From: Volutella citrinella
Lineage: Eukaryota > Ascomycota > Sordariomycetes > Hypocreales > Nectriaceae
Assembly: GCA_034401135.1 (NCBI GenBank)
Contig: JAWZSP010000008.1
Location: 1-64,000, forward strand
Reading direction: 5' to 3'
Length of the DNA stretch: 64,000 nucleotides
Below, in pieces: positions 1-64,000 of the stretch (its first letter is position 1; the number at the start of each line of letters is the position of its first letter). The translations under genes were made by a program, and so were the position numbers. The notes under the pieces are model-generated. The model was not told where the DNA came from and did not search any database. It saw only the letters and a program-made list of their open reading frames with translations.

Positions 1-140
1 CCTAACCCTAACCCTAACCCTAACCCTAACCCTAACCCTAACCCTAACCCTAACCCTAACCCTAACCCTAACCCTAACCCTAACCCTAACCCTAACCCTA
101 ACCCTAACCCTAACCCTAACCCTAACCCTAACCCTAACCC
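1..140. repeat. Telomere repeat array (CCCTAA)n
   Basis: About 23 uninterrupted copies of CCCTAA read 5' to 3' from the first base, which is the C-rich strand expected at the left end of a chromosome with the TTAGGG telomere used by filamentous fungi. The array ends at a CCCTTGCGACG junction into unique sequence. Confidence 0.98.
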
Positions 141-1736
141 TTGCGACGCAAACTCGCTTACTGTCGTGAACGCTTTCCACGGAACCCTAAACCACCCTGT
201 TAAGCCTAACTCCAACCCCGAACGTGCCGCCGGCGCGCCCTCCTTCTTCAGCGGTTAGCGGTTAGTTTAGACTCGGTACCACACCCTTCTTAACACCTCA
301 ACCCTAGCTCTTCAACTTTTACTGCCGCCAGCGCCCTTACACACCTCAGAGGTTAGCCCTCTTTAACTCCTCTCTCCTTACCCTCCTCTGCCCTTTCCAC
401 CTCACTCTCTAGTCTTACTACCACTCCCACCCCTTCACTTCTCCTGTCCGTCCAAAAGTCGACGTCGCTGTCTAAAACACCCCAGTGCCACCTACTTTAA
501 CACCCTACTTCTCTCTTAGCTCCTTGTCTCTACCCCCGTCCTGTTTCTACCACTCTTCAACCCCCCCTGCACAACTCTACTAGCACTCTTCACTCTCTTC
601 CACAACACTAAGCACCCTACGCCTCTGCTCACTGCTCTTCTACAGCTTGTACCGCTGTACACGTTAGGGTTCAACAGGCCAGGCGGTAGGTTGGGGTAGA
701 CGCAACCAGCCTGCTACCTACAGTTAGTCTCCTTGTCCTTAACCCTTACCGCGGCTGCTTACCTCACTCTACACTCCTCAGCCTTGTAGCTCTACTTGCC
801 GTCGCAGTTGCAGTCGTTGTTGTAGTTATAGTCGTAGTCGTAGTTGTAGTCGTAGTCGTAGTTGTAGTCGTAGTCGTAGTTGTAGTTGTAGTCGTAGTTA
901 TAGTTGTAGTCGTAGTCGTAGTCGTAGTTGTAGTCGTAGTCGTAGTCGTAGGTAGGGTTGGGGTTGTAGTTGTAGTGGCCCCCCTGGGGGCTGCTCTAGG
1001 GTTAGGGTCACCTCCTTGCCTTCAGCCTGCCCGTACCGTCACCCGTAGGATTAGATGTACGGTTGGGCGTAGGACCTGCCAGTCCAGCTCGGTCTCGCTA
1101 GCGTGTGCGTCACCCCATGCCGTAACAGTGCCTTAACGTACCCCCGGTGCCGTCGCAATAACTCCTTGTTGTAGATAAATTGAAACACCTTTCCCTTTTC
1201 TTGTCCGTAACCCTACGTCGGCTGTCCGGAACGCACGGTGACATTAGACCTTACTAGAAACAAGGCAGTGCCTTCTTTTAACCCTACACTACTGACCTCC
1301 GGCATAACAACGGCTCCGCCAACGAGAGGCCCTCACTGTTGACCGTCCTTGACACTCGGTGTAGGGTTAGGGTTACCTGTGAACCCTACCCTAGACCAAG
1401 ACACCGAACACATTATCGCGCCGTCTATAGCTCTGCCCCTTGTCGGCAAGTATTTACCCAGCCAAATAACGCAAAGATACGCAAGATTAAACTCATTCAA
1501 CACCTTGTAACTCGTCATCGTCTTTCCGTCCTCTATTTCTCCGATTAGACACTTGTCGAGGCTCTCTAGTACCTCTTGAAGGAAAGCGTCTTTGAGTCCA
1601 TTTACGACGCCCGCCTACTCTTTCCCGAGCTGTTTCACTCGTCTCCATCCGAACCAAGAGTGACCTGCGCCGAGTCTCCTCCTCCTACCACCTTACGCTC
1701 CTTAGCTATGGACTAGCTGCTCGCTTCTTTCCAGAG
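141..1736. other. Gene-free subtelomeric sequence
   Basis: No convincing gene. The strand is pyrimidine-rich (runs of cctctcctt, cactct), with isolated telomere-like words: TTAGGGTTCA near 665, GGGTTAGGGTCA near 998 and GTAGGGTTAGGGTTA near 1361. These interstitial copies read TTAGGG on the + strand, opposite to the terminal CCCTAA array. Short open frames near 1333-1548 on both strands look like chance. Confidence 0.7.
797..955. repeat. GTAGTY hexanucleotide microsatellite
   Basis: About 25 imperfect tandem copies of GTAGTC/GTAGTT with a few ATAGTT variants, running into TAGGTAGGGTTGGGGTTGTAG. It is a simple-sequence tract inside subtelomeric DNA with no coding frame evident. Confidence 0.9.
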
Positions 1737-1992
1737 GTGCTCCGCCCTTTTCCCCACTGCGCGTGTACCCTAGATCAACTCACTCTCAGTGCCCTAAGCA
1801 CCGGCCAATACTCCGACCTCACCCTCATCTCGACCGCTAAGTCTTACACAGCCCATCGCCTTCTCATTCATCAGAGGGCTCCAGTCATAGCAAGCGCCAT
1901 CAGCCGTCGAGATATCACTCGAAACGACCTACACAATGCAGCAAGAGACTACTTTAACTTCATTGATGATAGCCCTCAACCAGTCGACTGCC
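1737..1992 (+). pseudogene. BTB/POZ-domain fragment
   Basis: The + frame from 1737 encodes a stretch (LSTGQYSDLTLIS, then YTAHRLLIHQRAPVIASAI) that matches the beginning of fungal BTB/POZ domains: a leader, SDLTL strand, and the H-K/R-LL region. The rest of a BTB domain is missing. From about 1993 the same open frame runs antisense through an unrelated RNase H fragment, so the 122-residue frame is a chimera, not a gene. I infer a truncated BTB gene broken by subtelomeric recombination. Family assignment rests on a short motif only. Confidence 0.45.
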
Positions 1993-2105
1993 TCTTGGCC
2001 AGCCTGTCTGCGTTTTCGTTGAATTTGCGCAATACATGCCAGAACAGGACTTCGATGCCAACACTGTTCAAGGTCTTCACCAGCTCATCGAGTTTCTCGA
2101 GATGA
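1993..2105 (-). pseudogene. Second RNase H 3'-end fragment
   Basis: Read on the - strand this gives residues HLEKLDELVKTLNSVGIEV followed by LFWHVLRKFNENADRLAKR. This is clearly homologous to the last 40 residues of the intact RNase H gene next to it (FRKLEGLVKDLGSIGVEV, LFWHVRRYYNKEADELANR). The catalytic Asp of NENAD is kept. Only the C-terminal end is present, in the same orientation as the intact gene, so it is a diverged tandem relic about 110 bp long. Confidence 0.75.
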
Positions 2106-2211
2106 GATTTGTCTCGGAACCATATTAATGCGAGACTAGGCGAACAGCTAGCACTTATAACCCTAACCAGCCAAGTTTTTTAACCCCCCTTCCTAATTTC
2201 CTCGCCAACTA

Positions 2212-2892
2212 TTATGTAAAAGCTCTATTAGCCAGCTCGTCTGCCTCTTTATTATAATAGCGTCTTACATGCCAGAACAGTACTTCGACGCCAATACTCC
2301 CTAAGTCCTTCACTAGCCCCTCGAGTTTCCGAAATAATTCCATATTAGCAACAGGGGTCCCCTTTGCAGTCCGGTAACCATTGGCCTGCCACTTAAAGAT
2401 CCACTCCGTCATACCCTTGACCAAGTACTCTGAGTCTGCCTTGATAACCACTTGAGAAAGTGATTCATCGGAGAGCCTGTTCCTCTGGATGTTGAGAGCC
2501 TGTTCAAGACCAAGCACTCCAGCCTCTAACTCGGCAATCTGATTCGTGGCTGGGTTGCTTTGTAGTAGGCGGCTCTGGTTGTATGCTGATGCCGCGCCGA
2601 CAAACACACCCACCGCCGCTCGTGCGAGTGGTGTCCCATTGCCCTTGCAAGCGCCGTCGACGGCAATCACGATGCTGTCTAAGTGCGACGTTCGACAATC
2701 ACAAACCCCACAAGGGCTTGCATTATCGCATGCCACGTTGACCCAAAGCTTATCGTCACAGATTTCCACGTCGTCAGGTGTTACGTCCTCTCCAAATAGA
2801 GCAGCAACATCAAACAGTCGACTCTGCTGCCCCTTCCGTGACTGCGGTTTGCGGTGTGCCTTTCGCATAAGGAACCAGCCGATGTAGAGCAA
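2212..2892 (-). CDS. RNase H domain protein
   Basis: A 226-residue protein with one RNase HI fold in the C-terminal two thirds. The four acidic catalytic positions are visible: Asp in VDGACKGNG (about residue 79), Glu in QIAELEAG (about 122), Asp in IKADSEYLV (about 153) and Asp in NKEADELAN (about 219). It should cleave the RNA strand of RNA:DNA hybrids. There is no reverse transcriptase or integrase next to it, so it is not an obvious retroelement remnant; stand-alone RNase H genes of this type are common in fungal genomes. A second Met (MRKAHRKP, residue 9) may be the real start. The first 75 residues, with several Cys, are not recognised. A partial copy of its 3' end lies just telomere-side. 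Confidence 0.75.
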   Translation of the reverse strand: MLYIGWFLMRKAHRKPQSRKGQQSRLFDVAALFGEDVTPDDVEICDDKLWVNVACDNASPCGVCDCRTSHLDSIVIAVDGACKGNGTPLARAAVGVFVGAASAYNQSRLLQSNPATNQIAELEAGVLGLEQALNIQRNRLSDESLSQVVIKADSEYLVKGMTEWIFKWQANGYRTAKGTPVANMELFRKLEGLVKDLGSIGVEVLFWHVRRYYNKEADELANRAFT

Positions 2893-3450
2893 AGGTAATT
2901 AGGGAAAAAATGACATGAAGAGCGATTGACGAGCGGAAGGAACCCTTACTAAAGGGTGCGCTGGGCTGTGTGCAACAAGCAAAATGCAAAGTGGCCACTT
3001 TCGGTGAAAAGGCGGGGTGATACAGAAAGAACAAAAGAGTCATACAGGCGGGGTTGGCTGAATAAGGCCGGCCGAACAAGGCTGGCCAATAAGGCTGCCC
3101 AACGAGGCTGCCCAACGAGGTTGCCCAACTAGGCTGCCCAACATGCAGCAGCTGACATATGACCTACTGATGCATTACCACAATAAACGATTATATATGC
3201 CACTAAGGGCACGAAGACCGGGTTTTAGATAGTTCCAACTACTGTATAACCAGTTCATTATGTCTCTCTATAGCCTAAATTTGCTGTGAAAGCGGCAAGC
3301 CGCAGGACAGCCTGATAGTACTATAGAACTGTAGCTTCATTGCTATGTGGTAAAAAGGTAGGATTAAGGTAGCCCTAATATATACTTTTCAGCCATCCAG
3401 TATCATTATAGTGCTTACATTATGGAAAAAAACAGCAGTAACTTGAACCA
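2893..3450. other. Intergenic region with minisatellite
   Basis: No gene seen. It is the 5' side of the RNase H gene and 3' side of the next gene, holds a short tandem repeat (listed separately), and ends in AT-rich sequence. Confidence 0.6.
3064..3143. repeat. 13-14 bp minisatellite, six units
   Basis: Six degenerate units of AAGGCTGCCCAACG (first units AAGGCCGGCCGAAC and AAGGCTGGCCAAT, then four near-identical ones). It sits about 170 bp upstream of the RNase H start. Confidence 0.85.
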
Positions 3451-4700
3451 CTACCTTCCCATTCCTCCTCCTACTCCCTCCTCCTCCTCTGGGGTTCGTA
3501 CACCAGGCTCGCTTAAAAGGTCCACCGGACCCAAGTCTCCGAGCCCCAAGCAGGAATAGCCCACCAGGTTCATTTTCTTAACGCTCACAACAAGTCGCTC
3601 CCCTACAAGAGCAGCATGTTCGTCGCGTTTGGCAATATACATAGCCAGCGCAGCACGCTCGTCCTTGTTTAAAACCGCCAGCTCCTCCTGAATCCTTAGC
3701 AGCCTATCCTCTAAATCCGACTTCTTATCACTAATTTTCGATAGCTCATTATCCAGCTTCGACTCTAACGTGCGTGTGTTCTCGACAATGGATGTGAACG
3801 CCATCTGAGTTTCATCATACAGCCTCTTGATCACATCGGCGTGCTGTGCCCCGGTATCGAGCAGCTCGGAAAAAGCATGGGCCGTGGATAGGAGAGCTTG
3901 CAGATTCCTGGAGGACATAGGAACACGCCCCTCCGCAGTAGGTTGGATTCTGGCCACTGACTGGAGTAGTCCTTCCAGCGTCCTCTGATCAGTGTTGCCT
4001 CTTGCAGTAAGATAGGTGAGGTCTTCCCGGAATTCATCCACCCATTGACTAAGTTGGACCAACTCGGCGCACTTCCACCCACGTGCCTGTAACGTTTCTT
4101 GCATATTTTCTTGTGCAAAAGCATAGCAGAGGTTTTCCAGAGCCGCCTGCAGCCTGCACATAATTGCATGCTGTGCTGGGTATGAGAGATCTGTAAGAAA
4201 ATGAGTCGGCAATAAGGGTTCTCCTAATAATGCTGGTCAGGTATTTTAAATCGATGTAAAGACGGGTACCGCTTACCTGAACTTGAGTTTTCCATCTCCT
4301 GCGTACCCAGCAGCCCTAGTTCTGCTGCTTTCTCAGAATCTCGAAATGCACCATTGAGAATCAGCTGCTTAGCCTTTGCAATGATAAGATCCTCGTCGAA
4401 GCGATCCATTAATTGGATACATTCTTGGCCTTGACACCTCTGGATCCTGTTCTTGATAAAGTTTCTTTCCTTTGCGCGTTGCGGCTTGGTGTTCTTAAAG
4501 ACGCTTTTTAGAGCGTGATAGACATCTTGGTCACTTGGACCCGTTGAATGAGGCTCGGTCAATTCATCGCGAGTGAGGCATGTCGCACAGATCAGTAGCG
4601 TCTGTTGAGCGTCCTCCGGACCGCATCGAGAACATGGAGCCAGTGCAGCCCCCGTTGTTGCTGGTAGATTCGACTCCGATGTATTCATTCTCACCGTCAA
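3451..4700 (-). CDS. Zinc-ribbon and coiled-coil protein, unknown role
   Basis: Spliced model complement(join(3451..4223,4277..4700)), 398 residues. The intron is 53 bp with GTAAGC donor and TTATTAG acceptor; frame is kept exactly. Near the N terminus four cysteines form C-x2-C-x11-C-x2-C (residues 23, 26, 38, 41), a likely zinc-binding ribbon; a further Cys pair is at about 89 and 94. Residues about 250-330 (ENTRTLESKLDNELSK, then a Glu/Lys/Leu-rich stretch) look like a coiled coil. The tail is Glu/Gly-rich. I do not recognise the family; a MYND-like or other fungal zinc finger is possible but the spacing does not settle it. The first Met at 4700 could be replaced by Met5. Confidence 0.6.
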
Positions 4701-5500
4701 GACTTCGGGCTTTTATATTTCGTACGCGACCTGATGACTGTTGATGTAAAGAGGAAGAGAAGAGTGAGGCGGTGGTGGATACTGCGGGGTATTTGTGATG
4801 CCACGTCAACCAACTGCACTGATTATTGGCTGTCTCGCCACGCACCTAGCCAACGACGTACACTCCCTGTAGATACAGCAATCAAATCCTCTTGTGGGGT
4901 ATACGGGCCTCGCCATATGACATAGAGCTGTAACTTCATATATATGCGCAACCTTCTGTAAATATGATCCTCATCGTGCTCATCGTGTGTCTACAGAGCA
5001 GGGCGTAGGGCCAACTTCGAATCCGCATCAATACTATTCCGAGACATGTTCCACTGACCGCCGCCCTTGAACTCTTGCCCCCCTAATCGTCTCGCCCCTC
5101 ATGCCATCCCTTCTGTTTTTACTCTCCCTACATACCCTTGACACACTCTTTTATGCCATTTAACCTCGAGCAAAAAGTTCAAACCCAATCATGACGGAGA
5201 AGAATGCTATGGATGTCGATATACTAGCCACGATCGATCTGCTTAAGAAGCAGCTCAACTTCTGCGATGAGCACGCTAGTATACGGGCTGCCAACGCTCT
5301 TACGGACACCCAAACTGAGATAGGCCACCTAGCCTCTAGACGACATCGAGGATAAGCCCTAAAGGCTTTAGGCACACTTGACAAATGTGTGATTATTATC
5401 GGCCAGATAAATGATATCTAGCCTGAATCTACGCTACTCTTTGATATGAGGTTTCTATGGACATGCTCTCGCTATACGTATACGAACCCCGCGTTTGCAT
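4701..5500. other. Intergenic region, possible short relic ORF
   Basis: Mostly non-coding. One 54-codon open frame (5191-5355, +), listed separately, continues in frame after its stop for another 19 codons, suggesting a decayed gene piece. Confidence 0.5.
5191..5355 (+). CDS. Short ORF, 54 aa, probable gene fragment
   Basis: ATG at 5191 to TAA at 5353-5355. The product starts MTEKNAMDVDILATIDLLKK and has balanced codon use with an amphipathic Leu/Lys helix, unlike the surrounding non-coding DNA. The frame stays open past the stop to 5418. No family recognised. It could be an N-terminal remnant of a larger subtelomeric gene. Confidence 0.25.
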   Translation: MTEKNAMDVDILATIDLLKKQLNFCDEHASIRAANALTDTQTEIGHLASRRHRG

Positions 5501-8500
5501 TCAGGCGTTTCTTTTCTTTTCTTCCCGTTCCTGCTTGACTTGCTTCCTTAGCCGTTTCTGCGGCCGCCACGAGCCCGTGCTGTCCATAGTCTGTATGGTG
5601 AAGGCTGTCCCCTCGGTCCCGTCCGATGTATTAGAGGCATCTTCATCCTCCTCCTCTAATAGCTTCTCTAACACCAATCGACGCTGTTCTCGAATTTCTT
5701 CCAAACAAATAGATCCTTGTGAAAATCCGGTAGATCCAGCTCGAGATACCGTTGACTCGCTTGCCACGGCCACCGAGTGGCGAGACGGGAAGGATGCCGT
5801 GGGGGAAGACGTGTAGACTGCTTGGCTGGACCGCGCCATGCTGATCTTACGCTGCCGCCTAGCCTGATCTGCCTCCAGCGTCTTGTTGAATACAGCCTCA
5901 AGCTCGTCCAGAGTCTTCTTGCGTATGGCGCTGACCAGACGAAGCTGCGGCGGTCGGCCACCTTCGACGACGGGAAACAAGCTGCCATTGTTGTACGGCT
6001 CTACAGCACGACCCAGCCGCAATGCGTCTATATGCACTGTCTGATTCGAGCTCAAAAGCAAGTCGCGCGTCGACCAATGAAACTGGCTGTTTGTGTTGTC
6101 CTCGTCGTCTTTCCAACCTGAACCGCCAAATCGCTGGCGGCATAAAGGTGCCAGTACCCGTGAAAGGCTGCTTTGTACAGAGATGCGCACGTCTGGGTCC
6201 TCGAGCTTACGCGGTGCTACGGTAGGATTGGGAAAACCCAGAGACGTGCTAGTCGGCTCGATATAGATGATCGATGCCCACATCAGCCGCCGCTTCAAGT
6301 CCTTCTGCTTATTTTCCTTCGTGGTGCCGATAAGCTCTGTAGATGATGGCCAAGGCAAGATCCAGTGAGTGAGGAAGACTAATCGACTGAGGTCCTTATA
6401 CCATCGTTGGGCCTCTACGAGACCAAAGTAGAATGTGATAAGTTCGATACTGCGCCGTGCTGCAATCCGAAAAGGGAGTGAATACCACCCTTTCCGCTCT
6501 CCTAGGGCTGTATGCGAACTGCTGTGGGAGAACAGATCGTGAAACAAGTCCATCACCTCCGTCGATCGTAGCTTATTCCCGGTAATCAAGTGAGGCCAAG
6601 TGTGGCTGGTATCGCTCATCCGGTCATGGAATAGATCACAGAGTCCATCGTAGCAAAGGTTGGGCGCATCGGAGTCGGGATAGCGACTGGCGGCCTCATC
6701 TGTGACGTCGGAGCCCGTCTTCCATTTTGTGCTCTTAAGGGCCACGCGCCAGACATCGCGTTGGAAGAGCTCGATAACGGTCGAATGGAGATACTCGAGC
6801 CATACCCTTTTAGCTGCCGCGTTCTCCATTACCTGGAATCGGCCGACCCAGCTCTGGGCCTGCCACATACGTACGTGGACATCCCGGATGTCCTTGAGCA
6901 CTTGCCACTGCCGTTTGTAGTCCTGACGGAGCAGATCGTTTCCGACGGCCAGTCGATCCCCCACTTCCGAGTGGAATCGCCAGATGTTCCAGTCAAACTT
7001 CCCCGGCAGCCACCAGCCAAATCCATGCAGCTTCGAGGTTTTGCCCAGACCCAGACCTTCCCGCTGCGTCTTTGTCTCTTCGGTGCCCCCCTCTTGCGTA
7101 CGAGTGCGCCGTGTTGACTCCCACCTGTCGCTCCACAGCACACTCTCACTGCCGATCAATGACGAGTCGTAGCTGAAGCGAAGTCCGCGGAGCGCCACGG
7201 CCATGGTGATCGTCTCGGGAAGTGAGTACTTTAACCCTGTCTGGGACTTGATGTGCTCGAACAGGAAGCAATACCGATTAACGCTCGCTCGAAGAAATCG
7301 TGCCATGGTAGCAGACGGTATTGAGAAGAAGGGCCTGTCCACGATGCCCTCGGACCCCAGACCCTCGGGTTGTTCTAGTGGCGGGTCCGCTCGGAACAGT
7401 TCTGTGATACGCCGCAGCAGTGCGAGAGACACCCTGTCCTCCGACCGGATGCCGTACGTGAACTGATGCTCGGGTAGCTCTTGGATCGGCGGGTCATCTG
7501 CGCAGGTCGGGATGTTCCGATGGATGCGTAGCTTGCTGAGTCGGTATGCGCATTGCACCCGCGACTGGTGTGCGTGGATCCCTTTCGTCGAGTTATTCTG
7601 GTCGCGGAGATACGACGGGTCAAGCGACATGCTCTCTGTGTGCCTGTTCTGGAAGGGATACTGCTTGGCCGCGTCGAACGGCACCTTGATGAGGTCGTAG
7701 AACTGACTATACACGAGCCCGTTCTCCATCTCCCAGCTCCCCGGTCGCGGCGTTACCGTCATGCCCCAAGCGTCGCGGAGCGTCACAAAGGGATACGTCG
7801 TCCTCGTGATTGGGGCTTTGCGGCCCTTGACATCCTCGCTGATGCACCGCCGGTCCTGTATACGGCTCCACTGCAGGCGCCGCCGCCATGCCTTGTCCAA
7901 GCAGCATCGCCGCCATAGCAAGACCCTGCCCTGCGGACCCTTCTCTGCCGGCGTGCACTGGCGCCCGATGTCGATATAGGTTGATTCTGGCTTGAGGTAT
8001 GTCTCGTCCACGGCCTGGACCCAGTGCCGCTGCCACTTCTCCAGCATTACATCTAACCTCGGCTGCATCCAGGCCAGCTTGGTGTTCTTTGCGGCCATGT
8101 ACAGCCGCACACCCTCAAACTCACTGTAGGCCGCCGCCCTATACTGGATCCCGCACCACAGAGCGTCGAGGTATTGCGGCTGCAGGGTGATATAGAAGTG
8201 CTTGCGCCGTGCCCCCGAGTTCCCGGCACCCGGCTGGCTCCTCTTCTTGCCGGCTGCCCCGAAATCGTCTTCCATCTCGGCCTGCTCTGCTGGCTTCACC
8301 TCGCCTGCTGCAAGTGCTTCCCGAGGTGCGCTGCTGTCTGACGTAGCGATCGCGTGCGTCTTGGGGATGTACTGGAGGATGTTGTTGTCGTCGATCGCGG
8401 CCTGCATAGCCGGCATCACCACCTCCTCGTACCAGCACACAAAGACGTCTCGGCGGATCGCCGTCTGGCTGTACGGCTCCGTTACGGGCGTTCGGAATAG

Positions 8501-9577
8501 CGCGGGGAAGAAGACCCAGATGAAGGTGTCGACGAGGCCGACCACGCGCCCGAAGCAGTAGTTTGGTATGTTGTGCAGGGGCTGCGCCTTAATACCGTCG
8601 GGTCCCTGCACCGACTCCGGCACCGGGATGCTGAGGTGCACGTTCTCGACCAGGTTCAGTACAACGTGCGGCTGTGTATACCACTGGATCCCCATCTGCG
8701 CGACCGCGAGCGACACGGGGAAGCTGCAGAGGCTGTCGACATCGTACGTCGACTGTATAGCGCTCTGCTCGCCCTGCTGCTCGCCGTAGTGCGAGTGCAT
8801 GCACAGATAGGGCGGCGACGGCTCATGGTCTGTAAGCCCCTCCATGGCTGCCTTACAGGAGCTGCTATGCCGTGTCGGTGCCGTCCCCAGCGTTGCGTTG
8901 CGGTACCCTGGCCGTAAGAGGTCTTGTGCTGGGTCGAGGACGACTGGCAACCGATCCTCACGCCCATTGCTGTTAGATACCCGACCCTCGAGCCTCTTGG
9001 CTACATCAAGCAGCGATGCGCAGCTCGGTTCCGCCCCGAGTGCCTCCGTGGCCTTGTTCAACTGCGACTGGTGGCCGTCTTCATGCTCCCGGCGCGTGCA
9101 GCCTACCTCGCCGGTCCACTCTCGGAATAAGAGTACAGCAGGATCTTCCGGCATTGGCTCCTCCACCGCCTCGCTTCTTCGTTCTGTTATACTCGGGCTG
9201 GTCGCGTTGGAGCTGACGATTGTGTTGAGCCTGGCTGCGCCCGGTTCGACCGTAGGGCTGATGATCCCAGACACGCTCAACGTCTCTCTACCTTGATGAT
9301 GATCCCGGGCCATGGTAGCCGCGGCGGTGGGCGAGCTTTGGGAGGGCTTTATCCAGGCATCAAGCGTATGGGACCCCGACCGCCGACCTGACGACGACGG
9401 CGGCTGCTCGGTCTGCTGGCGGGACTGCCGAGGCGTTTGCGTGCCTGCACTCGCCCCCGAACGCGCTGTTCCTTGAGCCGAAGGCGCCGACTGCGGGCTC
9501 CAGCCCAGTACTGGGTCACTCAATGCACCCACACTACTGCTGGAGGCCTGGGACCGATTGCCTCCGTCTATGTGCAT
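5501..9577 (-). CDS. Large uncharacterised protein of a subtelomeric repeat
   Basis: One uninterrupted 1358-codon frame, GC-rich and intact. The first 200 residues are low-complexity (Ser/Gln/Gly-rich). The rest looks globular, rich in Trp and Arg, with segments such as VFVCWYEEVVMPAMQAAID, ALWCGIQYRAAAYSEFEG and TYPFVTLRDAWGMTV. The C terminus is a Glu/Arg coiled stretch ending in KRLRKQVKQEREEKKRNA, which may be a nuclear localisation signal. I saw no reverse transcriptase (no Y-x-D-D), helicase Walker, RNase H or tyrosine-recombinase motifs. It starts 24 bp after the stop of the 207-aa AT-hook gene on the same strand, and both are repeated together downstream (10.6-12.9 kb, RIP-mutated), so the pair behaves as one repeated unit. 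I infer a mobile or telomere-associated element gene; function unknown. Confidence 0.65.
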   Translation of the reverse strand: MHIDGGNRSQASSSSVGALSDPVLGWSPQSAPSAQGTARSGASAGTQTPRQSRQQTEQPPSSSGRRSGSHTLDAWIKPSQSSPTAAATMARDHHQGRETLSVSGIISPTVEPGAARLNTIVSSNATSPSITERRSEAVEEPMPEDPAVLLFREWTGEVGCTRREHEDGHQSQLNKATEALGAEPSCASLLDVAKRLEGRVSNSNGREDRLPVVLDPAQDLLRPGYRNATLGTAPTRHSSSCKAAMEGLTDHEPSPPYLCMHSHYGEQQGEQSAIQSTYDVDSLCSFPVSLAVAQMGIQWYTQPHVVLNLVENVHLSIPVPESVQGPDGIKAQPLHNIPNYCFGRVVGLVDTFIWVFFPALFRTPVTEPYSQTAIRRDVFVCWYEEVVMPAMQAAIDDNNILQYIPKTHAIATSDSSAPREALAAGEVKPAEQAEMEDDFGAAGKKRSQPGAGNSGARRKHFYITLQPQYLDALWCGIQYRAAAYSEFEGVRLYMAAKNTKLAWMQPRLDVMLEKWQRHWVQAVDETYLKPESTYIDIGRQCTPAEKGPQGRVLLWRRCCLDKAWRRRLQWSRIQDRRCISEDVKGRKAPITRTTYPFVTLRDAWGMTVTPRPGSWEMENGLVYSQFYDLIKVPFDAAKQYPFQNRHTESMSLDPSYLRDQNNSTKGIHAHQSRVQCAYRLSKLRIHRNIPTCADDPPIQELPEHQFTYGIRSEDRVSLALLRRITELFRADPPLEQPEGLGSEGIVDRPFFSIPSATMARFLRASVNRYCFLFEHIKSQTGLKYSLPETITMAVALRGLRFSYDSSLIGSESVLWSDRWESTRRTRTQEGGTEETKTQREGLGLGKTSKLHGFGWWLPGKFDWNIWRFHSEVGDRLAVGNDLLRQDYKRQWQVLKDIRDVHVRMWQAQSWVGRFQVMENAAAKRVWLEYLHSTVIELFQRDVWRVALKSTKWKTGSDVTDEAASRYPDSDAPNLCYDGLCDLFHDRMSDTSHTWPHLITGNKLRSTEVMDLFHDLFSHSSSHTALGERKGWYSLPFRIAARRSIELITFYFGLVEAQRWYKDLSRLVFLTHWILPWPSSTELIGTTKENKQKDLKRRLMWASIIYIEPTSTSLGFPNPTVAPRKLEDPDVRISVQSSLSRVLAPLCRQRFGGSGWKDDEDNTNSQFHWSTRDLLLSSNQTVHIDALRLGRAVEPYNNGSLFPVVEGGRPPQLRLVSAIRKKTLDELEAVFNKTLEADQARRQRKISMARSSQAVYTSSPTASFPSRHSVAVASESTVSRAGSTGFSQGSICLEEIREQRRLVLEKLLEEEDEDASNTSDGTEGTAFTIQTMDSTGSWRPQKRLRKQVKQEREEKKRNA

Positions 9578-9601
9578 AGGGTCAGCCTGTGGGGACCTTT
9601 C

Positions 9602-10225
9602 TTATATAAGCACGATGCTTAACCAACCCGAACGTGATCCATTGTGTGGACTGATAAGCAGTTGATCAACCGTATCGGTTAGTGACCGCAGCTCCTCGTC
9701 TCGAGTATTGTTTTGGTCGGCATTCGCCTGGCTTTCCAGCACGACGGCATCTGCTGCATCGCCGCCTTTAGACACGATCTCGAGTTGGGTACGAGAGTTC
9801 TCGAAAAGGCGATTGCGATCTTGACTGTCGTCTTGTGTCGATTGGATCGCCCTTGTATTCTCGACCGGGTTCCAGACGGGTCGACCATGCTGCAGCGCGT
9901 CTTGCTGGTCGCGAGGTGGTTCTGCCACGGGCCGAGGGGAGGGCGGCTCTTCAGCCGGCACAGGGATCGAGATATTCGGTTCTATATGCAGACCGATGAC
10001 TGGATCAGTGGTAGACGGCAGTGCTGGTAGGTGAGGCGCGTTGTGGTGAATGCCTGCGCGCGTCTCGGTCGGCGCGATGGCTCGTGCTTGTTGCTGGTGA
10101 TAGTGACGATAGGATCGCGCTCTCTCGAGTGCGCGTCGTCGTTCTGCTCGCTGTTCTTCGGTTAAATCTAATTTTGGTCTACCTCGGCGCCTAGGTATAG
10201 AAGGGATTGTAGCGTGAGCCGGCAT
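9602..10225 (-). CDS. AT-hook / basic-region protein of the same repeat
   Basis: 207 residues. Near the N terminus is RRRGRPKLDLTEEQRAERRR: an AT-hook core (RGRPK) followed by a strongly basic helix (about residues 12-40) rich in Arg and Gln, so DNA binding in the nucleus is likely. The middle is Pro-rich (EEPPSPRPVAEPP) and probably disordered. The stop lies 24 bp before the Met of the 1358-aa gene on the same strand. I tried joining the two through GTTAAG...CACAG (9587-9623), but that intron does not keep frame, so I leave two genes. Copies of this gene occur again at about 11.95-12.45 kb (RIP-mutated) and 13.75-14.15 kb (diverged). Confidence 0.6.
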   Translation of the reverse strand: MPAHATIPSIPRRRGRPKLDLTEEQRAERRRALERARSYRHYHQQQARAIAPTETRAGIHHNAPHLPALPSTTDPVIGLHIEPNISIPVPAEEPPSPRPVAEPPRDQQDALQHGRPVWNPVENTRAIQSTQDDSQDRNRLFENSRTQLEIVSKGGDAADAVVLESQANADQNNTRDEELRSLTDTVDQLLISPHNGSRSGWLSIVLI

Positions 10226-10444
10226 AATAATAGGTCTTTATTAAAAAGCTCTGTTTGTTTTACGTTGTTTGGGTATGCCCAGGTCGAGTTGTTATTGCGT
10301 GAGACCACCGGCCCAGTCTCAGGGCCAATGGTGATTTTTGCGTGAGACCCACCGGCCCAGTCGCAGGGCCAATGGTGATTTTTGCGTGAGACCCACCGGC
10401 CCAGTCTCAGGGCCAATGATGTTTTTGCGTGAGACCCACTAATA
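10226..10444. other. 5' region of the AT-hook gene
   Basis: Non-coding leader of the repeat unit, mostly filled by the 44-bp tandem repeat listed separately. Confidence 0.6.
10297..10440. repeat. 44-bp tandem repeat, three units
   Basis: Three near-identical units, each starting GCGTGAGACCCACCGGCCCA and ending CAATGGTGATTTTT. Each unit contains the inverted pair GGCCCAGTCTCAGGGCC, so each could fold as a small hairpin. It lies about 70 bp upstream of the AT-hook gene start. Confidence 0.9.
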
Positions 10445-10626
10445 CCCTACGATCTTTAAAAATCGATAACTAATTAGCAAAAATAGATATGAAAAAAAGG
10501 GAAGAGGTAGAAATTAAGAAATAAATCAGTTTAAATCGCTATAAGGTTTATTTTCTATTTTTCAAAAAAAGTGTACCCCTCGATTTCCTAAGGTCGGCCT
10601 AACCCTGACCTGGGTTTCCACACTTA
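10445..10626. repeat. Direct repeat, copy 1 (element end)
   Basis: An AT-rich ~180-bp block ending GTACCCCTCGATTTCCTAAG then GTCGGCCTAACCCTGACC and TTTCCACACTTAA. A nearly identical block lies at about 12715-12900. Both stop abruptly at the same CACTTAA, followed by unrelated sequence, so it looks like a defined unit end. Confidence 0.85.
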
Positions 10627-12714
10627 ACTCGCCTGCTGCAAGTGCTTCCCGAGGTGCGCTGCTGTCTGATATAGCAATCGCGTGCGTCTTGGGGATATAC
10701 TGGAGGATGTTGTTATTGTCGATTGCGGCCTGCATAGCTAGCATCACCACCTCCTTGTACTAGTATATAAAGACATCTCAGCAGATTGCCGTCTAGCTAT
10801 ATAGCTCTGTTATAGGTATTTAGAATAGCATAGGGAAGAAGACCTAGATAAAGGTATTAATAAGGCCGACTATGCGCCTGAAGTAGTAGTTTAGTATATT
10901 ATGCAGGGGCTGTGCCTTAATACTATCAGGTCCCTGTACTGACTTTAGTACTGGGATGCTAAGGTGTATGTTCTCGACCAGGTTTAGTATAATATGCAGT
11001 TATATATACTACTAGATCCCTATCTACGCGACTGCAAGTAACATAAAGAAGCTGTAAAGGCTGTTAATATTATATATTAACTATATAGCGCTCTGCTCGC
11101 CCTGCTGCTTGCTATAGTATAAGTGTATGTATAGATAGGGCAGCAATGGCTCATTATCTATAAGCCCCTTTATAACTGCTTTATAAGAGCTGCTATACTA
11201 TATTAGTACTATCCCTAGTATTATATTACAGTACCCTAGCTATAAGAGGTCTTATACTAGGTCGAGGATAACTGGCAACTGATTTTTATATTTATTACTA
11301 TTAGATACCTAACCCTTAAGCCTCTTAGCTATATTAAGTAGCAATATGTAGCTCGGTTCTGCCCTGAGTGCCTCTATAGCCTTATTTAACTGCGACTAGT
11401 AGCTATCTTTATACTCCTAGTGCATATAGCCTACCTTGCTAGTCCACTCTTAGAATAAGAGTATAGTAAGATCTTCTAGTATTAGCTCTTCTACTGCCTT
11501 GCTTCTTTATTTTATAATACTTAGGCTAGTTGTATTAGAGCTAATAATTATATTAAGCCTGGCTGCGCTTAGTTTAACTATAGGGCTAATAATCCTAGAC
11601 ATACTTAATATCTCTCTACCTTAATAATGATCCTAGGCTATAGTAGCTATAGTAGTAAGTAAGCTTTAGGAGGGCTTTATCTAGGTATTAAGTATATAGG
11701 ACCCTAACTGCCGACCTAATAATAATAGTAGCTACTCAGTCTGCTAGCAGGACTGCCAAGGTATTTATATACCTGCACTTACCCCTAAACGCGCTGTTCC
11801 TTAAGCTAAAGGCGCTGACTGCAGGCTCTAGCCTAGTACTAGGTCACTTAATACACCCATACTACTACTAGAGGCCTGGGACTGATTACCTCTATTTATA
11901 TAGCTGCGTTAGCCTAGGTAGCCCTGCCTATTAGAGTATAATACTTAACCAACCTGAGCGTGATATGTCTAGCAGTGAGATAAGTAGCTGGTTTACTATA
12001 TCAGCAATTGATCGCAGCTCCTCGTCTTAAGCATTATTCTAGTCAGTATTTACTAAGCTTTCGACTATAATAGCATCTGCTGCATCTATATCACAGCCCT
12101 AAGATATAATCTTAAGTTAGGTAGAAGAGTTCTTAAAAAAATAGTTATAATCTTACCTATTATCTTATATTAATTATATTGCCCTTGCGTTCTCAACTAG
12201 ATTCTAGACAGGTCGACTATACTATAGTGTGTCTTACTAGTCATAAGGTAGTTCTACTATAGGCTAAGGCGCAGGCAGCTCTTTAGTTAGCATAGGGATT
12301 GAGATATTCAGATCTATATATAGGCTAATAAATAAGTTAGTAGTGCCTAAGAGTGCTAGTAGGTAAGGTATATAATATTAAAATATATTTAGCTTAAATG
12401 CGCCTATATATAGCTTAATTACTAAGAATATATTATAATACTATTAATAGAAATGCTATATATATACTCTAGTCTAGGCATACTATTACTTAAGGTATTT
12501 TTATTTAATTAGATTAAGCCTTAACTAACTGCTTATATTTCTAAGGGCTAGGGCTATATTATAAGTAAATAAATACTATAAATAATAGAGAATAATATTA
12601 TAAGGTAGTTTAAATAATAGATCTATTTAAAAAGGTTTTGTATTAAGTACTAGTCCTAATTAAGGTTTTATATTAATACTAGTTCTAATTAGGGTTTTAT
12701 ATTAATCTCCTAAC
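10627..12714 (-). pseudogene. RIP-mutated tandem copy of the two-gene repeat
   Basis: It aligns end to end with 8300-10450 in the same orientation. The first 130 bp are nearly identical (TCGCCTGCTGCAAGTGCTTC in both), then differences accumulate, almost all C-to-T or G-to-A: GACGTAGCGATCG in the intact copy reads GATATAGCAATCG here. The result is AT-rich (long TATATA-like runs from about 12370) with many stops. It corresponds to the first ~430 codons of the 1358-aa gene and all of the AT-hook gene. Cause inferred: repeat-induced point mutation. Confidence 0.9.
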
Positions 12715-12900
12715 CTAAGGTCTATAATTAAAACTTAATAACTAATTAATAAAAATAGATATAAAGAAAAGGGAAGAGGTAGAACTTAAAAAATAAATCA
12801 TTTTAAATCGCTATAAGGTTTATTTTCTGTTTTTTAAAAAAAAGTATACCCCTCGATTTCCTAAGGTCGGCCTAACCCCGACCTAGGTTTCCACACTTAA
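12715..12900. repeat. Direct repeat, copy 2 (element end)
   Basis: Second copy of the block at 10445-10626, with a few transitions (GTGTACCCC to GTATACCCC, CCTGGGTTT to CCTAGGTTT). It ends at the same CACTTAA and abuts, without a gap, the truncated coding sequence that starts at 12903. Confidence 0.85.
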
Positions 12901-12902
12901 AT

Positions 12903-13214
12903 CCAGACGACGAAGGACGCGCAAAGCCCGTGCCGTCGATGGCGCTTGGCTCGCTGGGCAAGCACATCTCCGACAAGGACTTTGACATGAAGAACACGAA
13001 CAACGAGGGCTGGATCCGGGGCCATCTGATGAAGATGGCGAAGCGGAGTTTGCCGTCGCGACTGGGAGACAGGTACACGAAAATTGTAGTATCGTGTTTA
13101 GACTCTGAAAGCAGGGTATTTGGCGGAGAGGGGGAGGGGCAGGCAGATGACATTGCAGCTGGGGTGAGGTTTGTGGAGAGGATTCTCGACGAGGTGGAGG
13201 AGATCAGGGTCTAA
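12903..13214 (+). pseudogene. C-terminal remnant of a truncated gene
   Basis: An open frame that begins right at the repeat boundary without a usable ATG (PDDEGRAKPVPSMALGSLGK) and ends at TAA 13212-13214. The product has GHLMKMAKRSLPSRLGDRY followed by TKIVVSCLD and a C-terminal VRFVERILDEVEEIRV. This kind of ending occurs at the C terminus of several large fungal proteins of the heterokaryon-incompatibility or HeLo/NLR type, but I cannot name it firmly. I infer the host gene was cut when the repeat unit joined here. Confidence 0.5.
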
Positions 13215-13738
13215 TATGAGAGTTGCATTTCAGGATAGCCTGGCGCAGGAGGAGATATTGCTGCAGAGATGGGTGCCTGTGGGCGGCTTCAATACCATGC
13301 AGGGCGATCGCAGGGTCAGTTTCCACAGCAAACAGAAGCATCCATAGCAGACCTTTAGTCTTATGCCAACGCTTCCGGGAGGTGAAATTTCTGTTCCCCT
13401 TGATCCAGCCCATGGTTTTGTTTTCCTCCCTTGCACTTGCAGTCTGAACCAGCCCGATCATCACACCGGGCAGGTTTAGATAGTCAAAGAGTAAAATTCA
13501 GCCTTGAACAGCCAATCACCTGCTGAGTTCGCATAACTTGCGGGTGCTCAGGATTGGATATCGTGCCCATTGCATCTATCGCTCTCTATATACCTAGGGT
13601 ACTACGGTCCTATACTAACATGGCATCCTCGCCTACGTCCACTATTAGAACGCTCTCGGCCATGTACCACTGAGGGATTAGCAGGCTACCCACCACTGTA
13701 GCCGCCGGGATAGCTTGTCCTGCAGGTCTTGATTACGC
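13215..13738. other. Intergenic, no gene supported
   Basis: Overlapping open frames on both strands at 13204-13464 (- strand includes RKRWHKTKGLLWMLLFAVE) are not recognised and have no clear start or splice sites. The rest shows nothing. Confidence 0.4.
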
Positions 13739-14200
13739 TTGTTCGCGATTTTGGGCGATCTTCTGTGTCCAGCCAACTTCCCTCAAGTGCCTGCCGTGTC
13801 TCGGGGATTCGACGAGACGGTTCCCGACAGGGTGACCGATTGTGCCAGTATCACCATCCCGAGACACGGACTACAGTTGGGCCTGAGAGTTCTCAAAAAG
13901 ACGGCTGCGATCTTGCCTGCCGTCTTGTGTCAATTGAATTGCGCTTGCATAATTCTCGACCGCGCTGCAGCGTGTCTTGCTCATCGCGAGGTGGTTCTGC
14001 CACCGGCCAATACGCGGGCGGCTCTTCGGCCGGCACAGGGATCGAGATGTTCGGATCTATATGCCGACCGATACTGTATTAGTAGATGGGAGCGCTGGCA
14101 GGTGGGGCGCTTAGTGCTGGAACCCATTTGGCTCGAATGCGCCGCGCGTCTCCATTGCTGGTCATCCAGCTCGTATTGGCCCTGGTTTGAGTCTGCCGTT
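13739..14200 (-). pseudogene. Third, diverged copy of the AT-hook gene region
   Basis: It aligns with 9765-10090 of the intact unit: GAGAGTTCTC-AAAAG, CTTGTGTC-ATTG, GCGTCTTGCT-TCGCGAGG and CGGCACAGGGATCGAGAT are all recognisable in order. Differences are scattered substitutions and small indels, not the C-to-T excess of the 10.6-12.7 kb copy, and the reading frame is broken. It is a separate, older or differently derived copy. Confidence 0.75.
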
Positions 14201-14450
14201 CAGGGAAATTGAGTGCACAAGGCCAGCTACGAAGTGACGATATAATGATGATACCCTAATAGCTATTGTTTATAGAAAAGCCATGCAGAACTTACCATAT
14301 TTGAGCAAAAAAATGTTCTCGTAGGCAGCCTCCAGATTTGATAAATCACGTGACCAGTAGCGCCTTCATGGTAGCGCAGCACCACGACGCGCCTCCCACA
14401 AGTGTTACCCATCTATCTCATTATCGCGGTCCCTGGAGAGTTCACATCCG

Positions 14451-16031
14451 ATGAATGATTTCCAGGTCCAGACTACCAATGCTGGCCATAAACTTGTCCG
14501 ACTGGCCAATCTGCTTAGGTCATTGGCATCTACAAAACCAGATGACCAGGATGCGCAGCGTCGTGCGGAGGCTGCAGTTCAATTCTTCGACGCCGTTGAA
14601 CTCTTCCCACGGTTGACCGAAAACTCGTTTGAGTCTACGGCAGACTCTATCCCGTCGAACTCCCAGTCCCTAGATGGGCAACTACCAACTAGAACGAAAC
14701 CCGGGGGTCCCGTGCTCCCCATGGAGCTGTTCCAGCTCATAATCGATTTCATGAAAACCTTCGACTATTCGAGCAGAGTGAACACCTTAAATGCTCTGTC
14801 TTGTTGCTCACGGACATTCCAGTCTCTGACGGAGCCACATGTCTACGAACAGCCTCGAGTGCTGAATACGGTAAAGCGACAGTGGCAGTTTAGATTCACC
14901 TTGGCTGTGAAGCCGCATCTCGGGAGTTACGTAAAGTCGCTCCGGGTCAACTGGCTTCCTAGCGGAGAGAATGGGGATCTTCTTGTCGAGATCCTCCGGG
15001 CATGCCCCGAGGTCATTGAAATCTTCAATGAACGTGGGCAGAGCTTCGAAGACGGCAATCAAATCACCGAGCGGGACGTGGCTGCCATGGCGGCCTTGTT
15101 CGATGCCGGCCCGAGGATCACCACCTTTTCCTACTCGACATTTCTCGAATGGACACCCGAAGACGACCGTTATCGGGATTCCAGTCGGCAAATCATCCAA
15201 AATACTGCCCGAAACCGGTTTTCGGCATTTGGATCGCAGTTAACTGAACTGGCGTTGCATGGGCAGTCCCAGTGGCTCTTGCACGGATTGCTACCGCATC
15301 TCAATTCAAACCTTACGTCTCTTACCCTGGGCCAAGAGCTAAATCTCGATGATTATCCAAAAATATTCACCACTCTTTCTCAGCAGAGCAGACACCTTAA
15401 TGAGCTAGAAGTCCGGTGTGGATTGGACAGCGCAGCTGATCTGGTGGCGGCCTGCAAGAGCTGGAAATCTACACTCCGGATTTTACGCATCTCCAGTATT
15501 GAAGCCACTGGCTGGATAGTATGCCTCATATCACCTCTGACTAACCTAAAAGAGCTGAGCCTGGGGCCAGGTTGCTACATTTCCATCCAGGAGCTGGATG
15601 AAATCTCTAGATCGCCTCCGCAGCCAGGCTTCACATCAGTGTCATTCCATGACTTGCAAGACGTTTCAACTTCTACCAACGCTAAAGAAGACCAGGCACA
15701 GCTGGATAAAGCGTTGGCCCGAATAATAACCTCATCTTCATCAACGATAAAGAGTGTATACCTGGGCTCTGCTGGATTGGAGGTGGGGAAGGCGGTACTT
15801 GTAGCTTGCAGGACCGCGAGGAAGCTAGAGTCCCTCTCAATGTATCCCACAGTAGAAGTGGAATCCTCTGATGTCGACAGTCTTCTGGAAGCATGCCCCA
15901 AGCTTGATGATATTTCACGAAAGCTACGAAAACTGTCTACATGCTCAGGGAGCTGGAAAAGGCGATTCGTGGAGAGGGAGTTGAGGGAAGAGGCTGAAAT
16001 AGAGAGAGATCCAAGTTTTTACGGCGAGTAA
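14451..16031 (+). CDS. F-box-like / leucine-rich-repeat protein
   Basis: 526 residues, intronless. Residues about 88-137 carry an F-box-like motif (LPMELFQLIIDFM, then LNALSCCSRTFQSLTEPHVY), with the LP start and a tryptophan-free second half typical of fungal F-box proteins. The following 300 residues have irregular leucine-rich repeats (LTELALHGQ, LTSLTLGQEL, LKELSLGPG, LESLSMYP). Such proteins are substrate adaptors of SCF ubiquitin ligases through Skp1. Substrate unknown. The C terminus is basic and acidic (WKRRFVERELREEAEIERD). The ATG context and unbroken frame favour this start. It is the first ordinary single-copy-looking gene inside the repeats. Confidence 0.65.
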   Translation: MNDFQVQTTNAGHKLVRLANLLRSLASTKPDDQDAQRRAEAAVQFFDAVELFPRLTENSFESTADSIPSNSQSLDGQLPTRTKPGGPVLPMELFQLIIDFMKTFDYSSRVNTLNALSCCSRTFQSLTEPHVYEQPRVLNTVKRQWQFRFTLAVKPHLGSYVKSLRVNWLPSGENGDLLVEILRACPEVIEIFNERGQSFEDGNQITERDVAAMAALFDAGPRITTFSYSTFLEWTPEDDRYRDSSRQIIQNTARNRFSAFGSQLTELALHGQSQWLLHGLLPHLNSNLTSLTLGQELNLDDYPKIFTTLSQQSRHLNELEVRCGLDSAADLVAACKSWKSTLRILRISSIEATGWIVCLISPLTNLKELSLGPGCYISIQELDEISRSPPQPGFTSVSFHDLQDVSTSTNAKEDQAQLDKALARIITSSSSTIKSVYLGSAGLEVGKAVLVACRTARKLESLSMYPTVEVESSDVDSLLEACPKLDDISRKLRKLSTCSGSWKRRFVERELREEAEIERDPSFYGE

Positions 16032-16160
16032 TTTATCTTACCTATCTGGCATATTGAGTTCTACAGGGTGTGAGTGCCCGACGAGAACCGATCCAACCTG
16101 AATCACCAGGGCAGAAGAATCCCACGGTTTGGCGAGGAAAATCAGCTTCGCGATTAGTGC

Positions 16161-16658
16161 TCAGCACAAGCTCATACCCGTGACAATCGTGGTGGGGAGA
16201 GCTCGACTCCGGGTTGATGGCTCGGGTGCTGACATATAGCAGATCAAGAGGTAAAACAAGAGGCCTGTGCCCCAGAAGTGGAAGACATCGACAACTCCCA
16301 AAGCGGTCACTAGGGCCAAGATGCGCGGGTAGATTTCGCCATACTCCTCAATCTGGTCAGCATTCGCCTGCAAATCAAGGCATTGCTTGAAGATGTTCTC
16401 TCACTCGGCCAGATGCTGGTTGAGGTATTGCTGCTTGTCGCGTGGGAACTGTACAGCTTGGAATAGGAGATGACCAGCTGCCGTTATGGGATATAATAAG
16501 GCTGCCACAAAGTCGGGCGACATTTTGCATCGACAGGTGCGGTCCAATCTCCATGACAACAGAACCATTGCACTGACGATGTACCAAGCAGCAAGTGTCC
16601 CTGGCCCGTAAAATCCAGAGATTAAGTCAAAGTGCTCTGAAGGCACGCCATTAGCCAT
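16161..16658 (-). pseudogene. Integral membrane protein, in-frame stop
   Basis: Two adjacent frames on the - strand are the same reading frame separated by a single TGA at 16401-16403: first GFYGPGTLAAWYIVSAMVLL and DFVAALLYPITAAGHLLFQ, then after the stop LQANADQIEEYGEIYPRILA and GVVDVFHFWGTGLLFYLLI. At least four hydrophobic helices are seen. It resembles the many lineage-specific fungal multi-spanning membrane proteins of unknown role; only part of one is left. The stop plus missing ends indicate a pseudogene. Confidence 0.55.
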
Positions 16659-17153
16659 GGCGACCCACGGTCTTGGTGGCTATTTGCGGGCTGAAGAGAA
16701 TTGAGGGCAGTGTGTAGCTCAGGAGACGCACATCGTGGTTTCGATGGCTACCTGCAGGTGCCCGTACTGTCACCTGTTGCACCCTGGGTAGGTCAAAAAT
16801 CAATGATCGGCTTTCCTATCACAACTCTGGAATCACTTCAACTAAGCCGCTGGGGAAAAAATGCCTCTCAGCGCCTAGCGTCAACAGCCCTGTGTTCTCA
16901 ATCAAGGAAGTACAACTCGATTTAGAGCTTTCAGGGTTCGGCGAGCCCTCTAGATAGTGCACACTTATTTGTTATAGGAAAGAAAACTCCGGCTTGCCGA
17001 ATACAGATAGCTCGACATATCTAGCAGGAATAATGGTACCTTGTGAATGTCTAGTGTAAAGCGATTGCTGTTAAACGCGGTTAGGGGCGTGTTTAGCCAA
17101 TACAATTTCAGAATAACAGTTCTAAGATAATCCTGGCTTTTATAAACGCTCTA
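16659..17153. other. Intergenic, nothing recognised
   Basis: Between the membrane-protein relic and the 3' end of the methyltransferase gene. No supported gene or repeat. Confidence 0.5.
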
Positions 17154-18395
17154 TTACAAACGCTCCAGTAGGTGTACCTGGAGTCTGGTATTCTCTAGAC
17201 TTCCGGGATATCGCAGTCCTGCAGGTAACTTGTACTCCTTTTCATGGCCACCTTCGATAAGTTTCGCCCATGCTGGCTGTTCCTCCTCTGAATTTGTGCT
17301 AGTAGAAGACCTGCTCTTGGGCGGTAGCAGAGCTTGGTAAAGTAGCCACTCGAGTGGGTATCTCTTTTCTTGTCCTTTGTTGCTACTATCAGGTAGCGCG
17401 ACATCAGCTCCGGGACTATCTGCAATGAGCAATAGACTCCCTTTAGGTGCTGCCGAAGTCAGTCTCAATAAGAAACCTGTGGTTTTAGATATTGAGATAG
17501 AGTAGAATTCGTGGAGCGTAAAGAAGAGAGTAATTAGTGCCGGGTTAGGCCCAATCATCGCACTCAGATCTGCATTTCCGCTTTCGAGCATGTCGACGTG
17601 GTTGACTGCTAGATTTAGGACATGAGAGGGGATAGCAGAGACATTTGAAGCATGCGCCTTGGCGGTCGCATATTTCGAAAGAGGAGGAGGATTTGTGAGA
17701 GTATGTTGTAGTTTTGTGACAATCCCTGACCAATCGTGCCTATCAATAAGGTTGAGATCAACCATAGCATTGTCGTTGGTTTCAGGGTCGAGGTTCCCAT
17801 CAGGAAAAGATGACTCTAGCCGGGGAACTTCGTCGAGTTTGCTTTGGTGGGAGTGCTTTAGCAGTGCTACGCATGCTAAGAAGTCAGATCCTCCTCGCCC
17901 AATGCATACGATCTTCGATGGCTTTTGCCCATCATTGTGAAGGAACTGTTGGACCCATGCAGCCTCTCCCATCTCACTGCAACTCCAAGCTAACACATTT
18001 GCAATTGCCAGAGCTCTACTAGGGCTCCAACGGATTGTGAATGCCTCCAAAAACTCCTCAGTCCCGAATGCTTTGCAGTAGTCCTTTTGCTCGAGGGCTT
18101 CCCTGACGGCACGTAATACTTGTGTCAATGCCTTGAATTCGTCGACGGCAGGAAATGTAGTTCTGATTGTGTCGAGAATGAGTTGCTGATGTTTAGCAGA
18201 TAGACTCTGGATCTGTTCTATCGAGCCCTGCTCCTTCATTGCTGCAGGTGTCTGTTTGGCGGGTTTCCGAAGATAGCTTGGCCCAGTCCATCCAGGACGG
18301 CGGATTGGTGGTGCAACCGGTGCCTTAGATGCACTGCTGACCGACGGTTTCCCATGCTTTGGTTGCGATTGTGCACTGCGTTTGAACCCAGTCAT
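17154..18395 (-). CDS. BMT6: 25S rRNA uridine-N3 methyltransferase, BMT6-like
   Basis: 413 residues, no intron. The order of motifs fits the fungal Methyltransf_34 (BMT6) family: a Lys/Pro-rich N terminus, the helix region ending in FTIRWSPSRALAIANVL, the SAM-binding strand IVCIGRGGSDFLA (about residue 162), the internal acidic VDLNLIDRHDWSGIV, and the late LITLFFTLHEFYSISISKTT block followed by GSLLLIADSPG. By family it methylates a uridine of large-subunit rRNA in the nucleolus. It is a housekeeping-type gene and marks the inner edge of the repeat-rich subtelomere. The SAM loop reads G-R-G-G, slightly different from the usual G-x-G-x-G. Confidence 0.7.
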   Translation of the reverse strand: MTGFKRSAQSQPKHGKPSVSSASKAPVAPPIRRPGWTGPSYLRKPAKQTPAAMKEQGSIEQIQSLSAKHQQLILDTIRTTFPAVDEFKALTQVLRAVREALEQKDYCKAFGTEEFLEAFTIRWSPSRALAIANVLAWSCSEMGEAAWVQQFLHNDGQKPSKIVCIGRGGSDFLACVALLKHSHQSKLDEVPRLESSFPDGNLDPETNDNAMVDLNLIDRHDWSGIVTKLQHTLTNPPPLSKYATAKAHASNVSAIPSHVLNLAVNHVDMLESGNADLSAMIGPNPALITLFFTLHEFYSISISKTTGFLLRLTSAAPKGSLLLIADSPGADVALPDSSNKGQEKRYPLEWLLYQALLPPKSRSSTSTNSEEEQPAWAKLIEGGHEKEYKLPAGLRYPGSLENTRLQVHLLERL

Positions 18396-20505
18396 GGTTG
18401 ATCCTTATCGCATAATAGATTTGAGTCTTTTAGGGTAATCGGGCATGAGCTCTGGTGGAGGCACAGGATTGTGGTTATAAAAAAGCAGAAAAATATAACC
18501 CCCCATCGGGAAAAGTATTTTCCGACACACAGCCGCATACGATCAGTGGCACCAGCTGAGATGCAAGCTTAATATTTGTTCTAGTGGCAGTGGAGACCTT
18601 TGCCACTGGATGCACTCCACACTTCCCAGCACCAAACCTTATAAAAGGCCTTTGTAGGGTGAAAAAGGCACTCAAATTGTTGTCAAAGCGGACGCACTTG
18701 GTGGCATATCGGAGCCCAATGTTGCGGCGGCGTTATTATCGCCCGCCGACAGAAAAGAGCTGAAATTAAGGACCGGGAAGGATCTGGGCCCCAACATGGC
18801 GGTGCAAGCCTCAGCCACTCAAAAGGCGAAGTGGTGGTCACAGAGACAGTATGAGTAACCTGCCCCTGCCAGCTGCCTCAAACGGCGTTCCCAGGCTGCC
18901 GTCTCTCACAATGTGCCTGTGCCGTTGCAAGCTGCCTTTACAAGCCGCCATCACGAGTATCGTCCAGCAGCTATAGCAGGCTGACTCTACAGGCTGCAGT
19001 ATTAAATAAGCGGTATTTATCTTTAACACCTTCCCCGGCATCCGCCGATCGGTCTTTTGTTTTTCCACATCTTGGCTGGAGGGCTCTAAGTAAGCCACAT
19101 TGCGCATTGAAGTCCGCTTTCAATACGCGCCCGCTTCCTTACTGCGAGTGGTAACATCTGTCTTTCCGTCACATTTTCACTACTGAAGTTCCAAAAGAGA
19201 CGGATAACAGACCCGCCTTGACCCTGCAACGCGATAATGTACTTCTCCATAGCGGAACTAAAGATCCCTTATATGCAAGAACGTAATATACTTGACAGCG
19301 CCACATATTCCTTCAAGAGATGAACAAGCAGTCACAGCCGCATTCACTATATATGAGGAGGGTGTTTAAAAGGCAAATGCAATTTCGCAAGTATAATAAG
19401 TAACCACAATAGATCTGATACCCTGTATCTTAATCACAGTGAAAGGGTTAGGTGAGCAGGCGCTATATGGTTTCTCCGTTGGCTAGGGGTGCCGCTGCTA
19501 TTTATCTTCAACTTAAGCCCCAGCCCATTCTAGTCTTGTCCATACGAACCAAGTCTCTGACAAATTTACTAAGTCATCGTATTGATGTATTGGGAGAGTC
19601 TGTGCGTAGCGTCCAGCCCCCATCCATCGATGCCTTGGCGCAGCCACAGAGTCAGCAAGGTGTTTTGACACGCTGCTAAATTAAGCAATTGTGTATGATG
19701 AGTATTAAGTAGGGGCTATCAAGAAGATAAGGCTGGAGAAGGAGCCGTAGGCACTACCTACCTTACACACTCTACGCTCAAATAATAAGGGTCAATACTA
19801 TCATATGTGCCTGGCGAATAAGCTGCTCAAGTCGGCATGCAGAGGAGACTGCAATGGATAGGTTGTAAGGACATGGAGCTGTCACCAAACGTGCTGACAA
19901 GTGCTGACATCGGCGCCATTGTGCCGCACAACCGCTTACTTCCGCCCCAAACGGGGCGGCTGAAGACGCCATGCATGAGTGTGCGCTCCAATAGAGCCAC
20001 AGGGCAAGTCGCAGCAGCCAATTACAATGTCAGGGTTGACTGTAAATGCGAATAATCACATAGACCTCGGTGAAATCCAGAGGCCCACAAGACAAGATCA
20101 ATTAGATCTAGCCAATAGATACTATGCTATGCTATATTTGAGATGCCCCGCGCGCGAGCAATAGTTCCCTAAGCGGCGACCAAATGTGGCGAATCGGTGG
20201 GCGGGGAGGCAACTTGCTTATTTACTCAGCATTACCAGACCAGAATGTAACCTCATGAACATCTTATGCCATGGACTCAATTCGCCTGCTTTCAAAGCCG
20301 GGTGATGAATCAGGACTAGCTGGGCTGTGAAAACCTCGAAGAGTCTAGCTGATACAACTAGGAGCTCCCTATTCATGTTCTATATAAACTCCAGGCTTGG
20401 CCAACGAAATAAAAATGAAAATATAGACAACCAAGCAATCAAGTCAGAAAAGAACACTCACAGCTCACAACAGACCTCCCGTTTCTACACCCTTCATTGT
20501 ATACA
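18396..20505. other. 2.1-kb intergenic region
   Basis: No supported gene; short frames on both strands lack starts, splice sites or similarity. The stretch 18.66-19.1 kb is rich in CAAGCTGCC/AGGCTG words. The last part is the promoter of the secreted protein at 20506. Confidence 0.5.
20380..20388 (+). promoter_or_regulatory. TATA box of the secreted-protein gene
   Basis: TTCTATATAAACTCC lies about 120 bp upstream of the ATG at 20506, with a CA-rich leader (CACTCACAGCTCACAACAGACC) between them, a usual arrangement for strongly expressed secreted fungal proteins. Confidence 0.55.
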
Positions 20506-21098
20506 ATGCGCTTCTCGACTCTCGTTGGCGGCATTGCTGCCATGGCCCCGCTTGCCCTGGGATTTGACATGCCTCACGATGCTCCTTATGGCGAATACCT
20601 TATTCCCATCTCTTCCAATGGAACGCAGATCGGCGAGGCTGAATTCGTTAAGCCCATTGAGGAATCATTCGCTGCCGCCCACAAGGCCAAGGTTGCCTCT
20701 CGAAGTATTCTTCCTTACTCCAGCATCAACTGCAGCTGGCGCCCAATCGCATCTTACGCATATGAAGCAGTCAAAGACGTATGTTTCTTACTTGGCCTAT
20801 CTTAAGTCTGGGTGCATCATAATGCTAACTGAAAATAACAACACAGCAAGTTGGACAGTGGTGCAATGCCGGCGGTCTCGTCCCTCCCAACTATGCTTGG
20901 TTCTGGTATGCTGAGAGCGGCGAGGGCTACATGTGCAACTACTCTGGCAACTCCCAAGGCTGCAGTAGCCAAGAGTACGAAGATGCGCTGCACCTCATCG
21001 CTGGGCAATGCGGCAACGATATTGCTGGCTGGGTTGGCATCAATAACTGGGCCAAGAGCTATGGCATTGACGACAATGGAGTCTCTCAGTGCTGGTAA
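20506..21098 (+). CDS. Small secreted cysteine-containing protein, 174 aa
   Basis: Spliced model join(20506..20778,20847..21098). The 68-bp intron has donor GTATGT, branch GCTAAC and acceptor ACACAG; both exons are whole codons. Residues 1-19 (MRFSTLVGGIAAMAPLALG) form a signal peptide. The mature part has six cysteines (INCSW, QWCNAG, YMCNY, QGCSS, GQCGN, and the penultimate SQCW), likely three disulfides, and many aromatic residues. One N-glycosylation sequon (SNGT) and NCS are present. Family not recognised; it is of the size and style of fungal secreted effectors or wall proteins. Confidence 0.8.
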
Positions 21099-21939
21099 AC
21101 GCTTTCCTGTCACTGTGTCGGTCCATCAGCGTGGTGTTTAGTTGATTAAGAGGGTTAGGGATGCAAAGAAAGAGGCGGAACATGACTAGACTTACCTGCT
21201 GTCGTTTACTAAAGAACCACACTCGTTTCGTTTATTTACCCAGAATAGTTGCTTCGATCCTTTTACAAAGTATGCCTCCCTCGTCTAGACACACGCCACT
21301 AAGACCTTTGGGTTTACCCTGATCGTTCAGTGCCCGAATAGCAAGACGATGGGGTTTGAGTTCTCCTTTAATACTAAAGCTACTAATTCCACCACAGCGT
21401 CCTGTCCAAACGCCCTTCCAAGTGGGTGCTGCTTCTAGAAACCCGTGACTCTGCAGTAACCAGTTTCAGATTTCATTATTTACCTACTCAGTGGATCGGG
21501 CATCGATCATATTCGAAGAAGTCCTGGCTGTTCTAACAGAAACGCGGGGCTAGCAACACGATCTCCTCCCATGCGACCTTGGCATAAGCGACTTGCAACT
21601 GGTTACTTGGATTTATGTCCCTCTGCCCCCCAGCGACAAGATAACTGCATTTGGATTTCGGCTCAGAGCGCAAACGGACCAGGTGAGCCAAAACGACTAC
21701 TGCTATTTGGTAAGCATAACACTACGTGTCTTAAATTTTCTCCGGAATAGCTGACGTAGCAGATCCGCACAGCGCTGCTCGGGGATGTGACTGTTGGGCC
21801 CCTGCACCTAGGACCGACAAAGGATTATGCTATTGCCGGGCCCGACCCTAGGATAGTCTATCGGAAACATTAGGGGCCTAGTGCATGCATACTGACTGGA
21901 ACTCCTCTTCCTGAACCAGGCATAAGGTTTAAGCCCGAC
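21099..21939. other. Intergenic, nothing recognised
   Basis: 3' region of the secreted-protein gene and unassigned sequence. A possible intron-like GGTAAGC...AATAG at about 21709-21750 suggests upstream exons of the fragment at 21940 but I could not build a frame. Confidence 0.35.
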
Positions 21940-22335
21940 TTGCCCAAGACTCGGCCAACCACTCCAAGCTTTTGCCAGTATTCATTCTTTTCTTCTGCTC
22001 CGCTGGAGCGCGTTGTCTCTACCCATGTTTTCCGGGACAGAAGGAACCAGCGGTGTCTAGGGCTGCTGATTGACTATCGTGATGGGAGCCAACGAGCGTT
22101 GGGGCAGTGTCGATTCGGCCTTGATGCGATCGACACGTGCGAGAGGCCTGATTACATGTGCTATGCTCCTATGGCGTATAATGGGGATACTCCACAAGCG
22201 AGATCGGGATTCTACCTTCGGTTTGGCACGTCATGCCTAGGGGATCACACTGACTCGGACTGGACATGTGCGAGGACGAAAGGGACCCTTCAGATCTGGT
22301 TTACCGCCATGGAAGGTGCTCTCTTCATCATTTGA
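21940..22335 (+). pseudogene. C-terminal fragment of an unknown fungal gene
   Basis: 131-codon frame whose central part (THVFRDRRNQRCLGLLIDY, then DGSQRALGQCRFGLDAIDTC) resembles a conserved block near the C terminus of large fungal-specific proteins of unknown function. No start in good context and no N-terminal domain, so I treat it as a fragment or last exon. Confidence 0.35.
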
Positions 22336-22925
22336 GGGAGGCCACAAATTTCGAAAATACGCCCTTCTTCGAGCTCTTGCGCCTGTGCTTCTTCTTGCGC
22401 TTGCCTTTGTCCCTTTTCTTGTCTTTCTGCTCATCCTCGGAGTCACCGTCTGAAGATTCCTCGAACATTTCGGTCAAATCGTCATAGGTCCAATGCATGC
22501 ACCCTCCGGATTCAATGGTGAAGCATTTTTGGTCGGCTGCTCGGTATCTCAGTTCCGTCTGGTAATTTCAAAATCCAGGATATTGATTTCTGGTCGTATG
22601 TGAGGTCTTTACCAAATAGTAAGCTCGTCAGTTTTGTCGCATCCGCCTGTAGCTGTATGGTGACCCTCGACGGGTCAGGCCAGGTGTTAAAGACATAGGT
22701 GACGCCTGCGACCCCCAAACCATCCACGACGATGTCGTCCGCGATTCCCGCCAAGAAAACAGGAGCGAGGCATTGAGAATGGGCAGGCGCCCCTGTTTGT
22801 CCAGTTGTAGTGCCTTGCGCCTGCAGATGATTATGAAGTAGAATCATGTGTGGCTGGCCTGTCGCTCTGGAGTTGGCAATGCCGATCTCGCGGGGTTGCA
22901 TTCGGTTGCGCCCTGCCGCCGTCAA
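22328..22925 (-). CDS. Unknown protein with Lys-rich tail (partial model)
   Basis: Two exons can be joined in frame: complement(22328..22536, 22613..22925), intron 76 bp with GTAAAG donor and GAGCAG acceptor. The first exon gives VFNTWPDPSRVTIQLQADAT; the second gives DQKCFTIESGGCMHWTYDDL then a highly basic tail (KDKKRDKGKRKKKHRRKSSK). No ATG starts exon one; an upstream exon ending near 23033 (DGHFVHSDRLASYNATR) can be spliced on with a weak GTTGGT donor. Family unknown. The basic tail suggests nucleic-acid or nuclear targeting. The stop overlaps the end of the convergent fragment by 8 bp. Confidence 0.4.
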
Positions 22926-23444
22926 TTCCAGCGAGGTCGATACTAGTGTGCCACATCTGTTACAGCGCCGTAAGTAACAACCCCTGTTCTATGTTGACCA
23001 GGACCCTCGGCTTTTCAGACCAACCTTGTTGCATTATACGAAGCGAGCCTATCACTGTGAACAAAATGCCCGTCTCTAGCGCTCGCTTCCACTAGCACGA
23101 CTGGACTTTGTACAGTGACCAAGGAGGCCCAGTAATTGATTTGAGCCTGTTTGCTTTCCCTTTCTAGATGTGGTCGAAATCCATAGCAAGGATTCGCGTC
23201 GCATCGCATCGTGAAACCATGGGCGAGGCGCCCCTTGGCCAGTTTCATGCTGCCGCATACCCGCCCCCTCGTTTTAGGAGACCACGACTGAAACTATGCG
23301 AGACTTGCGAATGCTTTTGCAAATACTTAAAGGCTGTGAAGCCTCGATATCTTAGCAATTCATCATCAACCACTCATTATCTGTTCAATTATCTCTTAAT
23401 TCGATACCCGCTGGTCGGCTTTCTTTCGAACCTCCTACTCTCAA
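22926..23444. other. Intergenic / possible upstream exons
   Basis: May hold 5' exons of the minus-strand gene (open frame 23015-23248) and the promoter of the secreted protein at 23445. Nothing firm. Confidence 0.3.
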
Positions 23445-23774
23445 ATGAAGTTCTACGCCCATCTCATTCTCCTCTTTGCTACCGCCGCTATGGCTCAGAA
23501 CGACGGACGTCCTGTTCCCAACGGTGCCTGCTGTGTGGCCAATACCAGCTTGAAGCAAGATGTCTGCAATGTCAATGGCCAGACTGGCCGTTGTGTGCCC
23601 GATTCTATCAATAACTGTAAGTCATTCTATGCCGTAACTAAATAAATAAACTTACTGATTAAATTTATAATAGGCGGTGCTCAATTGACTTGCATTGAGG
23701 ATAGCCGTCTGCAGTGCAATCCTAACCAGCTTGAGCGTGGACGACCTTTCTGCCGCCGAGCTCAGGGAGCTTAA
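23445..23774 (+). CDS. Small secreted eight-cysteine protein, 90 aa
   Basis: Spliced model join(23445..23616,23674..23774); the 57-bp intron has donor GTAAGT and acceptor TAATAG. Signal peptide MKFYAHLILLFATAAMA (1-17). The mature part has eight cysteines, at 29, 30, 41, 50, 58, 64, 72 and 84, with a single CC pair (NGACCVAN). The pattern CC-C-C-C-C-C-C differs from hydrophobins, which need two CC pairs. It is a typical secreted, disulfide-rich fungal protein (effector-like or antimicrobial-like); no catalytic motif. A 17-bp tandem repeat follows in the 3' UTR. Confidence 0.85.
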
Positions 23775-23789
23775 GTATGCAGTATAGGG

Positions 23790-23840
23790 ACTGTCAAGGA
23801 GGTGCGAGTGTCGAGGAGGTGCAACTGTCAAGGAGGTGCT
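23790..23840. repeat. 17-bp tandem repeat, three units
   Basis: Three units of ACTGTCAAGGAGGTGCG with few changes, starting 16 bp after the stop codon of the eight-cysteine protein, so inside its 3' UTR. Confidence 0.85.
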
Positions 23841-23987
23841 TTATAAGAAAGAGAGGAATATACCTACATTTTAGAAATTAGACAATAAGCTATATCATCA
23901 AGTTCGCTAAGATATAAAGTGCTTTGCAAAAGTATAGTAAGAAGAGTAAAATCTTATTTAAATAGGGCTTCCTGCCTGTTTGCTTAT

Positions 23988-25634
23988 TTACTCTAATATC
24001 TTTACATCGGTCTTTGAGAACTTGCGAGCGTCAATACCATGCTCAAACAAAAGATCGAGTTCCTTGTATGTCCTTCCCATAGTCTCAGGCAATCGGAAAT
24101 AAGCCCAAATAAAGATCAGTAGGCAGAAACCGCCCCAGAAGAAACCAGTCTTAGCACCCCAGTTCCACGCGTTCACTCCAATCATCTGTGGCATCAGAAC
24201 GTTGTTGATGATGCCAACCATGTTTGAGAAGTTGCGGGCCAGTACAATTGTCTTTCCCTTGAGACGGGTTGATGGTATCTCTGCAACGATGGTGTAGCAG
24301 AGTGGGCCAACTGCCATGTCATAAACAAAAGTGTACACGATGAGCAGGCTACCAATCGCCCAGGAAGGACCGGCCAGGCGAGGGTCAGCAAATCCAAGGC
24401 CGCCAACCACGACAAGAATGAGGAGCAACGCAAGAATACCGCCGATGTAGATAGTTCGTCGCCCAAACTTGGCCATCAAGAACCAGGAGAGAATGACTCC
24501 GACGAAGCCAACGGCATATTGTACAACTTGCAAGTTGAAGGCATTGGTAGACGAAAGGCCGGCTCTCTCGTAAAACTGCACAGAGTATCCCATGAGCACA
24601 CTTCCGCAAAGAGACTGAGACATGTAGTTGACGGACGCAATCTCGGTTCGTCGCAGGTCGGTCCGCATAAAGCAGTGCCAGTAGTTGGTACCAGCGGCGT
24701 TGGCACGCTCAAAGTCATCGGTGGACTTGATGAGTGCTACTTGGGCATCGGCATCGAAGTCAATGTCCTCCTGAGGGTTGACGAGGCTGAGAATAGACTT
24801 CTTGGCATCCTCCAGGCGCCCCTTTCGCACCAACCACCATGGAGATTCCGGCGCGAGCATAGTGCCGATCAGGATGAAAGGAGGCCACACCCACTGCAGC
24901 GCAAAGGGGATGCGGTAGGACCAGTCGCCCTTCATATCCAGGAAGCCGCGAAGAACGCCAGAGGCGAGAAGTTGTCCAATAACCCAGCAGAGATTAACAT
25001 AGGACGTCAAATATGGTCGCAGGACGACAGGCGCAATGTCGGAGGCGTAGGCGAGTGTGAGTGTCTGGAAGACGCCCCATGGGAGGCCCATGAGGATGTT
25101 GCCGGCCAAGATCATTTGGATGTTCTGAGCGAAGAAGGGAATGAAGATGAGGGCAATCATGGCAATTTGCGAACCGAACATGGTCTTCTTGTAGCCGAGA
25201 GTTTCCGAGATCCAGCCGTTGAGGTAGAGACCAATGATTTGACCGCACATGCCACCGGCCTGGATGTAAGTCTGCCAGTTGGCGGAGATGACCTTGCCGC
25301 CCTTGCCGTCCGACTCGTTACCGAATTTGTTTTGGAAGCTAGATGAGAAATGTCAGCCTGGTCATGCAGTAGGAAGTTGTGGTTGGACGTACCCTTCGAA
25401 GCCATAGAAAGATCCAATCAGGGCCATATCAAATCCTTCCATGATGATGGCTGTGGAAAAAATGAACGAAAAGATAATCGCCTTGGGGTAGAGCCTCAGG
25501 GCATCCCTGATGGATAGGTCATGCTCCCGCTTAGTGGCATCGCTGGCGCTGTTCTCAAGATGCTCAGTGTCGTTCTTGGCACCTTCGATGTTGGTCGCCC
25601 AGACATCGGAATTGGGTTTCTCAGAAGTGGCCAT
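23988..25634 (-). CDS. MFS alpha-glucoside/sucrose-type permease
   Basis: Spliced model complement(join(23988..25338,25393..25634)), 530 residues; 54-bp intron GTACGT...ATCTAG. It is a sugar porter of the MFS with about 12 membrane helices. The N-terminal SIRDALRLYPKAIIFSFIF then EGFDMALIGSFYGFEGF block, the ESPWWLVRKGR loop after helix 6 and the C-terminal LPETMGRTYKELDLLFEHG block are those of maltose/alpha-glucoside proton symporters (MAL-type). It probably imports sucrose, maltose or a raffinose-family sugar at the plasma membrane. It is divergent from the GH32 gene, with four palindromic sites between them. Start at MATSEKPNSD (25634) is preferred to an in-frame Met 11 codons upstream because family members begin near here. 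Confidence 0.85.
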
Positions 25635-26088
25635 GATGACTGGCTGATGGCGTGCAGTCGGCAACAACTTGTTTCAAGCCAATAGATGGTGATGCAGATT
25701 GTGAAGAATTGATGGAGCTCGCCAGACGATCCGATTGATGAGTGAGAATGAGTAGAAAGGAAGCGCAACCTGGGGGATATCCAGAGCCTTATATCTGTGT
25801 TAGAGAGAGGCACCTGCTCCCCGGATCATAGGGTCATTCTCTGGGGACGAATGACATACCCCAGACTCAACCCCGGGCTACAAACGTTTCTATGCTCGTG
25901 AGGTCCAGGAGGGGAGGTGGAACATCCATGACATCGGCTGAAGTTTGGCTCTGAGCAAACTGCGGGGTCATCTGGCACCAATCAGCACATTCGAGGGAGG
26001 ACATTGTAAGTCTGTGCGGCGGCGAACACGCTTGGCTGGTGGCTTTTGACCAGAGCCAACCTGGGAAAGTCTGCGTTCTGGGCTGAAG

Positions 26089-26103
26089 TTGTCGGACCGA
26101 TAG
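26089..26103. promoter_or_regulatory. Palindromic site 1, TTGTCGGACCGATAG
   Basis: Left half perfect, right half CCGATAG with one mismatch. An inverted CGG pair with one base between is a binding architecture used by Zn2Cys6 dimers. Confidence 0.6.
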
Positions 26104-26146
26104 CCACACCACTGCAAAAAAGGGGCGCTTCACCTATGGGGTGAGG

Positions 26147-26161
26147 CTGTCGGGCCGACAA
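26147..26161. promoter_or_regulatory. Palindromic site 2, CTGTCGGGCCGACAA
   Basis: TGTCGG-G-CCGACA is a perfect 13-bp palindrome centred at 26154, in the same promoter as sites 1, 3 and 4. Confidence 0.65.
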
Positions 26162-26216
26162 CCATACTATGAAGGGCAAGGCGCGGGAGTTCCCCGCCCC
26201 CGGCTTTCCCCATATT

Positions 26217-26231
26217 TTGTCGGACCGACAA
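26217..26231. promoter_or_regulatory. Palindromic site 3, TTGTCGGACCGACAA
   Basis: A perfect 15-bp palindrome around A26224, and the best match to the consensus of the four. Confidence 0.7.
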
Positions 26232-26271
26232 GTGCTCGCTGGAAGGAGTCACACGAGCTGCACCATCCACG

Positions 26272-26286
26272 TTGTCGGCCCGGCAA
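26272..26286. promoter_or_regulatory. Palindromic site 4, TTGTCGGCCCGGCAA
   Basis: One mismatch to the palindrome (CCGGCAA for CCGACAA). A weaker fifth match, TTGTCTGACCGGTCC, follows at 26367-26381. Spacings between centres are 58, 70 and 55 bp. Confidence 0.6.
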
Positions 26287-26523
26287 GTAAAGTAGTTATG
26301 TTTCACGCCCTTAGAACATGTGCCACGGCCTTCATTCATGATTTGAAAAGGATGCTCAGCCAGTAATTGTCTGACCGGTCCCCATCTTCCAACATCTGAT
26401 AATGACAACAAGACTTGGTGCTTCAATCTCGTCCTGACCCGAACCCATTCGCGTGCTGCTTGTCCCACTGTCTCATACCATCACTCTCCGAGAAGCTGGA
26501 CCATAACTCTACATCACGCAACT

Positions 26524-28388
26524 ATGCCGCATGCTCAACAACAAGACACGCAAGCCCAATGGCACTCACCCCCTCAATACCATCTCAAGGCTTCCCGTGG
26601 CTGGATGAACGATCCATGTGGCCCGGGATTTGATAGCGTTACGAACACATATCACCTCTTCTATCAGTGTGAGTACATAGTCTTTCACACCGCCGGCACA
26701 TATTAGCAGAGTCATCATGACTGTGTCTGTAAGCATCCAAATGTGCTAATTTACATTCAGGGAACCCCAACTCATGCGACTGGGGCCATATATGCTGGGG
26801 CCACTTCACCAGCAGCGATGGTTTGCACTGGCAGCATAACGGATCCAAGCCCGCGATCAGGCCTTCTATGCCATATGATCAAGAAGGCATCTTCACCGGC
26901 TGCTTTCTTCCAAGTGGCCCGCACGGCGAGGCGGACCAACTCACCGTCGTTTACACGTCTGTTTCAGCACTCCCCATTCATTGGACGATACCACATACAC
27001 GCGACTGCGAAGGGCTCGCCCTAGCAACTTCTAGTGATGGAGGCATGACATGGCAGAAGAGTTCACTGAACCCAATTGTCAAGGGCGAGCCCCAGGGACT
27101 AGCCGTGACAGGCTTTCGTGACCCTTATGTCTCTGAATGGCCGGCAATGGACCAGCTCAGAGGCAATGAAATTTTCTACGGTATTTTGTCAGGGGGCATC
27201 CGCGACCAAAGCCCTGGGGTATTCCTATATGCGATGGACCGTTTGGATATGACGTCTTGGTCGTATCTTGGTCCGTTGGTCAATGTTCCCGGTCGGTCAC
27301 GCCCCTGCCCCCAGTGGAGCGGTGATTTTGGAATGAACTGGGAGTGTGTCAACTTCATGACATTGAAGGACAGCGCCTCTTCTTTCGAGTTTTTAACCTT
27401 TGGCGCCGAGGGTGGGTGCGCCTGGGGTGATGAAGAAGTACGAGAGTCTCGACCCCATCAGACGCTTTGGTTGGCAGGAAGCCTGGTTGCAACCGCCGAT
27501 GGGCCGCAGCTAGAGTATGAGTTCAGCGGCATGCTTGACCATGGCTGCCTGTACGCTCCCAACACCTATCTACACCCTGTCACCAAGAAGCGGATCTGTT
27601 GGGGGTGGCTTAAGGAAGAAGACCTGACTTTAGAAAGACGAGAGTCCAAAGGATACACTGGACATCTGTCACTACAGAGAGAACTATATCTACTCACTGT
27701 ACCCAACGTCCTACGGGGTCTGAAGACTCCTCTCGAAGAAATTGGTTCTATCGGATCAGTTCCAGAAGCTGCAACTTCTGGCAGGACAAAGACCGTGAGC
27801 ACTCTTGGTATTCGTCCTCTGACGGAATTGGAGTTACTCAGAACGGGTAACCCTATGATGACAGAGAAAATTACTAGTCGTCACGGCTGTGGTATCATAA
27901 CCTGTGCGAATGCTTCCCATTGGGAGCTGGAATCGTCAATCAGGATTGGTGAAGGTTGCCAGCGGGTAGGCTTTCTGGTGTGCCACAACAACGATCTAAC
28001 TGCACAGACGTCGATTCTCTTCCACCCACAAGACGAGAAGGTAGTCGTTAACCGGGGCTTTTCGAATAATGCCCCAGATATCAACAAGGAGCCGGTAGCA
28101 GGGCCTTTTACTCTCTTTGTTTCGGAGCGGGATGGATCAGAGCACGTCGAGGAACTTCGAATCAGGATCTTCCGGGACGGAGATACCCTAGAAATATTTG
28201 CGAACGATCGATTCTGTTTGTCAACAATGGTATACTCTGATAGCCAAGCGTGCAACGGAATCAGTTGGTTCGTGGAAGGCCACGGGGAAGAATCGACCGT
28301 CTTTGAATCGGTCAGGTTCTGGGGCAAAATGGGTAATATTATGGAAGACGCGATAGAGAATAATAACATAGAACATGCTCGGCTGTAA
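26524..28388 (+). CDS. GH32 invertase/inulinase-type, intracellular
   Basis: Spliced model join(26524..26668,26761..28388), 590 residues. The 92-bp intron has donor GTGAGT, branch GCTAAT and acceptor TTCAG. Glycoside hydrolase family 32 signatures: WMNDPCG (residues 27-33; Asp is the nucleophile, and Asn-to-Cys at the next-to-last place is a variant seen in one fungal subgroup), FTGC, GFRDPYVS (transition-state Asp) and WECVNF (acid/base Glu). A beta-sandwich domain follows, ending near VFESVRFWGKM. It hydrolyses beta-fructosides such as sucrose. There is no signal peptide, so it should act inside the cell on sugar brought in by the divergent permease. Confidence 0.9.
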
Positions 28389-28481
28389 AGAGGCGCAGCA
28401 TATATAACAGACGTTCTTCCCAACCCCGCTGCAAGCTAGATACACGTTGAACATGATAAGGATTGGCCTTCAGCAACCACA

Positions 28482-30020
28482 TCAATACGCGGTTTCTTGC
28501 AATTGGCTGATCTCGTCATATTTATCGCGGAGATATGCCTTTTGCCTTTCCTTCATGCCATCGAAGTTGAGCAAAAACTTCACCACGTAAAGAAAGTCCT
28601 CGAGTCTGGACTGCCGTGACTGCAAGTCAACTTCGGCCTGGTCGGATGGTATCGGATAGACCAGAACATCAGCAATTGTACTTGTTATCTCAAAGAGTTT
28701 CTGCAGAATACCACTGCCCTGTGTAGATATGCTCATGATGCTATCCATGCGGCCTAGCAGGCTGCGGAGTTGAGCTGAAAGACGAGATGCGGGAAAATGA
28801 AGTGACAGCCCCTCATGGACAGGACCAGACGGCACAGAGCGAAGGAGTCCTTGAGACAAGGCTAGTTGCCAAAGCAATGTACGCAACCAGAGCCTAGTGA
28901 TGAATAAGTCGGCATGCTGCAACGTGCTGAGCTGACCACCATCGTTAGCCATTAGCCACGCTTCAGCTGTCGCAGCGTTCTGCTCAGTAAGATCAAGCTG
29001 GACCTGTTTCTCCTCAATCCATTGCGTAGTTAACCCTGCCACTGGCCCTCCTTGGGCACTCCAGTAATCCAGAAAGGTGTCATCCAGAACGAGAAAGAGC
29101 TCTACCAGGCAATTAAAGCCAATTCTTACATGCTCTGGTAGATCAGCGGAGGCAGGGATTGTTGTTGACTGGAGTGGACGCATTATGCTCGGATAGCCGA
29201 CTGTTATAGTTAAAAATCGTTCATGAATATACGTTTCCCAGTATAACAACTGGAAACGCATCTCCTCGCGAGAGTCTGGCTTGGTAGCTTCTGCGATCTT
29301 TTGGCGTGCTTCCAGGAGTTGGATCATCGACAGTGCCTCACGGTGTAGGATGAAGCTGCGCTCAAGAAGCTCGAATGCCATGGTGGATATCTCAAGATAT
29401 ATGCACGTCATTATCCGCTTCGCAGTGGCCGGGACGATGCCGCCCTGGTACATACTGCTTGCAAATTTGCGCTCGATTTCTCTGTATATTGTCAACCCGT
29501 GCTGAACCAGCTCGTTCATCTGGCTCATTACACTTCCATGCAACGAATCTGATGTATGTGATAGGAATGTCGTGACGGCGCCAAAAGCGTAGACCAATGC
29601 GGTATCCTCGAGGCTGCCTGGCATCGCGTGTATTGCCTCGGTAATGTCCGCAGGTGACAGAGCAGGGTTGAATGGGTAGACGAGGGTCTCAAACTCAGGC
29701 AGTAGTCCCAAGAAGAAATCCGCGGTGTAGCCTGGCAAATGAAGACTGGACGTAGAACTAGAATTGGCGAGAGCCACTCCGAACGATGGGTCAAACGAGG
29801 GCGAGGGTGCGCTGTGGTCCAACGACGCCTGTGGGGATATGGCCGAGAGGGGGAGTATGCCTCCCCGGGCTTGAGCTAACAGGCGTCCACGGACAGGATT
29901 CTTTCGTTTTCGTTGAGCTTGCGATGCGACGCAGTGAATGTCAAACTGAGCACATGAGGAACACGGCTGATTTCCATCACATTTGACTTTGCGCACACGG
30001 CAGCCGTCGCACGCCGGCAT
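28482..30020 (-). CDS. Zn2Cys6 regulator of the sugar cluster
   Basis: 512 residues from MPACDGCRVRKVKCDG (Met at 30020). The frame extends to 30233 but those extra 71 codons look like leader sequence. The zinc cluster is C-x2-C-x6-C-x5-C-x2-C-x6-C (residues 4-31: CDGCRVRKVKCDGNQPCSSC), followed by a basic linker QRKRKNPVRGRLLAQ. This resembles the AmyR/MalR/InuR group of fungal sugar regulators. The middle has the helical fungal transcription-factor region. It lies on the opposite strand just after the GH32 gene (93 bp between stops), making permease, hydrolase and regulator one compact set. I infer that it acts on the palindromes of the divergent promoter. Confidence 0.8.
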   Translation of the reverse strand: MPACDGCRVRKVKCDGNQPCSSCAQFDIHCVASQAQRKRKNPVRGRLLAQARGGILPLSAISPQASLDHSAPSPSFDPSFGVALANSSSTSSLHLPGYTADFFLGLLPEFETLVYPFNPALSPADITEAIHAMPGSLEDTALVYAFGAVTTFLSHTSDSLHGSVMSQMNELVQHGLTIYREIERKFASSMYQGGIVPATAKRIMTCIYLEISTMAFELLERSFILHREALSMIQLLEARQKIAEATKPDSREEMRFQLLYWETYIHERFLTITVGYPSIMRPLQSTTIPASADLPEHVRIGFNCLVELFLVLDDTFLDYWSAQGGPVAGLTTQWIEEKQVQLDLTEQNAATAEAWLMANDGGQLSTLQHADLFITRLWLRTLLWQLALSQGLLRSVPSGPVHEGLSLHFPASRLSAQLRSLLGRMDSIMSISTQGSGILQKLFEITSTIADVLVYPIPSDQAEVDLQSRQSRLEDFLYVVKFLLNFDGMKERQKAYLRDKYDEISQLQETAY

Positions 30021-30442
30021 CGTTTGACAATTAGAGATTACTGAAATAATGATACGGTAGAGGAAGATCGTGCAGTGTAAATCTGGTAACGTTTGTAAGG
30101 CGAGGGCGTATGTATTACTGCTAGCGAAGATGGATGAATTGAGGTATTCCTGAGAAGCGACCCTGGAAGGGAGCGAGTGATGCTGACCTGCTGTACCAAG
30201 ATCACGTGCTTGACCATTTTGGGCGCTAAACACATGGACATTATGTCAGCGTGAAACTAGCTTAGACCAGCCCCTTCATCCCCTATAATTATAGGCCCTT
30301 TAGTGTTTAGCAGTGCAGGTAGTGTCTATAAATTTAGGTTCGCCCAGCCGATTGCGCCCAGTAGTCACTCTATTCCTTTTTAAATAAAGCCGCTGCTTAA
30401 GTATAGCTCTACATAGTAAACTATTATAATAATTCACTATTA
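30021..30442. other. Intergenic
   Basis: Promoter side of the Zn2Cys6 gene and 3' side of the MFS gene. It contains a 14-bp perfect palindrome CCTATAATTATAGG at about 30283. No match to the TTGTCGG-N-CCGACAA element was seen here. Confidence 0.5.
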
Positions 30443-32491
30443 CTAGTTATTAAAAGCATGCTTCTCACTAGTATGCCTCTTAGCTATCAGGTGCTCAACA
30501 GGCGCATCAACTCTATAATTCATCGTCTCGCGCAGGTCGCCGAGGAAGTAGCACGCGATGCATGCCACGACACCAAACGGAATTGCAATATAGTAGACAA
30601 CGCGCAGCGAGTCGGCGTACGCTTGCTTCATAGCTACCGTCCCCGCCTCGATAATAGTAGCGTTGACTCCAGGGATTGCGTTCAGAGCGGCAGGATCCGG
30701 CTTGGTAAGGGCGCCAACAAAGGCCGCGATGTGGTCGGGGGCCAGGCCAGCTTTCGTCACGGCGCTCGCTATTCCAGAAGGCAGCTTAGTTCCAATAGCA
30801 GTACCGTATCCCGCGCTGTAGATAGCCGTGAAGACAGTTGCGCCAACAGCTCGGGCGGAGGTGGTGACGGCCGTGGCAGTGGCGATGAGGTGGTGGGGTG
30901 TACAGAGCTGGACGGCGGTGACGATGAGAACGAGGGGGGCGCCGAAGCCGAGACCGGCAAGACCGGCAAATACGAGAGCCCTCAGATCGTCACGGGGCTG
31001 GATGGTGGCGAAGCCGATGAGGCCGGCCGTGTAGATGAGGAACCCTGCGAAGAGCGGCATGCGTACAGTCTTGAGGCGCATGCTCCAGTAGCCCCAGAAC
31101 ATGGTGGACAAGCCCGAGACGACCCAGAAAGGGAGACCGCGGACAGTAAGAAGGAAGGGATCTTGCTCAAAGAACAAGGATGTACTAGAAATTCCGGTAT
31201 TAGACTGGTTGTGATGCGGATAGAATGTGGAGGGGAAGATACTCACATGACGGGATAAAAGATGACGTATGAGAACAGCAGGATACCCTCAATCAGCATG
31301 AGAGCAATGCAAATCGTAAACGTGCGGCCAGTTGCCTTGCCTCCCTGGAATAGCTCATGGTGCATGATGCCAGTCTTTGTGCCCTTCCACTCGTAGATGC
31401 CAAAGCCAACGAGGGCAGCCAGACCAATGATGAGGAGCGACAGCACGCGGGCATTGGTCCATGGGAATAGCCCGCCGCCGAGGTTGAGCGCGACAAGGAA
31501 CAAGGTGAGGCCCGTGGTGAGCAGACCGAAACCTGCCAGGTCCAAGTTTGTGATCTTTTGCCAGAAGGTGAGGTGGTCGAGTCGAGTGTGTCGCTTCGGA
31601 GGTCGGTAGGCGAAGAAGATGCCGATGGCGGTCGAACCCCAGAGGGCCATTTGCACCCACTGCAAGGTTAGTTTCTACTTTCTGCTATCAAGTACTTAGG
31701 TATGAAGCAAACGGTGACACTTACATAGAAGTTCTTCCAGCCCTTGACCTTGTCCACCTTTGTGAAAGCTCCGATGACCAATGGGCCAGTCACTGCACCA
31801 AGACAAGCGGCAATGTTCATGGTTGCCTGAGACACTGATGGACTTCAGTACGAAGTACTCTAGGCTCTCTTGACAGAGGAACGGATGAGGGTATTACTTA
31901 CTGGGCCTCCACTTTCGCGGCAAGATCTCACTCGGCACAGCAAATGCCAATCCTACAGACGCAAATCCAACACCAATGAGAATCGTACCCCCAATCAACC
32001 TATAAATATCGGGTGAGGTGGCCCCAAGCGCAGCGCCAACCATGGAAATGACCGAGGTACACACGAGGAAGCCCTTTCGCGCCTGGAACAAGTCTGAGGC
32101 GGACGAGAACATCGGGGAGACGACGGCTTGCATGAGGGCGAGGGCATTGGGGACCCAGGTCTGGGCGGGGACGTTGTTGAGCGAGGTGCCGATGTACGGG
32201 AGCTTCATCATGATGAGTAAATCCCGTGGTCTGCAAGCGTGAGAAAAAAGGATTGCTTACGACTGAAGGGGGCCCTTGGAGGGCAAAGGTCTGAACAAAG
32301 TTCATCAGGAACATGGACGCAAGCGCAATCCATGTTCGAAGGTGGATGACGGGTTCTTCATCAACGTCGTCGTAGATCAAGTTCTCTGTGGGAGACATCT
32401 TAACCCCCTCGACGTCTCCAATGGTGCAGCTCTCTGCGCGAGAGACTTCTGCTGGCAACTGGCCATTTTCCTTCGAGGTAGGTTCAGCCAT
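30443..32491 (-). CDS. TRI12/FUS-type MFS efflux carrier
   Basis: Five exons: complement(join(30443..31184,31247..31659,31725..31834,31902..32202,32261..32491)), 598 residues, all four introns 58-67 bp and in frame. About 14 membrane helices. Family features of fungal TRI12-like carriers: N-terminal acidic region, FALQGPPSVLPYIGTSL, TWVPNALALMQAVVSP, SSASDLFQARKGFLV, LPRKWRPMSQATMNIAACLG and a late VRGLPFWVVSG. Members export toxic metabolites or drugs, or move siderophores; the substrate here is unknown. It is divergent from the amidase at 33395 and shares its promoter. The acceptor of intron 1 is an AAG, chosen because it restores the family sequence. Confidence 0.85.
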
Positions 32492-33394
32492 GGTGCCTCA
32501 CCCGTTTCTTGGGATTATTTGAGAGATTGTCGATGGCTCTGGTGATGGACGGTTAATAGATGAAGCCCAACAAGGAAGCTGTTGATGTGCAGATGAATAG
32601 AACGTCGACAGATGGATCGGGTCATCAGCTGTTATAGAACATCCACAACAGCTGCTTGGACGTACCCCGGATGCAGGGATCGGATCTGGGGTAGGTCGGT
32701 GCCAAGATATTTAGATTCAGCGGCCCACTAATCAATGGGGAAGTTTCATGGCCGGCCTGGTACTCGCGTGATAACGTCGTCGATAGGTTATCAGCCGACA
32801 GAGTATCATGTCGTTGTCGATAATCATGGATGTAAACAGTCTAGATGTCGGGTGGGGGGGAAGCATCTGTCATGGCCAAACTCTAGGAGGGCGGATATTT
32901 GCGAGTGTCGGACATTTGCGAGTGGGACTGGGAGATGCACCAATTAAATACGGCACGAGGCCGCTGTGTCTGGGAAGCTAGGCCTTAAGCGAAGCAGCTA
33001 GGATGAACTGGGCATCGCGAGTCAAGCTAGTTCGTCCGCTTGGCAGATGACCCCAGGCGTCGGAAATCTGCGAGCGCTACTCGTTGCCACTTGGACGACA
33101 ATGAACTCAATGGGCGGACTGAGCCCGGTCATCGACTAGATGGCTAGGATCCTATCATCACAGCCGACGCACATCCACCATTGTGCATCGAGTCAGTCAC
33201 AGATTGCTGCAAGATCCGACATCTGCTCCTCCGTGCGTTCGCGTGGACCTTGGACGGCGCAAGCGGGCACAGACTTTGCATCTGGACAAAGTGCAAAACC
33301 CTCTCCATTGACCAGACCCGTCATAAAGGGTGACTGCTAGCTACGCGACAGAAGAGCTAGACACGCAGTTCACACCACGACACGTATTGCTATC
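32492..33394. promoter_or_regulatory. Divergent promoter of carrier and amidase
   Basis: A 903-bp bidirectional region. Near its centre is a cluster of HGATAR motifs, listed separately. Confidence 0.55.
32769..32823. promoter_or_regulatory. Cluster of four HGATAR (AreA-type) motifs
   Basis: TGATAA 32769-32774, CGATAG 32781-32786, TTATCA (TGATAA on the other strand) 32788-32793 and CGATAA 32818-32823. Closely spaced HGATAR sites are the binding sites of AreA/Nit2 GATA regulators of nitrogen catabolism, in keeping with the amidase downstream. Confidence 0.5.
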
Positions 33395-35131
33395 ATGGCA
33401 AACATCTCTGACGAAGCACCCTGGGTGCCCATTGCCCGTCGCAAGCAAGCCAATCGAGATGCCTGCATCCCCTCATACTGGCGCATATCCTCCTCATACT
33501 TACCCAAAGACCCTCCGCGCTTCGAAGACGGACCTCAGAATGTCCTCGACGTCCCTGCCAAAATCCTGTCAAAGGAAGAAATCGAAACCACCGAGAACTA
33601 CACCGTGGCCACACTCCTGGATGCGATAGCACACAAACAACTCACCGCCGAGGCGGTGATAGACGCCTTTTGTCATCGGGCAGCCGTGGCACATCAATTG
33701 ACCAACTGCTTGACGGAGCCCTTATTCGCCGAAGCCGCCGAGCGCGCCAAGTTCCTCGATCGATACCTTGCCGAGCATGGAACCACTTTTGGTCCGTTGC
33801 ACGGTTTACCAGTCAGCGTCAAAGATACTTTCGACGTCCAAGGAATCGACAGCTCCACTGGTCTGGCAGCGTTGTGCTTTAAGCCAGCAGCCAAAAATGC
33901 ACCGCTCGTGGACCTCCTGCTATCGCTAGGAGCTGTCATTGTGGCCAAGACGAATGTCCCCCAGACACTGTCCAGTCTCGATAGCATAAACAACATCTTT
34001 GGACGAACCATGAACCCTGTCAACCGATTGTGCACTGCTGGCGGAAGCTCGGGAGGAGAGGGTGTCATGGTAGCCATGAAGGGCTCCATGATCGGCATTG
34101 GCACTGATCTCGGCGGCAGTGTCCGGATTCCAGCCATGGCGAACGGCGTCTACAGTCTCAAACCGAGCAACTCGCGGCTACCATACGGAGGACAGGCGGT
34201 GATGGTGCTGAACGGCACGATGAGGTTGGGCGTACAACCCGTAGCAGGTCCGTTGGGCCGGAGCATGGATGACATTAATTTCGTCATGAACGAATTGGTA
34301 CCACGGGCGAGTCTCTGGGGGGAAGACTGTGTATTTTCCGAGTGGGCAGATTCTCAACGGCCTCCTCATGGAAGTGGCACCAACGGTGAAGTCGTCATCG
34401 GTGTGCTGCGATGCGATGGGAACTCCACCCTGCTACCACCCATCAACCAGATTCTTTCAGAAGTTACGTCGACCCTAGGGCAACATCCGAACATCAAAGT
34501 AGTTGAATACCCAACCCCAACGGCATGGACAACGGCACGCAGCGTCATGGGCCCGTTGATCGGCATAGACGGCGGTGTCGTCATGGGGGAATACCTGGAG
34601 TCCATGCAAGAGCCGCTCGTTCCCTGGATGCAATCACGCTTCAAAGCCACTAAACCAACCAGTCTCACAGAAGCCGCGGAGCTTCAAACGCGACGCGCAG
34701 AACTCGAGCTCGAGATGCTACAAATCTGGTCCGAAGTGGACGAGTACGGCCGCAGGAAACGAAAACTCGACGCCATCATTTGTCCCGTGGCGCCGCACCC
34801 TGTGCCGGAGATTGAGAGGTGGGACTCGCTTGACTACACGAGCGCATTTGTCTTGTTTGACTATCCTGCTGGCACCATCCCTCTTAGAAACGTGGTCGAG
34901 AAAGATCTGCGCCTGGGAGAACCGCTCTGTGGGCAGTCGTTGGGTGCCTCGGATGATCGGTGCAGGCAGCTGTGGGATGAGCAGACTGTTAACAGGAGAG
35001 TGTATCTAGGCACCCCGCTGAGCATTCAAGTTGTTGCGGCGCGACTGGAGGATGAAAAGTTGACAAGGGTCATGACATTGATCGACGGAGTCCTCAAGGG
35101 TCAAGATGTTAGTTCCAAGCCTACAGCATGA
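33395..35131 (+). CDS. Amidase-signature hydrolase 1
   Basis: 578 residues, intronless. The amidase-signature triad is present: Lys in PVSVKDTFD (about 147), the cis-Ser in AGGSSGGEGV (about 215) and the nucleophile Ser in GTDLGGSVRIPAM (about 245). These enzymes hydrolyse amides to acid plus ammonia; fungal acetamidases are this size. No signal peptide. It is divergent from a TRI12-like carrier and convergent with a Zn2Cys6 gene. HGATAR sites in its promoter suggest nitrogen regulation. Substrate unknown. Confidence 0.88.
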   Translation: MANISDEAPWVPIARRKQANRDACIPSYWRISSSYLPKDPPRFEDGPQNVLDVPAKILSKEEIETTENYTVATLLDAIAHKQLTAEAVIDAFCHRAAVAHQLTNCLTEPLFAEAAERAKFLDRYLAEHGTTFGPLHGLPVSVKDTFDVQGIDSSTGLAALCFKPAAKNAPLVDLLLSLGAVIVAKTNVPQTLSSLDSINNIFGRTMNPVNRLCTAGGSSGGEGVMVAMKGSMIGIGTDLGGSVRIPAMANGVYSLKPSNSRLPYGGQAVMVLNGTMRLGVQPVAGPLGRSMDDINFVMNELVPRASLWGEDCVFSEWADSQRPPHGSGTNGEVVIGVLRCDGNSTLLPPINQILSEVTSTLGQHPNIKVVEYPTPTAWTTARSVMGPLIGIDGGVVMGEYLESMQEPLVPWMQSRFKATKPTSLTEAAELQTRRAELELEMLQIWSEVDEYGRRKRKLDAIICPVAPHPVPEIERWDSLDYTSAFVLFDYPAGTIPLRNVVEKDLRLGEPLCGQSLGASDDRCRQLWDEQTVNRRVYLGTPLSIQVVAARLEDEKLTRVMTLIDGVLKGQDVSSKPTA

Positions 35132-35196
35132 GGTGGCAACACACTCAAATGGATATCATTAAAATTATGCATCAGGCGGTATTGCTGGTCAAGCGA

Positions 35197-37345
35197 TCAA
35201 ACCAACGGAGCTTGTCCCTCGATCATGGCACCATGCCTCAGATCCTGAGCCGGGCTTTGCGCCTCTTTCTCGTGACGATCAACCAGCCCTTCCAATATCT
35301 CTGAGAAACCCATGGACAAATTCGCTGGATCAGCCTCCATCAACGCCATAGTCGCCAAGCAAGACCGCACTAATCGTCCCCAATCCACTAAAGCTTCCTT
35401 CCCAGAGAATAGCAGATGAAGAGACGTAGAAAAGAGCAGATGTGAGGTAGTCCAATCAGTCGGAAAGACTGGAATCTGACGGCCGATTTCATCTCCATGT
35501 GGAGCACTGAACCATCGTTGATGCTGCCTGGAGAGAAGACTACAGCAGGACAAAACTTCACGGACGGCGTTGAACACGACCTCCGCTGGTTCCGCAGACA
35601 ATCTGCAGAGCATGAGAACACCAGCATTATACTGCAGGCTACCCCATGTCTCGAAATACTGGACCGCTCCATGCCAGTCGTGCACCTCGCTCGACACAGC
35701 GGGCATGAACTCCGCTTTCCAAGACTGATGCCATTCAAGGAGTTCCTTTCGAAACTTATCACATCGTTCTAGTACCTTTGCTGGGTTTCGCGGCACGGAT
35801 GATTCGGAGAGTATCAGGCTGTGCAGGTGCATCTTGATGCTTGAGATTCGGTAGAACTGGATGGACAGCTGCTCTTCTGCCGTGTCTCCGATAGGCTGTG
35901 TCAATTCCTAGCAAAGATTAGCTTCGCCTCGTGCGGAGTGGGGTCTTGTGTCTTGTCCTCACATGGCGTAGTTTATCGCCAGTTATCAGCACCGTTGGCC
36001 GACCAAATGCGATGCTTACTTTCCTGCTCTCGTCAGTGCCCTGCTAATTGAGTTCCAGCGCCAACTCTTACCCCTCGATGCAATACAAGGTCCTGGCGAG
36101 CATGGCCAGATGCCCTTCATCCAAGTCCGGGATATTCTCAAAACGACCGTGCGACATACAAAAGTAGAGGCGAATGGCGAAGCCGAGATTCCTCCAAGTA
36201 TCGCCACCTCCAGGGCTCAGAAGCAAGTAAATGCAGATCAGTAGAGCTCTCTGCATCATATGCAAAGTACTGGACCCCGAAGAATGAACACAGCTCGTGT
36301 CGACATGCGCGGTCGCTTTCTCAAAGCATGCAGCTGGGGTGAAGCCAGCAAAATGCTCGTCTCGTTTCGTTAATTGGCTGCCTATTGCAAGAATCAAATA
36401 AAATAGCTCCTGCTTATGGTTCAACGAGTCATCTAGAGGCTCGGAGTAGCCATACGAGAGCAAATCCCGCAAAGAATCGTCGTTCATAACGGGGTACCAG
36501 ACGTGGGCTGATCTGGAAAATACTGCAAACAGACGCGATGCCGTAGACATGTCCGGGCGTTCAACTTGGACCGTTGATATGCTGGGGGTGACTAGCATGG
36601 TGCTGGATTCGCATCCGAGAACTGCAGAGGTCTGTTCAGCCAGCAGACGCATGACTGGGCTTATCGACGCGAGGTGGCTAGACACGCCAAAGAAAATGTA
36701 ATCCGGATGAGTAGTCCGCGCGGAGGAATTGGAGATCTCATGTGACTCTCTCGAGCCAGACTTGGACGTTGCAGCTGCGATCAGGAGGTTGGTGCCCCAG
36801 GTCCGTGGTGAGCAGGGCATAGACACGGACTTTGGAGTTAATGCGGATGCTGGGGGCGTTCCTTGGGGCGATATGGCGAATTTTTGCGCCTCAGAGATCT
36901 GTTGGAGCAAATGATGGATATGCCTAATTGATGGAAGCACCGCATTAGCCACGAGTCCATCGAGTTTTACATGTGGAATGACTTACACCCGGGGAATGTT
37001 CTGCAATAATACTGGATCATAGTAAACACACTCCTTATTTGACTTGCGACAGGCACCGCAGCATGGTAGCTCACGGTTGCATTTTATGTGTTGATCACGA
37101 CACCAGCTGCAACTCGGCATCGAGTCAACAGCCTCCTGGACATCTCTCGGAAACAGTGGACCCGTCATTTCATTTATCGGATCTACGGTACTCGTGAGAA
37201 GTGTCTGCTGTTGAGCCAGCCAAGACGACTCGAGGAAGTCAAGTGGGTATGCCTCCTCAAAGTCGAACTGAGCGCCAACAAACTCTTGCCACATGTCATC
37301 TGAGAATGGTGGTTGAGAATATTCCTGAGGCGGCGCGGGGTCCAC
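35197..37345 (-). CDS. Zn2Cys6 transcription factor, 657 aa
   Basis: Four exons: complement(join(35197..35907,35963..36014,36072..36923,36987..37345)); introns 55, 57 and 63 bp, all in frame. The zinc cluster CSWCRDQHIKCNRELPCCGAC...C (C-x2-C-x6-C-x5-C-x2-C-x6-C) is at about residues 79-106, behind an acidic N-terminal region that may be an activation domain. The middle has fungal_trans-type helices (DSSLNHKQELFYLILAIGS, then LARTLYCIEGIAFGRPTVL). A nuclear regulator; 65 bp tail-to-tail with the amidase, so it probably controls this block. Confidence 0.8.
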
Positions 37346-37555
37346 GGACAGAAAGGAATGTTGGATGTTCTCGGTGCTAGCTTGGTATATGCTGCGATTG
37401 CGACGTTGCGAAAGTAATAACTCAAGCTCGGTGAGGAGTTTTAGCTCATATGCGGAGCCGACCGAGCCTGGTTGGCTTGAGAATACGGCATCCCGAAGGT
37501 CTTTGATGTAAAGCCTAGATGTAGAGATGACCGGCCATCGCTGTGCCCCGACATC

Positions 37556-39372
37556 CTATCGGAAGTCAGCATTCGTAGATTCAGACATCTTTAATGTGCT
37601 CACAAGAATAGCCATTAAGTTGTCAAGAGCAGCAAGAAGCTCATGATCTAGAGACGCTTCACGAACAATCTCTGCGTAGTTGCCAAATATGTATAACAGC
37701 ACAATCGCCGCTTGAAACGCATTGTTCACTACCGCAAAAGTCCAAGTCAGTCTCGGAGACCGAAACGTCTTCTGGTAGCCATTAATAAGCCCAATGGCGC
37801 TCGTCGTCGCTGCCACCAACGACGCAGGACTTGGCGCCATGTTTCCTGGATATGGTCGATGCAACAAGTTCTGGCTTTGATGTGCACTATTGACGATCCA
37901 CTGCGGAACAACGCCATCCGAGGAAGGTGCAAGATTCAGCATGCTTTGAATACGTTGCTCGATGTGCTGCGCCCAGTCCGCATAGCTTGGAAACTCGTCT
38001 GGAATAGCCCGGTCGAAGAATTTGATCTCGTATATTTCAGATTCGAGCCGGCATAGCTGGATGCTTAACAAGAAGTGCTTTGCGTCACTGTACGAAGAGA
38101 AACCCTCGGTGGGTTGACTCCCTTCTTCGGGAACGCTAGGTAAGTTTGTCGTAATGTGTTCGTCGCTGACGCACGGAGGCGATCCTGTCGATATGGCAAT
38201 CGTCTTGTCAATCAAATAGACCTTCCCGCTGTTAGTGCCAACAGCATCAAGGGCGCGTTGGAAGGATTTCACAACTGACCATCCAAAACACCTGCCTCCG
38301 GAGGCTTATATTATGTGGCGTAAGCCCTTGACTAGGGCGCACTTCTTGATGAAGGCCTAGTCCGATGGCCATGCGGACGGCTTCGGCAGTCAAGTAGTAT
38401 ACATTATTGATGTAAGGCAATAAAAGTCCTAGCTGGATTAGCAACAGAAGTCCCTGGAGCGATTTAATATTAGATTGCTTGAGGAAAGTCCAGTGGCGCA
38501 TCGCATCGCAATGAAGCGACTCACTCATCGATGCAACTCTGGGGAAGTCATCCTGCCGTGATGTGAGGCAGCTGACTGCCATGACCATTGATACGACAAA
38601 ACGGCTCACATCTGGTGAAGAGAGGTCGTTGGCCTGCTGTCTTGAATAGACCTGTCCAAAATGATACCAGAGCTCGCTGGTGGTAAAACATGGGTATCGC
38701 GGCAGGATGGTGAGCACGTAGTTGTCAAAGATCTGTCTTGCCACTTCAAAGGGAATCTGTAGAGGATCAATTCCTGGGAACTGAGTCTCGTTGCCGTGGC
38801 CGGCTTGTTGTCCCAGATTTTCATAGTACAAGCCGTGGACGAGGACCTTGTGGGGAGGCCGTTCTGTCGGGTAGAATAACTTGGATTGATGGAGCAGTCC
38901 CGAATGGCTGCCTACGCAGCTTGTTGTATACAGGCTGCGTATCGAGATGCTAATGGCCTGGACAGCTTGAGTGTAAGTATGCTCCGAGACATCTGTGTCC
39001 GAAGGCGTCCTTGCTGGCACAATTGGCAGGTAGTCTAGTTCTGGCTGGCCTCGGTATTGCTCAGTCTCAGCTAGTCTCTTCTGCAAATACTGGAGAACGC
39101 TGCGAATGGTTAGCTTAGTCAAACAAAGCCATAAAATAATGGGTTCCGCACCTTCGTGGGACTTCTCTGCGGTTATGCCGGTTGATGCCCACACACTCCT
39201 TGCCTGCCAGGACGCATCGAGAGCATGCGGGCAGCTTCTTATCGCACTACATTCAGGTGTCAACTATTTTACAGTTCCTAGACTTGGCTTCTGCCTTCGT
39301 TACCTTTTTCTTTCGGGAATAGCATCGAGCGCAGGCCAGGAGAGGTTGCGCGCGCTGGTAGCCAGACATCAT
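37556..39372 (-). CDS. Zn2Cys6 transcription factor, 549 aa
   Basis: Four exons: complement(join(37556..38221,38280..39099,39152..39246,39304..39372)); introns 58, 52 and 57 bp. The zinc cluster is split by intron 1 and is only complete after splicing: CARCYSRKKK + CDKKLPACSRCVLAGKEC, giving the exact C-x2-C-x6-C-x5-C-x2-C-x6-C spacing. The fungal_trans domain follows (LLPYINNVYYLTAEAVRMAI, LGLHQE, FWMVYLIDKTIAISTG). A start at 39372 (MMSGYQRAQ) fits. Five HGATAR motifs lie about 250 bp upstream. The final exon is short after the last helix and could continue by another splice. Confidence 0.8.
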
Positions 39373-40455
39373 CCCAGGACTTGCACCGACCTGTGCGGCC
39401 GTCTGGGCAGCATTCCGCTGCGAATTCAAGCAAATGTCTGACTGCAAATGTGGCCTTCAGCGGCGATTGGAAACTATGATCGAGAGCTGCCCTTCTTCCA
39501 CTTTGAGGTCGCGACAAGGGTGAGGGAACGGGATGGTAACCGACTGTGGTCGGGGGGAGGTCAGGGTACTATGCTATAGGGCATAGTTGCATAAACCACT
39601 ACCCCACTTAATAGGGCTGATAACGATAAGTATCGATAATCGATAAGATAAGCTACCTACCCTATAACAAGGCGAATAAATAAAAAATAATTAATATAAA
39701 ATTTAAAAAAATATATACAACTATAAATAGACCTATTTTAAACTAAATAATAACTACTTAATTGTATTTTATAATTCAGTTTATTAAGATTATTAAAATT
39801 GTTAATATTAAGAGATGTTTCTAAATATTACTTTATTTCTTAGCTAACTTTGCTCTGGGGACCTTTGCTTGACATCGGAGCCAATCAAGCCCAGTGGACC
39901 TTACCCCACATTTTCAACACACAGTGTGCAGCCAAGACTAGTGACTGTTCGGTTGGGTCCCGCCTGCCGAATGTATCGTGCAGACGCCCAGCTAAGCCGA
40001 CGATTGTCAATGGATGTTTAGCAAGCCCTGTGTTGATCCCGACCTTTTTGTCTCTGGGAATCAGTCTCCTTGGCGCCACATTGGGTTTCGCGGCGTCTTC
40101 GGTTGCAGGGACAAGGACGACCCCTGCGTAGAGTCAGTCGGACCAGTGAACACAAGCTAGCAAATGTCCGACGCTAGCGCTGATAGAACCCGGAGTCGGA
40201 GATAGGCCCGAGTGGAGCATCTGCACCATCACCGCGTCGGAATGCACTGCTTGTCGATTGTTGTAAGTCGGATCAGATGAGCCTGGGGTTTGCCAGTCGT
40301 GAAGCCGATTAGGTCGGCTGTTAATAGACGGGACGTATGATTAATACCCGCTACTGGGAGCTGTTTATTGATGTTCGCACTCTGTCAAAGCTCCCGCCAT
40401 TCTAGCCCGATTGTACCGTTCATTTTCAGAACCTCCTCTTTGAAACATCTCCAAC
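39373..40455. other. Divergent region with AT-rich block
   Basis: 39650-39850 is strongly AT-rich (TAAATAAAAAATAATTAATA-like), looking like old RIP-decayed repeat. 39850-40380 is normal composition with no gene. It lies between the regulator (minus) and amidase 2 (plus). Confidence 0.55.
39618..39651. promoter_or_regulatory. Five overlapping HGATAR motifs in 34 bp
   Basis: TGATAA 39618, CGATAA 39624, CGATAA 39634, CGATAA 39641 and AGATAA 39646, all on the + strand, 246 bp upstream of the 549-aa regulator. This is far denser than chance and points to GATA-factor (nitrogen) control. The neighbouring AT-rich block lowers confidence slightly. Confidence 0.55.
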
Positions 40456-42310
40456 ATGTCTATTGTCAGGGTCGATGCTAGTGAGACCAAGGTAGCGGTG
40501 GATGATGTCGTCAGCGTCGCTGCAAGAGGGGGCCTCAGTCTATCAGACCAGATGGCATCGGATTTCGCTACTCTCGTCACCGGCCTTGAAGCGGTGATTG
40601 CCAACTTGCCAGATGACAGCTGTGTCATGCCCATCCCGGACCTTACAAAGTACCCGCGGACTGATATTCATATACCCAAAGACAACGATCTTGGCGGATG
40701 GGCAACAAAGGTGAAATTTCTGGTTATTTGTGTCGCATACATAAGTTCTGCGTAGCTGACAGACAGATTGGCGCCAACAGGTTACCGCGAAAGCTACATC
40801 TCCGACAAGTGAGCTGCTCAAGGGCCGTACGATCGCATTGAAGGACAACATCGCCTTGGCTGGAGTGCGGTGTACCAATGGTACAGAAATGGTAGACTGG
40901 ACCCCGAAAGTGGACGCCACTGTCGCGACTCGCGTGATGGATGCAGGCGGCCTCATCACTGGCAAGGCAGGTAAGATGATCCTCATCGAGCCAGGCTGGC
41001 CCAATACTTGCCGAAGAAGATATCACTGATAAAGCTGTCAGCATGTGAAAACGCCTGTTTCGAGGGCCTGTCGGCATCCGCCATCACCGGCCACGTACAC
41101 AACCCCTGGGCCAAGGGTTACAGCGCCGGAGGCTCCAGCAGCGGCTCCGGCCGTCTGGTAGGAACCAGCGCCGTGGACATGTCCATTGGCTGCGATCAGG
41201 CCGGCAGTATTCGCATCCCTGCAGCTTCCTGTGGAATCGTAGGACTTAAGCCGACTTGGGGTTTGGTGCCGTACACAGGCATCATCAACTTGGATGCGGC
41301 GATCGACCACGCAGGACCGATGACGCGCACAGTACGGGATTGCGCACTGCTGTTACAGGCAATTGCCGGCCCAGACGGATGGGATGACCGACAGCAGCTG
41401 TTGGCGAGCGATGACGAGAGACTACAGTTTATCGAGGCCGTCGACGACATCGTGTCGAAGCCACAAGGCGAGATGTTGAAAGGCATCAAGATTGGTCTTC
41501 TCCAAGAAGGCTTCCAGGTCGACGGCCAGGACGAAAACCTCGTCAAGTGCGTCAAGACCGCCGTGGACAAGTTCGAGGATCTTGGTGCAACGGTGACGCC
41601 AGTGTCGATCCCCGAACACAAGCTCGGGTCCCTTGTGTGGATGAGCTCGATTGGAATCTCCTGCGGACGACAAGCCTTGCTAGGCGGGATGGAGGGACGA
41701 AAGCAGTTGTACATGACTGATCGGCTGGAGTTGATTGGGAACCGCCTGACCCAGCAGCAGTTTGACGCTCTTGGCCCTGGAGCGGCCAACTTGTATCTCA
41801 ACCACCTGTGGCTGTCCGAGAAATACGGGTCAGTTCATCAGGGGAAGTGCATGAACCTCCAAAAGTTTATCAGCGTAGGTTGCCCGCGGTCTGGGCCTTT
41901 ATTTGTTAAAGATGCTGACACTGGTGCAGGACGCCTATGATACAGCATTGAAGGAATTCGACGTCCTAGTCATGCCGACACTGCCGCACCCAGCCCCGAA
42001 ATTGCCCGAAAATGGCTACGGAGAGGGCATGCTGAAATATGCGATGCGAACAACAGGCATGATCACGAATACATCGCCATTCGATAGTGAGTCTTCGTCT
42101 TACGAAACGAGTTCGACGTGGGTTTCTAACAAAACCGCAGACTCTGGCCACCCTGCTCTTTCGATCCCAGTGGGCTTCGTCCCTGCTAGAGAAGACCAGA
42201 ACGTCAAACTTCCTGCTGGATTGCAGCTAGTGGGCCGTAAATATGCTGACGTAGATTGCCTGAAGGTTGCAGCCGCCTGGGAGAAGGGGTATGATTGGAA
42301 GACTTTGTAA
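40456..42310 (+). CDS. Amidase-signature hydrolase 2
   Basis: Five exons: join(40456..40710,40781..40970,41042..41874,41930..42086,42141..42310), 534 residues; introns 54-71 bp, all frame-checked. The triad is visible: Lys in TIALKDNIAL (about 113), cis-Ser in SAGGSSSGSGR (about 182), nucleophile Ser in GCDQAGSIRIPA (about 206). An N-terminal ~85-residue extension precedes the domain. It belongs to the GatA-like amidase family but a different subgroup from amidase 1 (low similarity outside the motifs). Cytosolic; hydrolyses an unknown amide. Confidence 0.88.
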
Positions 42311-42762
42311 TATTAGACGAGACAGTCGCTGTATTATCTAGAAACCGAACCAAAATTGTCACGTTCTCACGTACGGAAGTAGACATGGTACAAAGAGTTA
42401 TTCGAAGGGCACAATACTTGAATGATGTGCCTAGCGAAACCAACAAAGCAGCGAATGAAGGACCATTCTAGGAGGTGAATTGTTACTTATTCGGCAACCT
42501 TTGGGACGCAGCAAATGTAGATAAGCGGAACGATAGCGTCAGCTTGAACGTAGTCGTTAGGGCAGGCTTGGTTGAAAATGACCAATTTGCCCTCCTCAAC
42601 CTCAGTGGCTTTTTTCCCTCCAGACCTATTGTCGGTGAGAACCGTACTTGCAGAGACCCAAGGTTTGTAAGAGAGGCATTCTACTCGTCGTTTTGAGTAC
42701 GAACCTGTAGCGGCAAAGCTATACTGGGTACTATATGCCCGCCGGGACTGTACTCAAGCCCT
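42311..42762. other. Convergent 3' intergenic region
   Basis: Between the stops of amidase 2 and maleylacetate reductase. No gene. It is the border between the amidase block and the aromatic block. Confidence 0.5.
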
Positions 42763-43969
42763 TTATAGATCTGACTTAGCAGGTTCGCCAGCGTAGGCCC
42801 GTCGAATCAACTCTCGTATAGAGTCCCGCTCAACGGGGCGAGGGTTGTAATACGGATTACTGACTGCAATCTCGGCGGCTCTATCGACCTCAGTCTCCTT
42901 GAAACCAAAGTTCCCCAGCGCCCGCTTCACCCCGAGTTTCACCAGCAAGGAGTTAAGGCCACTGACAGCGTCACCGCTGCTGTCAGGGAGAGCATCTGCG
43001 AGCTTCTTCATGGCGTCAGGTATAGCAGGCGCGTTGTATGCTAGCGCGTGCGGGAGAACTATGGTATGTGTCTCGGCATGGGGCAGGTTAAAGGTTCCCC
43101 CGAGTGTATGGCATAGCTTGTGGTGCAGTGCCATGCCGACGGACCCTAAGCAGACGCCGCAGAGCCAAGCGCCGTACTGTGCCAAAGTACGGGCGTCTAC
43201 GTCACCCGGGGAGTCAATGATGACGGGGAGCGATGCGGCTAACGCCCTGACACCCTCAACGGCGAGCAGGTTGATGATGGGGTTGGTGTTCTGAGCATAT
43301 AGCGCTTCGACTGTAGAGGGCGGTGTTAGTGAGAGTCGGAGGAGCCATGGGGTTCGCTTAGCAGCACATATGACGGGCGATGACATGAGCGAATATACAA
43401 TAACAACAGGACATACCTGCGTGAGCAATGGCGTTTACGCCGCTAGTGGCAGACATGCCGGCGGGCAGACTCATGGTCAGATCGACATCGTAAATGACAG
43501 TGCCCGGTAGGATCTTGGGGTCAGATGTCGTCTTTTTCAGACCGTCCACTGTTTCGCCCAAGATGGGCGTCATTTCCGACCCGGCGTACGTGGTAGGAAT
43601 GCAGACGTGGGGTAGGCCAGTACGGATGGCGATGGCCTTGCCCAGTCCGATTGTGCTCCCGCCTCCAATGGAGATGATGCAATCCGACTTGACCGTCTGA
43701 GCGTATGCAAGGGCCTTATCGGTGACACTGATCGGGGTGTGCATGGTGGCTTCGGTGAAGATGCTGCTGCTGGTGACGCCGGCATCCCGCAGGAGGGCCT
43801 GCACCCTTTCGCCCTGCGAGACTTGCTGGGGTGTAGTAAGGACAAGGGGGGCAATCAGCGACTGGCGGGCCAGCTCGTCGGGAAGAGCGTCGAGCTTCCC
43901 ACGACCGAAAATGACGCGGCTGGGAGAAGCATTGTAGACGAAGCTCTGAAGGGCGGCTGCCTCAGTCAT
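42763..43969 (-). CDS. Maleylacetate reductase
   Basis: Spliced model complement(join(42763..43310,43417..43969)), 366 residues; 106-bp intron with GTATGT donor and CTCTACAG acceptor restores NAIAHAVEALYAQNTNP. Iron-ADH superfamily, maleylacetate reductase group: VIFGRGKLDALPDEL at the N terminus, the nucleotide loop SIGGGSTIGLGKAIA, the IPTTYAGSEMTPILG block and the His-rich HHKLCHTLGGTFNLPHAETH. It reduces maleylacetate to 3-oxoadipate with NAD(P)H, the last dedicated step of hydroxyquinol breakdown. The start MTEAAALQ (43969) is preferred over upstream codons because family members start here. It is divergent from the cluster regulator. Confidence 0.88.
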
Positions 43970-44740
43970 GGTCGGTTGGATCTGTGTACAGCGGAGACTG
44001 AACGAAAAGGCAGAATCGAGTACAGAGTAATTAGCAGTAGGGCGAAGTGTACAGAGCCCGTCCAAATGCCTGCTGAGTGGCCTACTAAGAGACTGTGAGT
44101 GGTTATGCAGGTTATTGACCGTATTGCTGATTTCAAATCCGGATATGGATATATGAGTCCTCAATCAGTTAGCACTAGTAGGCCCCTCCCACCGGAAGAG
44201 AGACCGGAAAGCGCACCCTGCCGCCACTGTGGGCGAAACCGTTCGGTCATGGCAACTGTCCTTCAGTTGGTTGGTCATGTGTAGCCAGGGTTGCCTTGTG
44301 TACGTCCACGGGGAAGTGCGCAGAATCCACGTCTAGGGCGTCGGAGCTCGGCTAGATTCACCCCAGGTTCCATCTCCAGAATCCAGATCTCCCCTCCCCT
44401 CCTCCCCGCACTTTGCCACTCACTAGAATGGCATGGCGCAATTTATCATGAATCGTAAGCAGCTCACTGGGGTTAGTGGTACTGGGGTCCCCCATGTTCT
44501 CGTAGGTTTTGGGACTGACGCTAGCAAAGCAGGTCGCTGCAGCGAGCGTAGAGGCGTGCGGGGGGGGGAGGCGGGAGGCGGGGAGATGGATTCCTCCCCG
44601 GAACCGCTGACTGCCGTGCGTTGTCTTCGATCGCTTATCGCTCTCACGCCCACTCTCCCGGCCCTTTTCCCGAGAAGATTGTCATCTCCCGTTGCGCAAA
44701 CCTCGCCTTGTCGCCTCGTCTCATCCACTGGGCCTGGGCC
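43970..44740. promoter_or_regulatory. Divergent promoter, reductase and cluster regulator
   Basis: 771 bp. It contains TCCGGA at 44139-44144 and CCGGA at 44192-44196 and 44204-44208; the same CCGGA/TCCGG word recurs in other promoters of the block. Confidence 0.45.
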
Positions 44741-47124
44741 ATGCCTCGCCCCAAGGTTGACCCTCGTCTGCGACGGCGCGTCGCCCATGCCTGCGATAAC
44801 TGCAAGAAGCGGAAGGCCAAGTGCAATGGGTCGCTCCCATGCGAGCAGTGCAAGCTGCGTCATGTCCCAGCTACTTGCTGCTACTCTCGGGACACCAACG
44901 GCTCCGCGCATTCGCAAGACGGAGATATTCGAGATCGGAATCACGAGATCCATGCCAGTCGTCGTCGTGACAGCCAAAGCCACAGCACGGATCGCGAGGT
45001 CCATCTACAGCTCGCTGGCGACGAGTCGCGACGGCGAGCATCATCATCATCATCGTCGTCGTTTTCCTTTTCTTCTTCTTTGCTTTTGCAATCACATAAA
45101 CTGCCCGGGAAGGTTCAGGTACCATCATCCAAGGACTCTCAGTCTCAGATGGCAAAGGACTGCAAAGGAAAATTCAGTATGTTGCCCAGTGGCCATATTC
45201 TGTTGCACTTGGTTTCGTCTTCTGGACCGTGTTCCTCGCATCATCGGCTCACATCTTCCTAGTATATGCCGGCGAATCCGCGTCCCTGTCATTTCTTGAA
45301 ACGGTGAGGAGTGCCGTGCAAGCTGCGGTCGGCTCGTGCTCTTTCACCAACGAACACTCCCGAGATGCCATGGTCGAGAATACGCCCAAGCTGTGCTTTG
45401 AAACGGCTAAGCAGCCGACTATAGATCTGGCAACGGCTCAAGCACTCACAACCCACTTCTTCCTCGCCGTCAGCGGTATTCTAGACCTCTTTGATCCCAC
45501 ATGGCTGCACGACCACCTCAACCGCTTGCTCGAAAGGCAGCCGTCACAAGAAAGCACGGCCGACACAGCTCCAACATCCGCCATTGTGTATTTGGCGCTT
45601 GCCATAGGCGCACAGGGAAGGGCACAAGGAGCAGCCGATGACCACTTGGCCGAGCTATGCTTCGCATACGGCCGGAAGCTTACCGTCCTCCACCTCGTCG
45701 ATGATCCAAGCCTCGAAACCGCACAGGCAATCATGCTCATCACGTATTACATGATTGCCTCATGCCAGTACAATGCCGCCTTTATCAACTTGGGTGTGGC
45801 CGTCAGGGCCGCTTATACCTTGGGCATCCACTTGCACGAAACGAACACGGCCTTTGGCGGCGAGCTGGGCGTGTCTCGGGAGCGTGCCTGGAAGTCGCTG
45901 AGGGTCTGCGATTTATTTCTTTCTGCATCCCTGGGGAGGCCGCCAGCAACATCGGAATCCGTCTCCAATATTCCCTGGGCCCCGATACAGTCAATGCCAG
46001 AATGCGACAGCCTGGGCGTCTCGGGCCAGTTATTCTCCGCAATGTTCAGGATCTGCCACGTCTTCGAGAGGATACTCGTCCACGTCTATGCCGAAAAAGC
46101 CGTCAGTCTCGAGCTTGCCGACAGAATCTCAAAACAGCATCGTCAGTGGACTGAAGAGCTACCGCAGATGCTCATGGTGGATGGACTAGACCCGCTTGAT
46201 GTCGAGCCAGGCTACGGCATGTCTCCGCGTAGTTTTGGGCTTTCTCTCCGTCACGGATCTAGCATCGTAACCATGGCATACTATTATTCCATCATCCTAC
46301 TAACGAGGCCGTTCCTGACGTTCCAGGTCCGGCAGGCACCAGACCGAGATTCATGGACAACCGGTAGCCAGTCGACCAAAGCCTCTCTGGCAAAGTATGC
46401 CGATGCCTGCGTCAACTCGGCGGTCAAAGGCATAGACATTGCCTACGAGTACGTTTTTGAGCTCGAAACACCAAAGCGCCAACCACTCGTCGTCAATAGT
46501 GTGTTTATATCCGCCTTATCCCTAGGCCTGGCGTGCCTGGACCCTTCGGGCCGCAATAAATGGCCCACACATGCCTCCTTGGACCGCGGAATCAAGATAC
46601 TCTCGCATCTGGGCCAGCTAAATGCCCAAGCCGCCCGCTATGCCAGTATTTGCAAGCAGCTTCGTGAAGCCGCGGCCATCTACGCCAGCCGGAGAGATGT
46701 TAGCCAGCTACAGGAAAACGAGGAAGTGGCCAGGAGCATTTTTGGCGAGGTTAGAGCTCGCTCTACAAGTGGCGTCACAAGGAGTCACAGATCCAGTGAG
46801 AGCATATCGCGGTCCATGGATTCTCCACCGCAGCCCAGTTGGAACAGCGCGGCGAATGGAAACATCGTCCGCCCAATCACGCCTCCTCTCTTTGACTTCA
46901 ACACTCTACAAGAAGCATCAATGCTACCTACCTCTGGCATCATGCCAGGACAGTCGGTTGGGGGGTTGTACGGCTATAATAGTTGCGAATCAGGCGGCGC
47001 CACTGGCGAGCCTGCTCCTGTCATTGATGCTAGCCTGGGCAATCTGTCTAGCTTCTTTCTTGGGCAGGATGTACCCCTGTTTCCGGTTACTAGCCACATG
47101 TCACCGGATCCGTTTATGTTGTGA
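44741..47124 (+). CDS. Zn2Cys6 regulator of the aromatic cluster
   Basis: Spliced model join(44741..45176,45263..47124), 765 residues; 86-bp intron GTATGT...CCTAG restores IYAGESASLSFLETVR. The zinc cluster is at residues 18-47 (CDNCKKRKAKCNGSLPCEQC then CC), with a Ser-rich linker (a run of seven Ser) and a long fungal_trans domain (ALAIGAQGRAQGAADD; ARAAYTLGIHLHE-like region; ASLGRPPATSES). A nuclear transcription factor located between maleylacetate reductase and the monooxygenase, so it is the likely pathway activator, responding to an aromatic intermediate. Confidence 0.85.
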
Positions 47125-47470
47125 TACAACACGTTGGCATACAGCTGCTACCAACATCCCTTTTCTATTTTGAGCCATGTTAATACTGTCGACGGATCCG
47201 CCGGGTGGGAAATCTGTAAGACTAGCTAAGCGTCTGATAATTCACACAAAATGATCAAATGAATGAGCTCTCTCTGGTCGCACTGCTTTTGATCTTGGTG
47301 TCATAGTCCTGCGTATCATAATTCACACTAGACGATACGAAAGGATTCTAGTGACAAGTCTCGGCATATTGCTATCAAGCATGATATTCACATTCTTCAG
47401 ATCTGATAGGTGCTTCTTAGCCAACATTGTGTATAGGTAGGAAATCGCGTATAAATAAATCTATCCATCA
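47125..47470. other. Convergent 3' intergenic region
   Basis: Between the regulator stop and the monooxygenase stop. AT-rich 3' sequence with two TGATAATTCACAC-like words (47234 and 47317); no gene. Confidence 0.5.
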
Positions 47471-49621
47471 TCAATGGGAAAACGCTAGCATCTTGTCCGC
47501 TTCCGTATTTTCCGGGAACGGCTCCGCTGGTATGTCAATAATGCCAGGCTGCAAGTAATAGGCCAAATCACCGGCATCAGCATCAACCTGTGCCGCCGAC
47601 CAACCATCGCCAAGCCACGCAAGCTGGTTGACCTTGGCCCCTTCTCCCCGCTCCTTGAGCGTATAATCGTAGTCTTCCCACCGTGGTGACCGGAGAGTCT
47701 CCATGGCGTGCATGGCGCTACCGGGCCAAACACCGCTAATGCGTGGACCCGTGCCCTGGTCGTTCCTGTACCAGCTGGAGCAGCTGTCGAGGTAGACGGT
47801 GTCTTTGAAGTACGCTTCGATAATCTGGGAAAAGTCCTTGACGCGAGCCATCTTGGGTTCCATGCTAGCAATATTTTCCTTTTGCAGCTTGCGGATGCAC
47901 TTGACGATGTAGTCCCCAGTGCGCTCAATCATGGTCGTGAGTGGGCCTGTGCCGATGGCGCCGTTGGGGCCTAGCATCATAAAGTAGTTGGGAAAGCCGT
48001 CGGTAGCAAGAGAGAGATATGATTCCGGGTATGGATCGAACTTCTGTGCCATTGTCTGCCCGTCCTTGCCGATCACGGGGAATGGCGGGGGGGCCGACGT
48101 CTGGAAACCCGTGGCACAGACCAAGATGTCTAGCTTCCTCTCGGTTCCGTCCTTGAGAACGAGGCCCGTCTCGTTGGCCTTGACAATGGGAGTATTGATG
48201 AAATTGACATTGTCCTCGACGAGTGCCTCGAGATAGCCAGGGCCGGGCGTCAGTCGGCGACAGCCAACGCTGAAGCTCGGTAGGAGTGACTTGAGGATGT
48301 GAGGCTTCTTGGCCAGTTTCTCCTGCATCAGAGCTGTAAAGACATCACGAGCAAGCTGCTGCAACTCGGTGCCCTTGAGCGTGAGGCTGTGGATCGAGTT
48401 ACCATCTCTCTCGAGAGCTGTCCGAAGCTCCAGGTAATGTTGGGTGTCTTTGGCGAACTTTTCGCGTTGCTCTGGCGAGACTGCAACAGGTTGGTCAGTA
48501 GATGTTGTCGGTTCCTCCCTGTTCAGACCTTTCTATCCTTCGTCTCTTCCACACCGCATCTTCTTACTCTTCAACGCCGATAGGTTGAGGACTAGGCAAT
48601 TTGGTACTACTCACAGTCTGTGCTCGTGATGCCGAGTTTCTTCATGATGCCGTCGCCGAACGGCCGAGATATCCACGTCCGACCCCTGACGAAACAATCA
48701 AGCCGCGTGCCCGAAATCTTTTGCAGCTGGGGGATAATTTGGATGGCACTGCTGCCGCCGCCGATGATACCAACATTCTTGTTCTTGAAATCAACACTGC
48801 GCACGCGGTTAGGTCACAAAACCATCTCGTATTGCGCAATAGTCTGCAGCCTGATTATCTTACCTGTCATCCCATGTGGCTGAGTGCATCACAGGAATCT
48901 TCATGTCGTGGATTCCAGGGATGTTCGGCCAGAACGGTTCATTCAAAGTGCCACGAGCACTAATGACAACGTCTGCCTTCTCAGTAACAACTTGTCCGGT
49001 CTGAAGGTTCTTGACGTTGACGATCCTATAAAACAAATTAGTTAGAAATGGGGCATATAGAAACCCTGCTTCCATGACTTGCCATTGTGATGTTTCGGCA
49101 TCCCATTTAGCATCCAGTACACTGTGGGAGAGCTTGATGAATCGGCCGACAGAGTATCTCTCCACCACCGATTCCAAGTACCCACGAATCTCGGCTGCAG
49201 GTGCATAAAATTTGCTCCAGTTGGGGTTCGGTGCGAAGGTATACTGGTACGAGTGTGCTGCGCATTACGATTACCGTCCGGTTAGTGGGCTCATTGTCCT
49301 ATAACCCCAAATGCGCTCCGACTCACCAGGGATGTCGCAGGCGCAGCCGGGATATCTGTTCTCATACCAGGTACCTCCGATGCCGCCATTCTTCTCATAA
49401 ATCGTCAAATCAACGTTGCGGAGCCGTTGAGGGATCCGAACCCCGCAGTAGATGCCAGAAAAGCCGGCTCCAATGACGACGACGCGCATTCGACGGAAGT
49501 TTTCCACGATTCTGGGTGGAGACTGTGTGACGGGAGCTGGACCGCCATTTGGTACAGAGTTTTGAGTGCAGTCGACGGCCTCGTCCACTGGTTGATGTGC
49601 AATGATGATGGCGGGCGCCAT
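47471..49621 (-). CDS. Baeyer-Villiger monooxygenase (4-hydroxyacetophenone type)
   Basis: Exons complement(join(47471..48480,48615..48796,48864..49025,49065..49257,49327..49621)), 613 residues. The FAD site VVVIGAGFSGIYCG (about 48-61), the IGGTWYENRYPGCACDIP block, the Baeyer-Villiger-like fingerprint IPGIHDMKIPVMHSATWD, and the second Rossmann NVGIIGGGSSAIQIIP (NADPH) all fit flavin BVMOs. By context it inserts oxygen into an aryl methyl ketone, turning 4-hydroxyacetophenone into 4-hydroxyphenyl acetate. Intron 49026-49064 is only 39 bp (TCTAACTAAT branch, TTTTATAG acceptor) and is a multiple of three without stops, so retention would give 626 residues. Confidence 0.85.
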
Positions 49622-50230
49622 GTTGTCAGGTCAGTGTTTAGATCTGCCCCGATGAGCTGCGGACTTGATGGGGGGAAGCTGCTCACTCACATAAATAAAG
49701 CAGACAGGCTATCATGGATCTCTTCTCGGGTTTGTGTGGCTTGATCATGCCATGATCACGCCTATCCATCCCCCGTTCCGGTCCGAACCATCGCATAACT
49801 GCCGGAACGAGGACCAATAGGGGCGGATGTGGGGTGACACGGTCAAGCCTCCAACAATCAGGGTCCGGAAGGAGATCAGACACTATCCGGTGGTCTTGTT
49901 GGTTAACTTCGGAGCTTTCCGGTGGGATACGAAGAGCGAGATGCTGACAGGGTTCTCCATCCGGAGGAACGCAACCTACCCCTTGTTTAGGCACTATTAG
50001 GCAACACGCGAAAATGTCCATGTGGGGAACTTTGCTAGCTGCTTCCTTCGATCTCGGAGATACGGATATTCAGCGGCCAATATAGCACAGGCTATGGCAA
50101 GCCTTCGGAATAACGGGAGGTTTCTGCACAGGAGTGGCTAGCAATGCATCACCATGTCACTCCAGCAGGCACTACTTTCGCGGCACGGGAATTGGAAGTG
50201 ATCAGTTCAGGTCGGTCGACTCTAGTTATC
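49622..50230. promoter_or_regulatory. Promoter of the Baeyer-Villiger monooxygenase
   Basis: Six TCCGG/CCGGA words lie within 190 bp (49777, 49802, 49864, 49886, 49918 and 49960), two of them the full palindrome TCCGGA. This density suggests binding by the cluster regulator, whose zinc cluster should recognise CGG. Confidence 0.5.
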
Positions 50231-51319
50231 TCAGTCTAACCCAGGTACCGGCAAGCCGTTGATGTACTCCATCTTTTGGCCCCGTGCCTCCATCGCTAAT
50301 GACGCATTCTTGAAGCGCAGGTCCAACGCCTCCTGACGGGTGACGAGCACGAAATCATACTCCATCAGTGCACTTCCTAGGTTGACTCCATACTTGGCCG
50401 CCATTGACTCATCTTCCACCTTCTTCAAAGACACCACGAGCGTGTCCTTGACGCCAAAGACTGCATCAGAAGTCTCATAGGGGTCACCCCTCAAGTAGAG
50501 TGCGCTGCGTTGGGGTGAGTCTTTCTTCTCGCTTGTAATGTGACTGGGGAATTGACGTACGTAATGAGCGGGTCGTATTCCGGATGATTGAACATGAAGT
50601 GCATGTGGCTGGGACGGTAACAGTGTCGTCCCAGCTTACCCAATAGCTTTCCGACCGGACCATCGCTGGGGATTGGATACGGAACAGGAACAATGGCTTT
50701 GAACCAGAACTGACCCTCTTTATCGCTCGTGAGAACTGCGCGACCATCAGGTCCATCGTGATCGGCATACTGCACGTCGTAGAAACCCTTGGAATCAGTC
50801 TCCCAGACGTCAATCGACACCTTCTCCAAGGGACGTCCCGACGAATCGCGGACGCTGCAGACAACAAGGAGCGGCTCCCCCTCTGGGTCTCCCGCAATGC
50901 CAGACCCGTGCTCTACATTCTTGGCCTCGTGCGTATGGAACGGACCCAGCACAGTGCCTTCTGTTGACCCCTTGGGCTTGGGATGGTCAATGGCATCTAC
51001 AAGGAGGGATGCTCCAAGGATGTCTGACAGCAAGATGAACTCCTGACAAGAGGATTGTTTCGCGTCAGATGAAGCACTCTGTGAGCGTAGCTGGACCATG
51101 GTGAAGGCGTACCTGGCGAGTATCTGTGCACGTTTGGCCGACCTTTGTGAGAAACTCGATGGTAGCCATCCACTCTTCTGTGCTCAGCCGAGTCTCCCGG
51201 ATCAGGTCGTGCAAATGAACGACTGTCCTCTCGAGCAAGAACCTAAGCCGTCGATCTGAGCATTGCGAGTTGATGAAGTGCACATTCTCGGTAATGTTAT
51301 CAATTGTGAGGTCTTTCAT
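50231..51319 (-). CDS. Hydroxyquinol 1,2-dioxygenase-type intradiol dioxygenase
   Basis: Exons complement(join(50231..50504,50561..51042,51113..51319)), 320 residues; introns 56 and 70 bp. The N-terminal dimer domain (VVHLHDLIRETRLSTEEWM, then FLTKVGQTCTDTRQEFILLS and DILGASLLVDAI) is that of intradiol dioxygenases and closest in style to hydroxyquinol enzymes. The iron(III) ligands are visible: Tyr in VPVPYPIPSDGP, Tyr and two His in GRHCYRPSHMHF. It opens hydroxyquinol to maleylacetate (as 3-hydroxy-cis,cis-muconate). It is divergent from the phenol hydroxylase that would supply its substrate. The start is MKDLTIDNITENV. Confidence 0.88.
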
Positions 51320-51918
51320 GTTGGCCAAGTCAATGATAGGGTAGCTTAGGCGTCGGGCGTTGAGGCTCAAGGACCAGCACAGGCAGATGGGATGGGGATA
51401 ATAAGTTGAACGAATACGTGCTAGCACAGCGAGCGAGATCACTCTGCTGAAATCATATTTTCTTTGAAGCCTAGCGCCACCGGTCCAACTGGGGTGGTGC
51501 TCGCTGCCGAATCAGATACGAGCAGCCATAGGTCCCTCGGCCTCCTCGCACTGCTCGCATGTGGATTCCACACGTACTATTTCGTAGATCCCACACATCC
51601 GGGTCACTGAAAGATGAAAACCCGCCTCCCCGGAAGCGTTCGGATAGCGCACCCAGCCAGTGCCGGCCCCTCCCCGTGGGGGAGTTCACTGTCGGGAACC
51701 CTCCAACTAACTAGGGGGAGTGCCGTAGCGCCTCTTAGCGGTGGCCGCAGACTGGGGTTACCCCGCTGGTGGGATAGGATGAGGTCATGAGGATAGACCA
51801 AGTTCTAGTGAATAAATCGCAGCAAGACGCTGCGTCAAGGATATCCGACCCGGTCGCATGTAGATTGTGGAATCCGTTACCTTCAACATCAATAGCAAGC
51901 CAGCAAGCAATTAACGAG
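51320..51918. promoter_or_regulatory. Divergent promoter, dioxygenase and hydroxylase
   Basis: 599 bp. It contains TCCGG at 51598 and CCGGA at 51630, plus the local inverted pair CCCCTCCCCGTGGGGGAG near 51665. Confidence 0.45.
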
Positions 51919-54135
51919 ATGCCAGTCTTTCACGAACGCTCGTACAAGCATCGCGATCTTCGCATCAACGCGACACTGGAGCCTCCTCTGCCCAGATTCA
52001 CACCGCCGCCCGATCTTACACCCAACGATGCAGGCGATGAGAAGGCCGAGGTCGTCGTTGTCGGGGTATGTTGAAACTTGGCGTCGCATCACCTCGCCCT
52101 TACTAGTTACCTCTCGAGACTCGACGGACCAGCTGACGAGAAAGCCACCCAGGCTGGCCCCGCAGGAATGATGGCCACGCTTCTGCTGGCCCGTTATGGA
52201 CTCGGGGACTCTCTTGTATGCTTTGATGCCAAGTCGGGAGCTGTCAAGGCCGGCCAGGCAGATGGTCTGCAGCCTCGGACACTAGAAGTGTTCAAGAGCT
52301 TGGATGTTGCCGAAGAGATCCTCAACCACGGTTGTCATATGTCCGAGGTGGCCTTTTGGAACCCAAAGCCAAAGCCGCGCGACCAGCCGGATGCTCCGAG
52401 CGCGATTGAGCGCACCTCGTTTGCCCCAGACATTGCTGTTGCGGCGAGATACAATTACGAAGTCACCATTCACCAGGGGCGCATCGAGCGCATCTTGGAG
52501 GAAAGTCTACGCCAGTATGCGCCTGATGCAATTCGGCGAAGCTCTCGCTTCCTCGAGTTCAAGATGGATCCCGACGGCGATGCCGAGTTCCCCGTCAGGG
52601 TCACCGTGGAGCAGGAAGATGCCAGTGGCGAAAAGACTGAGAAAAGTATCCGCACCAAGTATCTCATCGGTGCCGACGGGGCACACTCCGCGGTCAGACA
52701 ATGCATGGGCGTGGGACTGGTGGGTGAGACGACGGATCACATCTGGGGCGTCGTCGACTTCGTTGCAGACACGGAGTTCCCCGACGTGAGGAAACGCTGT
52801 GCCATCCACTCAGACGCTGGTTCCGTCATGATTATCCCCCGCGAACGTATCCAATCAGGTGAATACTTGACGCGACTCTATGTTCAGACTGTCGAAGAGG
52901 TCGAGGACGCACAGGATTCTACCACGGACAGCGCTGGGCTTCGTGAAAAAGCGAGAAGCCGGCGAGCCGCCATTACTCTGGAGTCAATCTTTGAACAGGC
53001 TCGACGAGTCTTTGAGCCATACAAGATTGAGATTAAGCAAGGCACAGAAGTCGACTGGTGGGCGGCCTACCAGATTGGACAGCGCATGGCACCGCACTTT
53101 TCCCACAAGGACGCTGCTGGCCATGATCGGGTCTTCATTGCCGGAGATGGTAAGTGGCCTCCATATCGGTATCCTAACGTGCAGTGGTCGCTGATTTAAG
53201 CACAGCTTGCCACACGCATAGCCCCAAGGCCGGCCAGGGAATGAACGTGTCCATGATGGACTCGTATAACCTCACCTGGAAGCTCGCTCACCAGATCCAC
53301 GGCCTGAGTCCGCAGTCTCCAGGTCAAGACGTTCTCTCAACGTACGACTCTGAGCGATCCAAGGTTGCCAGTATGTTGATTGAGTTTGACACGAAATTTT
53401 CATCCATGTTCTCAGGGAAGATCAACTCCGACGAGAGTGTCAAGGGCCTGACTCATGACGAGTTCCTCAAGGTTTTCAGCGACGGCAATGGGTTTTCGAG
53501 CGGTTGTGGAATCGAGTACCCTCCCGGCCTTCTTGTTGAGCCAAATCACGCCAGCATAAGTGGCCCAGTGATAGGAGATGACTTTCTAAACGGCGTGCTA
53601 AAGCCGGGACGACGTCTTCTCGATTCCAGGGTTCGTCGCTATGCAGATGCAAACTTGCGCAACTTGCACGATGGTAGGTGTACCCAGACCGACAATCTAG
53701 AATATGAAATATTTACAGGCCACAGATTTCCTCTCCACCGGTCGATTCCGCGTGCTTGCATTCACGAGTACCGATCTGCTGGATACAACCGGCAAGTCCG
53801 CCCAGGCCATCAAGAGCATTTGCGAAGACGTGTTGCCGAGTTTTCCAAGGGGCACCGTCGAGTTGGTCGCTTTGCATCCGTTCCTGGGGAGAATATTTGA
53901 GTGGGTGGATGTCCCAGCCGGTATCAAGAAGACCGCAGAGATGCGCTTTCATGGCCCCGCCGACGATGACTTGTATGCGACTTACGGTATTCGACGTGAG
54001 ACTGGTGCAGTAGCCGTAATTCGGCCGGATGGCTACGTTGGCATTGTGGCGTCTTTGGCTGATGTGTCTCTCATCGATGGATACTTGGGCAGGTGTTTGG
54101 CCAGGACTGCGCAGAAAAATGATCACTGTTCGTAG
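51919..54135 (+). CDS. FAD phenol hydroxylase
   Basis: Exons join(51919..52065,52153..53149,53206..53673,53726..54135), 673 residues; introns 87, 56 and 52 bp. Class A flavoprotein monooxygenase: the GxGxxG FAD loop VVVVGAGPAGMMATLLLARY is formed across intron 1, the DG motif is KYLIGADGAHSAVR, and the second FAD motif [20 protein letters not shown] spans intron 2. The C-terminal thioredoxin-like domain of phenol 2-monooxygenases follows (DDFLSTGRFRVLAFTSTDLL to IRPDGYVGIVASL). It ortho-hydroxylates a phenol with NADPH and O2; here hydroquinone to hydroxyquinol is likely. Start 51919 (MPVFHERSYKHRDLR) is chosen over an in-frame 51787 codon. Confidence 0.9.
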
Positions 54136-54568
54136 TGCAGTTATTATACGTCAAATATAGGCCTTTGACGCCGGCACTTGTGTTTCGCGTCCAGTTGCAT
54201 CCTTTCTCCCTCGCCTGACACGACCTCCGATGCGTTCCTCGAACTCCAGGTACAGTCCCAACCAAGGGACTGCTTACAGCTGCCTGTAGGGGTTATTGAC
54301 ATCCTAATGCTGCTTGGCCCTCAGCCTTCAGCTTGGCAGAAGGGAAAATGGGGGCACATTTCTTTTACGCCTTTCATTGTTACTTCAGCCATTGAGAATT
54401 GTGGCCATAGTATTTGACTGTGGGTCGAGCTGGACACATTATCTCTATTGTTTTAGATAATGCTCAAGACCATTCTAGTGGATTTACATGGTTTCAGGGT
54501 CACTTTTCGAACAGATGCAGTTGGTTTGGTAGCGCTTTGAGTACTAGTGCTGAAGTAACAGAAACTAT
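54136..54568. other. Convergent 3' intergenic region
   Basis: Between the hydroxylase and VAO-type oxidase stops. No gene seen. Confidence 0.5.
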
Positions 54569-56773
<2,205 letters not shown>

Positions 56774-57350
56774 GTGCTCGAGCTTTGATCCCTGAGGGGA
56801 TATGGCAAAGTGTAAGGAAGAATAAGGACAAGAGATGGAATCCGTGAAGGGGCAAGGTTTGGGAGCCGGAAGCTGTGAGACGCCGAATTAAAGCTGATAT
56901 ATGCATGATGTGGGATAGATATACGCATTGTATAGCCAAGGATATTCAGTAATACGAATACCGTAGTTGGAGGCATCGCATCACAGGGCTTGGCGGAGGG
57001 GGAAATTGTGGAGATGCGCTTCCCATTTGTCCGGGAGTGAGATTGGCAACCGATCGGATGTAGATCGTGGAGACGGAACAGGACCCATCCAGGCGAGGTG
57101 CACCATCCGGGCGGCTAGCTTGGACCTCACCACAGGCTACCTCAGACCTCCATCCGATAGGTGGCGGTGGGGTTTCTATTGTGATGGCTTTCCGATGAGC
57201 TAGTCAGTGTATTCATTTGGCCGTGTTGGCTTAAATGGATGGTGTGTGGTTCTGGTTCATCCTCTCGTCCGCCAGACAAAACGGCCGTGACCAGTCCATC
57301 AGCCGCCATCGTCCAATAATTTCAAGATTCTTCATCAAGTGCGGCAGATC
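56774..57350. promoter_or_regulatory. Divergent promoter, VAO-type oxidase and ADH
   Basis: 577 bp. It contains TCCGG at 57030 and 57106 and CATCCGATAGG near 57151, in line with the CGG words of the other promoters in the block. Confidence 0.45.
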
Positions 57351-58475
57351 ATGGCCCCCGAAACTCGACGTTCCAAGGCTGCCGTGCTCAGCCCCGGCAA
57401 TCCGCAAGTCGAGATATTGGAGAGGCAAGTGAATCCGCCAGCAGAGGGGTGCGTCCTTGTCAAGGTTCTGCGAGCGGGTATTTGCGGTACAGACGCCCAT
57501 CTCCTCAATGGCGACCAGCCTCTGCCTGGGCCAGTTGTGCTGGGGCATGAGGGTCTTGGTCAGATCATCCAGCTGGGTGAAGGCGTCACCAAAGACCACG
57601 CAGGCATCCCCATTCAACTCGGGGATATCGTTTACTGGAACCCCATCAGGCCTTGCAACGCCTGCTATGACTGCACCATCAGCCAAGACTTCACGGCCTG
57701 CCAAAATGGGACTTTTTGGTCTCCTGCAGGCCAGACGGACGTGTGGGCAAGCTACACAGAGTTGGCGACGTTGCAGCCCAGCAATTCCTTCTACAGGGTC
57801 GATTCAACAGTGCCACTGGATGCTTTCATCGCCCTAGGATGTGCTCTCCCGACCATCCTTCAAGCCTTGGATCATCTCGGGGGCATTCCCCAAGGCAGCA
57901 CCGTCGCTGTCCAGGGTGCTGGGCCCGTCGGGCTGGCGGCCATCATGATGGCAAAGCTCGCTGATGCTCGACACATTGTCTGCATTGAGGCCGCCGAGGC
58001 ACGATTACAGCGCGCCAAGGACTTTGGAGCCAATGTTCTCGTCGATATGCGCAAGCCAGAGTATTCCTCTCTACGCGCTCGGCATGACTACATCATGAAA
58101 GCTGTTGGCGCTCCTGGTGTCGGCATCGTCATCGAGTGTAGTGGCAACGCCGCCGCTTTTGAGGAAGGCATGGGTCTTCTAGCCCGCTCAGGTCGCTATC
58201 TGCTTGTAGGAACATGGGCAGGAAATGCGAGTGTTCCATTCTCTCCGTTTGAGGTGGTGCGGAAGGCCCTGAAGCTGATCGGATCAACGTTTGCCTCGCC
58301 CAAGCACTACTACAGGGCGGCCAGGATAGTGGAAGCGCACCACGACAAGTTTCCCTTGGCCGCCTGCGTTACACACAAGTTTGGTCTCGAGGAAGCGAAT
58401 CAAGCGTTGCGCGCTGTGAGTGCTGGCGAGGTTGTCAAGGCTGCCATTATTCCAAACGACGGGATTGGTGTTTAG
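57351..58475 (+). CDS. Zinc-dependent medium-chain alcohol dehydrogenase
   Basis: 374 residues, intronless, from MAPETRRSKA. Catalytic zinc ligands: Cys in RAGICGTDAHL and His-Glu in VLGHEGLG; the structural zinc cysteines are in CNACYDCTISQDFTAC. The Rossmann loop is VAVQGAGPVGLAAIMMA, with Glu in VCIEAAEARL after the second strand, favouring NAD. It would oxidise a secondary alcohol; by context 1-(4-hydroxyphenyl)ethanol to 4-hydroxyacetophenone. It is divergent from the VAO-type oxidase that makes that alcohol, which supports this role. Start is the ATG at 57351; family start fits. Confidence 0.88.
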   Translation: MAPETRRSKAAVLSPGNPQVEILERQVNPPAEGCVLVKVLRAGICGTDAHLLNGDQPLPGPVVLGHEGLGQIIQLGEGVTKDHAGIPIQLGDIVYWNPIRPCNACYDCTISQDFTACQNGTFWSPAGQTDVWASYTELATLQPSNSFYRVDSTVPLDAFIALGCALPTILQALDHLGGIPQGSTVAVQGAGPVGLAAIMMAKLADARHIVCIEAAEARLQRAKDFGANVLVDMRKPEYSSLRARHDYIMKAVGAPGVGIVIECSGNAAAFEEGMGLLARSGRYLLVGTWAGNASVPFSPFEVVRKALKLIGSTFASPKHYYRAARIVEAHHDKFPLAACVTHKFGLEEANQALRAVSAGEVVKAAIIPNDGIGV

Positions 58476-59326
58476 CAAATAGTCTATGAGTCTAATACGA
58501 GTTTTACTGTTCAGTGGTCACTAGTTAAAGAGCAGCAACCCTGTGAAGTCTCAGAGATGGTTCCTCTCCAATTTGCAACCTCATCCGCCGTTGTTGTGGT
58601 TGTGGGGTAAAGATCCGTCGGACTGTGGAAGTCTGGGGTAGTGGCTCGTTAGGAGCCGTACATCCGTACATCCTATCCTTGGGTAGAGCGGCTAGAGCCG
58701 TGGCGAAGGCTGGGCCTGTGCAAGGATCAGGCCCCCTGACAGAAGGGACAATCACCCGCCATCTCCCCTCTCTCGGCCATGCGGCATGTTGCGAGCCGTG
58801 GTGGCTGGGGGCTCCCTTGGCACCCCCGGCTTGACCTGCGAATGCTCAATCCTATCAATGCCAATGTGACAGTATCCGTTGGCACATGGTGGGCGCCGTA
58901 GACCAATGACAGATGCAGCTACTGATTATGATGATGACCAGCCCATCTTTTGCCATACCCAGTCTTGCTAGTCAGAGTTATTTGCACTGGGCACATGAGC
59001 AGCATCCGTAACCCCGCGTTTGTGGATCATTGAAATGAACAACAGTCCATTCATCAATGGATGATTCGGCTGATTCAGCTCCTTGGCCCCGCAGCGGTAC
59101 TCATCACGACAGGGAGGGGAGGGTCCCATGTGGGGGAATCCCGAAAGCTAGCAATGGATCGAGACTTGTTTCGGAAATTTGCTCACGTCAGGTCCGAGCC
59201 GGAAGACAGCCAGACTGGCATACAAATTATGGTCAGCCAGAGTGAGACAGCCATTACATTGAGTATTCTATTTCTGCTTGGATGAACTGATTCCATCATC
59301 ATTGATTCCATTATCATCTTCCCACC
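58476..59326. other. Intergenic, promoter of the esterase
   Basis: 851 bp without a supported gene. Short frames near 58525-58834 have no start context or similarity. GAGCCGGAAG lies near 59197. Confidence 0.45.
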
Positions 59327-61132
59327 ATGACTGTCATCCATCACGCCACAATTGGCCCTGTCACTGGCGTCGCTGACGAATCTTGCGTCCGGTTCCTCGG
59401 CATCAAGTACGCCGAGTTGTCGGACAGATTCGCTGCTGCCGAGAGGGTCACGTACAATGGGCAAGGCATCAGAGCAACAGCATACGGGTAAGACGCATGG
59501 CTTCACGCCAGGTTTCCGACTATCGTCAACCTTGATTACTCACCTGCTGCAACAGACCCCAAGCCATCAGTCCTCCTTCGGGTTTGGACGCCGAGTTCGG
59601 CTTCATCCAGCAATCCTTACCAAAGCCCGACTTCCCTGGGTCGAGCGATGTCGAACCTTTATCACTGAACGTCACTATCCCCAGTATCGCGGATTCAGAT
59701 CGCCTCAACAGCCTAAAGCTTCCCGTGCTCGTCTTTATTCACGGTGGAGGCTTCCAGGTCGGAAGCAATTGGTGGCCTCAGTATGACTTTGGAAAGCTCG
59801 TCAAGTTGTCGAGCGATGTGGGCACACCAATTGTGGGGGTGGGCATCAATTACCGCTTGGGAGCTGCTGGCTTTTCGACCTGTCCGGAGCTTCGTGCTGC
59901 TGGTTACCAGACCAATAATGGTCTTCGAGATCAGCGAGCTGCTTTGGGATGGATTCGTGACAACATCCAAGGCTTCGGGGGCGACCCCGACAATGTCACA
60001 GTGTTCGGAGAAAGTGCCGGCGGAGGTGAGTCAGACATTCTTGTGGCCGGCTCTCATCGCATCCGATGGGCAACCCGAGTCCAAATACTAATTCGTCGCT
60101 CAACGCGAATTTAGCCTCTACTTTATATCTTCTAATGTCAGAGGAACCCCTGATGAACCGGCTGGCCTGCTTTGGTGGAACTCCACCATTGACCGGAGAA
60201 TTACCCATCGAAGTAGCGGATCAAGTGGCCAAAAACTCCTTTCAATCTCTCGGCGTTGATACCAGCGGAAATGTTGTCGAGCAGTTGCTGCAACTTGAAC
60301 CGGACGATCTCTGGCGCAAAATGCCATTAGGAGTACCTCTGCTGCCGGTTGTTGACAAGGATGTGATTCCTAGGCTCATAAACATCCATGATTATGAAGA
60401 TTTGGAGAGCTGGATGCCAGGCGTCAACTGGGTCGACAGTATCATGGTGGGATATTCTGCACTGGATGTGAGTCATGCGGGACACCCAAGCCACGAAGAT
60501 TTATAGACTGACAGAATGGCTCAAAGGCCAGCATCATGTTCCACCTGGATCTGGTGAACTCGCATCACAAAAATGCTGCTGCTTTCCGATCTAGCGCGGC
60601 ACAGACTTTGGCCAACGACCCCGAGATTCTAGACTCGCTCTTGAGCCACTACAAATTGCGAGAGTCAGATTCTGTCGGCCTGAGTGACCAAGAACAGCTA
60701 CTACGCATTTTGAAGTTTGTCAATGACGCCGGCTTCTGCGCCCCGGCTCAACAAATGGCGGCCAAGTTCCCTCGAGACACGTATCTCTTCTCATTTGAGG
60801 AGGCCAACCCCTGGGACGGAAAGTTCAAGGGATTCTGCACGCATATCCTCGACGTGGCTTTCTTGATGCAGAACTTCAACCACTTGCTGAGTCCCGAGCA
60901 ACAGGCTGCAGCGAGAACCCTGGGCAAGGACCTTATTTCCTTTACTAATAATCAGCCGCCGTGGCCGGCTTACAATCAGCAGCAGGACGTCATGGCTACA
61001 TATGCCAATGGAGGTAGAACGATAAACAAGGCACATGACGACTCGGTTCTAGGGAATCCGTTTAAACAAGTCAAGACTGTAAAAGACAGACAGAAGTTGG
61101 TCAATGTGTGGCTAGACTTTATGCGTCTCTGA
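59327..61132 (+). CDS. Type-B carboxylesterase
   Basis: Exons join(59327..59487,59556..60025,60115..60467,60515..61132), 533 residues; introns 68, 89 and 47 bp (the last may instead end at 60526, giving 529). Alpha/beta-hydrolase of the carboxylesterase/lipase family: oxyanion-hole VLVFIHGGGFQVGSNW, nucleophile in VTVFGESAGGAST (Ser about 206, made across intron 2) and a late His in FCTHILDVAFLMQNF. No signal peptide, so intracellular. By context it splits 4-hydroxyphenyl acetate from the Baeyer-Villiger step into hydroquinone and acetate. Confidence 0.85.
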
Positions 61133-61520
61133 TATAAAATAGCTAGAATAGTCACTGTTCGCCCTGTTCATAGCGTGTCGAGTAAACCAGAGCGCCAGTG
61201 ATGGTCGAGTTCTATGCATTCGGGCACAGGATAGCTGATGGGAGTGAGAATAGTATATAAGAGAAGTATATCAGGTCTGGCCGGACACCTTGGATTATTC
61301 CCTAGGCAAGAATTTGAGTCATTATAGTATCGATATATACAATGCTCTCTAAAAGGATTAGGGACACTTTCCGCGCCACTCTAGCCTAGATGACACAGCT
61401 GCTTATATGGTTAATTTCGTATCTGCCAAGCTGGTGAGGTTTCTTGTATGCACCCTGAAGGACTAAATACAGCTAGAGCCGGATTTACTACAAAAGATAG
61501 TTGGGATTTACTATAGCTCG
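61133..61520. other. Intergenic
   Basis: 3' side of the esterase and of the transporter pseudogene. AT-rich; nothing recognised. Confidence 0.5.
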
Positions 61521-61524
61521 GTAT

Positions 61525-62844
61525 ACTAGTAAAGTAACCAGCTACTAAACGGAATTGAGTTGTCGCGGCAGGTAAAGGGCCCTGGCTGTCCTGGCAAATT
61601 ATAAGTTTGCTTCATATCAAGAACAGCCGCATAAGTGCCAGCGCCGAGAAGGAACATGCCACTGATAATAACGAAACAGCTCCAGCAAGCCATTCAAATC
61701 CATTTAATAGTTGGCTTCTCCCTTGCTGCCCAGTTATCGTACAGCCACATGCAGCCCATTGGAGTGATTGACCCCAAAGTGCCAAAGACAGCGCCGATAA
61801 GTGCAACAAGACTTCCAAAGGACGGAACGCTACTGGAGATGATATATGCCACGGCAGAGGTTCCAATAGTGCAAGAAATCCAGGTAGCCCAATGCCTGAG
61901 CGTATTCGCCGTGCGATGGTCCGTCCCCTGCAGGAGTCTGAGGAAGATGCTCTTGCTTGAGTTTTGCGGCGACCCGCGTTAGGACCAAGAGCTCAGGGGT
62001 ACCTCCCTCTGGCCAGGTGGACTTACATGGATGGATAGAATAGTACTTGCAAACAGCCCAGGAAGCGCGAGCCCGTAGCTGATGCGCTTGACATTCCGTC
62101 CAGCAGAACTAAGTGCAGGCGAAGACACGTAAGAGCTACATCAGTAGTAGATGACACAGCCGGCCATAATATACATGGCTGTGACCAATCCGTGATAGAC
62201 AAAGCCGGCAGTGCAAATGCCGTGAGTCAAGACAGCATTAAGGCCGATGGATACGCTCAACATGGCGGAGCTGGCGCTGATGCAATAGACCACACGCGCA
62301 TCAGTCAGCTCGGCAAACTTGAAAGACCCCGGGAGCGAGCGTCAGTGTGTATGTAACTCTCAAAGCGTGGAAGGCATACAAAAGATGAAGGCCACAGAAA
62401 AGAACTCGCGCCCAATGGGACCGAACATGACGGCGTTTGCGTCTCCGATGTTGTAAACAGCCGGGTGTTTAAGCTTGAATATGCCGGCGATGTGGCCCAT
62501 CCACGTCGTAAGTCCGACCATGAAACAGAGGAGGAGGACGGCTGGGATAATTCCCAAGGCATCAAACGCGGCCGGAATGGCAAGAATACCGAGGCCCAGT
62601 TGCGTCTTGATCATGATGACAGCGGAGCCAATCCAGCCGACCTCGAGGGAATTAGCGAACAAGACACGTGGTATTGCCGTTGACGGGTATTTCTTACAGC
62701 GCGGTAGTTGGGACCTTCCTCCGTAATCTCTCCAAAGACAGCATCATACGTAACATTTTCTCCCATCTTGTCGAGTTCCTGGGGTTTGTCGGTCAAGCCT
62801 CGCTCTCCACCCGCCTCAACTATTTTGTCATTTGGTGTAGTCAT
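61525..62844 (-). pseudogene. Amino-acid-transporter (Aa_trans) pseudogene
   Basis: Homology runs the length of the region: start MTTPNDKIVEAGGERG (62844), intron 62642-62697, GWIGSAVIMIKTQLGLGILA and GREFFSVAFIFC. After a frame break come TDARVVYCISASSAMLSVSI and GLNAVLTHGICTAGF, then VIYY(stop)CSSYVSSPALS and NVKRISYGLALPGLFAST. Further on are FLRLLQGTDH, ITPMGCMWLYDN and KWI(stop)MACWSCFVIISGM. So there are two in-frame TGA codons, at least one frame break, and apparently a missing stretch between the HGICT and YHGLVTAMYIM segments compared with the usual family order. It once was an 11-helix auxin/amino-acid-permease-family carrier; now it is very likely non-functional. Confidence 0.75.
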
Positions 62845-63675
62845 TTTTGGTACTGAGAGCACGTGCGGATTGGAGTCGAGTTGGTGAAGTGGGATGATGA
62901 AGCCAAGCAACAGAATCCAGGGTCGTGGGCCTGTTAAGTAATAAACATTGTGCCCTGTTGCTGCTTCCCCAGAATTCCCCGCAATGGTGTATATCAACTC
63001 GCTATCGCAAGGTGGAGAAAGCGAGCCGCCACAACGGGAGTTTCAACCCCGGATAAGGGAAGTAGACCCCAGCTCGTCGACGCTAGGTGTGCTAAGCGAA
63101 AGTTGGATGCCACGGCTTCGGTTCATGACCCCCCGAACCACTGATAAGACATGCAACCGTCTGGCACGGGCTGCCCCGCGTCTAGTACGAGATCAAAACC
63201 ACTAACTAGAAGCGGCCGCAAAGAAACCTGGACCAAGTTCACAGTGTCAGGCTCAATTGGCTTCTACTGTACAGGGTGCATGCCTGCTCCCTCAGCCATG
63301 GGCCCAAGTGTGTGCGTTCTACGGCTAATCGGAATATCAAGGATAAGGCTCGGAGAGTCTGATTCCGGATCTCGCCTAGCTCTGCGCCCTGTGGGTTCCT
63401 TGGTGATAACGGACAGCTATGCCTGAGCCTGTAACAGCTCTGTCTGTAGACTCCATATCGAGAAGGCTGTATTGATATGTGATTGCAGTTGCACGAATCC
63501 TTGAAGATCAAGAAAGGTCGAATTTGGTCTGATTCTTTACGTGCCTCGATCTAACAGAGAGTATGCTCTCCGGCAACTACAGATGCAATGATGCCATTAC
63601 GGCCGACATGTCCTTAACTCAATAGCTGCCCCCCACCGATTCACATCCAGACTCCCATCCGTGCCCTTTTCTAAA
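62845..63675. other. Intergenic, nothing recognised
   Basis: No supported gene; small frames on both strands without similarity. Confidence 0.45.
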
Positions 63676-63831
63676 TCACTTGTGCACCGTAAAACTCTCA
63701 TTAAGAGCACTGGTGAGCACAAGAAGCGCGTTTAGCAGTGGTGTGGCAATACCATACTTGCGCGCGATCTTGACCGTAATGCCCAGAATAGCGTCCCCAG
63801 CTGGGTCCCCAGCTGGCGTACTGTAAGCCCA
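63676..63831 (-). pseudogene. Ketopantoate-reductase-like C-terminal end
   Basis: The - frame ends AILGITVKIARKYGIATPLL then NALLVLTSALNESF and a stop at 63676-63678. The pattern E/D-AILG-x-x-V-x-I-A-x-x-x-G-I-x-TP-x-L-x-x-L is the conserved C terminus of 2-dehydropantoate 2-reductases (ApbA/PanE C domain). Upstream the frame is not family-like and holds a 12-bp direct duplication (CCAGCTGGGGAC twice), so it is either the last exon of a gene beyond the window or a relic. Confidence 0.4.
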
Positions 63832-64000
63832 TGCCGTAGCGTCTCCACAACGAGGTAGATAACGGCCAACCACCCTACCCTGCCCACGTGTGTGTGTCGT
63901 GTCGCCGTGTCGGACAGTCTTGTTCCAACTGCGAGCCATGCCATCATGAGTCCGTTTCCCGCTGCCGATGCCCCGGACGCGCCGTGGCCCCAGCAGCGGC

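What the first reader, a model, noticed from the sequence alone, without database searches (positions are those of the whole stretch)
42763..61132. Complete 4-alkylphenol (4-ethylphenol) catabolic gene cluster
Eight adjacent genes encode every step from a para-alkylphenol to 3-oxoadipate: VAO-type oxidase, zinc ADH, Baeyer-Villiger monooxygenase, carboxylesterase, FAD phenol hydroxylase, hydroxyquinol-type dioxygenase, maleylacetate reductase, plus a Zn2Cys6 regulator. In order this gives 4-ethylphenol > 1-(4-hydroxyphenyl)ethanol > 4-hydroxyacetophenone > 4-hydroxyphenyl acetate > hydroquinone > hydroxyquinol > maleylacetate > 3-oxoadipate. The chemistry is known biochemically for some fungi and, from hydroxyacetophenone on, for bacteria. 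A single fungal cluster with all enzymes and its own regulator near a telomere appears not to be a standard annotation. Enzyme families are seen in the sequence; substrates are inferred from order and completeness.
Basis: partly seen in the sequence, partly recalled or inferred. Interest (0 to 1): 0.93.

Follow-up and report, generated by a model that had tools for sequence, protein, structure and literature searches.

The report
Fungal 4-alkylphenol breakdown gene cluster
Eight neighbouring genes near a chromosome end of a fungus look like a complete kit for eating small phenols such as 4-ethylphenol, a route known from fungal chemistry but for which our searches found no described set of genes.

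Summary
Window 42763-61132 carries eight intact, adjacent genes: maleylacetate reductase, Zn2Cys6 regulator, Baeyer-Villiger-type monooxygenase (BVMO), hydroxyquinol dioxygenase, FAD hydroxylase, VAO-type oxidase, zinc ADH, carboxylesterase. They start about 43 kb from telomere repeats.

The oxidase keeps the seven VAO active-site residues checked. The hydroxylase matches the hydroquinone 2-hydroxylase TvMNX3 best. Dioxygenase and reductase match their named families. Substrates of BVMO, esterase and ADH remain inferred.

New here: the oxidase has Asp at VAO position 457, as do 14 of 120 listed relatives (98 have Thr). The BVMO signature FxG reads MxI; 20 of 120 listed relatives have Ile there. 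BVMOs of that form share a contig with a regulator homologue in 6 of 19 cases, the others in 0 of 99; Asp457 oxidases in 3 of 14, the others in 0 of 105. The oxidase is less constantly linked to the BVMO (1 of 19 contigs).

The genome has three more dioxygenase-plus-reductase loci with different neighbours. The chemistry is known from Aspergillus fumigatus; no listing of ten literature searches showed a fungal gene cluster for it.

The parts
42763..43969 (-). Maleylacetate reductase (iron-ADH family), 2 exons, 366 aa
   Evidence: Pfam ADH_Fe_C and Fe-ADH; PDB maleylacetate reductases 3w5s 375 bits and 3hl0 372 bits, top row 3jzd 401 bits named only iron-containing ADH; model
44741..47124 (+). 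Zn2Cys6 transcription factor, 2 exons, 765 aa; likely pathway regulator
   Evidence: Zn_clus and Fungal_trans over cut-off; six-cysteine motif; homologue FDECE_8028 next to BVMO FDECE_8029
47471..49621 (-). BVMO-type flavin monooxygenase with variant signature MKIPVMHSATWD, 4 exons, 626 aa
   Evidence: PDB type I BVMOs, best steroid monooxygenase 178 bits; motifs
50231..51319 (-). Hydroxyquinol 1,2-dioxygenase, 3 exons, 320 aa
   Evidence: PDB 8r2v 299 bits (named intradiol dioxygenase), 8r2w 285 and 1tmx 211 (hydroxyquinol dioxygenases), catechol and chlorocatechol enzymes 102 or less
51919..54135 (+). FAD phenol hydroxylase, probably hydroquinone 2-hydroxylase, 4 exons, 673 aa
   Evidence: FAD_binding_3 and Phe_hydrox_dim; best PDB 8r2u 370 bits against 319 for 1pn0; 8R2U is TvMNX3, a hydroquinone 2-hydroxylase
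54569..56773 (-). VAO-type 4-phenol oxidase with Asp170 and Asp457 (Penicillium VAO numbering), 7 exons, 612 aa
57351..58475 (+). Zinc-dependent alcohol dehydrogenase, 1 exon, 374 aa
   Evidence: ADH_N and ADH_zinc_N; best PDB 1vj0 168 bits; GICGTD and GHE
59327..61132 (+). Carboxylesterase, 4 exons, 529 aa
   Evidence: COesterase; PDB para-nitrobenzyl esterase 102 bits; HGGGF and GESAGG
1..141 (.). Telomere repeats, CCTAAC x 23.5

Best explanation
A self-contained fungal catabolic gene cluster with its own regulator, for 4-alkylphenols without ring methoxy groups, typified by 4-ethylphenol and entered equally by 4-hydroxyacetophenone. Proposed order: the VAO-type oxidase hydroxylates the benzylic carbon; the ADH makes the aryl ketone; the BVMO inserts oxygen to give 4-hydroxyphenyl acetate; the esterase frees hydroquinone; the FAD hydroxylase makes hydroxyquinol; the dioxygenase opens the ring to maleylacetate; the reductase gives 3-oxoadipate. 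The Zn2Cys6 protein probably activates the genes. Shown here: presence, intactness, families, key residues, and linkage of regulator and BVMO in other fungi. Inferred: every substrate, the regulation, the expression.
For: Eight intact adjacent genes covering each step. Oxidase keeps Y108, D170, Y187, H422, C470, Y503 and R504. Hydroxylase closest to a hydroquinone 2-hydroxylase and with only weaker relatives elsewhere in the genome: best-scoring 44%, one 184-residue stretch 55%. Dioxygenase and reductase closest to hydroxyquinol-pathway enzymes. Regulator and BVMO with consecutive locus tags in Fusarium decemcellulare; regulator, BVMO and oxidase on one contig of Penicillium waksmanii; 6 of 19 variant BVMOs share a contig with a regulator hit against 0 of 99 others. 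The same ester-to-hydroxyquinol chemistry is reported for A. fumigatus on 4-ethylphenol (PMC3727088 passages).
Against: No expression or activity data. Only 1 of 19 variant-BVMO contigs also carries a listed oxidase hit, so the oxidase may not be a constant member. Linkage of ADH, esterase, hydroxylase, dioxygenase and reductase in other fungi was not tested. ADH and esterase belong to broad families. BVMO signature not canonical. No significant shared promoter motif. Fusarium nematophilum, with the closest oxidase (87%), is not among the 120 BVMO rows.
Confidence: 0.72

Rival explanations
1. The conserved unit is an aryl-ketone cluster (regulator, BVMO, esterase and lower pathway) for plant or lignin ketones such as 4-hydroxyacetophenone; oxidase and ADH are a later, optional head in this lineage.
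For: Regulator and BVMO hits share 6 contigs but oxidase and BVMO hits only 1; a second BVMO-esterase-regulator group without a VAO match lies at C3 95-106 kb.
Against: Oxidase and regulator hits share 3 contigs, only Asp457 forms (3 of 14 against 0 of 105); P. waksmanii has all three. Only the best 120 rows of each search were seen, so oxidases in the other genomes may be unlisted.
Confidence: 0.2
2. The cluster serves para-hydroxybenzyl substrates (p-cresol, 4-hydroxybenzyl alcohol or its ethers): oxidase and ADH give 4-hydroxybenzaldehyde, the BVMO turns it into a formate ester, the esterase frees hydroquinone.
For: VAO-type enzymes act on such substrates (family knowledge, recalled), and the enzyme set fits the chemistry equally.
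Against: Fungi are reported to oxidise 4-hydroxybenzaldehyde to 4-hydroxybenzoate instead (T. versicolor, PMC12915361 passage); a BVMO plus esterase is the reported way for acetophenone-type ketones.
Confidence: 0.12
3. A secondary-metabolite or detoxification cluster in which BVMO and oxidase tailor a fungal product.
For: Subtelomeric site; some BVMO relatives carry the automatic label 'sterigmatocystin biosynthesis monooxygenase'.
Against: No polyketide synthase, peptide synthetase or terpene family appeared among the frames scanned in and around the cluster (not every frame was scanned); three ring-degrading genes are interleaved with the others.
Confidence: 0.05

Closest known systems
4-Ethylphenol catabolism of Aspergillus fumigatus (Jones, Trudgill and Hopper 1994; seen only through passages of the review PMC3727088)
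   Same: 4-hydroxyphenyl acetate hydrolysed to hydroquinone, then 1,2,4-trihydroxybenzene and ring fission
   Different: Known there as chemistry; the passages name no genes. The steps before the ester are recalled, not seen in a call
Bacterial hap pathway of Pseudomonas fluorescens ACB (passages of PMC3727088)
   Same: 4-hydroxyacetophenone to 4-hydroxyphenyl acetate to hydroquinone
   Different: Hydroquinone is cleaved by a two-component dioxygenase, not hydroxylated to hydroxyquinol; no VAO head (recalled)
Rhodococcus rhodochrous GD02 acpAB (PMC9618137 passages)
   Same: BVMO plus esterase for an aryl ketone (acetophenone)
   Different: Two genes only; in GD02 4-hydroxyacetophenone itself goes by phosphorylation and carboxylation
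Scedosporium hydroxyquinol locus (PMC8283699 passages) and white-rot 4-hydroxybenzoate route (PMC12915361 passages)
   Same: Adjacent maleylacetate reductase and dioxygenase; hydroquinone 2-hydroxylase feeding an intradiol dioxygenase
   Different: Scedosporium locus has a CoA-transferase and a P450, and that paper's text has no 'Baeyer' or 'vanillyl'; white-rot hydroquinone comes from 4-hydroxybenzoate
Vanillyl alcohol oxidase of Penicillium simplicissimum
   Same: 63% identity; all seven active-site residues checked
   Different: Asp for Thr457, Val for Thr459, Ser for Ile238

Membership tests
Vanillyl alcohol oxidase / 4-phenol oxidase | Flavin-linking His422, catalytic Asp170, phenol-binding Y108, Y503, R504 | tested here: met
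   All present
Vanillyl alcohol oxidase / 4-phenol oxidase | Oxidation of 4-alkylphenols | not testable with these tools
   Needs enzyme assay
Type I BVMO | Two GxGxx(G/A) Rossmann motifs | tested here: met
   GAGFSG at 51, GGGSSA at 242
Type I BVMO | Signature FxGxxxHxxxW(P/D), as used in PMC3762062 with only F/Y or H/Q changes allowed | tested here: not met
   Reads MKIPVMHSATWD: H, W and D kept, F and G changed; Ile for Gly in 20 of 120 listed relatives, F and G in 100. Homologous to BVMOs and filed as BVMO-type, working like a BVMO, not as a strict member by pattern
4-Hydroxyacetophenone monooxygenase | Close sequence to a characterised enzyme, or activity | tested here: inconclusive
   No listed row bears that name (120 rows; 40 of 360 records, best 31%); best NCBIfam hit is pentalenolactone D synthase at 119 bits, cut-off 1100
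Hydroquinone 2-hydroxylase | Closest to a proven hydroquinone 2-hydroxylase rather than phenol hydroxylase | tested here: met
   8r2u 370 bits against 1pn0 319 bits; identity of 8R2U from PMC12915361 passage
Hydroxyquinol 1,2-dioxygenase | Closer to hydroxyquinol than to catechol dioxygenases; Tyr/Tyr/His/His iron-ligand motifs (ligands recalled) | tested here: met
   285 and 211 bits against 102 or less; GFYD, PYPIP, RPSHMH
Maleylacetate reductase | Closest to maleylacetate reductases among iron-type ADHs | tested here: met
   375 and 372 bits; two generically named iron-ADH rows score 401 and 284, the rest 109 or less
Fungal catabolic gene cluster | Conserved linkage in other species | tested here: inconclusive
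   Met for regulator and BVMO (tags FDECE_8028/8029; 6 of 19 against 0 of 99), weaker for the oxidase (3 of 14 against 0 of 105; 1 of 19 BVMO contigs); not tested for the other five genes
Fungal catabolic gene cluster | Shared regulator site in promoters; joint induction | tested here: inconclusive
   CCG-N8-CGG in 3 of 5 promoters, reached by 44 of 1500 shuffles, 63 patterns tried; expression not testable here

The most novel reading that the evidence does not exclude
Ascomycetes have their own aryl-ketone pathway, convergent with bacterial BVMO-esterase routes and marked by two cluster-linked enzyme forms: a VAO with two active-site acids (Asp170 and Asp457) specialised for hydroxylating 4-alkylphenols, perhaps with stereochemistry opposite to Penicillium VAO and matched to the cluster's ADH; and a BVMO clade with an MxI signature that acts as the fungal 4-hydroxyacetophenone monooxygenase and is missed by the standard BVMO pattern.
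Probability: 0.38. Interest if true: 0.66.

Novelty: new variant of a known kind. Interest (0 to 1): 0.52.

Why it matters
Fungal 4-ethylphenol metabolism is known as chemistry, and no gene set for the whole route turned up in the literature searched. A compact eight-gene set with a regulator makes it directly testable. It also offers two residue-level hypotheses, and genes of possible use for alkylphenols from lignin. The three other dioxygenase-plus-reductase loci suggest that one lower pathway is reused with different upstream heads.

Tried and rejected
Shared promoter motif: 63 CGG/CCG arrangements over five promoters. The best (CCG-N8-CGG) is in three; 0 of 300 sets of window segments reached that, but 44 of 1500 dinucleotide shuffles did, before correction for 63 tries, and the pattern is not enriched in the window (8 found, 13.9 expected). 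No 8-mer is in four or more promoters. Rejected as evidence.

Bacterial counterpart: 14 bacterial loci with a VAO relative (two peptide patterns, flanks of up to 10 kb, several cut short). 0 of 14 has a BVMO, esterase, reductase, hydroxylase or regulator match; 2 of 14 have a weak dioxygenase match and 4 of 14 an ADH match of 26-30%.

First splice model of the oxidase: two junctions were wrong and were replaced after comparison with Penicillium VAO. One esterase junction was corrected likewise. The regulator's C-terminal intron of the automatic model was dropped, since the frame is open through it.

A structure job for oxidase homologue P0121 (alignment A1) was unfinished at two collections and is not used. 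The cupin-like protein beside the second BVMO matched nothing in the PDB. The host species was not identified; many of the closest named proteins are from Hypocreales such as Fusarium, Clonostachys and Trichoderma.
Full report
WHAT IS THERE. The window is the first 64 kb of contig C8 of a 45.1 Mb, 26-contig assembly and begins with telomere-type repeats. Between 42763 and 61132 lie eight genes with intact exon models and GT...AG introns. In chromosome order: maleylacetate reductase (-), Zn2Cys6 regulator (+), BVMO-type monooxygenase (-), hydroxyquinol dioxygenase (-), FAD hydroxylase (+), VAO-type oxidase (-), zinc ADH (+), carboxylesterase (+). Three pairs are divergent: reductase/regulator, dioxygenase/hydroxylase, oxidase/ADH. 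The neighbours scanned are an amidase and an amino-acid-transporter-like frame. None of the eight is a transporter.

LOWER PATHWAY. The FAD hydroxylase matches PDB 8r2u best (370 bits, against 319 for the phenol hydroxylase 1pn0). A 2026 paper calls 8R2U TvMNX3, a hydroquinone 2-hydroxylase of Trametes versicolor (PMC12915361, passages). The dioxygenase matches 8r2v (299 bits, named only intradiol dioxygenase), then hydroxyquinol dioxygenases 8r2w (285) and 1tmx (211); catechol and chlorocatechol enzymes reach 102 or less. The reductase matches maleylacetate reductases 3w5s and 3hl0 at 375 and 372 bits; two rows with general iron-ADH names score 401 (3jzd) and 284 (3iv7), the rest 109 or less. 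Hydroquinone to 3-oxoadipate is thus the firmest part. Elsewhere in the genome the hydroxylase has only weaker relatives: the best-scoring is 44% identical, and one stretch of 184 residues is 55%. The dioxygenase has four relatives at 55-69% and two weaker ones.

UPPER PATHWAY. The oxidase is 63% identical to Penicillium VAO (P0205) and keeps Y108, D170, Y187, H422, C470, Y503 and R504. [quoted passage not shown] Of the 120 listed relatives 98 have Thr, 14 Asp, 4 Ser, 2 Lys, 1 Asn and 1 Ala. The query and the eight relatives grouped with it in the tree all have Asp (support 0.987); the six other Asp carriers lie outside that group, so the residue arose or was lost more than once. The PDB chain 1e0y, shown, carries Ser170 and Glu457. 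I recall, from no call, that this engineered VAO inverts stereochemistry on 4-ethylphenol. The query has both acids. It also differs at 459 (Val) and 238 (Ser).

The BVMO has both Rossmann motifs and GGTWYENRYPGCACD, but the FxGxxxHxxxW signature reads MKIPVMHSATWD. Of 120 listed relatives 100 have F and G there; 20 have Ile for Gly, with Met (17), Ile (2) or Leu (1) for Phe. These 20 are among the first 21 rows. A published search for BVMO genes in A. fumigatus allowed only F/Y or H/Q changes in this signature (PMC3762062 passage), so such a filter would miss this form. The esterase and ADH belong to broad families; their roles rest on context.

IS IT A CONSERVED UNIT? In Fusarium decemcellulare the regulator is FDECE_8028 and the BVMO FDECE_8029, both on a 40,499-base contig. 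Hits were matched by exact contig length, using all rows with a length (118 of 120 BVMO, 119 of 120 oxidase). Variant-signature BVMOs share a contig with a regulator hit in 6 of 19 cases, the others in 0 of 99 (Fisher 8e-6). Asp457 oxidases do so in 3 of 14 cases, the others in 0 of 105 (p 0.0013); one of the three (Capronia) rests on a regulator of 35% identity. Penicillium waksmanii has all three on one contig. Limits: a shared long contig is not adjacency; taxa are not independent; rows stand for clusters; both variants are also the closest hits, so general relatedness may explain part of this. Against the reading, 1 of 19 variant-BVMO contigs also carries a listed oxidase hit. Linkage of the other five genes was not tested.

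REST OF THE GENOME. Dioxygenase and reductase genes lie within 10 kb of each other at three more places: C6 436-439 kb beside shikimate/quinate-type genes and a sugar-type transporter; C5 397-408 kb beside P450s and short-chain dehydrogenases; C4 677-686 kb beside P450s, a FAD hydroxylase, an alpha/beta hydrolase and, at 668 kb, an esterase up to 63% identical over one exon. A fifth dioxygenase at C7 157 kb has no reductase match in the 18 kb read. This fits one lower pathway with different heads, as a reading of family names. The closest other match of the regulator in the genome is 33%.

HOW IT PROBABLY WORKS. Best reading (0.72): 4-alkylphenol to 3-oxoadipate through aryl ketone, phenyl ester, hydroquinone and hydroxyquinol, with the regulator as likely activator. 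Rivals: a ketone core with optional oxidase head (0.2, overlapping), a p-cresol route through formate esters (0.12), a secondary-metabolite role (0.05). The figures are not exclusive.

COMPARISON WITH THE LITERATURE. PMC3727088 says that in A. fumigatus on 4-ethylphenol hydroquinone comes from 4-hydroxyphenyl acetate and goes on to 1,2,4-trihydroxybenzene, and that Pseudomonas fluorescens ACB uses 4-hydroxyacetophenone through the same ester (passages). Rhodococcus GD02 uses a BVMO and an esterase for acetophenone, but phosphorylation and carboxylation for 4-hydroxyacetophenone (PMC9618137 passages). Scedosporium has an adjacent reductase-dioxygenase pair with other neighbours (PMC8283699 passages). 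Neither that paper nor a 2025 Scedosporium phenol paper (PMC12366324) has 'Baeyer' or 'vanillyl' in its main text. Ten searches showed no title or start of abstract describing a fungal gene cluster for this route; one search listed 20 of 62 papers. Most subscription papers are not held, so this is absence in what was searched only. No paper was read whole.

VERDICT. A real, intact cluster, with linkage conserved for at least regulator and BVMO: a new variant of a known kind (fungal aromatic-catabolic clusters, known chemistry). Candidate genes for an old pathway and two cluster-linked active-site variants justify about 0.5.

Noticed in passing
G000 C6:436-439 kb, C5:397-408 kb, C4:677-686 kb (loci L025, L028, L029, L031, L032): Three more hydroxyquinol dioxygenase plus maleylacetate reductase loci, each with different neighbours (quinate-type genes; P450s and short-chain dehydrogenases; P450s, FAD hydroxylase and esterase).
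   Followed up: partly
G000 C3:95-106 kb (loci L035, L036): Second BVMO (58% and 48% over two stretches) near a regulator-like protein (28-30%, zinc part 41%), an esterase (27%) and a 299-aa protein with a weak cupin match below cut-off and no PDB match: perhaps a sister ketone cluster.
   Followed up: partly
G000 C4:38.2-40.2 kb (locus L037) and C8:2293-2295 kb: Further VAO-type genes matching exon by exon, 48-65% at C4 and 33-69% at C8.
   Followed up: no
G000 C10:29.1-30.6 kb and C11:66.1-67.6 kb: Two phenol-hydroxylase-like genes with almost the same match values and frame lengths on two small-numbered contigs, which suggests a recent duplication.
   Followed up: no
window 33341-35128 and 40975-42310: Two amidase genes left of the cluster, with a GH32 enzyme, a TRI12-type efflux pump part and a sugar transporter further left.
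   Followed up: no
window 10001-14000: G+C falls to 42% against 48-61% in the other 2-kb windows, with tandem repeats at 10295-10439 and 12632-12706.
   Followed up: no
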